A stretch of DNA of 64,000 nucleotides. It comes from Tribonema minus. Taxonomy: Eukaryota; Sar; Xanthophyceae; Tribonematales; Tribonemataceae. The first letter of the stretch is position 1. The number at the start of each line of letters is the position of its first letter. Positions 1 through 64,000 of this stretch are shown here, piece after piece. The stretch is taken from the NCBI GenBank assembly GCA_017506865.1, contig JAFCMP010000323.1, forward strand, positions 62,001-126,000. Reading direction: 5' to 3'. Under the pieces are notes generated by a model that saw only the letters and a list, made by a program, of their open reading frames with translations, made no database searches and was not told where the DNA came from. The position numbers were made by a program, and so were the translations under genes.

Positions 1-394
1 GATGCAGCATCATGGCTTCTTGCTTGAAGTTTGTTGGTCACCCAACAAAGTTTAAAGTTTGTTGGTCACCTGGGTGCGCCAGGTCCAGTAGCAGCCAGCG
101 CGGGGCGACACATAGGCAGCTTTGCGCTTGCCACCGCCAATAGCTGTGGGCGCAGGCGGTGCCGCCGCTGCTGCCGCCGCCACTGCTGCCGCTGCTGCCG
201 CCGCCGCTGCTGCCGATGCCGCTGCTGCTGCTGCTGCAGCCGCTGCTGCTGTTGCCGCCGCTGCTGCTGCCCCTGCTGATGCTGCCGTTAGCACAGCTGC
301 GTGGGACTGCCTCTGCAACTGCAAGGTATCCCCTTAGCCACCACTACCTCTTCTGCCCCGCCGCAATCGCTGTCGATGCAGCAGCAACCACTGT

Positions 395-440
<46 letters not shown>

Positions 441-1489
441 GCCGCCGCCACCATCGTCGCTGGTGGTGCTGGTGGCCGCCCCCTATCGCAGGTTGTGCAT
501 TAACTACGATCAGCATTGCTGTACAGGGCGTTGCTGGTATGAGCGCGCGCCGCATCAGCGGAGCACACTGAATCTCCACCGCGGTGCGTTGATGGTCAGC
601 TGATCAGCGCAGAAACCGGAAGCGCGGCTTGTGCGCTCAGCAGCGGATGTTCTGGCACGCCTGCTGTCACAGTGCGGCTGGGCCTCGCAGCCAATTAACA
701 GGCGTGCCACGACGGAGCATGCGCAGTGCGCTTGCAGGAGGTTACCAGCACTTTAATCAGCCAGCATCAGCTGCAGCATGATCACAAGCCCCTGTGTTCA
801 AGTTGCTTATGTGCGCTTATCAGGTGCCCAAGGTCTTGTGCCAGCTAGAACTTGCTTGATGGCTCCTTACTTGGCACAGACAGTCTCTTTACATGAGGGT
901 GAAGCCGCTTTTTTATTGGCACACACACCACTATACTGATAATGAACAAGTGGAATAATTGCAGGGTTTTTGGCATAATTGCAGGGTTTTTGTCATGCTT
1001 GGTTGTCTGACATGCCATGTCTGCTTTGCTCCATGCTGCAACTGCCAAAAAAATGTGCAACATTGCGATGGCGTAGCAACTGAAAAGCCAAGTCTTCAAC
1101 TGAAGTTCACGCCTGATTCAACAGCCGCTGCAAGCTGCTTGTGTACCACTGCAAGGAAATGCATGCTCCTTGCCCCTGCTGCTCGTTTGTTCCCCTCCTT
1201 GGCCCTCCTTATCATCCTATCTTTATTTGTCCTTCTCCCTTTCTTTTCCCCCTTCTGAATTTATTCACAAATATTCTGCCCTGCTTTATATGGGAAATTT
1301 GCCTGAATTCATGAAGTTCCTGTAGGGGCCGAGTTATGACTCTTTAGGTCTCCGTTTCACATCGAAGACGTCTACTTTCTGAACTAGAACCCTGTTCCTC
1401 ATGCTGTTTGGTGCATTGTACATGTCACAATGTTAGGTACTAATGATGACGCAACAGATGTCCAGAAAACCAGTTGCGAGATGCTGTGG
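1..1489. other. Left flank, triplet-repeat rich, no recognised gene
   Basis: About positions 140-470 are built of GCC/GCT/CTG triplets, including a pure CTG run near 397-440. These give long poly-Ala or poly-Gln readings in several frames on both strands, so none can be taken as a gene on that basis. Around 955-995 a short phrase (gcagggtttttg) is repeated in tandem. The rest, up to the retrotransposon target site, shows no ORF resembling a known family. It could hold an exon of a gene lying to the left, but nothing in the sequence proves it. Confidence 0.5.
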
Positions 1490-1494
1490 GTAAT
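1490..1494. repeat. Target site duplication, left copy (GTAAT)
   Basis: GTAAT directly abuts the outer end of the left LTR, and the same five bases follow the right LTR at 13937-13941. Ty3/gypsy integrases typically make five-base duplications, so this fixes the element ends. Confidence 0.85.
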
Positions 1495-1903
1495 TACACA
1501 AGCTGGTACTATATAGAGTATCATTCTGTGAATGGTCTGCAAGGTACGGTCTTACTTTGGGTTGTTGTTGTTGGGCTGCTTCAGTAGAAGGCTCCTGCAT
1601 TGCTGGTTGGTGGTCTTGGTTCGTCTCTGCTGCCTGTTTATTTGGGTTATAATCCCCTCATCAAAGGTCAGCACTCAACTTCAACAGTTGAGCACTGCGC
1701 CTATGTCCAAGGGACCCCAGGCCTTGTGAGACAGCAACCAAGGTCCAACTTTATTGATTTACAGCAACTACAGACCTTATTACATCATATAGCAGACAAT
1801 TAGGACAATTCCACATGATAAGTATATTGAGACATAGAACTGTGCGGCAGTACTGAGAACGTTCCCCATGGACTGTTCCCAAACTACGCATCTAACCGTG
1901 ACA
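1495..1903 (-). repeat. 3' LTR of the retrotransposon
   Basis: This 409-bp block is repeated at 13528-13936. Read on the plus strand it starts TACACAAG, against TGCACAAG in the other copy, so the canonical TG end has mutated here. It ends GTGACA. Two further differences occur at about 1599 and 1637. It contains the promoter and polyadenylation region by analogy with other LTRs, but I see no clear motif for either. Confidence 0.95.
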
Positions 1904-1915
1904 ACTCCCCCTTTT
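1904..1915 (-). other. Polypurine tract
   Basis: On the minus strand the bases next to the 3' LTR read AAAAGGGGGAGT and are followed by the LTR start TGTCAC. This is the expected position and composition for the primer of plus-strand DNA synthesis. Confidence 0.8.
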
Positions 1916-2241
1916 CAGGCTCTGTGCACTAGAGCGAAGCGCGTCTATGCACTGAGCACACTTGGCAGGGATCAACGCTGACCAGTGATTAAACAACGGT
2001 TAGAAATGTAAACGTAATTCTGCTTTGACCAATTGTCACCCTCAACTCATATGAACAGGCTGCTACCCAAAATGTGATCGGTCCTTCATTTTGGCAGGGT
2101 CACAAGGGGGCCTTGCAGTATGAGTACGCGTGCCGTACTTGCTGCTCTCGGGCACAAGTCCTGGTCTCACGCGACGCATCTTCAAAGTTGTAACATGTGT
2201 TCATCGGAGCGATGCAACAGCATGCTACTGCAACAGTCACT

Positions 2242-5200
2242 TCAAGTGATGAGCTGTGTCTCAGTCTCATCTTCAACTTCAATGTCAATGACCTCTTGGG
2301 CAGCACCTGTGCTCCCAACGGTGGTCAGCAATAAATTCCAGCTCGACATGGGGCAGCTGCCCGCCTCAGCGGAGCTGGCCGCAACGTAGTAGTCAGGCCT
2401 CAGCTTGACCGTAGTCAACTGCTGAGCCGGCATGCCATTGAAGCGAATTCGAAACGTGAACTTGCTGGCGCGGGGCATGAATTCAACCAGCTCTCCGCGG
2501 CTCCAGCCCGTTCCCATCCTGACACGTACAATTTGGCCAGTATACGCGGCGCCAAAGTCATGTGGCATGACTGGGCACAGGGTCTGCTCAATGACTGGGT
2601 TTGTGGCTGTGCTGCCCAGAGCGGTGGCGCGCGCGCGCACTGACTCTGCTAAGGCAATGGCACCCAAAAGCTGCTTCTTTGTGAAGTCCTCCCAGTCACT
2701 GTCTTCATAGCGTACACGCCAGTATGGCGCGGCGTACCCTGCCACTGATCCCCATATGTATGTCACATGTTGCAGCAGGCTCTCACGGTGCTCGCGCACG
2801 ACTTGAGTGCCCATTGGAATCAGTGTCAGCGCAGCATCCTTGGTCATTACCCGTCGGTCCTCTCGTGGAGTACGTTGGGCATAATCTGGCATGTCATCAG
2901 CCCGGCGCAGCTCATAGAGCGCGTGAAACACATCCAGCGTCCAGGGCATGATCAACTCGAGCGCCTCGTCTTCAGTTTTCCACCCGCTAAGGGATCCATC
3001 TCTGGTCACCCAGCGGTAGTCCCACGAGCCATTGGCATTCGCGCGGCGGTCCGCCAGGCGGTACAACCACTCGTTGAGCGGGACATCTTTCAGTTGCTCC
3101 TCAGTGAGCATCGCGTGGGGGTCAGTGGCCTCCAGGTGCTCTGGGCGCAAGTGAAACGGCTTCATATTCATCACATGTGCACGGGTGCGGCGAATGCGTC
3201 TGCCCATCATGCGACAGGAGAACGACAGGCCTTGGTCACCGGCGTCAGTGATCACCACCCAGGGGCCCAGAAACTTGGGGTCAAGCTTCTTTGAGCGGCC
3301 CTTCTCATTGGCCTTTCGTATCATGACCAAGTCCCCAACTTGCACGCGCAGCGCGCGCTTGACGGCCTCATTGTGGCGTGACACTCTTTCTGCCTTGCGC
3401 TCAAAAGCGTCGTGGGCAACCTGGTGCGCTAAGCGCAGATTTGAGATTCTGCGCTCAATCTCCGCGTTGAGCTCACTCGGGCGGTCATCTTGCATGAAAG
3501 CGTCGTATGGCAGTGACGCTTCGCGACCATACATGCAAAAGAAGGGTGTGAGACCCGTCCCCTCGCGTGGTGTACTGCGCAATGCGTACTGTATGGCTTC
3601 AACACCCTCGTGCCAGTTGTCTTGCTTGACATTCACCCAAGCCGTCAGAGCTGCCATGATTCTCTCATTCATGCGCTCAGCCACTCCATTTGACTGGGGG
3701 TGGTAGGCACTGGTGTCAATCTTCTTCACCTTGAAGATCGTGACCAAATCGGCCACAACCGCATTCAAGAATTCTTTTCCTTGGTCTGAGACCAGTTCTT
3801 CAAACAGCGCACCCATCTCCAAGAACACTTTGAACAAGAAGCGGGCAACTGTCTTGCAAGTTTTGTCTTTGATAGGGCACATCCACACAAAGCCGCTGAG
3901 GCTATCCACCACCGTAATGAGGCCTACATGTCCCTCGCTGGACTTAATAGAGGCCATGGTGATGTCAGTGTGCGCGCGTTGGAGTAAGCGCGTGGGGGGC
4001 ACCAGCATTTGCTTGGCCTTGCCAGTCCCAGCCTTTTTACGCTCCAAGCACGCGGTGCAGCTAATCACGTATGCGCGTATGTCCTGGTTCATTTTGGGCC
4101 AAAACCAGCGCTCAAATATGCGCAGTTGAGTGGCGCCAACGCCAGCATGGCTCGCTGTGGCATCATCATGGCCCAACCTCAAGACTAGGGCGCGCAGGCT
4201 GTTGGGCACTACCCACTGCTTCAGCACCTGGCCACGCTTTGGGTGACTAGTGGCAAAGTGTACAAGTAGGCCATCATCTTCTTGATTGTACCATTCCTGA
4301 TTTGTCATCAGGTGCAATGCCAGCTCGCTATCCTGGGGGAGTGCACCTCCTAGGACCACGCGCAGCACGGCAGCGCAGAATGGATCGGTCTGTTGCACTT
4401 CAATCACTGCCTCCCTGCTCAGCATAGCTGGCGTAGGCATGGTCTGGCCTGCGATCACCTCTTGTACGAGGGCTGGCGCGGGCCTCGGTATCTTGCGCTT
4501 CTTGCTGCGGTCTGACGGCTCTGCGTCAGCGCTCATTGCGTCAGCAAGCTGAGCGCTGCCAGGGGTGGCGGCCTCAGGCTGAGCGCTGCTAGCAGCTGTG
4601 CGCGCTTTCTTTGCTGCCCTCTGTCTGGCTACACTGGGCTGGCCGGCACTGCCGTCATGAGACGTGCTTCTAGCCTCGTCCATGCACGCGTTGGCATACA
4701 TACACATGGTAGCAGGTGTGAGTAGTGCTAGAGATGGGGTTCCCCCGTCATCTTGTCGCAAAGTCTCATCAAACGTTTCGTCCAGCAGTTCAATTGTTTC
4801 TTTGACTGAAAGCTTTGCAAGGCGCGCTGCAAGGCTGTTGTGCTCGCTGGCGCTTGCAATAGCTAGCTCGTTGAAGTCAAAAGGCACGCCGTACTCAGTG
4901 CTCACCATGCGTCCTCGGAAGGCCGAAACCTTGACCGAAAGCTGCTTGGGGAGTTCGTCCGTGAACGTAACCCCCGAGGGTGGCGCCTCGTAGCATGGTA
5001 TGGCATCTGACCATTGCTCGTCGGCATGATCATACAGGCGTGGCGTATCAAGCTCTGATTGCATAGGCAGCCGTGATGGGCCATCAGCATTTGAATTTGC
5101 GAGGCCCGGGCGGTGCTGCACTGAGATGTCATACTCAAGCAGCCGCATTGCCCAGCGCATGAGCTTTCCACTGTTGTCTTGCAATGTCAAGAGCCAGCGT

Positions 5201-8200
5201 AATGCTGCAGCATCTGTGACCACTGTGATGGGCATACCCCACACATATGGGCGGTAGTGGTTCAGGGACAAGACAACTGCTAGGCATTCCAGAGCAGTGG
5301 CCCCCAGCTTTGCATCTTGTACGGAGTTAATTTTTGAAAAATAACCCACAACCACCTCCTTTACCTCCTCCCCTTCAACAGTGCGCCGGCGTCCCGGTGC
5401 GGGACCCGGTGCAGCTTCATTCCCTGCCAACCGCTTTACAGGCTTGAATTGTGTCAGTATGCCGCTGCATGCGGTTTGTGACGCATCAGTGTACAGTACA
5501 AACGGCAAGTTGAAGTCTGGGTGGGCTATTAGCTCCGCAGAGCACATGGCTGCTTTCAAGCCATCATATGCTTTTTGTCTGCGCGCATCCCAAATCATAT
5601 CTGCATTCGTCTTGGTGCATTCAACTAGCGGTGCAGCAAGTGCTGCAAAGTCGCGCACATACCGGCGGTAGTAGTTGAAGCAGCCCAGCACTGTCTGCAC
5701 CAGTTTCTTGTCAGCCTTCCCATTTTTAGTGGGGTTGCTCATGTCCATCATCGCTTTCAATTTCTCAGGGTCTGGGCGTAAGCCATTGGCCCCCACAATG
5801 TGTCCCAAGAACTTAATTTCATTCTTGAAGAGGAGACACTTGTGCCTGGCCACACTCATGCCACCATTCTTGATGCGCCTTAGCACTTCACGAATGTGGG
5901 CAATGTGTTCCTCAATTGTGTGATCATATATCAATACATCGTCGATGTAGACCGATGCGTAGCTGCTCAATGTCTCCTCACCCAGTACGTCATGCATCAG
6001 TCTGGTGAACTGTGCAGGCAAGTTCACCAGTCCAAATGGTGCCACGGTGTACTGCCACAGACCTCCATCAGGTGTTCTGAATGCGGTCTTTTCCTTGTCA
6101 CATCCTCTGATTGGCACTTGATGATAGGCGCCAGCCATATCCATGGAGGATATGTATTTGGCCCCCTTCATTTTGTGTATCACATCGTCTATGTTGCCAA
6201 TGCCTCGGCAGTCGCGCTTGGTGACCGCATTCAGCCTTCGAAAGTCCACACAGAAGCGGATCTTGTCACCTTGCCTGGCTAAGACAGGATTGCATGCCCA
6301 AGGGCCCGAGGAGGGCTCGACTTGGTTGCGCACCGCCATGGCGCGCACATGATCCATGATGTACTCTGCTTCTTTCTGTGCCCACCTTCTTGCCTTTTCA
6401 GCAATGGGCATGGCATCACCAGTGTCAATTTCGAACTCCGCCAGGTTTGTAACTGTGGGATTCTTGGGGTCCTTGGCAAAGACAGTGGAGTGCTCCAGTA
6501 TCACATCCATAAGGTGGTCGGCGTAGGTGCGACCATCTTTTGCAATACCGTACAGCTCGCCAGTCTTTGGCAGCATTTCTCGGAGTTCTTCTTCCGTGCA
6601 CGCTTCTTGAGTGGTCCGGGTAGTTGGGACTGACTCTCGAGCACTTGCAGTGGCCGATGCAACGGGGCACGCGTTCTCATCTTTACCTCCAGCGGAGTTG
6701 GCTGCGACAGCCTGAGTCCGCAAGGTATGAAGTGCGCGCAGCGACGCCATTCTGAAGACTGGGTCAGGGTGCAGCTCAGAACTAGCTTCTAATAGCTTGT
6801 CCATCAGCAGCGGCTCCGTGACGTCATCAAATTCTATGATGTCTTCCTTATCAGCAGGTGTCAGCTCCCCTAACAAGGTGCTTCTGGGTACCACAACAGG
6901 CAGGTGCGAGTGGTTCACCAGGCGTACTTGCATAGTACAGCAGGGTACTTGCATAGTACAGCAGGGCCTAGCGATCACCATACTCTTAGCCACTTTAACA
7001 CCGCGGTCGCCTAGGGCGAGCAGTGTCTGTGTGTCAATGGGGCGAATCACAGCTTCAAAAGGCTGTACCCCCATGATGGGGGGGAAGGGTGCAACTTCAA
7101 CATCAGTAGTCGAATTGGGGGGCAGTAGCACGTCTTCTGTCATACTCACTGCGCGGCGCGCCGGTGGTGGGCCACTGGCTTCGCCCACTAGCAGTGTCTG
7201 CATGGTCTGCACTGAGCTGACCTTCTGGTGGCCTTCAGCGTCGGTGCGTTCCCTCATGCGCAGCGTAGGGCCTTTGGCGCCTAGCGGGGCATACGTCATC
7301 TCGGCGTAGTTAAATGTTGAGTGGTACATGCCAAAGAAGTCACCACCAACAATGGCGGGAATCTCAAGATTCACAACATAAAACTTGTGCTGTACGAGGA
7401 AGTCTCCAAACCGCAGAGTGGAGTGGAATACACCCTGTATCTTGACTAGCGTAGAATCGTCAGCAAGTTCAATGACCGTGTGGTCCCCCTTTTCAAGTGG
7501 GCCTACTGCTCCCGAAGCAATAGCATTCGCTTGTGTCATTGACATTATTGAAGTTTCTGAGCCGCTGTCCAGCAGGGCTTTAAACTCAACTTCCTTCAAT
7601 GCCCGATGGCCATGTTTATGGGTGCGTGCAATCAGCGTACCAAACCGCTGTTTGCTGGGCTTTCCAGTAGGCTGCATCACACGTTCGTAGGCACGTCCAG
7701 GCTCATTGGGAGCGGACACGCGGGCAATTGCGGGCAATTCAAACTGTGTAGCGCCTTTCTGCGATGAGCGCTGCGGCTCATTGGGCATAAATGCGCGCAA
7801 CGCCACTTGTAGTTCCTTTACTGCGGGCAATTCAGTGTGTGTAGCACCTTCATGCGATGAGCGCTGCGGCTCATTAGGCATGGGCGCTTCATGCGATGAG
7901 CGCTGTGGCTCATGAGGCATGGGTGCGCGCAATGCGGCAGGCAGTTCCCCTGCGGTGTTTGTTGCGTCAGTGGGCAGCACAGAGTGCTGGTTGCGCGCGC
8001 GCTGCACCGACTCGAGCTCTCTCAGTACGGCGGCCATAGCGCTAACCCTAGCACTGCCTAACCCTAGTTGGCGTGCCAGCTCAAGTGGGGTTGGGCTGGT
8101 CAGGTCGTCGGTATCTAGGTCATGCGAGTCAGCCCTGTCAGAGTCAGAGTCATTGTCTGAGTCCTCCACGAGCTCTGGCACGTCACCAGCTTCAGACTCA

Positions 8201-11200
8201 TCATCAGAGTCCACAAGGTCTGGTAAGTCATCCATTTCGGGGTCATACGTGGGGGGCTGGTAGTCCCACCGCTCAGTCTCAAACTGCGCAAGTTGCAGTC
8301 GCGAAATGCGAACTGACTGGGGGTTTTCAGCGACGTGCATGTGCTTGCCTTGACTCACTGCCATCCATTCGGGCGGGGGTGCAGTGCAGTCGTGGTCTAC
8401 GCGGTGGCCTCTTGGGTTCAAGCACTCATGCTCAGCAACCGGGGGCAAGTCAAATACACCAGATCCCAGCAGCGCTACGCCAAGGTGGAATGCCATGCGA
8501 GGCATAACCATGTTGACAAGCCACAACTTCAAATCTTCAACCCTGGCACATGTTGGCAATGGCTTTGTGAAGGTGAGCAATACAGCAAGCTCCTTCAGCG
8601 ACAGCACGCGCGCGGCATCCACTGGACCAGCATCAAGTACACAGGGCACATGAGCCAGCAGGTCCCGTGGGGGCTTCCCTGGGTGTCTACGCACAGGGCT
8701 GGGCATGCAATCATCAGCGTGAAACACGGCCTTGAAACCCCTCGCACGGGGCTTCCAAAAGAATGTTGTCTCAGGGCAGCGCAAAAACGCACGCACAGAG
8801 GTCTGCGGACTGGCACGTTCAATTGTATTTAAAAGGGCGCCAAAACGGTCGAGCGCTGCCCCAACAGAGGGGCCGGTGCGCACAACCAGGACAAAAACTC
8901 GGCGACGGTGGCAAGGCACACCGAAGTCCGATCCCTTGAGCTTGGAAACGTACACGCAATAACCGTGCGTCAGCAGCTGCGCCTGCGCCTGGCTCCAAAT
9001 CTTGGAGCTGAGCATGGCGACGACGTTCTCAATCAACACGCAGCGCAGCTTGGCCCTGATAATAAGCTGCGCGGCGAGTAATGTCACTTGGGCGGCTTCG
9101 CCCTCCATCTGCAAACCGTTTGCAAAGTCGGTGCAAGGGGGGGAGATAGTGGTCAGGTCAGGATCCAATGTCACCAGTGCCTTGGTAACGGCAGGATCGC
9201 TAAGACATGACTGCATGACACTATCAACTTCAGGGTGAAGAGAGCTGTAGGCTGCGCAAACGCGGCTACACTTGTCAACGGCAAGTGCAGTTTTAACCGC
9301 GAGCCCAGCTCTTCCTACCTGTTCTAGTCCTTCGTCCCAGCCTCCAAGGCCGCAGCAGAGTGATGCGTGGACGACTAACCGCGCAGTCCCAAGCGCCGTC
9401 TCAACGGTCTGGGGTCTCTGTGGAGCACGGTCACCAACAGGCACGACAACAGGTGCTGCAGTCAGCGAAACTGCAAGATTGTCGGCGCTCATGGTGGCGT
9501 TTTGGGCAGCCTCTACAGTGGGCATACCTGAAGCATCATCAACAGCTGATGGCACAACTGCATCTACCCCGCCTGGGGCAACGCACGTGTCAAGCATTTC
9601 AACATCGGCAATATTGGGGGGAGAGGCTAGTGCACCATGTACTAGCGCGTCCCTAGGCATGCGTTCATCACCTACAGGTGCAGCAGCGCTCAACGGAGGT
9701 GCTGTAGCCGCAGGGGCAATCAGTGCAGCAAGCAACACGCGTATGTCAGGCACGCATACTGGCGTGTCAGCAACTAGGGCAGGTGCTGCAGTGCCTGCAT
9801 CAAGCGTGTTCTCACATGGGGGCAGGGTCATGATGTACGCCGCCAGCTCGTCACGGCTCAGCTCGCCGATGGGGCGCGCGGCGTTGACGCGCGGCGCCGG
9901 GGCCTGAGGTGCGGGCGCAAGGGGCGCCGGGGCGCGGAACTGCAGCGGCGCCGCGAGGGGGCGCTGCGGCATCGGGCCACCGGAGGGCGCCGCAGGCCGC
10001 ATGCCACGGTTGCGCGCGTCCAGGCGGCCCTGGTGTAAGATAATGGCCGCCTCCGAGCACTCCGGCTGCGCCTTGTGCCAGGCCGGCATGATGCCCGAAG
10101 GTACCCACGACTCGCAGTTGTGGCAGCGCCAGTCGCCGTTCTCGCAGTACCACGAGGGGTCACGGGGGCGCATCGGCAAGCCGTGGGCGTTTGGGGCCTG
10201 AAAGCGGCGGGGCGGCCCCGCCTGCGGCCTGGGGATCGGCGCGGCGGCGGCGGCGGCAGCCGCCGCTGCGGCGGTGGTCGCCGCGGTCTTCTTTGCAGCA
10301 GCTGTCTTGACGGCGCGGCGGCCCTTGCTGGAACGCGCCTTGCGCTTCTTGCTCTGGTTGCGGCGCGTGCCGGATGAGTCGCTGTCGGAGACGCTGGCGT
10401 CAGTCGAGTTGGCGTCGTCTGCTGAGCCCTTGCCGTTCCTGTTGCTCCATAAGCTGTGAGCCTTGCTGGCAAGCACGGAAAGCGCTTCGGCGTACACGTT
10501 GTCAACAGTGATGCTCAGACCCTTGCGCTCAGCGGGGGTTAAGTTCTCGATGAAGCGAGATCGGACGTAGTCCGTGTTGTTCTTGTACCCAGCCGCGCGG
10601 CCGAGGCGCGTCAGTCGCAGGTTGAAGTCACGCGGGTTCTCATCGTGCGCGCGTAAGAGGTTAGCAAATGCGCGCGCGGCATCAGCCTGAGCAGTTGGGT
10701 TATCGAAATGCGCGATTAGAGCTGCACGGCGCTGCGTGTAGTCCATGGCAACCCAGCCAATGACACGGCCACCCACGTCTATCGTGAGAGACGGGGTCAC
10801 CTTGTTCGCCTTTTGCGCCGCCTTAGCCAGGGCCGTGGAGTAAGCGCGTGGGTCAATGCCCGACTCCACCAGCGCCGCGTGCAGGCCGTCCAGGGTGCCG
10901 CCGCATTCGCCCGCCACCCTGGACATAGGGTTCACCAGTCCGAGGTCTTTAGCAGTGGAATAATCACATGGGTTTAGGGGACGAACCACAGCAGGGCCCT
11001 CAGCAATGCTGTCAGCACTCCCACCGCCGTTAATGTCATTGACGCGCGACTCCCCCTTCTTGCGAAGGTGAGCGCGGCCAACAGGCGAGGCCAGCATGGC
11101 AGGCATTTCGTCCTTTGCAAACGCGCGCAGGCGACGCTCGACATCAATTGCATCTGTTGTGTCACGTAGCAGCTGGGCGCGGGCGCGGGCCCTCGTGATC

Positions 11201-11763
11201 GCGGCCAGAACCGTGCGAGGCTGTTCAGCGCGAAGCTCGAAATCAGCCCTGGCATTGGTTAACTGTTCGATTTCCACGGCAGACAGTCGGACTTGGTACC
11301 TAGCAATTTCTCTCTCCTTGCCCGCGCTGCCCTGCGACGTGCGTCTGGCATGAGCCTGCAACGTCTCGAGGCTTTTCAGGCGTTCCGTGCAATCAGCTGC
11401 CTCACCGGTGAGGCGCTCGAGCCCTGAGGTTGCACAGTCGTGCAGGCCGGTGAGGATCTCTTCGATGGTCGCCATGGCGAAAGAGTCGACATGGAGGTCA
11501 AGCGGGGGCGGCGGCAGGGGGGCCTCGGCGTCCTCGTCGCCGCCCTCTTCGGCATCGTTGCTGTTCTCGTCGTCGCCGGCGTCCTCGGCGTCTGCCCCGT
11601 CCACAGCCTCAGCGAGGGGGTCGGGGGCAGCGGCGTCGTCGCCGTCGTCGTTCTCGGGGTCCTCCACGGAGGACTCGGGCTCATAATCGGGTTGGCCGGG
11701 CTCGGGGACAGGGGCCCTCTTGGAGGCTCCCCTTCCCTTCCCCCCTCTTTTGGAGTGGGCCAT
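2242..11763 (-). CDS. Gag - DNA cytosine-5 methyltransferase - Pol polyprotein
   Basis: A single ORF of 3173 codons; the ATG at 11763 is preferred over upstream TTG codons. Approximate residues: acidic N-terminus; Gag-like helical region about 330-450 (DFNLRLTRLG, AGY, FIENLTP); Ala-rich linker; C2HC zinc-finger-like cluster about 540-570; DNA methyltransferase about 800-1110 with motif I (CCGLGGWDEGLEQ), catalytic SPPC about 873, IENV about 912, a PxxRxR-like motif (GVPCHRRRVF) about 952 and motifs IX/X (LSLKELAVLLTF, NMVMPRMA). Then a Ser/Asp-rich acidic linker and short NEPQRSS repeats, a retropepsin (LLDSGSETS about 1400), reverse transcriptase (VDFRRLN about 1840, YIDD about 1940), RNase H (TDAS about 2092), and integrase with an HHCC finger ending CTAC about 2570 and D,D,E about 2600, 2662 and 2699. 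A GPW segment about 2837 and a Tudor-like tail (YWRVRYEDSDWEDF about 3022) follow. All key catalytic residues I looked for are present. A 21-bp tandem duplication near 6930-6970 gives CCTMQV twice. Confidence 0.95.
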   Translation of the reverse strand: MAHSKRGGKGRGASKRAPVPEPGQPDYEPESSVEDPENDDGDDAAAPDPLAEAVDGADAEDAGDDENSNDAEEGGDEDAEAPLPPPPLDLHVDSFAMATIEEILTGLHDCATSGLERLTGEAADCTERLKSLETLQAHARRTSQGSAGKEREIARYQVRLSAVEIEQLTNARADFELRAEQPRTVLAAITRARARAQLLRDTTDAIDVERRLRAFAKDEMPAMLASPVGRAHLRKKGESRVNDINGGGSADSIAEGPAVVRPLNPCDYSTAKDLGLVNPMSRVAGECGGTLDGLHAALVESGIDPRAYSTALAKAAQKANKVTPSLTIDVGGRVIGWVAMDYTQRRAALIAHFDNPTAQADAARAFANLLRAHDENPRDFNLRLTRLGRAAGYKNNTDYVRSRFIENLTPAERKGLSITVDNVYAEALSVLASKAHSLWSNRNGKGSADDANSTDASVSDSDSSGTRRNQSKKRKARSSKGRRAVKTAAAKKTAATTAAAAAAAAAAAPIPRPQAGPPRRFQAPNAHGLPMRPRDPSWYCENGDWRCHNCESWVPSGIMPAWHKAQPECSEAAIILHQGRLDARNRGMRPAAPSGGPMPQRPLAAPLQFRAPAPLAPAPQAPAPRVNAARPIGELSRDELAAYIMTLPPCENTLDAGTAAPALVADTPVCVPDIRVLLAALIAPAATAPPLSAAAPVGDERMPRDALVHGALASPPNIADVEMLDTCVAPGGVDAVVPSAVDDASGMPTVEAAQNATMSADNLAVSLTAAPVVVPVGDRAPQRPQTVETALGTARLVVHASLCCGLGGWDEGLEQVGRAGLAVKTALAVDKCSRVCAAYSSLHPEVDSVMQSCLSDPAVTKALVTLDPDLTTISPPCTDFANGLQMEGEAAQVTLLAAQLIIRAKLRCVLIENVVAMLSSKIWSQAQAQLLTHGYCVYVSKLKGSDFGVPCHRRRVFVLVVRTGPSVGAALDRFGALLNTIERASPQTSVRAFLRCPETTFFWKPRARGFKAVFHADDCMPSPVRRHPGKPPRDLLAHVPCVLDAGPVDAARVLSLKELAVLLTFTKPLPTCARVEDLKLWLVNMVMPRMAFHLGVALLGSGVFDLPPVAEHECLNPRGHRVDHDCTAPPPEWMAVSQGKHMHVAENPQSVRISRLQLAQFETERWDYQPPTYDPEMDDLPDLVDSDDESEAGDVPELVEDSDNDSDSDRADSHDLDTDDLTSPTPLELARQLGLGSARVSAMAAVLRELESVQRARNQHSVLPTDATNTAGELPAALRAPMPHEPQRSSHEAPMPNEPQRSSHEGATHTELPAVKELQVALRAFMPNEPQRSSQKGATQFELPAIARVSAPNEPGRAYERVMQPTGKPSKQRFGTLIARTHKHGHRALKEVEFKALLDSGSETSIMSMTQANAIASGAVGPLEKGDHTVIELADDSTLVKIQGVFHSTLRFGDFLVQHKFYVVNLEIPAIVGGDFFGMYHSTFNYAEMTYAPLGAKGPTLRMRERTDAEGHQKVSSVQTMQTLLVGEASGPPPARRAVSMTEDVLLPPNSTTDVEVAPFPPIMGVQPFEAVIRPIDTQTLLALGDRGVKVAKSMVIARPCCTMQVPCCTMQVRLVNHSHLPVVVPRSTLLGELTPADKEDIIEFDDVTEPLLMDKLLEASSELHPDPVFRMASLRALHTLRTQAVAANSAGGKDENACPVASATASARESVPTTRTTQEACTEEELREMLPKTGELYGIAKDGRTYADHLMDVILEHSTVFAKDPKNPTVTNLAEFEIDTGDAMPIAEKARRWAQKEAEYIMDHVRAMAVRNQVEPSSGPWACNPVLARQGDKIRFCVDFRRLNAVTKRDCRGIGNIDDVIHKMKGAKYISSMDMAGAYHQVPIRGCDKEKTAFRTPDGGLWQYTVAPFGLVNLPAQFTRLMHDVLGEETLSSYASVYIDDVLIYDHTIEEHIAHIREVLRRIKNGGMSVARHKCLLFKNEIKFLGHIVGANGLRPDPEKLKAMMDMSNPTKNGKADKKLVQTVLGCFNYYRRYVRDFAALAAPLVECTKTNADMIWDARRQKAYDGLKAAMCSAELIAHPDFNLPFVLYTDASQTACSGILTQFKPVKRLAGNEAAPGPAPGRRRTVEGEEVKEVVVGYFSKINSVQDAKLGATALECLAVVLSLNHYRPYVWGMPITVVTDAAALRWLLTLQDNSGKLMRWAMRLLEYDISVQHRPGLANSNADGPSRLPMQSELDTPRLYDHADEQWSDAIPCYEAPPSGVTFTDELPKQLSVKVSAFRGRMVSTEYGVPFDFNELAIASASEHNSLAARLAKLSVKETIELLDETFDETLRQDDGGTPSLALLTPATMCMYANACMDEARSTSHDGSAGQPSVARQRAAKKARTAASSAQPEAATPGSAQLADAMSADAEPSDRSKKRKIPRPAPALVQEVIAGQTMPTPAMLSREAVIEVQQTDPFCAAVLRVVLGGALPQDSELALHLMTNQEWYNQEDDGLLVHFATSHPKRGQVLKQWVVPNSLRALVLRLGHDDATASHAGVGATQLRIFERWFWPKMNQDIRAYVISCTACLERKKAGTGKAKQMLVPPTRLLQRAHTDITMASIKSSEGHVGLITVVDSLSGFVWMCPIKDKTCKTVARFLFKVFLEMGALFEELVSDQGKEFLNAVVADLVTIFKVKKIDTSAYHPQSNGVAERMNERIMAALTAWVNVKQDNWHEGVEAIQYALRSTPREGTGLTPFFCMYGREASLPYDAFMQDDRPSELNAEIERRISNLRLAHQVAHDAFERKAERVSRHNEAVKRALRVQVGDLVMIRKANEKGRSKKLDPKFLGPWVVITDAGDQGLSFSCRMMGRRIRRTRAHVMNMKPFHLRPEHLEATDPHAMLTEEQLKDVPLNEWLYRLADRRANANGSWDYRWVTRDGSLSGWKTEDEALELIMPWTLDVFHALYELRRADDMPDYAQRTPREDRRVMTKDAALTLIPMGTQVVREHRESLLQHVTYIWGSVAGYAAPYWRVRYEDSDWEDFTKKQLLGAIALAESVRARATALGSTATNPVIEQTLCPVMPHDFGAAYTGQIVRVRMGTGWSRGELVEFMPRASKFTFRIRFNGMPAQQLTTVKLRPDYYVAASSAEAGSCPMSSWNLLLTTVGSTGAAQEVIDIEVEDETETQLIT

Positions 11764-12889
11764 CTGTTCCCGTCGGGCAAAATACAACGCAAGAGGTTAG
11801 CAAGGCACGCTAACTAGTTGCCATAAATGCTGGGCTTACATACGCTGTGAGTGTATGCGTCTGATAGCACGAGGCCACATGCAAATGGCGGGTGATATCA
11901 ATTGGGGCACTGTTGAAAACGTGTGAGGCAGCACACACGAAATGCTGTCAATTTGGGTTCAAGTAAGGATACCAGTGAAACCGTCCCACCCGAACACTGC
12001 GTAGAGCCTTGCAAGTACTGTTCTGAAGTGTGATAGTGGTGAAGCCCACAGTTCGCACGTGGAACAGCAGCATCGTAGGATGTAGCATTGCGAGTTTCAG
12101 CTTGTTTTGCGGGCAGTCTACATGCCACACCTCACGAGGTCAAGACGATGCAGGACCCTATGGTGCAAAGTCAAACAAGAGAGGCCAACTCAACCTCTCA
12201 AGACGCACTGTGTACAGCAGGGCGCTTACGCTTGGCAGTTCTCTAGCGCTGAGAAACAAGGAGGGGAGTCATCGAAGACATGCTCAGCCCGTGGAATAGA
12301 GTGTCGTAACACTCGTACCAAGCTCCCATAATCTCGCCACGTTGCTGCAATGCTTGTCCTAATAATCCAGGACACTCAAGAGGTTGCACGCTCGAGAGTT
12401 CCTAAGTTGACTGAGGCAACGCTGCGGGTTCGGGTTAACCACACGCAACCAGGGCACGGTTGCTGCAACGACGCATGCGATGGACAAGCCGACCATACGC
12501 ATGCATGGATGACAGATACTCTGCGCTCAGAGTAGCTTGGACCAGAGGCTGCCATGTTGCGAGTCAGGTCTACAAGTTGCTATTCGGTTTATTCGGAGAT
12601 GAAGTAGAGATTGAAGTGAAAATGAATCGCGCGGGCCTACCACGATGGCAAGTGTGCATTGGACGAGTGATAGAATGGAATATTACGAGGGGAGCGATAG
12701 TATTGGATGGATGAACGAGTGTTGTGAGCGTGCGAGGCGTTGAAAGGAGATGCAGGTTCGCCTGATTTTGGAGCCAGTTTACACAAGCTGGTACGTATGG
12801 ACTTGTATTTATAAAGGCCCAAGGGAGGCCGGGTTGCCTATGCAATCGAAAAGCTTGCGTCAACGCAGCAGCCTAGTCTGCGCTGTGCC
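11764..12889 (-). other. Retrotransposon 5' leader between relic ORF and Gag
   Basis: About 1.1 kb of internal element sequence upstream of the Gag ATG. It is outside the LTR and holds no ORF resembling a known protein. It probably includes the packaging signal and Gag translation leader, by position only. Confidence 0.5.
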
Positions 12890-13527
12890 CTAGGAGCTTG
12901 GATACCGGCGCCGCAACACAGCCCAGCATTCGCGCTCCACGTGTGTACGCCATGACGCGCTCCGCCAACTCCCGCGCCATATGCTCAGCTCAATGAGGAT
13001 CTGACGCTTAGCTAACCCGGCCTTGCGTAACACATCTGCCTTCCCCCCCCCTGAGCACAGTGCTGAGTGCATTGCCAACTCCTTAACAAAAAGGCTTGTC
13101 TGCTTGCCCAGCCGTCCGTACGACTCCTGCACGAATGGCACAAAAGCCCAAGATGACGTCAAGGTGCCGGTGTGGTGCTTGACCTTCGCGTCCTCCCCCA
13201 CCCCAGCAGCATAGCCGTCCGTGTTCGAGGCATTTGTTTTGCCTGTCAGGTACGAGCTCGCTGTGGGCGCGCGCACACTTGTGTCTAGCACTATTCCCTT
13301 GTTACGGTATGCACTGCTAAAGTGCAGACACCCTGGGTCAATGACTGTGTCCGCCCGATACCCCGGTACCTTGAAGACGCTAGCGTCCTCATTGCGGACA
13401 ATAGAGACATGGTGCTGTCTCAAGATGCGCTGCAGGCACCGCTTTTGGGCAGTGTGTGTCGCGTTGTGCCCCCGTATGTGCTGGCTGGGGCAGCTGATCG
13501 CATGCGTGGAGGTGGGGCTCACATCAC
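12890..13527 (-). pseudogene. Relic ORF in the leader, resembling the C-terminal part of non-LTR retrotransposon proteins
   Basis: The minus strand is open from the LTR edge (13534) to 12890, about 214 codons. There is no ATG in the first two thirds, so it is not an ordinary start-to-stop gene. The readable stretch has YRADTVIDPGC, then GIVLDTSVRAPTASSYL, then SWAFVPFVQESYGRLGKQ. This spacing (R-PD-like, LDxSV, SY, FVPFV-E-G-G) resembles the segment after the reverse transcriptase in LINE-like proteins, a region that may be a restriction-like endonuclease. It is in the same orientation as the polyprotein, about 1.1 kb upstream of it. It could be a captured fragment of another transposon or a decayed accessory ORF. 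The family call rests on recall of pattern, not a search. Confidence 0.45.
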
Positions 13528-13936
13528 TGCACAAGCTGGTACTATATAGAGTATCATTCTGTGAATGGTCTGCAAGGTACGGTCTTACTTTGGGTTGTTG
13601 TTGTTGGGCTGCTTCAGTAGAAGGCTCCTGCGTTGCTGGTTGGTGGTCTTGGTTCGTCTCTGCTGCCTGGTTATTTGGGTTATAATCCCCTCATCAAAGG
13701 TCAGCACTCAACTTCAACAGTTGAGCACTGCGCCTATGTCCAAGGGACCCCAGGCCTTGTGAGACAGCAACCAAGGTCCAACTTTATTGATTTACAGCAA
13801 CTACAGACCTTATTACATCATATAGCAGACAATTAGGACAATTCCACATGATAAGTATATTGAGACATAGAACTGTGCGGCAGTACTGAGAACGTTCCCC
13901 ATGGACTGTTCCCAAACTACGCATCTAACCGTGACA
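13528..13936 (-). repeat. 5' LTR of the retrotransposon
   Basis: 409 bp, 406 of them identical to the block at 1495-1903. It keeps both canonical ends, TG on the left and CA on the right in plus-strand reading. For the minus-strand element this copy drives transcription. Confidence 0.95.
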
Positions 13937-13941
13937 GTAAT
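13937..13941. repeat. Target site duplication, right copy (GTAAT)
   Basis: It matches 1490-1494 exactly and directly follows the LTR end GTGACA. Confidence 0.85.
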
Positions 13942-14429
13942 TCTAAAGAAAGCCTCAGAATAACTTAAAGGTCTATGGCATATGGAGGACCTGACAGTGT
14001 GCCTACTAGGGCCTAAAAGCCGCAGACCAAAGGCGCCTTTCAGAGTTGCAGTGGGCACGCAAGAAAAGTCCACCTGGGTCGTTTGGTAGTCGTGCAATGG
14101 CCCCTACCGATCCAAGCACGCGCTGCAGTGGGCACGTGCCAATGTCTGCAGTGCTCAATGCGTGCCACTGGCTGCCCAGAGTGAGGGTCACTATAGTGGA
14201 CGTGAGTGCAGATGGGGCGGTGAAGCACAACTCACCGCAAGACAATCCGTCCAACAGGGTAGGGTAGGTATGTATGCTGGGGCAAGGGCGTACTTGATTA
14301 TGACTGATGCTGATACACGCGCGTGCAAATATTCGAAGATACAGCCATTGAAGCCATGCTTCAGTTACTGTTCACCACGCGTGCATTCATCCAAGTTGTG
14401 CCTCGGCTGAATGCATAACGGCAGGTGCA
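13942..14429. other. Intergenic, no recognised gene
   Basis: Sequence between the retrotransposon and the segmental duplication. Short ORFs on both strands overlap one another and resemble nothing I know. Confidence 0.5.
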
Positions 14430-16700
14430 GGACAGCTAGTAGGATCGTGCAAGCCCACAGCTGCCAGTGGCATAAGTCTGTTGCGCTGAGCCCCCCCTCT
14501 CCCCCCCCGCTTACTGTCTCTCCCGGTGACAATGATTTGCCCACGGTCATGTTACACACACACACGCAAGCACGCACCTGCCACCGTCGCCATGGCCATG
14601 CATGGCCACTGGCATGTGCCCATTCTTGCCATCACACACGCATCCTTGCTGCATGCACCCTCCGCGGACTTGCTCAGTTGTTGCTTCTTGCACTACCTAA
14701 CCCTAACCCTCACCCCAAGTACAACATGAGCACGGTCACTGGTAACCACCGAAATAACCTACTGTAGGTCAGTGCTGACATGGTGGCTCCTAGAGGCCCT
14801 GCTTGCGTACCAATCACGAATCAGGTGTAAGCAAGTGCGTGTCAACAAGCAGACACAACTGACAACTGTCACAAAAAGCTAATACTGACATATGCTGTTT
14901 ACCCGGGACGTTTCGCGTTGCATTCCCATTCATACAATCAGACCGGCAAAGAGAGATGCAGGCAGTTGACAGGAAGGTTTGCTCTCAATTGAGGTGGCGC
15001 GCAAGTCACTGCAGCAACGGCGCCAGAGACGGGTGACAGCGCACGACAACTGCGACCGCTGCGTCTACTAGTAGTACAGTTGGATGCTCTTTTTCTCGCA
15101 GACTTTGCAGCGCCCTGACCAGCGTCTGAGCGTGTTCAGAAGCACGGTGCATGCTCACGCGCTCGTGTCGCAGTAGCCACTCAAAAAATGCATGATCCTC
15201 CGACGACATGGCATGCTGGAACACAGCGCCAACTTCAACTGCAAAGATGGCATCCTCAAAGAGGGGGTGAGTGGCTAGTGCGAGAGAGGTGCTGCGGATT
15301 GGGATTCTGGCAACGACCTGTGCGGTGAAGATCTCCGGCCACTGTGTGTGCGCAAACACGCACGTTTCCACGGTATTTATGACATAATACGGATTATTCT
15401 CTATGATCTGCAACGCACACTCTGCTGCGCTTTCATCCCAACTCAGGTCATAACCGACTGGGATGGAAGCGGACACCGCTCTGAGCACTGCCATATCCTC
15501 CATGATGGCTGCACTAGCAACCGCGTATTGGAACTCGAATTGGCAAACGTCCATCCGGGTGAAATGCCACCACCACAGATGCAGGTTAGAAGTCTGAGTG
15601 GCAGCCATGGCACAGCCCTCGTGATCCCAATAATGGTCCTCTGACACCTGTTCTGCCGCCCACGAGGCGACTCTCAAGGAGCCTTGCTCCACAGCGCACA
15701 GCGTGAGCTCATGCAGGTCACGCCAGATTGAAAGCGTGGAGCACGGCGCGCTGGTCCGAAGCGCTGCCAGCACGTCAACTCTGTCTCCGGCAATAGCTCC
15801 CTCCGTGATGGCTTGCACACCTCCGTGCAGGCTCTCCATGCACCTGAGTGTCTGCTGCAAACACTCCAAGGTCGCCCACCTGCCGATGGCCCGGCAGAGC
15901 GGCACTGTCCTGTAAAATGCCCAGACCCACGAAAGCCGACTAGGGTACTTGGCCGCCTGTGCATGCGCCGTAGTCATGTTATGGGATGCTGAACACTGCC
16001 GCCAGAGCTTCGACACGCCGCCGAATAACAGGTGCTGCTGCTTGCCAGCGTAGCGTAGAATGTGCCTTACCACATCAGGGTGGTTCAGTGCGGCACCATT
16101 AGGCTCAAGCGCAGCGGCAGCTTTCTTGTTGCCATGCATCCTCCGCTGTATAGCGCTTCGGGCCTCGCCTGCGCCTGCACTGCGTCAGCAGACCAAACAG
16201 AACAAAACCACACACCTGAGGGTTGGTTGCGCCAAATGAGGGGTGCTCTATCAACTCACTCAAGTGTAGGTTCGGTCAGCTGACTCGAGCTGCTGCAGTG
16301 CTCGAAGCACTAGTGCACCAGCAAGGAATTGCACACCAGCGCTCTTGGCACATCCAACAGATGCCTTTCAAAAATAAAATAGCCATTGGCGTGAGTTGAA
16401 CAATCGCCAGCAACGCAAATGTGAGTCGCTGCAGGCTTCTAACCTCAAAGCAGTCACCTCACTGATCGCAGCATCATCAGCTGGCAAGGTTATCGAGGCC
16501 CAGCCATCGATAATGGGGCTCTATGATAGATTGGGCTCCATGATACGCTCACCTGTCCAAGAATCTGGTCTGCAGCCACCGCGTGCCTGCCAGAGGCATT
16601 GCACGCAAAAGTGGACAGCAGGCGCCTGCTGAAGATGAAGCTGACTTCACAGCGGTCTGTAGGCTGTGTGTTTGACAAGTAAGCGTCAAAACTTCAACGC
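14430..16700. repeat. Segmental duplication, unit 1
   Basis: This block aligns with 17090-19570. Shared landmarks run in the same order: a 'ggatcgtgcaagccca' phrase, a poly-C tract followed by a 'gacaatga' phrase, a 'tggaggccctgct'-like phrase, the F-box-like gene, and an upstream region with 'gctcgaagcactagtgcac'. It therefore includes the gene plus about 0.6 kb on each side. Around 14697 there is a CCCTAA stretch. Confidence 0.8.
15006..16139 (-). CDS. F-box-like protein, intact member of a local family
   Basis: A single-exon ORF of 377 codons starting at the ATG at 16139 (MHGNKKAAAAL). Residues about 18-50 (HPDVVRHILRYAGKQQHLLFGGVSKLWRQ) have the pattern of an F-box, which would recruit a Skp1-type ubiquitin ligase; this is a weak match made by eye. 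The rest is alpha-helical, rich in Trp and Ala, with loosely repeated units such as VEQGSLRVASWAAEQVSEDHYWDHEG, recalling divergent ankyrin-like arrays of protist F-box families. There is no transmembrane segment or signal peptide. Copies 2 and 3 are frameshifted while this one is open, so it is the likely functional gene. The substrate is unknown. Confidence 0.7.
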   Translation of the reverse strand: MHGNKKAAAALEPNGAALNHPDVVRHILRYAGKQQHLLFGGVSKLWRQCSASHNMTTAHAQAAKYPSRLSWVWAFYRTVPLCRAIGRWATLECLQQTLRCMESLHGGVQAITEGAIAGDRVDVLAALRTSAPCSTLSIWRDLHELTLCAVEQGSLRVASWAAEQVSEDHYWDHEGCAMAATQTSNLHLWWWHFTRMDVCQFEFQYAVASAAIMEDMAVLRAVSASIPVGYDLSWDESAAECALQIIENNPYYVINTVETCVFAHTQWPEIFTAQVVARIPIRSTSLALATHPLFEDAIFAVEVGAVFQHAMSSEDHAFFEWLLRHERVSMHRASEHAQTLVRALQSLREKEHPTVLLVDAAVAVVVRCHPSLAPLLQ

Positions 16701-17089
16701 GTGTGCTGTTGAAGTTGGAGTGTCACTGGCAATTTTGTTCGACTCGATGTGCACAGGAGCTGGCAGGGATCTGGTGGGTGGGGCGTCTCCTTGCTGGCCA
16801 GAAGGCCTCCTTCGGGACGAAAGGCCCCTTGTCTCGACAGCGCCGAATTACTAGTAGGGTTTGGTCGGCTTTGGAGCCTGGGGATCTGGTAGAAAGGGCT
16901 GACTACAGCAATAGTTGTTTGCTTTAGCGTAAATTTGTCCCAGCATGTGCCATGCCCGTGTGCCTGCAATGCAGCGCAGCGCTGTTCTGGTTCTTCATGC
17001 GCTTGACTGATGGCCACTGAAGCACGGCGGGAAGAGAGTTATGAAAAGCACTTCAACTTGGTGAAGCGCGGCATTCAGTTCTTGACAGA
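16701..17089. other. Spacer between duplication units
   Basis: No ORF or repeat that I recognise. It separates the upstream flank of F-box copy 1 from the 3' flank of copy 2. Confidence 0.5.
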
Positions 17090-19570
17090 GCAGGACAGCT
17101 GTAGTGTATTGGATCGTGCAAGCCCATCAGCTCACTACACCAGCCGTCGCAGCTGACACAAGCCTGTAATGCTCCCGGCCAGAGCTCCCTTCCTCCCATT
17201 GGAAAACCGGGGGTGCGCAGAGAGAGAGAGGAGAGCAGCCATCCCTGGCCGCAGGCCGCCCGCAGGCGCCTCGAGCTGGGAGAAGAAGAAGTGATATTAT
17301 CGCTGACACAAAACAAGGGCCAGCGGGAACCTTCCGTTCCGTAGGGGTCCGTAGGGGCACCAGAACCTTCAAGAACTTGCTAGAACTTACTGGAGAAACC
17401 CTTAGAACTGGACCGTGCCCTACCCCTAGTGTGCACTAACTAAGTATTGGACCATCTCATATTCCAACACCCCCCCTTTTTGCCCTCCTACTGTAGTGAC
17501 AATGAGTCGCCCACATCTTGCTACACACACAAGCACACGCCTGCGAACATCGCGACGCCGCCGCGGTCCCATGTGCCCCGCCATCAAAAGCACCCCTTGC
17601 TGCACTGTGACAAGTCGGACCAAGTCCGGACTTCAAGTTTCTAATAGCTCATTTTTGCTTCTACATGCACTGTACACTTCAGTACTATAACTGCGGGCTG
17701 ACATGGTAGCTCCTGGAGGCCCTGCTCGAGTACACCAGTGTAAGCGCGCAGCGTCAATTGAGTCAACAAGCAGGTACAGACGACACCTGTCACAATCTCA
17801 AGAAGTACGCGGTGTACGCAAGACATGCACATTGCGATCCAATAAATACATGCAAAGAGAACGCATGCATGCAGGTTACGGAAAGTTTTGAAATGAAATT
17901 CTGCTCTTGTGATGCGTGAGTCAATGAAGCTGTGGGGCCAGGGATGGCTGGCAGCGGAGGATCGCTTCAACCACTGCTGCCACAGCTGGGCGTCCTGCCT
18001 GTCGCAGGGTTAGCAGCGCTTCAAGCAGCATGTGGGTGTCTTCAGACCTGGGGTGCAAACTCACGCGCCTGTGTTGCAGTAGCCATTCAAGGAACGCATG
18101 GTCCTCCGAGTCCATAGCGCTGCCGAACACAGCGACAATGTCAAATGCAAATATGGCGTCTCAATGAGGGGGTGAGTGGCTAGTGCGAGAGAGGCGCTGT
18201 AGATTGCGATTTGGGCAATGTCCTCCGCAGTGAAGATCTCCGGCCAGTGTTTGTGCGCAAATAAGCACGTGTCCACCATTTCCATGACAAGAAATGGATA
18301 ATTCTCTACAATCCCCAACGCACAATCAGCTGCACTTTCTTCCCCACCCAGGTCATAACAGTCTGGGATGGCGGCGGACACCTCCCTGAGCACTGCCACA
18401 TCCTCCATTAAAACTGCTATGGCAATTGCCTCCTTGAAGTCGAATTTGCAAACCCGCATCCTGACGGAGTGCCACCGCCACAGACGCAGGTTGGAAGTCT
18501 GAATGGCAGCCATGGCACAGCCCTCGTGATCCCAATAATGGTCCTCTGACACCTGTTCTGCCGCCCACGAGGCGACTCTCAAGGAGCCTTGCGCGGCAGC
18601 GCACAGCGTGAGCTCATGCGCGTAACACGAATGCAAGCGCGGCGCGCTGGTCTGAAGCGCCATCAGCGCGTCAACTCGGTCGCCAGTGACAGCTCCCTCT
18701 ACCACCGCCTCCACGCCTTCAGGCAGCCTCTTCATGCACCTGAGCGTTTGCCGCATAGATTCTGCGTTTGCCCACCTGCCGATGGCCCTGCAGAGCGGCA
18801 CTGTCCTATGAAAAGTCCAGACCCACAAGAGTCTGCTCGGATACTTGGCAGCCTGCGCATGCGCCGTGGTGGGGTCATGGGATGCTGAGCACTGCCGCCA
18901 GAGCTTCGACACGCCGCCGAAGAACAGGTGCTGCTGCTTGCCAGCGTAGCGTAGAATGTGCCTTATCACATCGGGGTGGTTCAGGGCGGCACCATTATGC
19001 TTAAGCGCAGCGGCAGCCTTCTTGTTGCCATGCATCCTCCGCTGTGTAACGCTGCGGGCCTCGCCTGCGCCTGCGCTGCGCCAGCAGACCAGACAGAACA
19101 AAACCACAAACATGAGGGAGGGGTTGGTTGCGCCAAATGAGGGCGAACTAAATCAATTCACTCAAGTGTAAGTAAAATCAGCTCCCTCAAGCCGCTGCGG
19201 TGCTCGAAGCACTAGTGCACAGCAAGGCATTGCACATCAGCGCTGCTGGCACATCCACATGCCACAGATAATGCCTGTTTACAGCCATGCGTGAGCGTCA
19301 GCTTGGTGCCCGAACCACATGCAATGAGAAGGGTGAGTCCCGGCTATGAATCTCAGAAGCCGTCGCCTCGCTGTTCGCAGCACCATCTGGCAAGCCAGAG
19401 TGTTTGATACGCTCACCTCTTACAACAATCTGGTCTGTCTGCCGCCACCACCGCCTGCCTGCCAGTGGCGGTGGACGCAGGAGTGAACAAAGAGCGCCTG
19501 CTGAAGCTGAAAGCGGGCTCAACAACAGTCTGATGATCTTTCACCAAGTTCAAGTCGAAACCAAAACTTG
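17090..19570. repeat. Segmental duplication, unit 2
   Basis: The tandem partner of 14430-16700, offset by about 2.7-2.9 kb and in the same orientation. Both gene flanks are recognisable but contain many small indels, so the duplication is not recent. Confidence 0.8.
17921..19035 (-). pseudogene. F-box-like family copy 2, broken by one frameshift
   Basis: The reading frame from the ATG at 19035 matches copy 1 closely (MHGNKKAAAALKHNGAALNHPDVIRHILRYAG). Near 18165 one base is missing relative to copy 1, and the frame shifts and ends after about 40 unrelated codons. The original C-terminus continues in another frame at 17921-18130 (SEDHAFLEWLLQHRRVSLHP ... SLAPQLH). A frameshift followed by conserved sequence suggests recent loss, or a base-call error. 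If the base is restored in a better assembly, this would be a second functional paralogue. Confidence 0.8.
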
Positions 19571-20884
19571 ACGTGCGCTAAATTAGGGTTGGGGGGTATT
19601 CCTCCTCGGCTGATTTGCTGCCGTTGACAGCCCATACCTGTAGCTGTGCGCATCGCTGACTGCAGAAGCACAGCACTTCATCACAGGGCGCATAAGAGGC
19701 GTCCGCAGTACCTGCCACGGACGCGAGAGCTCGCCATCCTCGCAGCTGTGGTGTTTTTCGAGCGAGGCTACGAAAGCGCGGTGACTGTGCAGCCGGTGCG
19801 CCAGCTCGCGGTGCTTCTGCTTTGCTCAGCGTGTGCAGGTCAGCGCATTTGGCGTCTTTCAAGGTGAGCATTTATGCTGCAGCGTTCTTTCTCACGTCGC
19901 TGTGGCAGACGTGCGTTCACAAGGCCGCAGTAACTCTTGCGTGACTCACGCAGCATGAGGTACTGCGGCGGCTAGTCATCTCGCGCTGAGTATCGTCTAG
20001 CGGCACTCGCCGAAAACACGTCTGTTGGAAATTGTCACCGCATCTTGAGCTGGCAAGCACGACTATGCAACTCATATCGTTGTATTTTGCCGTTCTGATC
20101 TCTGGTGGACGTTTTGTGTGACCACTCAAGTTTACCGATGCCGTCAATCGGCAGGCTATCAAGACAGCACATGTGCTGCTGCTGCTACACAGATCCTCGC
20201 ACAGATGTGCCGTACAGCGACAGTTGCTGTGCTTTGAAACAGAATCTTCCGGCTGCAGTGGTAGTTCGCGGATCAATTACATGGCTGCTGAGTTGCGAGC
20301 AGTGGCGTGGCTGATAGGCATTGATGTATGACTCAAGCGACTCTACAACATCTCAAGCGACAAGTGATGTCCAATCGCTGTTCGTTATGGTCTTAGCATG
20401 CTGCTGTACTGAAGTGCTTGCTACTGTACTCAATCGTACAGTCCGATTCTGATGCGACACTCTATGGGGGGGTTCTTCTTAAATTGCTGCAAGATGATCA
20501 TGCAGATCAGATATCCGTGCATGGCCTGATACAAGTTCACTTGAGTTATTGGCTGCCCCACTAGCGGAATACACAGCCATTCACACCTCATTCGGCTGCA
20601 AACAATTCGCCAACTTAGTCTGGGCAGAGCGCGTTGTCGACAGGAAGAAACGAGTGTCCGCACAGACTTAGGGTTGGGTTAGGGTTAGGCAGTAGGGTTA
20701 GGGTTAAGAAACGGTCGCCCGCATAGTCCTGCGGCACAAACATTTCAATGTCTCATACTTGTAATATGTACATGTACGGTCTACATGGCACATCAACTGC
20801 ACAAAGGTCAACTGATTTGCCTCTGCTCATCCCCTGTCTCCCTGATCCTCCGCTCATTCCACTGCAGGATAGGCATCTGTCATC
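19571..20884. other. Intergenic / upstream region of the PT-repeat gene
   Basis: No confident gene. A stretch of TTAGGG-type repeats lies at about 20667-20706, some 180 bp before the start codon of the PT-repeat gene, so it may be in its 5' untranslated region or promoter. Confidence 0.5.
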
Positions 20885-23800
20885 ATGCTGCAATGTAGAC
20901 AACGGGGGCAGGGGGCGCGGCGCACATCGCGACCAGCAGTGCTCATCGCCGTGGCAGCGCTCATCCTGGGCGTAACTGCTGCGTATGTAACTGACGCAAC
21001 TGACGGCCAGGCGCAGCGTCACGCTCAACAACACAGCCAAACGGGGGCGCAGCGGGGCGATGGTAATGGCGTTATTAAGGCTGAAAGAGGAGGAAATGGT
21101 GGAGCGCTGCGGGCTCTGTATGGTCGTGGCGGCAGGCGTTTGGCCAGTGCGGGGGGGGGCGCTATAGTCACACCGCCGGTGGAACCAGTGGACCCGCCAG
21201 GTGCGCTGCAACTGTTGGTAACTGTTTGGCGTAGAGATTCTATGTCAAGCTGAACTACAAGGCTGAAGTTGGCGTGCTGTTGGCTGCAAGGCTGAGGAGC
21301 AGTAGTGAGTCTATGCTGTCACTAGCAAGGTTTCAATTTGAAAAGAAAGCGTAGAATTGGCAGTACAGGCAGCGGTGTTGAATTTCAAGTACAAGTCCCA
21401 TTGAAATGGCATTTGCTGGTAGGATGGCGCTCCCACTTCTGTCAGTCATATTTAAAGTTGAAGTACAGGTACCTTTGGATGACGTTCGCTGGCAGAAGTT
21501 GCGCACTCCACTTCTGGGCACTTTGTATTTGCCGGCCATCTTCAGCCAGAAGAGTAACTTCAACGGTCATAGATGAAAATACGGAGAGGATGCTCTTTCA
21601 CTGCCGCACCATACACATCAGCTCAGCGCAAGCGCTGCTTGCATGCTGTAGCTGAAAGCAAAATGAATCTGCAGCAGTTGCAGAATATCCGTCCCAACTA
21701 AATTTGCAGCGACTGCTCTATCACCATAGTTTCGACTGCTGTCCTTGTTGGGCATTGGCAATGCTCAGAGATATCCCCATGTTATCACTTGATGGAACAA
21801 AAAATTGGAGTTGAGGCTTTCTGGCTTGAAGTTGTGACATTGAATTTGTGATAGCCTTCACTGGGCAGACGCTGCATTCGGCAAGCGCGAGCAGTATCAA
21901 TGGCAGGAGGGTAAGGGCTAGATGGCAACACTTAGAATAGTGATGGCAGCTGCACAGAACCAGGACCAAGAACACCATATGCGTGTAGTTTACGGTCAAG
22001 AAGCGCTCGATGTATGTTGATAGTAGAGACGACCCCCTGAGTTGCCTAGTCACCATTGCACAGGCCACCATGACCATTAGTTGTCGAATTCGTCAAGGTG
22101 GAATGCATTGTGATGGCATGAGCTTGGCAGTGCCGGACAGAACACGGGCAGTTTGGCCAGCAATGTGTTGAATGTCGCGGTCACTCTCTGACTAATCAAC
22201 TGATGCAACAGGAGCTGGTTGGAGTCTTACCCAGCAGCAGCTGCATGACATCGGGCTGGTTGCCGAGCTGCTAGAAATCAGTGCACAATACCAAAATTCG
22301 ATCGCAACTTGCAGGGAAGAAAGCGCCATCAAAACTAAGTGGTACCGAATGCACAAATGCGTACCTTTCAGGCGTTAAACTACCCTACCTTTATTTATAA
22401 AATATTCAGTGCTAAACAATGCTTGCCTGAAAGCCAGGGACACTGGAGGGTGGTGTGCATGTACAAACAGACTTTGGGTAAGGGTTAGGTCTGTACGCAA
22501 ATGATGTTTTCCATCCACACCATGGTACTGTGGTTTCTGCGGTCATTGTGCTTAGGGTTAGGGTTAGGGTTAGGGTTAGGGCTAGGGTTAGCTAATCCTA
22601 ACCCTAACCCTAAGTGGTTCCTGCGGTAATTGTGTGATCATTACAAACATTGCAGAGACCAGTTGCAGCAGCGACGTTGACACCCCTGGCGTTATCACAT
22701 CACCGCGTCAGCCTAGGCCAAATATGCAAGTCAAAGTGTTGCGGCCAGGCCAATGGCATGATCCGCGACAACAAGCTTGGTGCTGCCACTTGTGCTGTTG
22801 CCGAGCAGTGATGCAGTCCCCGCCAGCCTCGCATACATACCCTATACCTATGCATACCCACATCAACCTCCCCCTCTCACTGCAGGCCTCCAGCCTACGG
22901 CGGAACCGACTGCTGCACCAACTGTGAAGCCGACGAAACGAGCCAGTGCTGCTCCCACCGCTGAACCGACATCCGAGCCAACAGCGGAGCCAACAGCGGA
23001 GCCCACACGAAAGCCCAGGGCACCGACAGGTACATGACAGCAAAATACTGTTAATGACACAACAGCAGCAAGATTCGTCATCATGTAGAAGTACTAGCCA
23101 CGCAGGAAAGCGCGCTTGCCCCAAGTGCTCTTGCTATGTGAGCGACAGACACGTTTCAATGCGGGGAGGGGCCAAGGACAAGTTTAATCACATACTTGCT
23201 AAAGTTGACAGGGAATTGTGAAAACCTTCAATGGCTGCTAGTCACCTTCTGATGACTACGCTGATGAGCCTGATCTACTGTGTACAAAGTTATCTTTGAC
23301 AGCAAGCGTGGTGCATGCATCTACCAACAAAGGTATATACATACTTTCATGCCTGTTGTCACAACAGGAGCTACCACTTCCTGCCATCATGCCCTGGTCA
23401 GATTGCCTGTACTGTCTGCAAGAATATTTGCCTGTTGAGACGTTTCTCACATGTCCCATCTGGGCTGTAGAGCCCACTGCACGGCCGACCACCACGCTTG
23501 AGCACTGTCACAGTGGAACCACCACAGCGCTTCGTACCTTGTTGACTCTTGCTCAATGTGCGAAACGGCTTCACTGGTTGATGTGAACCTTGGTACATGG
23601 CAGAACCTACACGAACCTGAGGACAAAGTGTCTGTCCCCAATGTGCATTGTGAAGTAGGGCTAGAAATAGGGGTAGGGTTTAGGGTTGACATTACAGGGG
23701 TAGGGTGAGGGTTAGGCCCTATGCCTTGAAGACATATGTGTAAGCGGAAACAGACGTAGCATGTGAAGTTGAAGTACGACCCCCCCCCCTGATGCTTACC

Positions 23801-26800
23801 CTTGCTGCTCTCCCCATTCCACAGCTGAGCCCACTGCACAGCCAGTGACGCGTGCACCCACTGCCGCCGACACGACGCAAGCTCCTACGCGCAAACCTAC
23901 CGCAGAAAAGACGCCCAAGCCAACAGCAGCGCCTTCTGCAGAGCCCACCGAATCATCAACAGTCAAGCCAACAACTGCCAAAACCCCGGAGCCTAGCGCT
24001 GACACCGAGGCACCTACGCCTAGGCCCAGCAGTGAGAAGACTCCCGAGCCGACCGTTGCAGACACAGATGCGCCAACACGCAAACCGATGCAAGAAAAGA
24101 CCTCAGAGCCTACCGCTGCTGACACAAATGCGCCAACAGCTAAACCGACGAAGGATGGGAGCTCGAAGCCTACGGCAGCACCGACAGGCGTGAAAGCGGG
24201 CCCGACTCAGGGGGAGGCACAGGGGCCCACTGATGCCCCCACTGCCAAACCTACTGGTGACAAGACGCCGAAGCCTACGACAGCAGGGGGGGATAGCACT
24301 AAGGCGCCAGAGGCAGGCGCTCCTGGGCCTGATGGTTCGCCAACCGCAGAGCCCACTTCGGAGCCAACTATCAAGGTGCGACAACAAATACTGTTTGTCT
24401 TGCTGAAAGGGGTACTTGCACCTGTTGAAAAGGGCACTAGAACTGGGCCGACTGCTACGGTGCGACAAAGGCTGTTGGATGTGTCATAAGGGGTACTTTT
24501 CACTTGTTGAAAAGGGCTCTAGAACTAGGCGCCGACTGCTAAGATGCGACAAAAAGAGTGTTTGTCGTGTTGAGAAGGGTACTTTCCACTTGCTGAAAAG
24601 GGTAGAGTTTGAACTAGAGTTGTGGTTATGTCAGGGTTTAGGGTTCATGCAGGTGTGGCGTGGCATGGAGCAAGGACTGGGCGGTTTTTGTTTTTGCACA
24701 TGATACCAGCGTTTGGGTTGGGGCGTAGACTCAGGGGTAGAATTGCTGACGACATTGCTGTACGCTGTATGATTGGGCATGCTGCGGCTGAGACAAGAGA
24801 GGGGCTGGAGGTTAGGGTGAGGGTCAGGGTCAGTGTATGTACTATGTAGACTGTCTATGTACAGTGACTTCTGCACTTCTCTGCACGTGAGGCTGTGACA
24901 AGCGAGGCGCTGGAATTTAGGGTAAGTGTCATTGTACTGTGTGTAGTGTACTATGTACTCTTCGCACGCCGAGGTTGTGACTAGCTGGAAAGACATGTCG
25001 GCATTCAGCAGCAGTGCTCATCGTCAAGTGGTGGGTGCGTCTCTTGAAGTTCTCATTTGAAGTCTCGCTATCGGACTGAAGGCGCTGTGCACATGATCAA
25101 GACTGGTATGGTAAGCATAACGCGTCTCGTTGTTCATCCCATGACAATGACTCTGCATTCAGATGTCAGGCATTTGATTGTCCTTGATCTGCATCAACAC
25201 CTTCAGCCTCCAGATGTGAGTGCTCCCATATTGAACTCAAATACGCACTCAACTTGAACTCACATCGAACGCTCGCGTCTCTCCTCTCACAGCCTACCGA
25301 AGCGGACCCCACTGCAGCCCCCACGCACAAACCCACCACGACCAGGGCACCCACAGTAAAGCCGACTGCAGAGAAAACTCCTCGGCCGACTGACGCTCCC
25401 ACTGCCGAGCCTACCGGTGAGCCAACGACCAAACCTACTGCTGAGCCAACGTCCAAGCCTTCGCGAGCGCCTACTAAGAGGACGACTTTGGAGCCTACGC
25501 CAGCACCCACACCAGCACCTACGCCGGCACCTACTGTAACGCCGACGACGGCGGCGCCTACGGCAGAGCCTACCGTGCCCCCAACGCTGGCGCCGACAGG
25601 TGTGTGACAGCGTAGATTGGTGACTTGATGGTGCCTGGGGATAGGGTTAGTGAGGATTAATGTCAGGCGCAGGGTGATGATTATGATTGAGGTCAGGAGC
25701 AGGGTTGACGTTTGCCTTGGCAGCGGAGCTTACAGCGCAACATAGACCGTGCTAATGCTGACAGGTCTCATCATGGTCTGGTAAACTTGCTGGTGCTCTC
25801 TGCGGTCAAAGCAGAGATGCCCCGTACTGCCATCATCGCACCAGTCGCGCGTAGCGCGAGAAAAATTTTAACCGGTACCGGTACCAGTACTCAATAACTG
25901 GTACCAGCAGCTACCCGTACCAGTTTAACTGATGCGCTGTGACAACCGGTACCAGTATACTGGTGAAACCGGTAAAAGCTGGTCTGACCGGTTTTCACCT
26001 GTGGTACCAGTTTTTTACTAGTAATGCCAGTGCTTTTCTTATATGCATAGCATACGTAGTATACCGTGCGATCAGTACATACAACTACAACGGCTTCAGG
26101 AATAATGCTTGTCAGGAGCTCGAGGATTCTAGGTTATGCAGCCGAATGGACCCAAGTGCATAGTGCGCAGCTCAAAGCCTTACCCACAGCATACTAACGC
26201 AGTATTTGCTCCTGTAAGTGACATTCAAAGTGCACCCGTCACGATGCAAAGGCAGTCAGCAACATGTGTGCAGCATGCAGCCAGCCAAAGGATGGGCAGC
26301 ATGCTCATATATCATTCTGGCTGCTGCCACCTGTTTCGACTTTCGCTCTGCAATTGGCACCCTTGCACTTGTGGATCAGCAAACAACCTCTATCATATGT
26401 GTAACCAGGTTTTTGTGTTTACGCAGCTGAAGCTTGAGCCTTTCGTTGGCTGCAACAGCGCATCAGAAGCGGAAACAATCCGATCCGGGAGTTGCGTTCC
26501 TCAAAATGAATGCATCGCGTCCCACGTCGGTTGATGGATGCTTATGCTTTACATCCCACCTGCTATCTCAGCCTGCAGAAGCTGCTTGTGCATTCAGCGA
26601 CATCAAACAGTCGCGCATCCATGAAATCGGACACCTGTGTTCGATTTTTGGGCCACATGGACCGCTTGCATGCCATCACTAGCCGAACCCATATGTCAAC
26701 AGCAGCATCAGTAGGTCGACTCACGACCATATCTGCCAGTATACACCGTCCATTACACCTGTCGTCGTGTGGGTCCCGCGCTGGACTAACTTCAAGGCAC

Positions 26801-27925
26801 GAAAAGAATAAACTCGCTAAAACGGTCTACTTGCAATTTAACTGGTGGCGCCGGTCATCAGCTACGGCATCGGTACGTGTTTACGGGTTGCCTCACGCGG
26901 CCAGTTACCCGTACCGGTTAGTGAGCGGCAACCAGTTACTGGTTAAAACTGGTACAAAAACTGGTACGGGTACCGGTGCTACCAGTCAACGGGGCATCTC
27001 TGGGTCAAAGCGGTTGTGGACTTGCTTAGGGTTAGAGTTAGGGTTGTGTGGCATGCGCGCTGCGGACAGCGCGACAAATGCAATTGGAAGCAGGTGTTCA
27101 CTGGAGCGATCCTTCGAAAAACATGCTGCCATATGCTTCCCATCACCTGTGCGTTCATGAGTCAAGCCGTAACCCTTCCTACCATACCTCAGTTCTCGTG
27201 CCCCCCACCCCCCCTAACTAAATTCAATCCCATATCTCCCCCCCTTTGCAGCATTCGCGCCAGACATCACCGTCGACTGGGCCGCCTACGCCGCCGCCAA
27301 CATCGGCGGCGAAGTCGCGGGCCCCGACTTGGCGGCAGTTACGCAGAGCGTAACCGCCACGCTCGAGTCCGCGGCGAACCGCCCCTGCATCCACCCCCTC
27401 TCGCAGCCGCTGACGTGCCTCGACTCTGCACTCAACGGTGACGCCACGGTCGCTATCGTCTACCCGCGCGACGATCTGTCGGTGCCGTGGCACTACGCCG
27501 CACGCGCGCAGCTCTACACCGCGCCCGACGCCGCCGCCACTACCGCTAATGCTGTCTGTTTACTAGATGACAACGGCGGCGGCGGCGCGCAGGCAGACAT
27601 GCTGAGCACTGCTACGTGCGGCGACCGTCTCGCCACCGGCGGCGATGCAGAGTCGCAGTGGCTGCTGGTGGCGATCGGGCAGAGCGGCTCGGACACCCCC
27701 CTCAACCCCCCGCCCCTCACGGCGGGCCCGCAGCCGCTGTTCCGCATGGTCTCTGTGGCGCGTATCAATGCTCAGGATCCGAATGCGTGCCTGCAGGTTG
27801 CAGCACCGCTCATCACGGCGGACGGGGGGTCAGTGGGGTATTATGTGGGGCTGGGGGGGTGCGTCGGGCCGGAGAGTTTGTGGTATCTGAGCGCGGATAG
27901 CGGGGACGCGGCGAGGGGCGTTTGA
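20885..27925 (+). CDS. Membrane-anchored or secreted PT-repeat protein, five exons
   Basis: Exons 20885-21200, 22886-23029, 23825-24375, 25293-25599 and 27252-27925 give 663 codons. Every junction has GT-AG ends and agreeing phase (1,1,0,1). The N-terminus has an Arg-rich cap and a hydrophobic segment (PAVLIAVAALILGVTAAYV, residues about 17-35), that is, a signal anchor or signal peptide. Residues about 107-440 are Pro-Thr repeats of the type PTAEPT/KPT/APT, a flexible and probably heavily O-glycosylated stalk common in surface proteins of stramenopiles and other protists. The C-terminal exon encodes a compact domain of about 225 residues with six Cys, likely three disulfides, which I do not recognise. 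The likely place is the cell surface or wall. Introns carry TTAGGG repeats and partial exon copies, such as the exon 3 start at about 23468-23500. Confidence 0.75.
21381..21520 (+). repeat. Degenerate tandem duplication in intron 1 of the PT-repeat gene
   Basis: Two units of about 90 bp start near 21381 and 21466, each with a 'ttcaagtacaagt'/'ttgaagtacaggt' phrase and ending in 'ccacttctg'. They have diverged by point changes and short indels. Confidence 0.55.
22530..22634. repeat. Head-to-head telomere-like block flanked by 21-bp direct repeats
   Basis: An array of TTAGGG units (from 22551) meets an array of CCCTAA units (to about 22613) at an AGCT centre. The block is bounded by 21-bp direct repeats at 22530-22550 and 22614-22634, identical at 19 of 21 positions. 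It lies inside intron 1 of the PT-repeat gene. The structure looks like a telomeric insertion with duplication of the target. Confidence 0.85.
24363..24615 (+). repeat. 84-bp tandem repeat, three units, built from the end of PT-gene exon 3
   Basis: Units start near 24363, 24448 and 24532. Each begins with a version of the last codons of exon 3 and its donor (CCAACTATCAAG|GTGCGAC, then CCGACTGCTACG|GTGCGAC, then CCGACTGCTAAG|ATGCGAC). The second unit keeps a GT donor and the third has lost it. It is an exon echo with intronic sequence attached. Confidence 0.75.
25862..26012. repeat. GGTACC/ACCAGT-rich repeat cluster, left
   Basis: The motif accGGTACCagt recurs many times in about 150 bp, with a stem-loop formed by ggtgaaaccggt (25962-25973) and accggttttcacc (25987-25999). 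It lies in intron 4 of the PT-repeat gene. A similar cluster about 1 kb downstream suggests the two may be the ends of one inserted element. Confidence 0.55.
26826..26990. repeat. GGTACC/ACCAGT-rich repeat cluster, right
   Basis: It has the same vocabulary as 25862-26012 (accagttactggtt, actggtacgggtaccggt). Its reverse complement shares about 15-20 bp blocks with the left cluster, so the pair may be degenerate inverted ends of a non-autonomous transposon. I could not define exact termini or a target duplication. Confidence 0.45.
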
Positions 27926-29505
27926 GCGCTGCTTCAGTATTGAGCGCTGCTGCTGCACCTGCTGCAGTGTTTGGTGCTGCTGCTGCTGCTGCTCCTAGAG
28001 TTGATGAGCCTGCAGCGTCTGGCGCTGCTGCTGCTGCTGCGCCTCAAGTTGGTGCGCGGCAGCATTCGGAAGCCGCTTTGGGGGGGGTGGAGAGGTGCCG
28101 CTGCTACACCTAGGGCTGCTGGGGGCAACAGCATGTGGGGGGGGGGGGGGGCATGGGGGCCAGGTGCTACACACCTGGCGGCGACAGAAGCCGCGAAGGC
28201 CTCGATATAACAGCGACGTGGTTGGAGGAAAGGGTGGGGGGGGGGTCATGGGGATTCAGTAGGTTGGTCGGACACAGCGCTTGCCTGCAGCAGCGCTCAG
28301 ACCCCTGCTTGCTGCGCGTGCCGCGCGTGCGCATGTCGCCCGCCACGCGCGGTAGTAGGGCTAGGGTTAGGGTAAGCAGCACGGTGGGGGAGGGGGGGGG
28401 TCGCAAAGCAGGTAAATCGGCAATCAGCTGATGGCTTCATTTGGGGTACTGTAGTGACCGACCGGTGTGCTTGCGGCGCTGCACCAGTAGCACTTGAGTC
28501 AGCATTGCTCGCCCACTGAGGCCTGTACCGGTACCATACTTTTTGTTCAGCATATGGACAACGAGCCAGGGGGCTCACGTGAGCTGCTGGTTTACAGCAG
28601 CAGCAGCAGCGTGTTTGGCGGGGAAAATGCGGCCGAGGTGGCCGTTTGCCTATGACAGGGGGGGAAGGACCTGCTCAATGTGCATCCCGATAGAGGTAGC
28701 ACTCCCTTTGCATATCAGGACCAGGGATATGGATTACACTCCGTCGCCTACCCCATCCCCTGTCCATATGATTGGCAGGTCAGCTGCGTGCACTGCACGA
28801 TATCACAAGCATGTTTTCGGAGGTGTTCTTTTTCCAGACTTCTCGCGCTGGGGGCCTTGTCGGTCATCTTCAAGTTGAAGTTGGTGCTGTAGCACCCGCC
28901 TGTGAGCGGTCATTTCCCCGTGATACATGTCATGTCTGGTATGCATGAAGGTATATACATCGCGCGCTGCTCAAATGCACTTCATACGACCCTTTCTACA
29001 CCCGAGATTTGCGCGCAACAATGCGCTGCATGTTGGTGCTCGTGCCGTGGCTGCTGCAGTGCCTTGACTGTTTGAGTCACTGCTCTTGACCTCCATGTTG
29101 TTAATGCATGTACGAGTCGAGTGAATGGAAATCATCATGTAGCCCACTGTGCTGAGCACTGATGATTGACCATAGTCGTAGTGATGACGAGACCGAAGGC
29201 CTGGCGACATCACCCCTTGTTCTGCCAAACCTGAGCGCCATTTATGGTATATAGCAAGTTCGCACTGCTGCTTTGCGCCTTTCCCTGCCTGAAGAGTTGT
29301 GGCATTGCGCACACCGTTACAACAGTCAGTTAGCCTCAACAGGCAAAGCTGGCGGCATTCGCTCAGCTCTGTCGGCAGCGCTCCACATGGCATGTACTTT
29401 TTATTAATTCTCGCTCAGGGCGCGAAAAAGCCCAGATGATTGGCATCTAGCTGTAAGGAATCTACATGTCGTATGACAGTCTGAAAGTGTCGCAACGACA
29501 ACCAC
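27926..29505. other. Region 3' of the PT-repeat gene, low complexity
   Basis: It starts with GCT triplets and 'tgagcgctgctg' phrases just after the stop codon, then G-runs near 28138 and 28240, TTAGGG-like repeats near 28361, and no convincing ORF. At 29349-29398 lies an inverted, decayed copy of part of the 29506-29769 ORF (match around 29612-29650). Confidence 0.5.
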
Positions 29506-29769
29506 TCAAACGCCGCCGCCGCCAAATGGCATCTCGGGGTCCTCCCCTACGTCCTCCTCCATGTGCCCCCCCCCCCTGGATTCTGCCATGTGTGTCATGA
29601 CACGGCCAGAGTACGCCATGTGGAGCGCTGCCGACAGTGCCGAGCGTAAGCGCGCCAGGGCGATGCCCTTGAGAGCTTTAGGGCGCGCTCCTCCGGGCAC
29701 TGACATCCTGCTGGCATACTCCGTCGCCACAGCCTCCAGCAGCTTCCGCCCCTGCTCCCCATATGGCAT
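29506..29769 (-). CDS. Unassigned small ORF or terminal exon
   Basis: 87 codons, MPYGEQGRKLLEAVATEYASRMS ... ending in an acidic and Gly-rich tail. The predicted helix (LEAVATEYASRM, ALARLRSALSAALHMAYSG) looks protein-like but matches no family I know. Similar sequence around the start is repeated at about 30779 in the same orientation and, inverted, at about 29384. It may be the last exon of a minus-strand gene whose earlier exons are the repeated ORF at 29834-31024. Low certainty. Confidence 0.3.
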   Translation of the reverse strand: MPYGEQGRKLLEAVATEYASRMSVPGGARPKALKGIALARLRSALSAALHMAYSGRVMTHMAESRGGGHMEEDVGEDPEMPFGGGGV

Positions 29770-29833
29770 GTACTTTTATTATATTCCACTTGTGGCTGTG
29801 GAAATGCCATGTTGTAGGTGTGTCGCCTTGTTC

Positions 29834-31024
29834 TCACTCTTGGATGTAGCATGCAAAGCTTGCACGCCACACCCCGCCCCCCACATCACCCCCAACAAAG
29901 CACCCGCAAGCGCCTGTCCCCCACATACTAGCAGGGATACCAAACAAAGCTACAAGACTCTCCCCCCACAGACAGACCCGTCTTAGGGCCACCCAGCTCC
30001 ACGCAGACTCCATCTCAAAGTTTTCATGCAGGCCAAGGTCACCATAATGGGCCCTGAACTGGAGATTGTGGCTATCTACGTGAACCCCGATATCATAAAG
30101 ATAAGCAGAGGGAGTCACTGGGCGCCAGGCGCTGACGCTAGAAAGAAAGGCTATATAACTAAGCAAAGCATTGCCTCCTTGATGAGCAGGACGGTGGTTC
30201 ACCGGCCCCCCCACATCACCCCCAACAAAGCACCCGCAAGCGCCTGTCCCCCACACACTAGCAGGGATACCAAACAAAGCTGCAAGACTCTCCCCCCACA
30301 GACAGACCCTTCTAAGGGCCACCCAGCTCCACGCAGACTCCATCTCAAAGTTTTCATGCAGGCCAAGATCACCATGATGGGCCCTGAACTGGAGATTGTG
30401 GCTATCTACGTGAACCCCGATATCATAGAGATAAGCAGAGGGAGTCACTGGGCGCCAGGCGCTGACGCTAGAGAGAAAGGCTACATAACTAAGTAAAGCA
30501 TCGCCTCCTTGATGAGCGAGGTCACGGCTCACCGCAGGCTGCAAGCCTGACAAGATATTGCCATATACCGCTGCGAGTAACTTGTGGTTGGTGCCGTGGC
30601 GTGCAGCCGCTTGCTCTCCAAGCACGCCAAGCCGCTGCCTGTCCCTCCTCCGCACGCCAGCCAGGGCTTCCGAGACACCACCACACGTTTGAAGTTCTCT
30701 CGAAGGAGCTACGCACACTGGCATCACCTGAGGGCCGCTGGTGCTAGCTCCTGCAAGCCCTGCAGCCCAGCCCACCCACCAAATGGCATGTACTTCGTGT
30801 GTTACGACGCACATGGGGGTCTGCAAGGCAGATGGACATGCCACCTGGCGACGTCGTTTGTGAGTCATGTCAATGCGCATGAGACACGAATGGTAGATTC
30901 TGATGACGAGCTGGACATACATCATCTGGGCTGTTTCGCGCCCTAGCAAGCAATTTTTCCAAAACAACAAGTGCAATCGCATTGCGATGTAATCCTTTAC
31001 AGCCTGCTGTTGCAGATTGCACAT
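29834..31024 (-). CDS. Unassigned 396-codon ORF with an in-frame tandem duplication
   Basis: An open frame on the minus strand from the ATG at 31024 to the stop at 29834. Its second half contains two units of about 103 residues, 110 codons apart (AWRPVTPSAYLYDIGVHVDSHN ... GIPASxWGTGACGCFVGGDVGG). I do not recognise the family. Of the 11 base differences between the units, 6 are silent in this frame and the other 5 give mild changes (V/M, A/V, H/Y, V/I, D/N). The opposite strand has stop codons in the same interval. This favours coding on the minus strand but is weak evidence. The N-terminal part has no homologous feature I can name. Confidence 0.4.
   Translation of the reverse strand: MCNLQQQAVKDYIAMRLHLLFWKNCLLGRETAQMMYVQLVIRIYHSCLMRIDMTHKRRRQVACPSALQTPMCVVTHEVHAIWWVGWAAGLAGASTSGPQVMPVCVAPSRELQTCGGVSEALAGVRRRDRQRLGVLGEQAAARHGTNHKLLAAVYGNILSGLQPAVSRDLAHQGGDALLSYVAFLSSVSAWRPVTPSAYLYDIGVHVDSHNLQFRAHHGDLGLHENFEMESAWSWVALRRVCLWGESLAALFGIPASVWGTGACGCFVGGDVGGPVNHRPAHQGGNALLSYIAFLSSVSAWRPVTPSAYLYDIGVHVDSHNLQFRAHYGDLGLHENFEMESAWSWVALRRVCLWGESLVALFGIPASMWGTGACGCFVGGDVGGGVWRASFACYIQE
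29881..30520. repeat. 330-bp tandem duplication
   Basis: Units 29881-30190 and 30211-30520 are about 96% identical over 300 bp, with no indels. The period is 330 bp, a multiple of three, which keeps the minus-strand frame open across both. Confidence 0.9.
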
Positions 31025-31647
31025 GCTGCTGTACACGATCTTCAGCTCTAGCGCATTGGATGAACTTCAGAAGTTCATTCAAAACTGTGCATGCTCACCA
31101 AGGCTGCTCAAACCGAAACCCATAGCCATCTCCATCTATTAATTGCGAAAGGTGATTTGCAGTCTCATGCAGGATGATCAAAACTTTCCAACATCTACCC
31201 ACGAGGTTACTGCGGAGCGCATGCAGCATACAGGTAGGACACTGATTGCTATCTATTTATAAATAAAACAGCATCAATGCCGACACTGTTGCAAGATGGG
31301 ACAAGCGACACACACCGGACTCCTCCTGTCGATGCATTGATCACTGGGCCTTACTGCGGCAGTGGTGACGTGTCATCATTCACGTTGAGACATTCATGAA
31401 CAGGTACACAAATGCATCACAAATTCATACACAAATTCATTCATCACAATGGTATGCCATCATCATTATTAATGAGACATTCATGAACAGTTACACAAAG
31501 GCGAGGGAGAGTACAGCTGCGGAAGGCCCGAGTGCCAGTGGGCGGGCCAGCATCTGGCCCTCTGACGCCTCTCTTCACGGAAGCCATTCCACAGTACAGA
31601 ACAATACACACGACATGTCACACACAAACCGTGTACGCAAGTAGACG
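31025..31647. other. Region between the unassigned ORF and the PH-domain gene 3' end
   Basis: AT-richer than its surroundings. A 'gacattcatgaacag' phrase occurs twice (about 31389 and 31473). It probably includes the 3' untranslated region of the PH-domain gene. No gene recognised. Confidence 0.5.
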
Positions 31648-34600
31648 TCATCTGCAGGACGACCGGTCTACTGATGCCGAGCGCTGCTTTCTCAACCTGC
31701 CGCTGCTGCTGCCGCCACCACCGAAAAATGGCGCTTTCGACGCGCTGCCAAAGGCGGGACGCGACGGCGGCCGCCCCCCCCGCAGAGCGCTGCCATTCAT
31801 CGCGCCGCTGCCGCTGCTGCGCACCGCCGCACGACGCGGCGTGGAAGCCGCCGCGCGCTGTCGATCGCGCAGTCCAAGGCGCGCGCGCGGCGGCAGCGAC
31901 TGCGTTGACGTATTGAGCCTGGTGGCAGCAGCAGCAGCGCCAATGGGGGACGGCGCTGCCGCAGCACCTGACCACTTTGCGCCGCCACCGCCACTGCCGC
32001 CGCCGCTGCTGCCGCGCGGCCACGGCGGCAGCGCCTCCGACCGCGCCAGCGACGGCGATCGCGACGGCGCGCCTGCCCTCTTCTGAGCGCTGCTGCCTGG
32101 GCCAGCGGCGCCCCCTGCAGCCCCCCCCTGTCTCGCTGCCGCAGCCGCAGCGACTGCGCTCCTGTCGCCGAGGCTGATTGCGGCGGCGGTGTGCGCAGCG
32201 GCGGCGGCGCCTGTGCCGTAGACGAGGCGTGAGAGGCGGGCCACGGCGGCCTCCAGGGCGGCACGTTCGCGCGCGTCGCGCCGCGCCTCCTGCTCGAGCA
32301 CTGCCACCTCCTGGCAGCAGAAGATTGGCAGCGGTGGTGTCGATAATTGGTATGAGATGACGCACCTCCCTTTATGGCTGGAAGTATGCAGGACTGCGTA
32401 TGCATGAAAAGAAGAGTGCTGTATGGCCGTTTTTGAGCACTGCCACCTCCTGGCAGTGAGAGATTGGCAGCGCCAGCGGTGGTACTGATATATAACAACG
32501 GGATTGCGAATGTCTGTACTTCTATATGCTTTGAAGAGTATGGACGACTGCGTATGCAAGTTCATCAAAGGAATACTGCAGCAGCAGCACTGCTGAACGG
32601 CAGGGGCAGCAGCAGCAATGCTCATCATCCAAACAGTGCGGCAGGCGCCGGTCGACCAGCATAACTTCAAGTTGATGTGCAACCTCAACTTGATGTACCT
32701 ACATGCCTACTGCTACATATACCTCAGAAACCCTAACCCTAACCCAGGTCGCACTACGCCTCAGCGCTCCTGAACCCCAGACAACAACGCCCCCCCTCAA
32801 CACACAACACCTAGCCCTAGCCCCCCACCTAGCCCTAGGTCATCATCAGCACCTGAACACACAAACCCTAGCCCTAGCCCTAGCCTCACACCTAGGTCAT
32901 CATCATCACTTGAACTCACAAACCCTAGCCCTAGCCCTAGACCTAGGTCATCACCTGACGCGCAACGCTCAGCGCCCGCTCCAGCGACGCCACGGACGCG
33001 CCATCGCCCGCAGCGCCGCCTCCCGTTGCCGCGGCGGCGGCGGCGGCGTTGGCTGCGGCGAGCTGGTGTCTGAGCGCTGCCATCTCCGCTGCCTCCAAAC
33101 GGCGCGCCTCCGCTGAGCGCTGCAGCTCGCGCCGCGCCAGGGCCTCGCGCGCGGCGGCGTCGGCGGCGCGGGCCGACGAGTCGCGCACTGCCGCCTGCAT
33201 GATTGAGTGAGTGAGCGAGTGAGTGAATGAAAGAGTGAGTGAGTGAATGAAAGAGTGAGTGAGTGCCGCACAGGACGCCGAGGGGGCGTACCACAGGTAA
33301 GGTGGTCGAGTGAGTGAGTGAGTGGGTGTGTAGGTGGCCTCCGCTGAGCGCCGCAGCTCGCGCCGTGCCAGCGCCTCGCGTGCGGCGGCGGCGGGCGATG
33401 ACGAGTTGCGCACTGCCACGTGAGCGATGCCGCATCCAGTGAGTGAGTGAACGAGTGAGTATGCGAGTGGTAGGGTTGGACGCCGCATCGCTCGCGCACG
33501 GCCGCCTGAGCGATGCAACGTGATGGGATGTCTCAGGTATAAGTGGGCAAGTAAGCGAATGAGTGAGTAAGCGGCGGCAGGCACGGCCGCTGCGCATTCC
33601 TCAGGCAGATGCCACCTAAACATAGTAGAGTCAGTGAGCGAGTGGGTGAGCGAGTAGGCAGCGCCAATGCCGAATGAGGGCCATCACACACAGAACGCAC
33701 CGAGCCCCTGCCTTGAAACCAAACACAACTGTACTGCGCTCGTAAAGGTGAAATTCATTACGAAGCGCAAGTGCAGGGCAATGGGAGTGTTATACCTGTG
33801 TCGCGCTGAGCTCCCACGGCTGCGCCTGCGCGCGCACATCAACTTCAACATGCTTCTGGCTAACATAAAAGATGAAGTTCCGCCATCAAATTGAAGTGCA
33901 AAACGATGAGAGTGTCACACCTGTATCGCGCTGAGCTCCCGCAGCTGCGCCTGAGCGCTGGCCCTCTCTTCCTCCCTGCGCGCCGCAGCCTCGCGCGCGT
34001 CGGCAGCGCGCGCGGCTTTCAGCTCGCGCACCTCCGCCGACGAGCGCGCCGCCGCATCCGTCGCTTCCGCCGTGGCCATTGCCGCTGCTGCCACGCGCTC
34101 CCTAACATGACAAGGTGAAAAGCAGGCGCTAGTGGTGAAGTTGATACCTACCCATACACCTATGCACAAATACATACAGTACCTGTGCAGCGCTGCTGCC
34201 GCTGCAGCTCTAAGTCCAGCATGTGAAAACGGCAGCTTTCTATCCAAGCCCACCACATGCATCTATCCCGACAACCACAATACTTCCATGCATCGAAATC
34301 ACATGTCAATTACCGTCTTTGACAACGGAGTGTACGTGCATACTCGTATATACCCCCATCCATCAATACCTACCCATATACCCACATACACGCATACGTA
34401 CGGTACCTGTGCAGCGCCCGCAGCTTCTCCACATCCTCCAGCACCGCCGCGCACTCCCCTCTCACTGAGCGCTGCTGCCACCGCCGCCAAGCATACGTGC
34501 ATACCCCCATCCATCAATACCTACCCATGCACCTATACACGTATACATACCGTACCTGTGCAGCGCCTGAGTTTCTCCACATCCTCCAGCACCGGCGCCC

Positions 34601-37600
34601 GCTCCCCTCTCACTGAGCGCTGCTGCCACTGCAACAAAAAACACGTGCATACCCCCATCCATCACTACCTACCCATACACCTATACATACATACGGTACC
34701 TGTGCAGCGCCCGCAGCTTCTCCAGATCCTCCAGCACGGCGGCGCGCTCCGCATCCCTCTCGCCGAGCGCTGCTGCCACCGCCGCGCGCCGCTTCCCCGC
34801 CTCCGCCGCCCTCACCCTCTGCAGCTCTCGCGCGTGCTTCGTTGCTGCATCCGACAGCACCTGCTGACTGAGCGTTGCTGCTTCCGACTGGGCGTCCGCG
34901 AGGGCGTCGGCGCGCACGGACGCGAGTTGAAGTTCGTAGCGGGACGTCACCTCCGCCAGTTCGCGCTGGTGCCTGGCGGAGGCAGCGGCGGCACGTGATG
35001 AAGCACGAGCTGTGGTGAGCCTTGGGTGTACCCACATGCACTACGACATTCATACCCTAATAATAGCAAAACGCACACTGTACATGGCCTTGCTTGCGGC
35101 GGCACCCTCCCGCACTGCTCACGACTTATCTACGCGCACTGATGCATAGGGTTAGGGTTAGGGTTGGGCGCACCGGTCCTGGAGCGCCTGCGCCATGTGA
35201 CGGCAGTGCTCAGCATTTCCAATACATACATACCCTAAGCAAACGTCTCATTTTGTTGGTATCCCCAGGCTCATGACAGCGCTGCTTTAATAGGAGTGCC
35301 AGCGCCTGCTGAGGCGGCGCGTAGCTGACGCACCTGTCTCGCAGCATACTTACATGCTGTAAGCAAATCAGTGCTTGCATACCCCTGTCATACATACCCC
35401 ATGACCACGCTGCTTTAGTGCATTTTGACAAGGCCTTATGCAGGGGCCAACGCACCTGTCTTGCAGCGCCTGCGCCACGAGGCGGCGGTGCTCAGCGCCT
35501 CCGCTGAGCACTGCGCTGAGCCTCTAGTGTACATACATGCACATGTAGCTATCATTTGTTAACCTGCCCCTCCTCACGACAGCGATGGCGTAGTGCCTGC
35601 GGCGCCGCATGAATGAGCTTAGGGTTAGGGTTAGAGTTAGGATTTACAACGCACCTGCCTTGCAGCGCCTGCGCCACGCGGCGGCAGTCCTCAGCAGCTC
35701 CGCTGAGCACTGCGCTGAATGAACTGTAGTAATACATACATACCCAAGCACATGTATCAAATGACCTACCTGTCTTGCAGCGCCTGCGCCACGCGGCGGC
35801 AGTCGTCTGCGGCTCCGCTGAGGGCTGCGCTGAGCCTCTCCTCCAGACTTGCCTTCTCTTCGCACAGCGCGTTCACCTGACGAGCAGCAATGCAAGACTC
35901 AACAATTCAATAATGTCAACAACTTAAACTACATGATTCTGAAATCTCTACGCGAGGGCGTGAGGAGGTCAGGTGCTGAGCAGGGCGCTGAACAGAATTT
36001 GGAAGCATTGTCATCACAGCGCGTTCACCTGACGAGCAGCATTGCAGAGTTGACACCTTCAACAAAATGAGTGTCGCAACTCTACCGCTGCACGAGGGGG
36101 TATGTGTTTAGTACGAGGAGGTCAGGTGCTGAGCACTGCAGTGAAGCCAACATTGTAAGCATTATCATTGTTGTTAGGTCCAAAGCGTCAGTATAGATAT
36201 GCCAGCTGCTGCGCACTCACCTGCAAAGCGGCATCACAGAGTCATCGAGTGCTTCAATGCACATGTTCTCTAGCGACTGTACCACCACAGCAAGCGTGTT
36301 CGGTGTGAGAAGGTAACCTAGCAATGCTGCCAGGTACGCAGAGGAAGTTTCACATTGTATGGTTGATACGCGTCACCGCACCCTGATATGTGCATCCTTG
36401 TTCACCTCAACAACCATAACCTACAATGTGAGAACCACTGTCAGTGAAGAACGTCACAACGTTTGTCCCTTGTAAAGAGAGTTGGCTTCAGCCACTGCAC
36501 CAGCAACTTCAACTGCTGACCGCAGTCCAACTGAACATGAAGTTGATAGTCGGAAGATGAAGTTGATAATCATTACAATGCTTGTTCCGTGTGGGGATCC
36601 ACATAGCGCAAGTGGCAACAATCGTGTCCTCTCACACACAAATCAGCACCCAATCAAAATCACAATCAGCTCACTCCAGGCGCGGGACAGAGCAAAAACG
36701 CCAAGCACTGCTCACCCACCTCAACTGCAAGCTGTGACTCCCCCGTCGTGGCCCTGCGCGCCGCACCGCGCGCCTCCCCCAGCTCCCCCCTCAACGCCTC
36801 CACTTCCTTGCGCTGCGCCACCGCCGCTGCCGCAAACCTCCGCTTCGCTGCATCAAGCTCCGCTCTGAGCTCCTGCAGCTGCTCCGTATAGCGCAATTTC
36901 AAGGCTTCCGTGGCGTCGTACGGTGGCGCCGCGGGCGGCAGATATGCTTCTGAGCGCTGCTGCTGCTGATGATGATGATGGTTGTGGTGGTGCTGCTGCG
37001 GCGATGGCATGGAGCCATGCTGCTGCTGCCACTGGTGCTGCTGCTGCTGCTGCTGCGGGTGGTGGCTGCGGTGGTGCTGCGGTGAAGGCGCAGATTCGTG
37101 CTGCTGCTGCTGCTGCTGCTGCTGCTGCGCTTGCTGGTAGTGCTGCGGTTGCTGCACTGCCGTCAAAGGAGCAAACGACATATCTGCAGCAGCGTGCTGC
37201 TGCTGCTGGTGGCATTGCTCTGAGGCGCTGTTGCGCAGCGGCGATGCGTAGTGACCGCGCTGACCCGGCGGAGGAGACGTAGCTGAGCGCTGAGCATGCG
37301 GCAGCGCTGCTGCTGCTGCTGCGGCTTCGCCAGTATGTAATTCAGGTTCGACCTGCCAGTGATGATACGCTTGCCACTGCTGTTCCGGCACTGCGTAAGC
37401 ATCGTGCGTTGCGCCGCCGTAATTTGCTTTGAGGGGAGGCTGGCCTCTGTGACTGTGACTATGCTGAGCGGTGCTGCTGCTGCTGCTGCTGCCGAGGGCG
37501 TGATCCCCCCTCGCGCTGCCCCCCTCATGTCGCTGTTGCTGCTGCTGCTGATGTGTGGAGCCAGGCGCGTGCTGCTGGCGAGGCTCATGCTGCTGTCCAG

Positions 37601-38399
37601 TCATCTGCGCACTATGTACAGCGCTGCCGCTGCCTCTCGCGCCTGTTTCGCCGCCAGTGCCAACTTCAACACCGCCTGTCAGCTGTGCGATACGGCGCTC
37701 ACGCAGCGGCGGCGACAGCGCCGAGTTCGCGTGCAGAACGACAGTTTCGTGCTGATCGATATCGCCACCTTCGCCCCCTGCACCGCTGTTATTATCACTG
37801 CGCCAGTGCTGAGCTGTGCTGCCTCTCCATACGCTTGCGGGCGTTCCATTAGCATCGCTGTCACTGCGGTGCTGTTGCTGCTGGTAGGCGGCGGAGGTAG
37901 TGGCAGTCATCCTAGGGCTGCTGGAGGCATGCTGCTGGTGTTCACCAGTAAGGGTCGATCCTGCTTCGCCAGGGGATTTCTGTTGGTGTCGTTGTTGGTG
38001 GTGCTGGCGCTGGTCTGGCTGTTGCTGCTCGTGCTGAATCGGAGGCGGCGGCGGCGGCAGCGACTGGGAAGCCTGCCCCGACCAGAGGTTGATGTCAGCG
38101 ATCCAGCAGCTGCAAGACTCCTTGTCCTGGCACAGCAAGCTCAAGACCTCGCCGCTGCGCAGCGTCACATCGAAACCGCAGCCTTGCAGTGTCGCCACGC
38201 TGCTGTGCGCCAGAGTGCACCTGCTGCCAGAGAGCTCCTCTGTGCGCTCGCCCCCTCCGCCTTCGCCACTGCTGTCGGCATGGAATCGGCAGTGCAGGTG
38301 GCTTTCCGCAAGCACGAACGTGATGGGCTTCCATCGGAAGAGGCCAGCGCTGTCTCTGGTCTTGACTTTGAGCGAGCCTTGGCGAATGCACTCAGTCAT
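31648..38399 (-). CDS. PH-domain, polyglutamine and coiled-coil protein, six exons
   Basis: Exons in transcript order: 38399-36720, 35876-35770, 35020-34700, 34101-33921, 33194-32955 and 32310-31648, all GT-AG with agreeing phases, 1063 codons. Residues about 5-110 fit a pleckstrin-homology fold (IRQGSLKVKTRDSAGLFRWKPITFVLAE ... SLLCQDKESCSCWIADINLW), which would bind phosphoinositides or a protein at a membrane or cytoskeletal site. Residues about 115-490 are Gln/His/Ser-rich with long CAG-encoded Gln runs, probably disordered. From about 500 to 860 there is Ala/Glu/Arg-rich coiled coil. The tail is Ser/Arg/Gly-rich and basic. The start is the ATG at 38399. Exon 3 has two possible acceptors; 35020 keeps the phase and 35009 does not. 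Exon 2 has several decayed tandem copies downstream, so alternative exon use is possible. The exact family is unknown. Confidence 0.7.
32425..32475 (-). repeat. Echo of PH-gene exon 6 start
   Basis: The acceptor and first codons of exon 6 (ccag|GAGGTGGCAGTGCTC) recur about 145 bp upstream in the transcript, again with an AG acceptor, and then diverge. Confidence 0.7.
33330..33520 (-). repeat. Echo of PH-gene exon 5
   Basis: A copy of exon 5 (VRNSSSPAAAAREALARRELRRSAEA, against VRDSSARAADAAAREALARRELQRSAEA) lies upstream of the real exon. A further fragment is near 33480-33515. GAGT tetranucleotide runs separate them. Confidence 0.75.
33795..33840 (-). repeat. Echo of PH-gene exon 4 end and donor
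   Basis: The last codons of exon 4 plus the donor (ctcagcgcgatacag|gtgtga) recur about 125 bp downstream in the transcript as ctcagcgcgacacag|gtataa. Confidence 0.7.
34180..34640 (-). repeat. Three echoes of PH-gene exon 3 end
   Basis: The end of exon 3 (GAGAAGCTGCGGGCGCTGCACAG type, followed by GTACCGTA) recurs near 34558, 34412 and 34180, each with a GT donor and the same 'catacccccatccatca' intron start. The copies get shorter and more decayed with distance. Confidence 0.8.
35165..35720 (-). repeat. Array of PH-gene exon 2 echoes
   Basis: Exon 2 (LSGAADDCRRVAQALQD) recurs at about 35654-35720 (FSAVLSGAAEDCRRVAQALQG, with both splice sites), 35455-35525, a remnant near 35330, and 35170-35215. 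TTAGGG-type stretches sit between copies at about 35148 and 35620. The 35654-35720 copy has a length that keeps the reading frame, so it could be spliced in. The exon's acceptor is also copied near 36017. Confidence 0.8.
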
Positions 38400-38802
38400 G
38401 ACGAGCTTTGCAGCAAGTGTGGCTTTGCACGTGGCTGAGCAGTCTGTCAGAGCAGAGTGTCAGCCCGCTACTGTTGTTGACAGGCTTCCTGCATTTGCCA
38501 TAGGTAGCTACTCTGAGCTGCTTGTAGCGCGAGCGCGCCACCTTTTCAACCAACTGTCAGAAAAGTTTGAGAAAACTGTGTGTGTCCAGGACAGATGTTG
38601 AAGTGAGCGAATCCTGAGAAATGAGGTGGGTTGTGATGCACTGTCAATCATGATGGCAAGATAAGTTTTGATTACACACAACTACCATAGAGGAAACCGT
38701 GTTAATTGCTCTCGTTCAGAAATGCAGCAGGGGACGAAGACGGACAATTTCAGATGGCAAGACAATGTTGGAATTGTACATAAAAGTCATGATTGCATTC
38801 CG
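38400..38802. other. Spacer between the CCDC57-like and PH-domain genes
   Basis: About 400 bp between the stop of the upstream gene and the start of the downstream gene on the same strand. It should hold a 3' end and a promoter. No specific signal recognised. Confidence 0.5.
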
Positions 38803-38891
38803 TCAACGATACGGGCGAGGCGAGGTGCTGTCCCGCGTGCCCCGCGCCGCCGCCGCTGCGCGCGCCAGCGCATTGTAATCCACGCCCATCG

Positions 38892-38923
<32 letters not shown>

Positions 38924-39891
38924 GCACCCGCTCTGGCAGCAGCGCCTGCACCAACACCCGCATCACCGGCAGCGGTGGAGCTGCGGCGGCGCGCCGCAAC
39001 CGCGCGCACGCGCTCCAGCGCCAGCCTCTGCCCGTCTGTTACAGGTGCCGCCGCCGCCGCCGCCGCCGCCGGCAGCGGAGCGACGCGCGCCGTCGCTGCC
39101 GCCGCCGCGCTGCTGCCGCTGGTGCCTACTGCTGCGAAGGCCATGCCGAACACTGACAGTTGCACCGGGCGCTGTTGCGGCGGCGGCGGCTGCTGCTGCC
39201 GCTGCTGCTGCTGCGGCGGCGGCAGCGGCGGCGGCAGCAGCGCCTCCGCCGCGTACTGATCACCGAAGAAGCGTCCATTGTGCTGCGGGCGTTCCCCTGC
39301 TGCAGAGACAGAGCCGTCATCTGTCGCTGCGCCGTCGCTGCTGCCGCTGCTGCTGCCGCGGCACGAGGACAGCGGCGCCAGCTCCAGGGGCGCGTCCTCC
39401 TCATCTTCAAGTTGAAGTTCTTCGCCGCGCGCCGCCGCGAGCTCTTGCTTGAGGGCGCGCGCCGTGTGTGCGAGGTCAATGAAGGCGGCTTCCACGTCTC
39501 TGATGCGTCGCCGGTAGCGCAGGCGCACCTGTGTGCGTGCGGGGGATGGGGGGGGGGCCTGGTCAGCACGTGGCACATAAATTCCGCAACTCTGAAGTGC
39601 GCTCAATTTACATAGAGAGCGCACGTGATCGCGTGTGTGCACTGCCAGGCGTAGAGAGTGCTTTGAAGCGCGGTCAATATGTACAAGGAGAGCAGTTGTT
39701 CGTCTGTGTGAGAGACTACACTCTTCACCAAGAGTCATTGACATCTGGACACTGGATAGTAGCACCGCTGCTGACCGTCTACTTCCGCCCCTCAAGTGCA
39801 CCGTGCTGTGATGCCAAGATACAATTGCCGCTCATTGCCTTTGCTTTGACGGCTTGACTGCTGCGGCTGCTGGTCTCCTGCAAGGGCAGAT

Positions 39892-39922
<31 letters not shown>

Positions 39923-42900
39923 ATTCCATGTACTGCCATCAAGTACCCGCATCGATAACATCACGCACCTGTTTAGTGGCGGCCTTGACCGCTGCGGCCG
40001 CTGCGCTGCTGCCATCGGTGCCGCTGCTGCTGCGCATGCCGCGGAGCTGAGCACTGAGACGATTGCTGAGCTCCAGCAGCTGATCGCGCTCGTCCTGGAC
40101 AGCTGCTAGTTGAGTTGCTGCCGCCGTTTGAAGTTGCTGTTCTTCCTCCAGCTCACGCCGCAAAACCTGCACCATAGAAGGTACATAGATGCATTCATTC
40201 ATTCATTTCCTTCAAGTCAAAGGACATCACAGCAATCATGCCTGCATTCACGTCAAAATGGTCACAGTAGTTGTTGCTCTGCCTCCAGCTCACGCCGCAG
40301 CACCTTCAACGTACAAACAAACCATACTCGCATACGTGAATGTCATTTCAGACAATATTGCCACACAGGTTCGCTGTGCTTGGGAGCGCTGCTTGAGCAC
40401 TTGAAGTAATGAAAATTGACGTGATGGAGCGCCCATGTGCACTTGAAGTGCTGCGGCCCTGGAAGAACTAGGATTAGGTTTGATGACAGTACGGTTCAGC
40501 GACAATCCAAAATGAGTTCATCAGTGGTTCACATGTGTTCTGCGGTTGTCCAGCAGCCTCAACAGGGACAGAATGGCCTGTCAAGGCCTCCTGCTCTGCA
40601 AACACGGAACCTGTACGGGACTACTTCTTCTAACCTTGACAAATGGTCCGCCTATGGTTAAAGTGTATGTAAACAGCCCCATCAGTGTCTGCACACGCAA
40701 GTTGTCATTACTGTGCGGTGGCACCCCAGGCTGGGATTGTGTGGGGGTCAGAACAAAAGGGCAACGTTACCGGTGCAATCCAAGTCCATCTGTAGTCCAT
40801 CCTCAGTTCACCTGCAGTTCACCAGCCTCGTCCGCATTCGCATGCGCCTCCATGATGCTGCGCAGGCCGTCCAACTGGTCGTGCGCATTGCTCAGTTCGG
40901 AGTTGAGCCGTGCCACCTCCTCATGCAGCTCTTCGCACTCGGCTTCAAGTTGAGCTTGATGTTCAAGATTGGGGTTGACGTGCCCCGCATTGCCCCCGGG
41001 GCCCTGGTGCATCGCCTCCATCTGGATGTTCATGCAGGTGGGCAAGGCAGTTGAATTCATCAACTTTCATGAAGTGTGAGACCGGCCGTAGCCGTCACGA
41101 CTGGTGGCTGATGTGCAGGTGCGGCATGTACGTATCTACTGTGCAGCAGTGCTCTGCAGCACTCATGATGCACACGTTCGAACACACAGGCCAAAGGCTC
41201 GCAGTATTTAGAGTACAAGTGAACTTCCAGTGAAGGCATGCTAGAATGCACCAGCCAATTTAGGGTTCCTGACCATCTTTGCATGCACTTGAACGAAGTG
41301 CCCGCTTTGGACCCCGAGTTGCTGCAGGTGCAGTGCACTTTATGAGTGTGTAGACCGTGACGATTTTATGTCTCTGTACGCGCATCGGCTGCGGCGGCCC
41401 ATCTGCTGCGGTAACTTCATTCAACCACTTGGCGCTTACAGTACTACTTCCACAGTGACCAACTTCGAGTTTATGTTTGCGTGGTTGAAGTTGAGGTGTG
41501 GCACGCACTCACCTCTCTGCGCATGTCGGCGATAACCCCCCTGAGCCTCTCATTGGCCCCCTCAAGCGCCTGTGCCCTCTCACGCCACTCCCCCACCTCC
41601 CCCCTCACCCGCTCAAGTTCCCCCCCCCCGCCCCCCCCATGCAGCGGCGAGAACCCCATCCCCCCGGCAGCGTGCCCCCCTATTGAGCGCTGCTGCTGCT
41701 GTTGAGGTGACATGCCAACTGAGCGGTGCTGCGGCGACATTAGAGACGCTGGGCCCATGTCTTCGGAGAACTGCGGGCTGGTGGGGATTGCGCCAGCGGC
41801 GGTGGCGGTTGCGGCAGCGGCAGTTACTCTTTTTGTAACTGTCGCATCGTCCAGCTGACGCTCCAGGCGCGCCTTGTCCCTCTCCAGGTCGGCGAGGTTT
41901 GCTTGAAGTTCCCTGCGCAGTGTACGAAACGTTTAGGGTTAGCCTGCGAATGTAGGAAAAGATTAGGGTTAGGTTTAGTCCGTGCCCCTGCGCTACGGGG
42001 TTTTGTGTATTGAGGGTAAGTGGCAGGTAAATGGGTCATGAGTAGGGTTAGAGCGGGCCAGAGTGGGGTTAGGTTAGGGTTAGGGTGAGTGCGAGGACAG
42101 CATCCCAATTTTGTTGCTTCTCCCAATGCTGTAGATATTGGACTTGAGTTCACAGCTTGGGTTCACATTCCTGCTGTGTTCACGACTGCTGCCCAGCATG
42201 GTAAGCAGTTGCCATCAGCAAGTGTCAGGATTAATGCGCAAGTCTGCATAAACAACGGTTTCAAACCTCATGTGCTGAGGTGCGCTGCTTCATTAGTTAA
42301 CTTTTTGTCGGATATGTAGCCAACGCCTGGAGCAGCACAATGACATGCAGTGATGACAATGAATGGCGCTGTGCAGCACGGTACATCGAGCACAGTTCAA
42401 CCAGGGCCGAGCTGGTCTTGCAGGACAACGTGCGCACAGCCAGATGCCATCCGCTTCATGCGGGTGCTAAGTATTGCTGCTGCTAAACAGTGCTGCTGAT
42501 GTGGTTGCCTCTACTTGAAGTTGCCAACAGACCATTGGGCATAGAGTAGCATAAAAGTAGAATGTCCATGCTCTAATTAGTCACCTGTTGGCCGCCAGAA
42601 GCGCTGCTGCCTGGGCCCCAAAAGCGGATTCATGCTCCTCTGTGCGCCGCTGCTGCTCTCTCAGCTGAAAAAACGTGAAGAGGGCCGAAATTTGTATCAG
42701 ATCTTAGGGTAAAGGGTTAGGGTCAGCAAGCATGCCCTACCCGCCTTCGTTCGAAAACCCAAATCAGCCCTCAATCTAACCCTTATTCTAACCCCAAGCA
42801 TGCAGTGCCCACCTACTAGCTGCTGCATGTGAACAATCTTTACTGTGAGGAACCGGTGCAAGCTATCAGTGCCAATAACACCGCCTCGTTCATTCATCAT

Positions 42901-45719
42901 GTGTGTATCAAAGCCCTGTGGCGTACAAGGGCACTAAGTACATGTGCTGCAGCGCCGCAGCTGCATATCATAAAGAAGTACTACAAGAAGTATACTTCAA
43001 CATGCGCTTGTGGTGTATGGCGACCTGCACTGAAAGCGGTGATGCACAACCATACATAATATACTGTGTATGATGATCAATACTTCCTCTGTCCCATAAG
43101 TATGTTTCCCATTGTACAAACATGACAGTCCCAGTTGCAATTGCGGCAACCAATGTGCAGAGTCATAATGAAACTTGTGTGTCGGGTATAGGCCTGTTGC
43201 GTGTCAAATTCTCAGCTCTCAACTCTTCGATACGCTGATAAACGGTTCATTACCGTGTATCTAACATTTTGCAGCCCAGCAGGCAGACATGCACAGCACG
43301 GCAACCACATAGGCTGCTGTGATGGCTGCCATTTTGAGGGGTAGATGCAGTTTCTTGTGTGTGGCATACCAGTATGTCATGGTCAGAAGCTAAGGCAGGC
43401 CTCAGCAACAGCTCACAAGACCACATGACTGCGTATGCACCACATACACCGCTCAAGGCCGGCTGCCGTCCTGTGCTGGTCTACCAAGTTTTTGCACAAC
43501 GAGGTGGCAACCAGCACAGCAAGCCTTGCATGTCCATTGCATGGGCAGCAATTTCACCACACCATAGACGAACAGTAGTGAGACGTCTCAAGAAGTTTGG
43601 TTGCCCCACCACATAGGCAATGTGCTGTAGCGCCATGCTCTAGCCAGAGCTTGGTGACACGCCACCTGAGCGACAGCACCGATCTGTGAGGCTTGCAAGG
43701 CACCTTGTACAAACAGGCTGGTGCTCAGGTTGCTGCTATAGTTTAAGTAGCAGCAATGGAACGCCATGTGTGGTTGACAGCTCACCTGAGCTCATGGTAC
43801 ACGAGCTGCAGCGTGTGCTTCCTTCGCAGAGTTGCAGTCGCCTGCGACTGCACTCCCCCAGGCAGACATCAATGCGCCGCCCACACAGCACACCAGCAGG
43901 TGCACCGGCCACCACACAGCATCTTCGCTGCTTCCTTAAGGGATTCCGACTGCCTGGCACATGCCAGGTAGTGCCGGCAGCGAGTTGTAGCCACCTGACT
44001 GCCACCTAGCTCAATTTGGGACCTCCACGCCAAAAGCCGCCTTGCCGTCCACAGGCACACCCTGGCCATGTGGTGCGCTAAGTAACTCTGGAACTAATGC
44101 CATCATTGGCAGCTGTGAGCAACCACTCCTCCTCAAGTGTCGTGTAGCGCGTGTGCTGTGTGTGGAGCTGCCACAGTGATTTTTGCGCGCCACGGCGGAT
44201 TTGACTTTTGGCGAAATTTTGGCCCAGATTTGACTCCGAAATCTGGCTTTTTTCAGATAAGCTCTACTTCAATGGTGAAGATTGTAACGGACTTCATTTT
44301 TGAAAATTGTTCCGGAAAGCTCGGGACTTGACCATCAATTTTTACATAGGAACTGTTCACCAACAAGCCCATCTCAAAAAGTTAGCTTTGAGGCGACTTT
44401 AAGGGAAACATACTTGTGGGACAGAGGAAGTATCTCAAACTGTCATCAGCAGACCACACAACATGTGTTGGTAAATATCTGCTGCAGAGCCTCCGCTAGC
44501 TGTACGTGCTTCTCAAGTTGAAGTCTTCACTGAGTAGTCACACGAACGACCTCCTCTCAAATACGTATGCATGAGCACATCGAAGGCCGATGCACTATCG
44601 CTGATGCAGTTCCTGAAGTACATAGTTTTATGCAGAGCGGGATGTCTGTACTTACATTATGGTAATATGACATGTGTGATGATCAACACGTACAACATCC
44701 ATCAGACCACAATACATACCTGCTGCAGAGCCTCGGCCAGCTGTGCGGCAACCTCCCTCCCCTCCGCCCGCGCCGCCGCCACCGCCGCCGCCGCAGCGCG
44801 CTCCGCCTCCGCCCGCGCCGCCGCTGCGTGCGACGCCTCCGCCGCCAACTTCAACTCTAACTCCCCGACCTGACGCTCCGCCGCATCCGCCCTAGCCGAC
44901 AGCACCGCAGCAGCGTCAACAGCGCTCCGCAGCTCCTTTTCGAAGCGCTCGCGCGCTGCCGTCTGCGCTGTTGCCGCCGCTGCCGCCGCCTCCGCCGCCG
45001 CCGCGCGCGCCGCCTGCAGCTCCGCCGCCAGTGCGTCCGCGCGCGCTGCCGCCGCGGCGGATGCTGCGGATTCGTTCTCGCACGCCGCCGCCGCCGCTGA
45101 CTCTGCCGCGTCTGCACGCCGCATGGAGTGGATGTGGTGAACTGAGTGACATGTTGAGCGCCGGCGACTGGGATTTGTCAAGCATGTCTAAAGTGTAGTG
45201 GCGGGGAGAGTAGGTTCGACCTAGGGCGAGGGTTAGGTGAGGGTGAATATCGAGCATTTTGGTGGGCGTGCAGGCATGCCCCGCATAGGGCTACACTAGC
45301 TGCAGCGTCATCGGGCGCGCGTCTTAAGTGGTGCATCATGGTTCAGCAAGTGATGGTGTTGTACTTCAAATGTTTGTGCTATACTTCAAGGCCTGGCAGC
45401 GCATAAGCTCATGCTAATTCACCCCTTCCCAAGTCCCAGAAGGTGGTGACGTTTCGGTTCAGTTGTACTGCCTGTGTGCCTCTGCGCTGCACAGCATGCC
45501 AGAAATCCACCTGCAGCACCGTGCCATCGCCATTGTCATCAAGCATAACCAAATTTGCACCATGGGACAGGCACGCAATGTAGACCCCCATTCACACGCC
45601 CACACTCAGCCCTGCGCATCTGTCCTGCACGCAGTGACTGATTTTTCATGCCCCATCAAGGCACTGCAACAATATTTGCCGCCAGCTCCCTTGACACGAT
45701 GCTCACGCCGCGCCACAGG

Positions 45720-45761
<42 letters not shown>

Positions 45762-47888
45762 GGCCCGCCCCCACCTCAACTGCCAACCCTCAAATACCTA
45801 CGTTCAATTCCCCAAACAGAACTTCAACCCTACACGCACCAATCCGGCGCTCCGCCCCCCCCCTCGACAACAACCCCAGCTACGATCAGTCCCCCACATA
45901 AAAGTTCAAGCCCTACACGCACCAATCCGGCGCTCCGCGTCCGCCTTGTGCGCCGCGAACGCCAACCCTAGATACGTCCAATCCCCTAAATGCAACTTCA
46001 ACCCTACACGCACCAATCCGGCGCTCCGCATCTGCCTTGTGCGCCGCGAACGCCGCCTCAATCGCGTGCAGCGCTCCCACGAGCTCCTTCACGCGCTGCT
46101 CGTGGCGCTTGTCCGCCGCCGCCAGCGCCGCCGCCGCCGCCGCCTCCGCCGCCTTCTTGTCTGCGGCGGCGGCGGCGTCGGCGCCGCTGGCGCGTGCTGT
46201 CGCGTCATCGGCCTCCCATTTGGCGGCGCGCAGCTCCGCACGCGCCTGTAGGGGGTGCGGATGCGCGGCGGTGAAGTCGCTGAGACTTGCCGGAGAGTGG
46301 TGATTGAGGTGTGCGATGCGTGCTGATTGGTGAGTGACTTCGCGTCGTCAGCCTCCCATTTGGCGGCGCGCAGCTCCGCACGCGCCTGCGGGAGGTGCGA
46401 ATGTGAGGTGGCGACGTTGTGCACTGCTGAGATGTGTTTGCGAGAGTGCGTCGAAGGCTGGTGATTGAACTGTGTGAAACGTTCTGCTCCACTACTGCTG
46501 TGTTCGTCAGATCGTGTCGGAGGCTGGTGGTTGAAGTGTGTGAAGGGCGCTGACCAGTGACTTCAGATCAACGTGAGGAGCAACGCTGGCTTTTGAGGAG
46601 TGTGGCGGAGGCGGTGGCGGTGGCGGGAATGCTGCCGTTGCCACATGCGCTGACGGCGCCGGTCAGCCATGTGGCCGCACACAGCCCCCAGCGTGCGCCT
46701 GGACTGCGCCAACAGCACATGAACCCCTTGAAGAATTGCACGGTGAGACTCGGTGAGACTAAAGCCCTGTTGCGCGAATCACACCACGACAGACAGCGAA
46801 AATCACTCCACGCCGCCGCCGCCGCCGCCACTATCCCACCTGAACGAGCGCGTCCGCCGCCGCCGCCGCGTCCGCCGCCGCGCGCGCCGCCTCCGCGCGC
46901 AGCCTCTCGCCCTCGCGCGCCGCCGCCGCCGCCACCGCCCTCGCCTCCGCCACCTGCGCGCGCGCCTCGCCGTCGCGCCGTTGCGCCTCCTCCTCGCGCG
47001 CGCGCATGACGTCGTCGAACGTCAGCGTCATGTCGCGCCGCTGCGCCTCGAGCTCGCCCTCGAGCGCGCGCGCGGCGGCGGCCAGCTCCGCGCGCGCGGC
47101 GTCAGCGGCGGCGCGCGCGCGCGCCGCGCGCCGTCCTCCGCCGCCCAGCGCGCGCCTTCCAGCTCCGCGCGCTGCGCTTTGAGCTTGCCGCTCCAGTGCG
47201 CGGCGGCGGCGTCCTCGCGCGCGGCGGCGGCGGCGGCGCGCTCCGTGGCCTCGTCGAGCTGGCGGCGCAGCTCGCTCGCCTCGGCTTCGCGGTCGCGCAG
47301 GCAGGCGCGGACCCCCTCCAGGGTCGATTCGTAGCGCTCGAGCTCGGCGTCGCGGCCCTCGATGAGCGTGAGGTTGTACTTGAAGTCTTCGCGCAGCTGT
47401 GCGAGCTTCGCGGTGACGTCGGCGAGCGCGCCCTCGCGCTCACACAGGGTGCGCTCCAGGGTGGCAATCCTGTACTCGTGGATCTCGTGCAGCTCCTTCT
47501 CTTTGCTGGCGACGAGGTCTCGCAGGGCGGCGTCGGCGATGACGCCTGCTTCTATGCCCTGTTGTGGTGGCGGTGTGGTCGCTGCAGCCGTTGTGGCCGT
47601 GCTCGCGTGCATGTTGCCGAACATGCCCGTGCACTGATCTCTGAGCGGCGAGCAGCACATAGGGGCAGCGTTGTAGGGTGCATGGTGGCAGCACGGCACA
47701 GGACTTGAGCAGGCAGATGTGGGCTGGTGTTGGTGGTGGTGTTGGTGCTGCTGCTGTGCGTAGTGTTGGTGATGTTCATGGTATAGACACTGCTGCTGCT
47801 GCTGCTCTTGGAGGTGCTCTTGTAAATCGTAGTAAGGCTGCTGTACGTGTCCATGCTGATGCAGCAGGGGGCTTCCAGTCTGCGCCAT
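38803..47888 (-). CDS. CCDC57: CCDC57-like coiled-coil protein, eight exons
   Basis: Exons in transcript order: 47888-46837, 46245-46014, 45111-44720, 42664-42585, 41912-41513, 41021-40812, 40166-39969 and 39528-38803. All have GT-AG ends and agreeing phases, about 1095 codons. After a His/Gln-rich leader, the segment LRDLVASKEKELHEIHEYRIATLERTL ... KLAQLREDFKYNLTLIEGRDAELERYE matches the conserved N-terminus of CCDC57, a protein tied to centriolar satellites, centrosomes and microtubules in animals. MTLTFDDVMRAREEE and DERDQLLELSNRLSAQL downstream fit the same family. Most of the rest is Ala/Glu/Arg coiled coil, with a disordered Gln/Pro-rich C-terminus. Exon 1 needs a frame change within a (CG)n run near 47110: either a two-base repeat gain or an assembly error. 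The human protein is of similar length (about 900 residues). If the assignment holds, the organism makes centrioles or basal bodies. Confidence 0.75.
39895..39922. repeat. Poly-C run of 28
   Basis: An unbroken C tract in the intron between the last two exons of the CCDC57-like gene. The sense RNA would carry G28 just 47-74 bases upstream of the exon 7 donor in the opposite-strand coordinates, so it might fold as a G-quadruplex. Homopolymer length is prone to sequencing error. Confidence 0.9.
40270..40310 (-). repeat. Echo of CCDC57-like exon 7 start
   Basis: The phrase coding VLRRELEEEQ at the start of exon 7 recurs about 130 bp upstream as VLRRELEAEQ (positions about 40270-40310), then diverges. 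Confidence 0.7.
43083..44430. mobile_element. Mariner/Stowaway-like non-autonomous DNA transposon (MITE)
   Basis: The 28-bp ends at 43083-43110 and 44403-44430 are inverted repeats matching at 27 of 28 positions. They start CTTCCTCTGTCCCA, close to the known Stowaway end pattern. TA dinucleotides flank both ends (43081-43082 and 44431-44432), the target duplication of Tc1/mariner transposases. The 1.35-kb interior has only short ORFs, none recognisable as a transposase, so it needs an enzyme supplied elsewhere. It lies in the intron between exons 3 and 4 of the CCDC57-like gene. Confidence 0.85.
44483..44530 (-). repeat. Echo of CCDC57-like exon 3 end
   Basis: The end of exon 3 (gcggaggctctgcagcag type) recurs about 230 bp downstream in the transcript, beside the MITE, with the donor changed from GTATGT to ATATTT. 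Confidence 0.7.
45830..45960 (-). repeat. Two echoes of CCDC57-like exon 2 end
   Basis: The last codons and donor of exon 2 (GCGGAGCGCCGGATTG|GTGCGTGTAGGG type) recur at about 45830-45862 and 45908-45960. The second copy extends about 30 codon bases into the exon. The donor is unchanged in both, so alternative donors are available. Confidence 0.8.
46338..46400 (-). repeat. Echo of CCDC57-like exon 2 start
   Basis: The acceptor and first 15 or so codons of exon 2 (ARAELRAAKWEADDA) are copied upstream at 46338-46400 with an intact AG acceptor. The copy then runs into a different sequence containing a GT. Confidence 0.8.
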
Positions 47889-48611
47889 GCTTGCTGGCCG
47901 GCCCTGACGCCTGTGTCTGCCTGGCAGGCGCTATACTCTTTGTAAGTGACAGTTTCTCGAAGAACTGCAACTGCCACTTAAAGTTGGGTGTTCATTCGTG
48001 CGCCACAACTGTACAGCCCAGCATTGGCACTTCTGAAGTGTGCTCGTCGTGTGCTTTCCACCAAGCCCGCGTCTCCGCTACACGCATCGGATTCAGAAAA
48101 GATTGCGAGCGGCGAGGGGCCAGAGCAAGGCGCAGTGACTGTTGACGACCGTCAGGTAAGCAGCGTTGAGTGAATGTGGTTTGTCCTGGCAGGCTGACAC
48201 CAGTGTTGGCAAAGACACTTGTGCTCTGCTCTTGCAACAAGGGAAGGCAGAACTATTTCAAAACGATAGCGCCTGCCTGCCTGCCTTTGCCTGTAATTGT
48301 ATCAGCGGATCTTGGCATTGTATCGGCAGCCCATCTGCTTGCAATCGCAGTGATCTCCATCAGCAAAAGCATGGGCGCACAATCGGCATTCGAAGCATTT
48401 GGCAATGTTTCACAGGTGTAGGTATCATGAACCACGGCTGAGCTTCATTGCAGCATTGGCCCCATAGGGCGACACAACCAGCACCGGATTGAATTTAAAA
48501 GAGGACTTCCTTCCTTTGGCGCAGCCAACGCTCAGATCCTTGGTTTCATTCTGTTTGGTCTGGTGATGCACTGCAGGTGCAGGCGAAGCCCAGACCGCGA
48601 TACAGCAGAGG
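47889..48611. other. Intergenic
   Basis: Between the divergent CCDC57-like gene (-) and F-box-like copy 3 (+). It presumably holds the CCDC57-like promoter. From about 48480 it resembles the upstream flank of the other F-box copies. No other gene recognised. Confidence 0.5.
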
Positions 48612-49740
48612 ATGCCTTCCACCAACTTGAAGGAAGCCGCCGCTGCGCTTGAGCGTGACGGCGCCGCCCTAAGCAACCCTGATGTGATAAGGCACATTCT
48701 ACGCTATGCTGGCAAGCAGCAGCACCCGTTCGTCGGCGGCGTGTCGAAGCTCTGGCGGCAGTGTTCAGCATCCCATGACCCCACTACGGCGCATGCACAG
48801 GCGGCCAAGCACCCAAACAGACTCTCGTGGGTCTGGACATTTCACAGGACAGTGCCGCTCTGCCGGGCCATCGGCAGGTGGGCGACCTTGGAGTCTGTGC
48901 AGCAAACGTCAGGTGCATAGGGAGAGTGCACGGAGGTCTGGAAGCGGTGGCAGAGGGAGCTGTCAGCGGCGACAGAGCTGACTTGTGGCAGCACTTCGGA
49001 CCAGCGTGCCGCGCTTAACACTTTCAATTTGGCGTGACCTGCATGAGCTCGCGCTGTGCGCCGCGGCGCAAGGCTCCTTGAAAGTCGCCTCGTGGGCGGC
49101 AGAACAGGTGTCAGAGGACCAATATTGGGATCACGAGGGCTGTGCCATGGCTGCCACTCAGACTTCTAACCTGCATCTGTGGTGGTGGCATTTCACCAGG
49201 ATAAACGTTTGCGAATTCGAGTATCAATACGCGGTTGCTAGTGCAGTTATCATGGAGGACATGGCAGTGCTCAGAGCGGTGTCCGCTGCCATCCCAGTCG
49301 GATATGACCTGAGTTGGGATGAAAGCGCAGCAGAGTGTGCATTGCAGATCATGGAGAATAATCCGTATTATGTCATAGGAACCGCGGAAACGTGCGTGTT
49401 TGCGCACACACAGTGGCCAGAGATCTTCACCGCACAGGTCATTGCCAAAATCGTAATCCGCAGCACGTCTCTCGCACTAGCCACTCACCCCCTCTTTGAG
49501 GATGCCATATTTACATTTGACATTGGCACCACGTTCAGTAACGCCGTATGGTCGGAGGACCATGCATTCCTTGAGTGGCTGCTGCGACACAGGCGCGTGA
49601 GTTTGCACCCCGAGTCTGACGACACTCAGAAGCTGGTCGAACTGCTGCGAAATCTGCGACATGAAGTGCATACAACTGTAGATGCAGCAATCGCAGTGAT
49701 TCTGCGCTGTCACCCGTCTCTGGCTCCTCTGCTTGAGTGA
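48612..49740 (+). pseudogene. F-box-like family copy 3, broken by two frameshifts
   Basis: The frame from the ATG at 48612 (MPSTNLKEAAAALERDGAALSNPDVIRHILRYAGKQQH) matches copies 1 and 2 for about 97 codons, then ends at 48920. Relative to copy 1, single-base deletions lie near 48914 and 48982. After these, the rest of the protein (ALRTSVPRLTLSIWRDLHELALCAAAQGSLKVASW ... SLAPLLE) is intact to 49740. It lies about 30 kb from copies 1 and 2, on the opposite strand, so it moved by a dispersed duplication. Confidence 0.8.
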
Positions 49741-50300
49741 CTTGCGCACCACAAGAACAAATGCTAGAATAATTTTCATTTACTGCGTGCAATCTCTTTG
49801 CCTGTGTCATTCTTTGCATTGAAAGGCAACATGCATGCCCGCACAAATTGTGCACTTGTGTACTCATCACAATTGTGTCCTGTCTCGTTCCGCTGTGCAC
49901 TTCACGCAGTGTGTCAGAGCAGTATTTTGAAGAGCTGTCATATGGCACTAGATTTTACCATTGATGATGTCTCCAGTCATTGTCTCCAATGAGATGCCGC
50001 GCAATGAAGGACTGCGTCGTTTGTCATTATGATCTTCAAGTTGGCAATCCGCTCAGGCTACTTTGCCCCTCCTGCCTGGGGGACGTTGAATTCGAGGGCC
50101 CCGTAAATCAAAGTTGTAGTTAGCTGGCCTGGATCAAACGTTGTAGTCCATTGTTGATTGTGTGGAGTGCGTGCCTCTTGTGTGGCACCAGGTGTGGGTT
50201 CTCAAAGCCAGCAGCAGTGACTCGCCTGCCGTCAACTTCAGTTACAGTTAGATGTTGGTCTCTGACACCATACAGCGGGCGCGCGGCTTTGGCAGCTTAC
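49741..50300. other. Intergenic / upstream of the pyridoxal kinase fusion gene
   Basis: Short ORFs only. It should contain the promoter of the downstream gene. The frame upstream of 50301 is open as far as 50151 without a better start. Confidence 0.5.
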
Positions 50301-53300
50301 ATGCTGTCTTGCCTGAGTCGCAGAGTTGCGCCCATCGCAAGCCTCGCCGCCCGTTCCAGCATGCATACCAGCAACACAATGCGCAATGCATCACCACTTG
50401 TAATGCACAGTTCGCCTTTGCGAAGCGAACATGCTAAAGCTTTCCAGGCGACGCTGCCGGAGCGGGAGGGAAGGGTGCTCTCCGTGCAGTCACATACCGT
50501 GCACGGATACGTGGGGAACAAAGCAGCTACGCTGCCGTTGCAGGTGCGTGTGAGGTGGTGCGTGTCATGCAGAATTACTTGCAGGCAGTGGCGTGTGATC
50601 TGAATGCATGTTTGGGTCACATGCCCGCACTCCTTCCAGTGAGCATGTGCTGCAACGCGCTGCAGCTGCTTCAGAATGGCAAGCGCCACACGGGGCCACA
50701 CTTGAAGTTGCAAAGCTTTGAAGTTGAAATTGCTTTGAGGCCAGTGCTCTATGTAGCAGGTGCTATGTAGCAGCAACAGCAAGGAAGCAAGAACAAACAT
50801 ACATTTTTTTTAAAGTGCAGGAATGCACGCAGGTGCACCTAGCCTTGAGCTCTCAGCTGATAGCAGACTGGCGCTCTGACGGTGCCGCGTTTGGACTACT
50901 ACAGTAGGGCCTGGGATGGGGTGAGGGGTGGCGTGAGGGTGAAGGTTAGGGTTAGGGTTAGGTCTAGTGTGAGGGTTAGGATCAGCCTTGCACCCTCCTC
51001 CAGCAGCAAGCAGACTGGCGCGTGCGTTGCCTTCAAGTATTGAATGTGAGGGTCGTTGTGTGTGCGCTTCGTGCACAGTGCTCAGCCATGTGCAAGTGCT
51101 CAGGCACAGATGTAAAAAGTTCACAGATGGCGGCAAAGCCACAAGCAATTGATGGCCACCTGCAGCTTGATTGACGATTAGGGTTATCAGCTGCAACCCT
51201 AGCTGAAGTCTGCTGTCCAGGTTAAATGACTCAGAACAGGGTCAGGCGACTTCAAGCTGAGAGGCGGGTATAGCAGGCGGTGTGATGTTGTTATTTCACT
51301 GTTGTTCGATTCTCAAGATGTGCAGTCTCTTAGCTGCTTGTCACTCCCGACAGTTGTCGAAAACCTGAAGGTGATGGGGGGTCTATCATCTTGCAACTTC
51401 AAGTGTGCACTGCCTCTGCTGTGCTAACTCTATGTGCCTCTTTAATGAGTAGGAACCTAACAGTAGAAACCGCAGCCCTAACCCTACTTAGCTCACGCTC
51501 TGTCAGCCGATCAGGCAAGAGCACACAGCAGGCTACCCCCGTATTCACGGCAATATATGATAATCACACACACATATGTTCCTGTTCATGTATGCATCAC
51601 CACCACACATATCCAAAACAAGCATAAGTCACGTCAGCGTTACCGATAGGCAGCATCGTGCAGTTGCTATTTACTCTGATGGCTGCTGCTGTGACTCAGC
51701 CAAGCCATAACCCTGAACCTGCCTCAGTCTGAACTCCACCCTACTTGGCAATCCCAGTCCACGCTATACATTATTTGCCTGCCCTGCAGCTGTTACGACT
51801 GGAGGTGAAGGTGGCCCCACCGCACTCATCTACCACCACAGTACCGTACTCATTTGTAGCAGCAGAGGACGTCAAGGCTGCATCGTGCACCGCAATGTTG
51901 GCACACGAGTCGCGTTACAACTCTTGCCCTGTTTCCCAGGCTTCTCTTGCCTATCAACCTTTGTCCTGCTGCTGGTGCGAAGGTGCCTCAACAATACGAC
52001 AATGGAACCTAAATAACCCAAGATAGTGATTTCTATTCTTGCCGATGCTGCAGCTGCTGGGCCTAGAGGTGGATCCGCTGAACACAGTGCACTTCAGCAC
52101 GCACGCGGGGTATAAGCACCTGAGAGGCGATGCCACAACGGCACAGCAATTCGACACGCTGGTGGAGGGTCTCAAGATCAATGGCGTCTTCAACTATGAC
52201 TACGTGCTGTCAGGGTATGCGCGCTCAGAGGTGGGGCTAGGGTTAGGGTTAGGGATAGCACTAGGATTAGCGCTGGGCACACAGTGCTGGCGCTTTGATG
52301 GCTGTTGAGAACTTTGTATATGCGCTTGGAGGCGGGGCTAGGGTTAGGGTTAACACTAAGGCTAGGGCCGGGCAAAGTCGGCTGCACAGCGCTGCCGCTG
52401 CAGCCGCCCCCTGCGCTGCACTGCTGAGTTCTGTGGGGCTGGTGCACTCGTCCTGTCATTTGTCAACTGCAACTGCAAGTGTAGCCTGCACAAGTATGCA
52501 GTCTCAGTGCTGTGTGTGTAGACCGGACTCGTGGGCATCGCGGATACTGCTACAGTGTCACGTGCTCAGCTGAGCTGCTGAGTTTGCGGGCGCCCATGGT
52601 GCTGCAATCGTAATGGCGATGCTCGGCAACTGCTCCTGAGCGCTGCTGTTGAATCAGCAGCAGATGTGTTTCTGAGCGCTGTCTGTCATCCGCTGCTGAG
52701 CGCTGTGGTCTCACCTCTGCTGAGCGCCGCCTCTCATTCACTGCTGAGCGCTGCCTTTAGTTCGCTGCTGAGCGCTGCTTTTCATTAGCTACTGAGCGCT
52801 GCTGTAGCTCCTGAGCGCTGCCTTTCGTCCGCTGCTGCGCGCTGCGGTCTCGCCCATTCGCACCTCAAACAAGGTATCAGGAGTCACCAGCGACTGTCGC
52901 GACGGAGCTGTGCACACTTTTCTGTTGAGCACCGTGAGCACTGTGATTTTAACCCCGGCTACCTTCGGATTAGGGTCAGAGTTTACATTAGGGTTAGGCA
53001 TAGGACTGCCTGATCATCCTTCAATTCGTCGCTGCGCAGTGCTGCTCCTTCACCCCAATCACGTTTATTCTGCTGCTGAGCACTGTAACTCATCTGGCGC
53101 TTGTTATTGACAGGGCCTCGTGTTGCTGGCAAGCATGCTTTTTCACCAACTTCATGGTTATTCCGCTGCTGAGCCCTGCAACTCATTTTGCTGCTTGAAT
53201 GTTGACAGGGCCTCCTCATGTTGCTGGCAAGCATGCTCTTTCACCACGATCATGTTTATTCCGCTGCTGAGCACTGCAACACGTTGCTATTTGAATGTTG

Positions 53301-56300
53301 ACAGGGTCTCCTCATGTCGCTGGCGAGCATCGTGACGGAGCTGCGCGCCACCAACGGCAGCAAGGACAAGCACGCCGTGCGCTACTTCCTGGACCCTGTT
53401 CTCGGTGATGACGACTGTGGCTTTTACGTGCCGCAAGAGCTGGTGGCAACGTATCGCGACGCCATGCTGCCGCTGGCTACGGTCATTACGCCCAACACTT
53501 TTGAGGCTCAGCAGCTCAGGTGTGTTGCGGGCCAACTTGCGACGTTGCAGATGATTACTTGGGGTCAGGGTTAGGGTTACATATACCGTGATGCCATGCT
53601 GCCGCTGGCCACGGGCATCACGCCTAACACCACTGAGGCGCAGCAGCTGAGGTGCGTCGCGGCAGTACATTTCATCATTTAGGGTTAGGGTTAGACGCAC
53701 CACGACGCCATGCTGCCGCTGGCTTTTAGGGTTTAGACGCACCGCGACGCCATGCTGCCGCTGGCCACGGTCATCATGCCCAATACCTTTGAGGCGCAGC
53801 AGCTCAGGTACGTTGTGGCAATATGTACATGTGATTACTCAGGGTTAGGGTTAGGGTTAGGATCAAACGTAGGTAACGAGATGCGCTACTTCCCGGACCC
53901 CGTCCTTGGTGATGATGGCTGCGGCTTCTACGTGCCGCAAGAGCTGGTGGCAACGTATCGCGACGCCATGCTGCCGCTAGCCACGGTCATTACGCCTAAT
54001 ACGTGCGAGGCGCAGCAGCTCAGGTGCGTTGCTGCTGTACATGTAATTGCGTAGGGTTGGGGTCAGGGTTAGGGTTACATATACCGTGATGCCATGCTGC
54101 CGCTGGCCACCGTTGTTACGCCCGACACATTTGAGGCTCAGCAGCTCAGGTGCGTTGCGGTGGTGGATTTGATTACTTAGGGTTGGGGTCAGGGTTAGGG
54201 TTAGACGTAGGTACTCAGGTGGGTGGTGGCGGTACACTTGATTACTTAGGGTTAATATTAGGGGCAGGAGTTCAGTTTGACCAAGTACCGCGACGCCATG
54301 CTGTCGCTGGCCACGGTTATCACGCCCAATACCTTTGAGGCGCAGCAGCTCAGGTACGTTGTGGCAATATGTACATGTGATTACTCAGGGTTAGGGTTAG
54401 GGTTAGGATCAAACGTAGGTAGCGAGATGCGCTACTTCCGGGACCCTGTCCTCGGTGATGACGACTGTGGCTTCTACATGCCGCACAAGCTGGTGGCAAC
54501 GTATCGCGACGCCATGCTGCCGCTAGCCACGGTTATTACGCCCAACACCTTTGAGGCGCAGCTGCGGTGTGTTGCGCCGGCGCAGATAAATGCGAGGGTT
54601 AGTAATTAGGTTAGGTTTAGGGTTAGACGTACGTGCCGCGACGCCATGCTGCCGCTAGCTGGTCATTACGCCCAATACCTTTGAGGCTCAGCAGCTCAGG
54701 GTTAAGGTCAGGGTTTGGTGAGGTTAGGGTTAGGCTTAGGCTTAGGGTTAAGCAGTTGCTTGACTCTGCGTCCTCCTGCAGCACAGATGAGCAACATGCC
54801 CATCAAGATGAAGTCAGACGCAGTGATTGCCTGTCGCGCTCTGACTTCTACCTCACCCCACATAACCCCTGCTGATATGTCACTGCTATCCCTCTCAGCG
54901 GCGTGACCATCGCACACGCTAGGGGCTCTTGACTCTGAATCTGTCTGCAGCAACCACTGCTGATCGCTGCCACCACCCCACACCCCGCAGCGGCGTGACC
55001 ATCAAATCGGAAGAGGACGCTGTGTTCGCCTGTCGCGCGCTGCACGCACTAGGGCCGCGCATCGTGGTCACCACCAGCATGAGCGTTCCGCGCACTAAGG
55101 GAGAGGAACGTGACCCCTGACTCTTGACTCTGACTCTGATGTGTCGATCAGTGCAATAACCAGCTGATTACTGCCACCGTCATCACCTGCAGCGGCGTGA
55201 CCATCACATCGGAGGAAGATGCAGTCGTCGCCTGCCGCGCGCTGCACGCACTGGGACTCTTAACTCTGACTCTGACTCTGATTGTAAATTCACTGCAATA
55301 ACCAGCTGATCCCTGTCGCCATCATCACCCGCAGCGGCGTGAGCATCGAATCGGAGGAAGACGCGGTGGTCGCCTGCCGCGCTCTGCATGCACTGGGTCT
55401 GCGCATCGTGGTAATCACCAGCATGAGCGTGCCGCGCACCAAGGGCGAGGAACGTGACTCTTGACTCTGACTCTGACTTGTCATCCTCCGCATCTGATCG
55501 CTGCCACCACCACCCCCCCCCCGGCAGCGGCGTGACCATTGAATCGGAGGAAGATGCAGTCGTCGCCTGCCGCGCGCTGCACGCGCTGGGTCCACGCATC
55601 GTGGTCATCACCAGCATGAGCGTGCCGCGCACGAAGGGGGAAGAGCCTGACCCCAAGCACATCTGCGTCATGGCGTCGGCGCTGCCTGAGGGGTGCGATC
55701 GACCGGAGGACGCACTGGTGTACAGGCTGGAGATGCCGCGAGCGGAGGGCCGGTGAGTGCAATGAAAAACTTCAACATTAATCAACTTCAACATTATAGG
55801 CTGGCGGGCGGAGGGCTGGTGAGCGCAATGACAAACCTCAACATGAATATACTTCAATACTCACAACTTCAATGTTCATAAACTTCAACACTAAGGAGCT
55901 GTAGGTGCTCAGTCGCTGCTCGAGGGGTGCGAAGGGCCCAAGGCTGTTGGTGTACAGGCTGGAGATGCCGCGGGCAGAGGGGCGGTGAGCAGAATGACAA
56001 ACCTCAATGCTAACTTCAACGCTAAACTTTGACACTGACTTCAGTGAGCAATCATTTGAATGGATGCAGTGAGTAGGTGTACAGGCTGGAGATGCGGGTG
56101 GGGAGGGCCGGTGAGCGCAGAACGACAAACCGCAATAGTAATTTCAATTGCAACCTCAACGCTGTCTTGAAATAGAATGACAAACTTCAGGGCCGGTGAG
56201 CGCAGAATGACATACGCACGTATGTATGTATGGTAGTATCTGCATGTATGGCGGCCACGATGCCATATGTATGTCTATACACCGTATGTATATATGGCAG

Positions 56301-59300
56301 CCACAATGCTATACGTACCAGCTGCTACCCAAGGGGGTAGGTACTGCTGCAGCAGAGAGAGGCAACCCTGACACAGCGCCTGGCCTACAGCTGGGTGGGG
56401 CCCAGGCTGAGCATAGCTGCACCCCTCAAACTACACCTACCCCTTGCTTGCTGCCACTGTGCTTAGGTGCGTGGGCTGCCGCGACCTCTTTATGGCGTGC
56501 CTCCGGGGGGGCTTTGCATAGCACTTGACTCAATAAATGCTGCTTTCAACAACCCAATCTACTGTACCCCTTGCGGGTTTGCATAAACAGCAGTTGACTG
56601 AGCAATGCTGCCCTCAACACACCTACCTACCTACCCCCCGCAGGTTGTGGGCTGTGGCGACCTCTTCATGGCGTGCCTCCTGGGCTTCATGCACCAACAG
56701 CACAGTTGATTGAGCAATGCCAATCTACTGTACCCCTCGTAGGTTCAAACCTGGGTTTTTTTAACGCATAGCACTCGAGGAATGCTGGCTTCAACAAACC
56801 TACCTACCCCCCCCACACACGTGCAGGTTTGTGGGCTGCGGCGACCTCTTCATGGCGTGCCTCTTAGGCTTCATGCACAGCCACCCCGAGGACTTTGCCA
56901 CGGCGTTTGAGCTCACGTGCACGGCCGTTCACGACGTCGTCGAAAGGACGGCGCAAGAGCGGCCCGGTGGCGAGCTGAGACTCGTGGCAAGTCGCGCGTG
57001 CATTGCCGCGCCGACTGTCAAGTTCCGCGCGGAGGCGGTGCCAAGCCCTGCGCAGCCTGTCGCGGCCGTCATCTTCGATATGGGTGAGTGAGTGAGTGAG
57101 TGATTCAATCAAATGAGTGAATGAGGTGCGCACCTGGTGTTGTTGCCATGTCCGGAGCAGCCCGTCGCCGCCGTCTTCTTTGACATGGGTGAGTGAGTGA
57201 ATGAGTGAGTGAGTGAGTGACTGCGTAAATGAGCGCTGTGCATTGCGGTCGACCTTGTCTACTGCGATATGCGAAACACCCTCATGGCCAGATTACATTA
57301 GTGCACTGTCGGCCCCTAGATGTTACGGCCTTGCATAGTCAGCCTTCACTCGGTGTTTGGCGTTTCACTTCCTCACTGTCCACATTGCCTCATGCACTTC
57401 CATTGATTAAAGTAGGATGCAGTCCGTTGGAAGATTGCCTCGAAACGTCGTCACACAACGTTGTGACTTTATCGCGCCCTCAGCATCAGCAAGCGTCAGT
57501 GACAGAACACGCATGGGCTTCTGACTTCTTGCTGTCCTGGACAGTGTGGTCTCACCTTCCTACCATTCTTGTGCTCTCTGCGCATCTCACGTGCCAGATG
57601 GCACGCTCATGCTGCCAGGGCACATAGACGTTGTGGCAAGGAGGCAGAACATAGTCGCTTGTACACGCCGCAGCAGAACGCAGCCTCTGCATTGCGATGT
57701 GTGGATTTTGATTACTTTCACACCATTGACTGATGTGTATGTACAGCATACTTTGAGGTACAGGTGTATTCTTGTCATTGTGCAAGGCTCACATGTGCTC
57801 TCTGCCTTGCGCATGTTTCAGATGGTACCCTCACACTGCCGGGACACATAGACTTTGCGGCCATGCGGCGGCGCATAGGCATACCACCTGGCACCGACAT
57901 ACTGGCGCAAATACGCGAGTTGCCGGAGGATCAACAGGTGCGTATTAGCCACACGAAAAAGAAAGAAGTGACTGATTTGCCATGTTGATAAGCATGAGGA
58001 AGTTGCAGTGCGTGCTTGTTTGTCAGCAGGCAGAACATAGCAGCAACAGGGCTCGGAATACTGTCAAGAATAGAACTTGATATGCTGCCAGACACCGCCA
58101 TTATGAACCATACACACGAGCTGCTGAGGTCATGGAAACGAATCAAAAGATCGTACAGCTCTAGGTGACAAAGTGTGGTTAGCCGCCAGTGCCTTTCACC
58201 AATAACCGTGGTCATGATTTCTAGCCCAAGTCGATAGCTTGACCTGTACATGGTGGATGTTTGGCATTGAAAGAAAGCCGTTTCGTGCTTCACATAGGTG
58301 GGGAGCGCCTGATGTCCAGTGAATGTTTTTTGCCACGCCGCTTGTTCAACAGGTTTGTATGACAACGAATCAAAATTTTGTACGTTTGCACAACACCACA
58401 GCTCGACCTGCACCCACACGTCAGCACTTTTCCCGTCAAGGAATTTCAGTCTGCTGGCTGCCGGAAGTACTGTGTTTGGGGTCGTCAACGCCAGGCGACT
58501 GGTGGTATGTAGCAATTGCGGCAGCTGTGCGCATGGCGACCTCTTGTCCCGTCTGATCCCCCCATAGACACATGTCCATGCCCTACTCACTAAAACAGAC
58601 CGCAGCTACGCATGTGCTGCAGTACGTATGCATGTTCACGCACGGCCTGGGGTCACCCCCACTTTGCCCCCCCCCCCCCCCCATTTTCCGGCTCCCACAG
58701 CTGCCCTCGCGCTCGCCCTACTTCAATCCCAACTCCTGCAACGCCACGCCTCACGCTAACCCTAACCCTACCGCCGACGCCCGTCGTGGAGGAGGAAGAG
58801 ATGGCAGCATTGCAACTCTAACCCTAAAAGTTGACCCTGCCCCTTGCAGACCTCTACAGGCCCATCCTCAGCCCTACCCCTTCACCCGACAGCTGTGGAC
58901 CTACGCTCACCTTACCCCCTGTTGCTGCGCCTACTTCTCGCCTTAACCCTAACATTAAACCTACCCCTAACCCTACCCCCCCTATCCGAACCCTAACCCT
59001 GGAACCGCAGGCCGCCGCCGTCGCCATCGTGGAAGAGGAGGAGATGGCCGCGCTGCAGAAGCTCGAGCTGCAGCCGGGGCTCCACGAGCTCGTGGCGGCG
59101 CTGCGCGCGCGCCGCGTGCGCTGCGCCATCGCCACTCGCAACATGGCCGCCGCGGTCGACTTCTTCTTCACCTCGAGCGGCCTCGAGCGCGAGCTCTTCG
59201 CCCCCGTCCTCACGCGTGACTTTGCGCACAACAAGCCGGATGCTCGAGTCGCTCTCGCCATAGTGCGCGCTTGGCGCCTCCCCCCTGCCGCCGTCGCCTT

Positions 59301-59538
59301 CGTCGGCGACCACGTCGACGACATGGCGTGCGGCCGCGGCGCGGGGTGCGTGACGTGCCTCGTGCGCTGCGAAGAGAACGACGCGTTCTACGCAGAGGAC
59401 GGCGGCGCGCTCGTCGATCACGCGATAGCAGCGCTCAGTGAGCTGCCCGCACTGCTGCGGTTGCCGCGCGGCGGCGGCGGCGGCGCGGCGGCGGAGGCTG
59501 CTGCTGCTGCGGAGGAGCCGGCCACGGCAGCCATGTAG
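50301..59538 (+). CDS. PDXK: Pyridoxal kinase - HAD phosphatase fusion, seven exons
   Basis: Exons 50301-50543, 52054-52230, 53305-53519, 55528-55752, 56827-57083, 57822-57937 and 59011-59538: GT-AG ends, agreeing phases, 586 codons. Residues about 1-60 (MLSCLSRRVAPIASLAARSS) look like an organelle presequence. Then VLSVQSHTVHGYVGNKAATLPLQ, LLGLEVDPLNTVHFSTHAGYKH, NYDYVLSGYA, LDPVLGDDDCGFYVPQELV, ITPNTFEAQQLSG and FVGCGDLFMACLL follow human pyridoxal kinase segment by segment; GCGD replaces the usual GTGD and keeps the catalytic Asp (about 293). This half phosphorylates pyridoxal, pyridoxine and pyridoxamine to the 5'-phosphates. Exon 5 runs on into AVIFDM, and the exon 5/6 junction completes DMDGT, HAD motif I (about 371-375). 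TRN (about 453), K486 and GDHVDD (510-515) give motifs II-IV. This half resembles plant HAD proteins with DGTLT-IDF starts. Its substrate is unknown. Pyridoxal phosphate or a by-product would make sense. Confidence 0.85.
50940..50966 (+). repeat. TTAGGG stretch in PDXK intron 1
   Basis: About four near-perfect GGTTAG units, G-rich strand sense, some 400 bp after the exon 1 donor. C-rich copies appear later in the same intron, near 51476. Confidence 0.85.
51790..51840 (+). repeat. Echo of PDXK exon 2 start
   Basis: ctgcag|CTGTTACGACTGGAGGTG codes LLRLEVKVAPPHSST, a decayed copy of LLGLEVDPLNTVHFST, with an intact acceptor, 264 bp upstream of the real exon. Confidence 0.75.
52200..52360 (+). 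repeat. Duplicated exon 2 end with TTAGGG repeats
   Basis: The end of exon 2 followed by donor and telomere-like repeat (tatgcgc...gaggtggggctagggttagg) recurs about 110 bp downstream as tatgcgc...gaggcggggctagggttagg. The telomere-like unit is duplicated together with the exon edge. The second donor is lost (GT to GC). Confidence 0.8.
52628..52860 (+). repeat. Array of GCTGCTGAGCGCTG units
   Basis: About nine imperfect units of roughly 20-30 bp, each with a TGAGCGCTG core and a C/T-rich spacer (gcctttag, ctctcatt, cttttcatt). It lies in PDXK intron 2. The same core phrase is scattered through coding and non-coding parts of the window. Confidence 0.8.
53020..53304 (+). repeat. Tandem echoes of PDXK exon 3 start
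   Basis: A unit of about 97 bp (gctgctgagc-actg ... gttgacag|GGCCTCCTCATGTTGCTGGCAAGCATG) occurs near 53020-53150 and 53150-53245, and a third time leading into the real exon 3 at 53305. Each unit has its own AG acceptor and codes LLMLLASM or similar, against LLMSLASI in the exon. Confidence 0.8.
53520..54710 (+). repeat. Array of about eight partial copies of PDXK exon 3 separated by TTAGGG repeats
   Basis: Copies of the exon 3 end (YRDAMLPLATVITPNTFEAQQL) lie at about 53585-53650, 53700-53728 (truncated), 53740-53808, 53878-54023, 54080-54151, 54284-54353, 54424-54565 and 54634-54702. The two longest also include the MRYFxDPVLGDDDCGFY segment. Most end in a GT donor like the real exon. TTAGGG-type repeats lie between nearly all copies. 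A higher-order unit of about 544 bp is itself duplicated (53742 and 54286 share exon piece, spacer and telomeric block). Confidence 0.9.
54780..55470 (+). repeat. Array of PDXK exon 4 echoes
   Basis: Decayed copies of exon 4's start (SGVTIESEEDAVVACRALHALGPRIVVITSMSVPRTKGEE) lie at about 54785-54850, 54899-54915, 54991-55118, 55193-55258 and 55335-55460, before the real exon at 55528. Most have AG acceptors. They share a linker of 'ttgactctgactctg'. Only the 55528 copy continues into PDPKHICVMASALPEG and ends with a proper donor. Confidence 0.85.
55780..56205 (+). repeat. Echoes of PDXK exon 4 end and donor
   Basis: The exon end plus donor (ctggagatgccgcgagcggagggccg|gtgagtgc split form) recurs near 55785-55830, 55950-55995, 56077-56115 and 56188-56208, with GTGAGC or similar donors kept. 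Confidence 0.8.
56460..56760 (+). repeat. Echoes of PDXK exon 5 start
   Basis: The FVGCGDLFMACLLGFMH coding phrase recurs at about 56467-56520 and 56644-56693, each preceded by AG, with a remnant acceptor near 56741. The real exon starts at 56827. Confidence 0.8.
57084..57230 (+). repeat. Echo of exon 5 end and expanded donor repeats
   Basis: The real exon 5 donor GTGAGT continues as a (GTGA)n run. About 75 bp later the exon end is copied (QPVAAVFFDM, 57157-57187), again followed by GTGAGTGAGTG. The donor motif itself has expanded as a microsatellite in both. Confidence 0.8.
57593..57650 (+). repeat. Echo of PDXK-HAD exon 6 start
   Basis: An AG acceptor followed by codons for DGTLMLPGHIDVVARRQN, a decayed copy of DGTLTLPGHIDFAAMRRR, 228 bp upstream of the real exon. 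Confidence 0.8.
58740..59005 (+). repeat. CCCTAA repeats and an echo of HAD exon 7
   Basis: An echo coding VVEEEEMAALQL (58782-58818) copies the exon 7 segment IVEEEEMAALQKL. It is embedded in CCCTAA-type repeats (58755-58775, 58815-58830, 58943-59000). The last of these runs directly into the exon 7 acceptor (ccctggaaccgcag) and supplies a CTAAC branch-point-like motif and pyrimidine tract. Confidence 0.85.
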
Positions 59539-60770
59539 CGGTACGCGTCTGTACTCGTGTGTAGTGCGGTGTTCTGCTGGTGGACTCCTGGTGTAACTGC
59601 TGCCGCGGAGGGCGTTGGTACTGCCTGCAGCTAGTGTGGCAGTTGCACGCTGTCATGGAGTACAGTGGACTGCTGTGAACAGGGTACAGTGGACTGCTGT
59701 GGACTGGTGGCCAGTGTAAACAGCTGTAGCAGTGAGAGGCAGCGATGTACGTGCCTTGACTGTTGTCAATTGCTGTAAGCTTTAACTGACAAAGTCCGTT
59801 TTTCCCAAGCTGGAGTCCTCCGCTGCATGCGTTTTGTGAATGCGCACAAAGGGCAATGCTGTTCCATGCAATTGAGATTTACACGGTTTGCTCTCAAGAG
59901 CCATGCGTTTAACTCAAAAGGGAAGATGCATCAAGCCAGACTATGTCCAGGCCTCTGGCCCTGTATGCTATGGCAGCAGCATGCGTACTAGTTTTGCCTC
60001 CGTCCCAGGGTGACGAGTCGAAGTCCTTTGCAGTTAAGACGCATGGTGACCTTGAGGGGCGACGGAAATTTAGGTTGAAGCGAAATGTTTACGATGCCTT
60101 GAGGTTAGGATTAGGGCGAGGCATCGCAACACGGTCACCAGACTTTGAACTCTAAACATGCTGTGCGCTGCATGATGGTGACTGTACGCTCTGTGCGGTC
60201 ATCAGGCCTGACAGAGAGGCTATTGTGATGTGCTCATGCTTGTGGAAAAGTACTTGCCTACTTGGACGAAGTATTTTTAAATGTATTCATGGACACGCAT
60301 TTCAAAGGCCCCCCAGGAAGCAGGTAAGTATCCAAGTGTTTGCACTGAACACTGGCGTATGCTGACTGCAACTAAGTTCGATACAGTAAGCAACAGAGTA
60401 AAGCATCCATGCAAAGCTGCTGCTTTGATTCCCAAGTCCGTTGCATGTGGCATGTAAGTACTAGGACAAGCCTGCCATAGCAAGGCCATAGACATACTTG
60501 TAGTATTTCAATTGAAACAGAGGCTTGCCTGTCAGGTCACCAAATGTCTTACTTCAAAGATTCCAACTTTAGAAGTATGAAAGTGATTCTATTCGTGTAA
60601 CTAAACTCATGTCATCAGCTACACCATGATTTTGACATGAGAGCACAGCACACCCCAAAACGGTACAAGACGCATCAGTTCCATGCCACCACGGTCCATT
60701 CGATGAATGCCATGCGCTTTGTATGTGCCTCCTGTACATACAGGCATGTATGTTTATACATTTGGAGATG
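59539..60770. other. Intergenic, convergent gene ends
   Basis: Holds the 3' ends of the PDXK-HAD gene (+) and MED4 (-). The ORF at 59943-60155 begins with a hydrophobic stretch but has no family resemblance. No other gene seen. Confidence 0.5.
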
Positions 60771-62471
60771 TCACGTTTCATCACTGTCACCCCCCTCCCC
60801 CTCACTGCCCTCGCTGCTGCTCTCCTCGGAGCTGCTCTCCAGATCATCCAGATCCACAACAATCTTGGGCTTCTTCACATCTCCCTTGTCCACCATGCTC
60901 GGCGCACGATGCAGCGGCGCGGGGCGCCCAACTTCAACTTTAACTTCCTTGGCCTCTTCCTTCACTGCGGCAGTGCCGCGCGCTTTCGGGCTCTCGGGAG
61001 CTGCCACCTCAGCAGCAGCACCCGGTGTAAAATAGTGGGATATGGTAATGGGGCCTTCGTGTTTGACGGCCGATGTTGCTGCAGTGATGGGGGGTGGAAG
61101 GGGGCAGGAGGAGGAGGGTTGGTTGCGGTGTGTGTGTGTTGAGTTTGCTGCTGATGTGGCGAGGTTTCAATGAGTGACTAGCCTTCCGGCAGTCCCGTTG
61201 CGAGTGTCAACGTTGGGAAGCCGACACTTGACGCTGCACATGGGCTTCACTATCATAATGTTGAAGACAGCGGTCATTAATAGCAGCGACACAGCAGAGG
61301 AACTCAAGATATGCGTGGGGGAGCTCAAACAGCCCTCAAACAAAAGCCATCACCATATTGAAGTTGGTCAATCATTGGAGACTAATGTGGGCAGCCATTA
61401 GCGGCACACATGAGCCGAGGGGTGATGCTATATAGCTCCATGAAAGCCCTTGCACCAGCACCATGACGCTTGATGCGTGTCTCTATTTCTGTAAGTGAAA
61501 GCGGCATAACCTCGTTCGATGACCAATAAGCGCCAGCGACAATAGTAACCTGCTGGCGTGGTGCACGCTGACCGCAGAAGAAGCCCATGAACAGCTTCCG
61601 ACAGGAGAGTGAGTGAGAGTAAGGCCAACTTGAGGTTGTGTACATGCAAGTTGAGCTCCATCTTATGTATGCACGTTGGCACACAATAACGTGCTTGATC
61701 CAGCCACAGCTGCAAGAATGCATGCAGATATGTGAGCACGTGCTACTCATCCTGACACAACAATTCCCTGCAGAGGCATTTGGCGGATCCGAGCCAGCGT
61801 TGGTGCACCTGGGCACATGCTTTTCTTCCCCGCAACGAGTGAAGAACATCAAGCAGTTCATGGCCCATTACAGCAGTAGATGAAGTGTACACCTCACCGC
61901 CTTGCATTTGATTACCATCAGGTATGCACTTGAGCCAGGCTAATCAAGTTCAAAAGCACAGGTGCTGTTGCGCATCAACTTGATCAAGGCCATGAACAAT
62001 AAATAATGACGACGACAATGACTTTCAGCCACCTGCTGTGCCAGCGTTGAGCCTGGTCAACGCGCCCATCCGCATCATCTCCGGCAGCGGCGCCGGCGGC
62101 AGAAAGCCCACCATTGGCATCCCAGGCTTCCAATATGCAGGCGCGCTGGTGGTGCCGCTGATCCTTTGCGCGTACGCGACAATGTCAGAAACCGCGACGC
62201 CGGCAGCGCAGGCCTTGTCAAACTCGCCCAGCGACTTGCGCGCGGACTCCAGAGCGTGTCTCAGGTCGGCTGATGCTCCTGCGATCGCCGCAACGCACCG
62301 CTTGTGCGCCGCGCCCGCCGCCGCTGCTGCTGCTGCTGTGTCCGGTGCTTGATGTTGTGGTGTCAAAAGCAGGGACTCCGCCTGCCGCAGCGCGTCAAGC
62401 ATGGTGCCATATGTACTCTCCTTGTTCATGTCTGCTGCAGCCTTTGACACTGCCTCAGCCGAGGGTGTCAT
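60771..62471 (-). CDS. MED4: Mediator complex subunit 4, two exons
   Basis: Exons 62471-62033 and 61000-60771 join in phase (GT-AG, phase 1), giving 222 codons. The segment LDALRQAESLLLTPQ, then VSDIVAYAQRISGTTSAPAYWKPGMP and FLPPAPLPEMMRMG, carries the MED4 signature around the conserved YAxRIS core. The C-terminus is a Ser/Glu/Asp-rich acidic tail, as in other MED4 proteins. MED4 lies in the middle module of Mediator and helps link activators to RNA polymerase II in the nucleus. The start is the ATG at 62471; the frame is closed upstream by a stop about 30 codons earlier. At 222 residues it is a little shorter than human MED4 (270). A further 5' exon cannot be excluded. Confidence 0.8.
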
Positions 62472-63226
62472 CGCCAGATCCCAGCAGTCATGTAGCAGAC
62501 TCTCGGTGATTGAATTGTGGTGCCGCAGTGCAGCAAGGTGTCAAGCACAAGAGCGCGGGCCTGCGCTGAATCTCCTCTGCATAGAAGAAGCACTTTACTA
62601 ATTACTGTGGCACGCAAAAAAGTGAAAAGTTGAAGTACACTTGAAGTTTGCCGTTTCTCGCTTCGTAACCTGCCAAATAAGGGCACGTAACGGCTTTCAT
62701 GCAACACCTAGAAGCGGTGCATAGCTCCCCAGTGGACAAGGCCGTATACAGCCATCGAACACAGCAGGTAGTCGGCGGTAGCACTGGAGCGCCGATATCG
62801 CAGCACCAGCGGCGTTCGGAGCAGCAAGTGAAACCAGCACCCTTACTGGAGCAGCGTTTGGGCGTGCCAACCAGCGGTGCAGCAGAGCCATGAGTGTTCG
62901 AGTGTCCTTCATCGGAGTATACAGGTTCTTAGGTGAGCAGCCGCTGTTCTATTCTTTTCGCCTGCCTTACCGGCTCGTGAACAGACAGCTTCATGCAGTG
63001 GCATCCGGCGCCAGTCACCTGCTGTGGACCTCTTAGGGCACGCACTGCTTTGCCTGCACCAGGACATGCGCCATGATGCCCAAGAATGTGATCAACTATT
63101 ACGCTGTTTACCACTAGCGTGCACGATAAGTGGCAGCAATTCGTGCTGATGTTTGACAACATCATTTGCTCTGTGCTGAGCACTTGCTTTTCCTGTCCTT
63201 ATGCCCACCTGCACGCCAACCATCAG
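62472..63226. other. Divergent intergenic region and probable first part of the SNARE gene
   Basis: Lies between MED4 (-) and the SNARE exon (+). A 5' exon of the SNARE gene should be here or in the intron, as the visible exon lacks the first longin strand, but I could not identify it. Confidence 0.45.
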
Positions 63227-63648
63227 ATCAAATATGTGTGGCGCAGTACAGCCCCAAGGGCGACACCAACGACTCCATCGCGGTCAAGTCCGTCATCTCC
63301 TCGCCCAACGTCTTCGTGGAGCCGGGGCGCCGCTACACCAACGAGGGCGACGTCTGCTGCGTTCACTTCGTCGCCGACGACTCCAACCGCGTCTACACGG
63401 TCGTGACGGACAAGCAGTACCCCGCGCGCGTGGCATTCGCGTTGCTTGATGAAGTTCAGTCCAAGTTCCTGACGAAGGTCGGAGAGAAGAGCCTGAGCGC
63501 AAAGGAGGACACACTGAGCCGGACGATGCGCAGCAGTTTCGCGGACATCTGCTTGAAGTACGACGATGTCAAGAACGTCGACAAGCTCGCCAGCGTGCAG
63601 GGGAAGGTAGACGCGGTCAAGACCAAGATGGAGGAGAACATCTCGCAG
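63227..63648 (+). CDS. Longin-domain R-SNARE, Ykt6-like, internal exon (partial gene)
   Basis: The exon codes VAQYSPKGDTNDSIAVKSVISSPNVFV ... DVCCVHFVADDSNRVYTVVTDKQYPARVAFALLDEVQSKFL, the second half of a longin domain. The YPxRVAFxLL motif is typical of Ykt6. It then gives VDKLASVQGKVDAVKTKMEENISQ, the first half of an R-SNARE helix. The donor at 63649 (CAG|GTGCGC) cuts the helix before the zero-layer Arg, which must lie in the next exon beyond the window. R-SNAREs of this kind drive vesicle fusion at Golgi, endosomal or vacuolar membranes. The acceptor is either 63226 or 63246. VAMP7- or Sec22-type longins are alternatives. Confidence 0.7.
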
Positions 63649-64000
63649 GTGCGCACACACTTTTTTTGCTTGAAAATGTTATCTAGGTCTGCATGTGTGT
63701 ATGTATGCAGCAGCCACAGCAGCAGGCTTAATGAAATTGTTGCAACCTTTTGAAACATCCTCTTCTTGCGGTCCTCATCCCTGGGAAGCAGGTTGCCGTT
63801 GCACCGTAACACTGGCATGTAACACTATGTAATATACACCTCATGTATGAAGTTTGCTTTAAATATGAAGTATTCATGTAGGTTTTGCTTGGCCTTCATC
63901 GACATTCTGACGTGAAGGACGTCCTGGGCGTTGTGCATGGAGGAGTTTGAAACGCATGCTTTCGTCGCTCAAGGGTGATGAGACACCTGCACATGCGCAC
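63649..64000 (+). other. Intron of the SNARE gene
   Basis: No ORF continues the SNARE helix here. The next exon is expected past the window edge. Confidence 0.5.

What the first reader, a model, noticed from the sequence alone, without database searches (positions are those of the whole stretch)
8450..9380. A Ty3/gypsy-type retrotransposon encodes its own cytosine-5 DNA methyltransferase between Gag and protease
The sequence shows methyltransferase motifs I, IV (SPPC), VI (ENV), VIII-like and IX/X within one unbroken polyprotein frame. Published work by de Mendoza and colleagues (2018) described capture of cytosine methyltransferases by retrotransposons in Symbiodinium and Klebsormidium, so the principle is known. 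This would be a further case in a different host, with the enzyme inside the Gag-Pol frame. A plausible role is methylating new copies so that they are tolerated or hidden by host chromatin.
Basis: partly seen in the sequence, partly recalled or inferred. Interest (0 to 1): 0.9.

Follow-up and report, generated by a model that had tools for sequence, protein, structure and literature searches.

The report
Jumping genes carrying DNA methylation enzyme

Summary
On the minus strand, window 1490-13941 is a young Ty3/gypsy element: 409-bp LTRs with 3 mismatches, a GTAAT duplication, and one 3184-aa frame ordered Gag / C5-cytosine methyltransferase (DNMT) / protease / RT / RNase H / integrase / Tudor-like tail. 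The DNMT has its catalytic motifs, passes Pfam's cut-off (52.5 bits) and folds confidently (pLDDT 90). The host is Tribonema minus (100% match to a named protein on a contig of identical length).

Beyond the finding: 281 DNMT loci were listed genome-wide. 126 of 150 listed RT rows have a DNMT upstream, mostly at 2.4-2.8 kb. RT and DNMT trees agree at the main splits of three deep RT clades, so the module looks ancient here. Between related families dN/dS is 0.13-0.18. No DNMT3 similarity was found, unlike the published KnitGypsy-Dnmt3. In clade X motif IV is degenerate (PPC to TRC); in one of its families a 25-residue catalytic loop is missing in 27 of 28 loci, yet the domain stays constrained (dN/dS 0.15-0.22).

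CpG decay marks both intact and dead families, so self-methylation is not shown. Verdict: new variant of a known kind; mechanism open.

The parts
1490..1494 (.). target-site duplication GTAAT, left
   Evidence: read
1495..1903 (-). 3' LTR of the element (TG..CA type; the left copy begins TA)
   Evidence: 409 bp, 3 mismatches to the other LTR
1904..1915 (-). polypurine tract AAAAGGGGGAGT next to the 3' LTR
2242..11796 (-). single Gag-Pol frame, 3184 aa; first ATG at 11763
9400..11763 (-). Gag-like part (no Pfam Gag hit); zinc-knuckle-like RCHNC at 10114-10128
   Evidence: position; no family over cut-off; the part before the DNMT is shared between families (window 9166-10413 is 32% identical to P0033 residues 41-436)
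8347..9399 (-). C5-cytosine DNA methyltransferase domain, residues 800-1150; catalytic Cys888 at 9133-9135
7543..7575 (-). aspartic protease active site LLDSGSETSIM
   Evidence: PF09668 E 0.025, below cut-off
5794..6267 (-). reverse transcriptase, RVT_1, residues 1844-2001
   Evidence: E 9.4e-27
5131..5517 (-). RNase H, residues 2094-2222
   Evidence: E 6.2e-21
4033..4209 (-). integrase zinc-binding domain, residues 2530-2588
   Evidence: E 5.9e-16
3700..3984 (-). integrase core (rve), residues 2605-2699
   Evidence: E 2.4e-9
2668..2760 (-). Tudor-like stretch in the C-terminal tail, residues 3013-3043
   Evidence: PF21743, 16.1 to 21.2 bits, below the cut-off of 27.2
13528..13936 (-). 5' LTR
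13937..13941 (.). target-site duplication GTAAT, right

Best explanation
This is a structurally intact Ty3/gypsy LTR retrotransposon of Tribonema minus whose Gag-Pol protein contains a C5-cytosine methyltransferase domain, predicted to ride in the particle with RT and most likely to bind and methylate the element's own new DNA copy at CpG. Shown by calls: the anatomy, the intact motifs and predicted fold, the repeated presence of the domain upstream of RT in three deep RT clades, and purifying selection on it between related families. Inferred: cleavage by the protease next to it, packaging, DNA rather than RNA as substrate, CpG as target. The domain was probably acquired before these RT clades split and inherited with the RT. 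In one clade (X) motif IV decayed, and in one family the catalytic loop was deleted while the rest of the fold stayed constrained, so the domain probably also has a non-catalytic job (binding of cDNA or RNA, or of SAM), and the mark itself can be dispensed with or supplied in trans by sister elements or the host.
For: Anatomy. Fold. Seven of 8 family-A1 DNMT loci have an LTR on both sides, elements of 11.6-12.4 kb, this copy included. 126 of 150 listed RVT_1 rows have a listed DNMT 1.5-7 kb upstream on the same strand, 115 of them at 2.4, 2.7 or 2.8 kb after rounding. RT and DNMT trees share A1+A2, F+H, D with K, and X67-69 with strong support. dN/dS: A2/A2b 0.128, A1/A2b 0.146, A1/A2 0.183, B pairs 0.134-0.175. 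PPC, ENV and RxR present in 43 of 43 loci read of families A, B, I. CpG transitions exceed other C/G transitions: A1 23/650 against 13/1778 (p 2.8e-6), A2 11/586 against 8/1786 (p 0.002), B 8/464 against 10/1506 (p 0.048). Published DIRS-type retrotransposon DNMTs methylate CG in yeast (PMC5890265, Results read).
Against: No activity, expression or methylation data. CpG decay has a similar ratio in the dead X families: pooled 6/816 against 5/3510, ratio 5.2, p 0.0086, 11 events, so it cannot be credited to self-methylation. Multiplied families with a dead domain show that catalysis is not obligatory. KnitGypsy-Dnmt3 and SymbioLINE domains gave no methylation in yeast (called inconclusive in that paper). 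The best structural matches include DNMT2, a tRNA methyltransferase, so an RNA substrate is open. Within A1 the few differences between copies show no constraint (e.g. 4 non-synonymous, 0 synonymous for L001/L002), as expected for decay after insertion; the I and J pairs are only weakly constrained (0.577, 0.507).
Confidence: 0.5

Rival explanations
1. Structural or binding module: the DNMT fold is kept mainly for binding (cDNA, genomic RNA, target DNA or SAM), and methylation is secondary or lost.
For: X clade: PPC replaced by TRC in 4 of 4 read copies of X68 and in the one read copy of X69; loop missing in 4 of 4 read copies of X67 and, by the split match 2-90 or 24-90 plus 115-349, in 27 of 28 loci (my count); dN/dS of the X domain 0.15-0.22; X68 still predicted as a DNMT fold, pLDDT 85.4 and over Pfam's cut-off (37.2 bits).
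Against: Families A, B, C, D, E, F, I, J, K keep the PC pair in the copies read and 43 of 43 loci read of A, B, I keep PPC, ENV and RxR, which pure binding would not require.
Confidence: 0.25
2. Host-directed writer: the element-encoded enzyme acts in trans on host chromatin or on other elements, shaping where insertions are tolerated, together with the Tudor-like reader tail.
For: CpG decay is found across families, dead ones included; weak Tudor-like tail; an Ectocarpus Ty3 element with a C-terminal Tudor domain has a T. minus homologue (PMC12477816, passages).
Against: The host has DNMT5, CDCA7 and HELLS according to PMC10538959 (passages), which suffice to explain CpG methylation; the Tudor match is below cut-off.
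Confidence: 0.12
3. RNA methyltransferase of the DNMT2 kind acting on the genomic RNA or the primer tRNA.
For: DNMT2 chains are among the best profile and fold matches.
Against: HaeIII, HhaI and DNMT1 score about equally; the DNMT2 hallmark CQPYTR (recalled) is absent here and is found in a separate gene, L034.
Confidence: 0.08
4. Passenger: a domain caught once and carried along with little use.
For: Loss of catalysis in X; no sign of constraint between near-identical copies, weak constraint in the I and J pairs.
Against: dN/dS 0.13-0.18 between A and B relatives and 0.15-0.22 in X; motifs present in 43 of 43 loci read of A, B and I.
Confidence: 0.04

Closest known systems
KnitGypsy-Dnmt3 of Klebsormidium nitens (de Mendoza et al. 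2018, PMC5890265; Results and Discussion read)
   Same: Ty3/gypsy-type proteins with a C5-methyltransferase inside the polyprotein frame; several copies; purifying selection on the domain.
   Different: There the domain is DNMT3-related and the legend describes a DIRS-like repeat arrangement; here no DNMT3 chain is among the 52 PDB matches at E 1e-5, the repeats are ordinary LTRs with a 5-bp duplication, the host is a stramenopile, and a dead lineage exists.
SymbioLINE-Dnmt and SymbioDIRS-Dnmt3 of Symbiodinium (same paper)
   Same: Hundreds of retroelement-borne DNMTs in an alga; orphan (non-DNMT3) type in SymbioLINE.
   Different: LINE and tyrosine-recombinase elements, not LTR elements with an rve integrase.
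DAM- and DCM-bearing retrotransposons as lumped in a 2019 opinion paper (PMC6338049, passages)
   Same: It says that DAM- and DCM-encoding Ty3/gypsy and DIRS elements occur in stramenopiles among others.
   Different: It lumps adenine and cytosine enzymes and names no stramenopile cytosine case in the passages seen.
Gypsy-10_Ec32 of Ectocarpus with its Tribonema minus homologue (PMC12477816, passages)
   Same: Ty3 element of a related alga with a C-terminal Tudor domain.
   Different: No DNMT is mentioned for it in the passages seen; whether it is the same clade was not tested.
Orchid Ty3/gypsy elements with an m6A RNA demethylase domain (PMC9289625, search listing only)
   Same: A base-modification enzyme added to a Ty3 polyprotein.
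   Different: RNA demethylase, other host.
Free-standing DNMT proteins P0006-P0008, P0010, P0011, P0013, P0014 from metagenomes
   Same: Nearest relatives that are not parts of polyproteins, 30-34% identical to P0002; in one clade with the T. minus domains (95/96).
   Different: Predicted proteins of 416-430 aa with PF00145 as the only Pfam domain; origin and context unknown.

Membership tests
Ty3/gypsy LTR retrotransposon (Metaviridae) | two long terminal repeats and a 4-6 bp target-site duplication | tested here: met
   409-bp LTRs, 3 mismatches, GTAAT on both sides
Ty3/gypsy LTR retrotransposon (Metaviridae) | domain order protease, RT, RNase H, integrase | tested here: met
   the protease rests on the DSGS motif and a sub-threshold profile match
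Ty3/gypsy LTR retrotransposon (Metaviridae) | primer-binding site and polypurine tract | tested here: inconclusive
   Polypurine tract present at 1904-1915; no TGG-type primer-binding site at the edge of the 5' LTR by eye
C5-cytosine DNA methyltransferase (PF00145) | profile match over the curated cut-off and motifs I, IV (PC), VI (ENV), VIII (RxR), X | tested here: met
   motif names recalled; the NCBIfam dcm cut-off is not reached
C5-cytosine DNA methyltransferase (PF00145) | C5-MTase fold | tested here: met
   AlphaFold2 pLDDT 90.4; Foldseek top matches DNMT2, MET1, ZMET2, HhaI, HaeIII with query TM about 0.6
C5-cytosine DNA methyltransferase (PF00145) | methyl transfer to cytosine in DNA | not testable with these tools
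   needs an assay
DNMT3 clade (as in KnitGypsy-Dnmt3) | closest similarity to DNMT3 | tested here: not met
   No DNMT3 chain among 52 PDB sequences at E 1e-5, nor among the 50 listed of 146 Foldseek matches at E 0.001. Caveat: no DNMT3 reference row was in the trees.
DNMT1/CMT | BAH, RFTS or chromodomain partners | tested here: not met
   none among the 9 Pfam families listed for the protein at E 0.1
DNMT5 | SNF2 ATPase partner | tested here: not met
   none in the protein; some lineages lost it according to PMC12344493 (passages)
DNMT4/RID and DNMT6 | phylogenetic placement | not tested
   no reference rows at hand
SymbioLINE / SymbioDIRS elements | LINE endonuclease or tyrosine recombinase | tested here: not met
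   rve integrase and LTRs instead

The most novel reading that the evidence does not exclude
A DNA methyltransferase is an ancestral, inherited module of a whole assemblage of Ty3/gypsy elements (Gag-DNMT-PR-RT-RH-IN) spanning three deep RT clades in Tribonema minus, and in one clade it has turned into a catalytically dead but selected pseudoenzyme that serves retrotransposition by binding rather than by methylating.
Probability: 0.45. Interest if true: 0.82.

Novelty: new variant of a known kind. Interest (0 to 1): 0.72.

Why it matters
Why a retroelement should carry the enzyme that usually silences it was left open by the 2018 paper. T. minus offers a natural experiment in one nucleus: many families with an intact DNMT beside multiplied families with a degenerate one, upstream of the same RT. 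Comparing methylation of young copies of the two directly tests the self-methylation idea. It also gives a described cytosine case in a stramenopile with an enzyme that is not DNMT3-like, beside the dinoflagellate and charophyte cases, so capture of cytosine methyltransferases by retroelements recurs more widely than those two lineages.

Tried and rejected
Ordinary explanations. Chance frame: rejected (E 6.5e-14, confident fold, conserved across families). Artefactual fusion: rejected (7 of 8 A1 loci have paired LTRs; 126 of 150 RT rows have the domain upstream). Dead relic: rejected for A, B, I (motifs present in 43 of 43 loci read; these were best-scoring loci, and one search also lists truncated copies and copies with stops).

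DNMT3 capture like KnitGypsy: not supported. Recent single capture: not supported (deep, RT-congruent trees), though the 23-row DNMT tree groups D/J/K with the free-standing P0006 type at 90/88 and the 48-row tree does not, so two captures are not excluded. The tree program warned of long branches (K in the RT tree; D, DNMT2 and the E-X join in the DNMT trees).

CpG decay as proof of self-methylation: rejected, as dead families show it too. In the first, unfiltered count B showed no clear excess (0.0284 against 0.0233) and A2 was swamped by flanks that are not element; one search filtered by local identity of at least 92%, and its numbers are used. The X counts come from 4 copies each; for X67, events shared by two copies were counted once (5 CpG cells became 4 events, 6 other C/G cells became 5).

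Led nowhere: full-length polyprotein search with residues 790-1150 gave no hit; viral contigs with P0006 gave none; '554 contigs' literature search; cryptophyte marker PF02972 rang in no control either, so it says nothing; Phaeocystis paper, passages, before the host was known. A light-harvesting protein pointed only to the red lineage.

Dropped: P0015, P0018, P0024, P0033, P0037 and the DNMT2 fragment L034 from the 48-row tree (short, double or partial); L033, nearly identical to L032, was not put in the trees. K's RT is frame-broken and only its longer open piece was used, unjoined. One search was given 90 of the 145 rows: second pieces of the same loci and most rows already or 28 were left out. 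One search was given 25 of the 35 LTR rows (short or weak ones left out).

Full report
What is in the window. The minus strand holds one open frame, 2242-11796, 3184 aa. It is flanked by two direct repeats, 1495-1903 and 13528-13936, 409 bp with 3 mismatches, one of them at a CpG (positions 1599/13632). The insert is bounded by GTAAT on both sides (1490-1494, 13937-13941) and a purine tract abuts the 3' LTR. Pfam finds RT, RNase H, the integrase zinc domain and integrase core, and the C5 DNA methylase at residues 811-974. The protease is seen as LLDSGSETSIM at 1408-1418 with a sub-threshold profile match. No Gag profile matches, but the part before the DNMT is shared with other families (32% to P0033 residues 41-436). 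A Tudor-like stretch at 3013-3043 is below its cut-off (16.1-21.2 bits, cut-off 27.2). The primer-binding site was not recognised.

The methyltransferase. Residues 800-1150 (P0002) hold motifs I, IV (SPPC), VI (ENV), VIII (RRR) and IX/X-like blocks (motif numbers recalled). The predicted structure is confident (pLDDT 90.4, pTM 0.90) and its best PDB matches include DNMT2, MET1, ZMET2, HaeIII and HhaI (50 of 146 matches at E 0.001 are listed). The single sequence finds no PDB chain better than E 0.096; a 17-row profile gives 52 at E 1e-5, led by a prophage enzyme (3g7u, 91.5 bits), DNMT2, HaeIII, HhaI and DNMT1, with no DNMT3.

The host. A homology search returned P0033, named by NCBI JKP88DRAFT_250746 of Tribonema minus, on a contig of 559,901 bases. 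It matches the window's own genome at 100% over all 469 residues on contig C4, which has 559,901 bases. T. minus is a xanthophyte, Ochrophyta, PX clade. PMC10538959 (passages) reports DNMT5, CDCA7 and HELLS but no DNMT1 in this species.

How many. P0002 gave 116 scored matches of 478 candidates; PF00145 gave 123 of 378; the degenerate domain gave 145 matches, 116 of 378 candidates scored (90 of its rows entered). Merged by position these are 281 loci, some of them fragments, at least four of them free-standing genes (L031-L034). The searches score only the best candidates, so counts are lower bounds. Of 150 listed RVT_1 rows (1416 candidates) 74 had a DNMT 1.5-7 kb upstream, and 126 after adding; the last two of the 150 rows are neighbouring pieces of one frame. 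Of the 24 without, at least six share their RT E-value (4.0e-32) with family H, whose DNMT list was cut; I did not read them. Family A1 has 8 listed DNMT loci, 7 with both LTRs, elements of 11.6-12.4 kb.

Families and ancestry. By sequence I name A1, A2 (with A2b), B, C, D, E, F, H, I, J, K and X. RT sequences for 12 rows form three deep groups: D+K, X67-69, and A, B, C, F, H, I (100/100, 98/96, 98/98; K is a partial, long row). The DNMT tree repeats A1+A2, F+H, D+(J,K) and X. B, C and I are placed differently in the two trees with weaker support. RTs of E and J were not read. In a 48-row DNMT tree the retroelement domains fall in one clade (95/96) together with metagenome proteins, while the named bacterial enzymes and the free-standing L031 and L032 lie outside (midpoint root). 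P0009 and P0012 (63% and 61% identical to P0002) join family A2 and continue into a protease-like stretch by eye, so the module also exists in other samples.

Selection. Nei-Gojobori dN/dS of the DNMT domain: A2/A2b 0.128, A1/A2b 0.146, A1/A2 0.183, B pairs 0.134-0.175, E pair 0.239, J pair 0.507, I pair 0.577. Wider pairs are saturated at synonymous sites. Near-identical copies show no constraint, as expected after insertion.

The dead lineage. Three RT elements with long frames and no listed PF00145 hit were read (L067-L069). All three carry the domain upstream of RT with motif IV changed: STRC in X68 and X69, and a 25-residue gap over the catalytic loop in X67. Further copies agree: 4 of 4 for X67 including L067 and 4 of 4 for X68 including L068. 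Genome-wide, 27 of 28 X67 loci match as two pieces ending at 90 and starting at 115 of the query; the 28th (C272) has the second piece only; the partial loci C25 and C264 show the same gap; C508, 49-59% identical, spans it and is another line (my count). The X domains are still recognised (L068 37.2 bits; 13 of 13 rows of the mixed alignment match PF00145 at E 0.1 or better), X68 still folds as a DNMT (pLDDT 85.4), and the three evolve at dN/dS 0.15-0.22, far less constrained than RT (0.03) but about equal to or tighter than their flanking linkers (0.18-0.31; one linker pair saturated). Family H has SSC and C has TPC in place of PPC, so motif IV has changed more than once.

Methylation footprint. 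Among near-identical copies, transitions at CpG exceed those at other C/G sites 4.8-fold in A1, 4.2-fold in A2 and 2.6-fold in B, but also 5.2-fold in the pooled X copies (11 events). This points to CpG methylation of these elements in the host and does not single out their own enzyme.

Literature. De Mendoza et al. 2018 (PMC5890265; Results and Discussion read) describe DNMTs in LINE, DIRS and gypsy-like elements of Symbiodinium and Klebsormidium. PMC12344493 (passages) restates them and lists orphan DNMTs; Tribonema is not named in its main text. PMC6338049 (passages) says in a lump that DAM- and DCM-encoding retrotransposons occur in stramenopiles among other groups. PMC12477816 (passages) reports a Tudor-bearing Ty3 element in Ectocarpus with a T. 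minus homologue. I found no paper on DNMT-bearing elements in Tribonema in searches; the library lacks most subscription journals and bioRxiv.

Judgement. The identity of the element is near certain (0.97), an old, selected module very likely (0.85), self-methylation of cDNA the leading but unproven role.

Noticed in passing
window 12890-13690, minus strand: A 266-aa frame in the leader between the 5' LTR and Gag-Pol that by eye resembles the C-terminal part of a non-LTR RT protein (recalled; no Pfam hit). This copy is 12442 bp long against 11610-11720 bp for four other A1 copies and 12142-12164 bp for two, so it may hold an extra piece.
   Followed up: partly
L031, L032, L033 (G000:C223 and C181): Free-standing single-frame DNMT genes of 367-390 aa with a FPC motif IV; L031 and L032 lie outside the retroelement clade. 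Possible host, viral or bacterial-type genes.
   Followed up: partly
L034 (G000:C523:358815-359333): DNMT2-like exon with the CQPYTR hallmark (recalled).
   Followed up: no
window 15006-16184 (-), 18061-19152 (-), 48982-49740 (+): Three related frames of a local gene family (the first two share MHGNKKAAAAL...LNHPDV); no Pfam hit for the first.
   Followed up: partly
window 63157-63753 (+) and 58828-59538 (+): Likely host genes: a Longin/SNARE domain and a HAD hydrolase.
   Followed up: partly
G000:C311:3907-4920: A DNMT of family C lies in an open frame of 6208 aa, twice the usual length; perhaps two elements head to tail.
   Followed up: no
G000:C224:915114-915935, C401:72063-72884, C168:1061328-1062149, C96:179864-180685: A further DNMT family, 25-26% identical to X68, in frames up to 2585 aa; not read.
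   Followed up: no
G000:C445:1488331-1501140: An A1 LTR pair 12.8 kb apart without a listed A1 DNMT between them; possibly a non-autonomous relative.
   Followed up: no
window about 53300-54400: Translations rich in LTLTLTP runs suggest interstitial CCCTAA-like repeats; not checked on the DNA.
   Followed up: no
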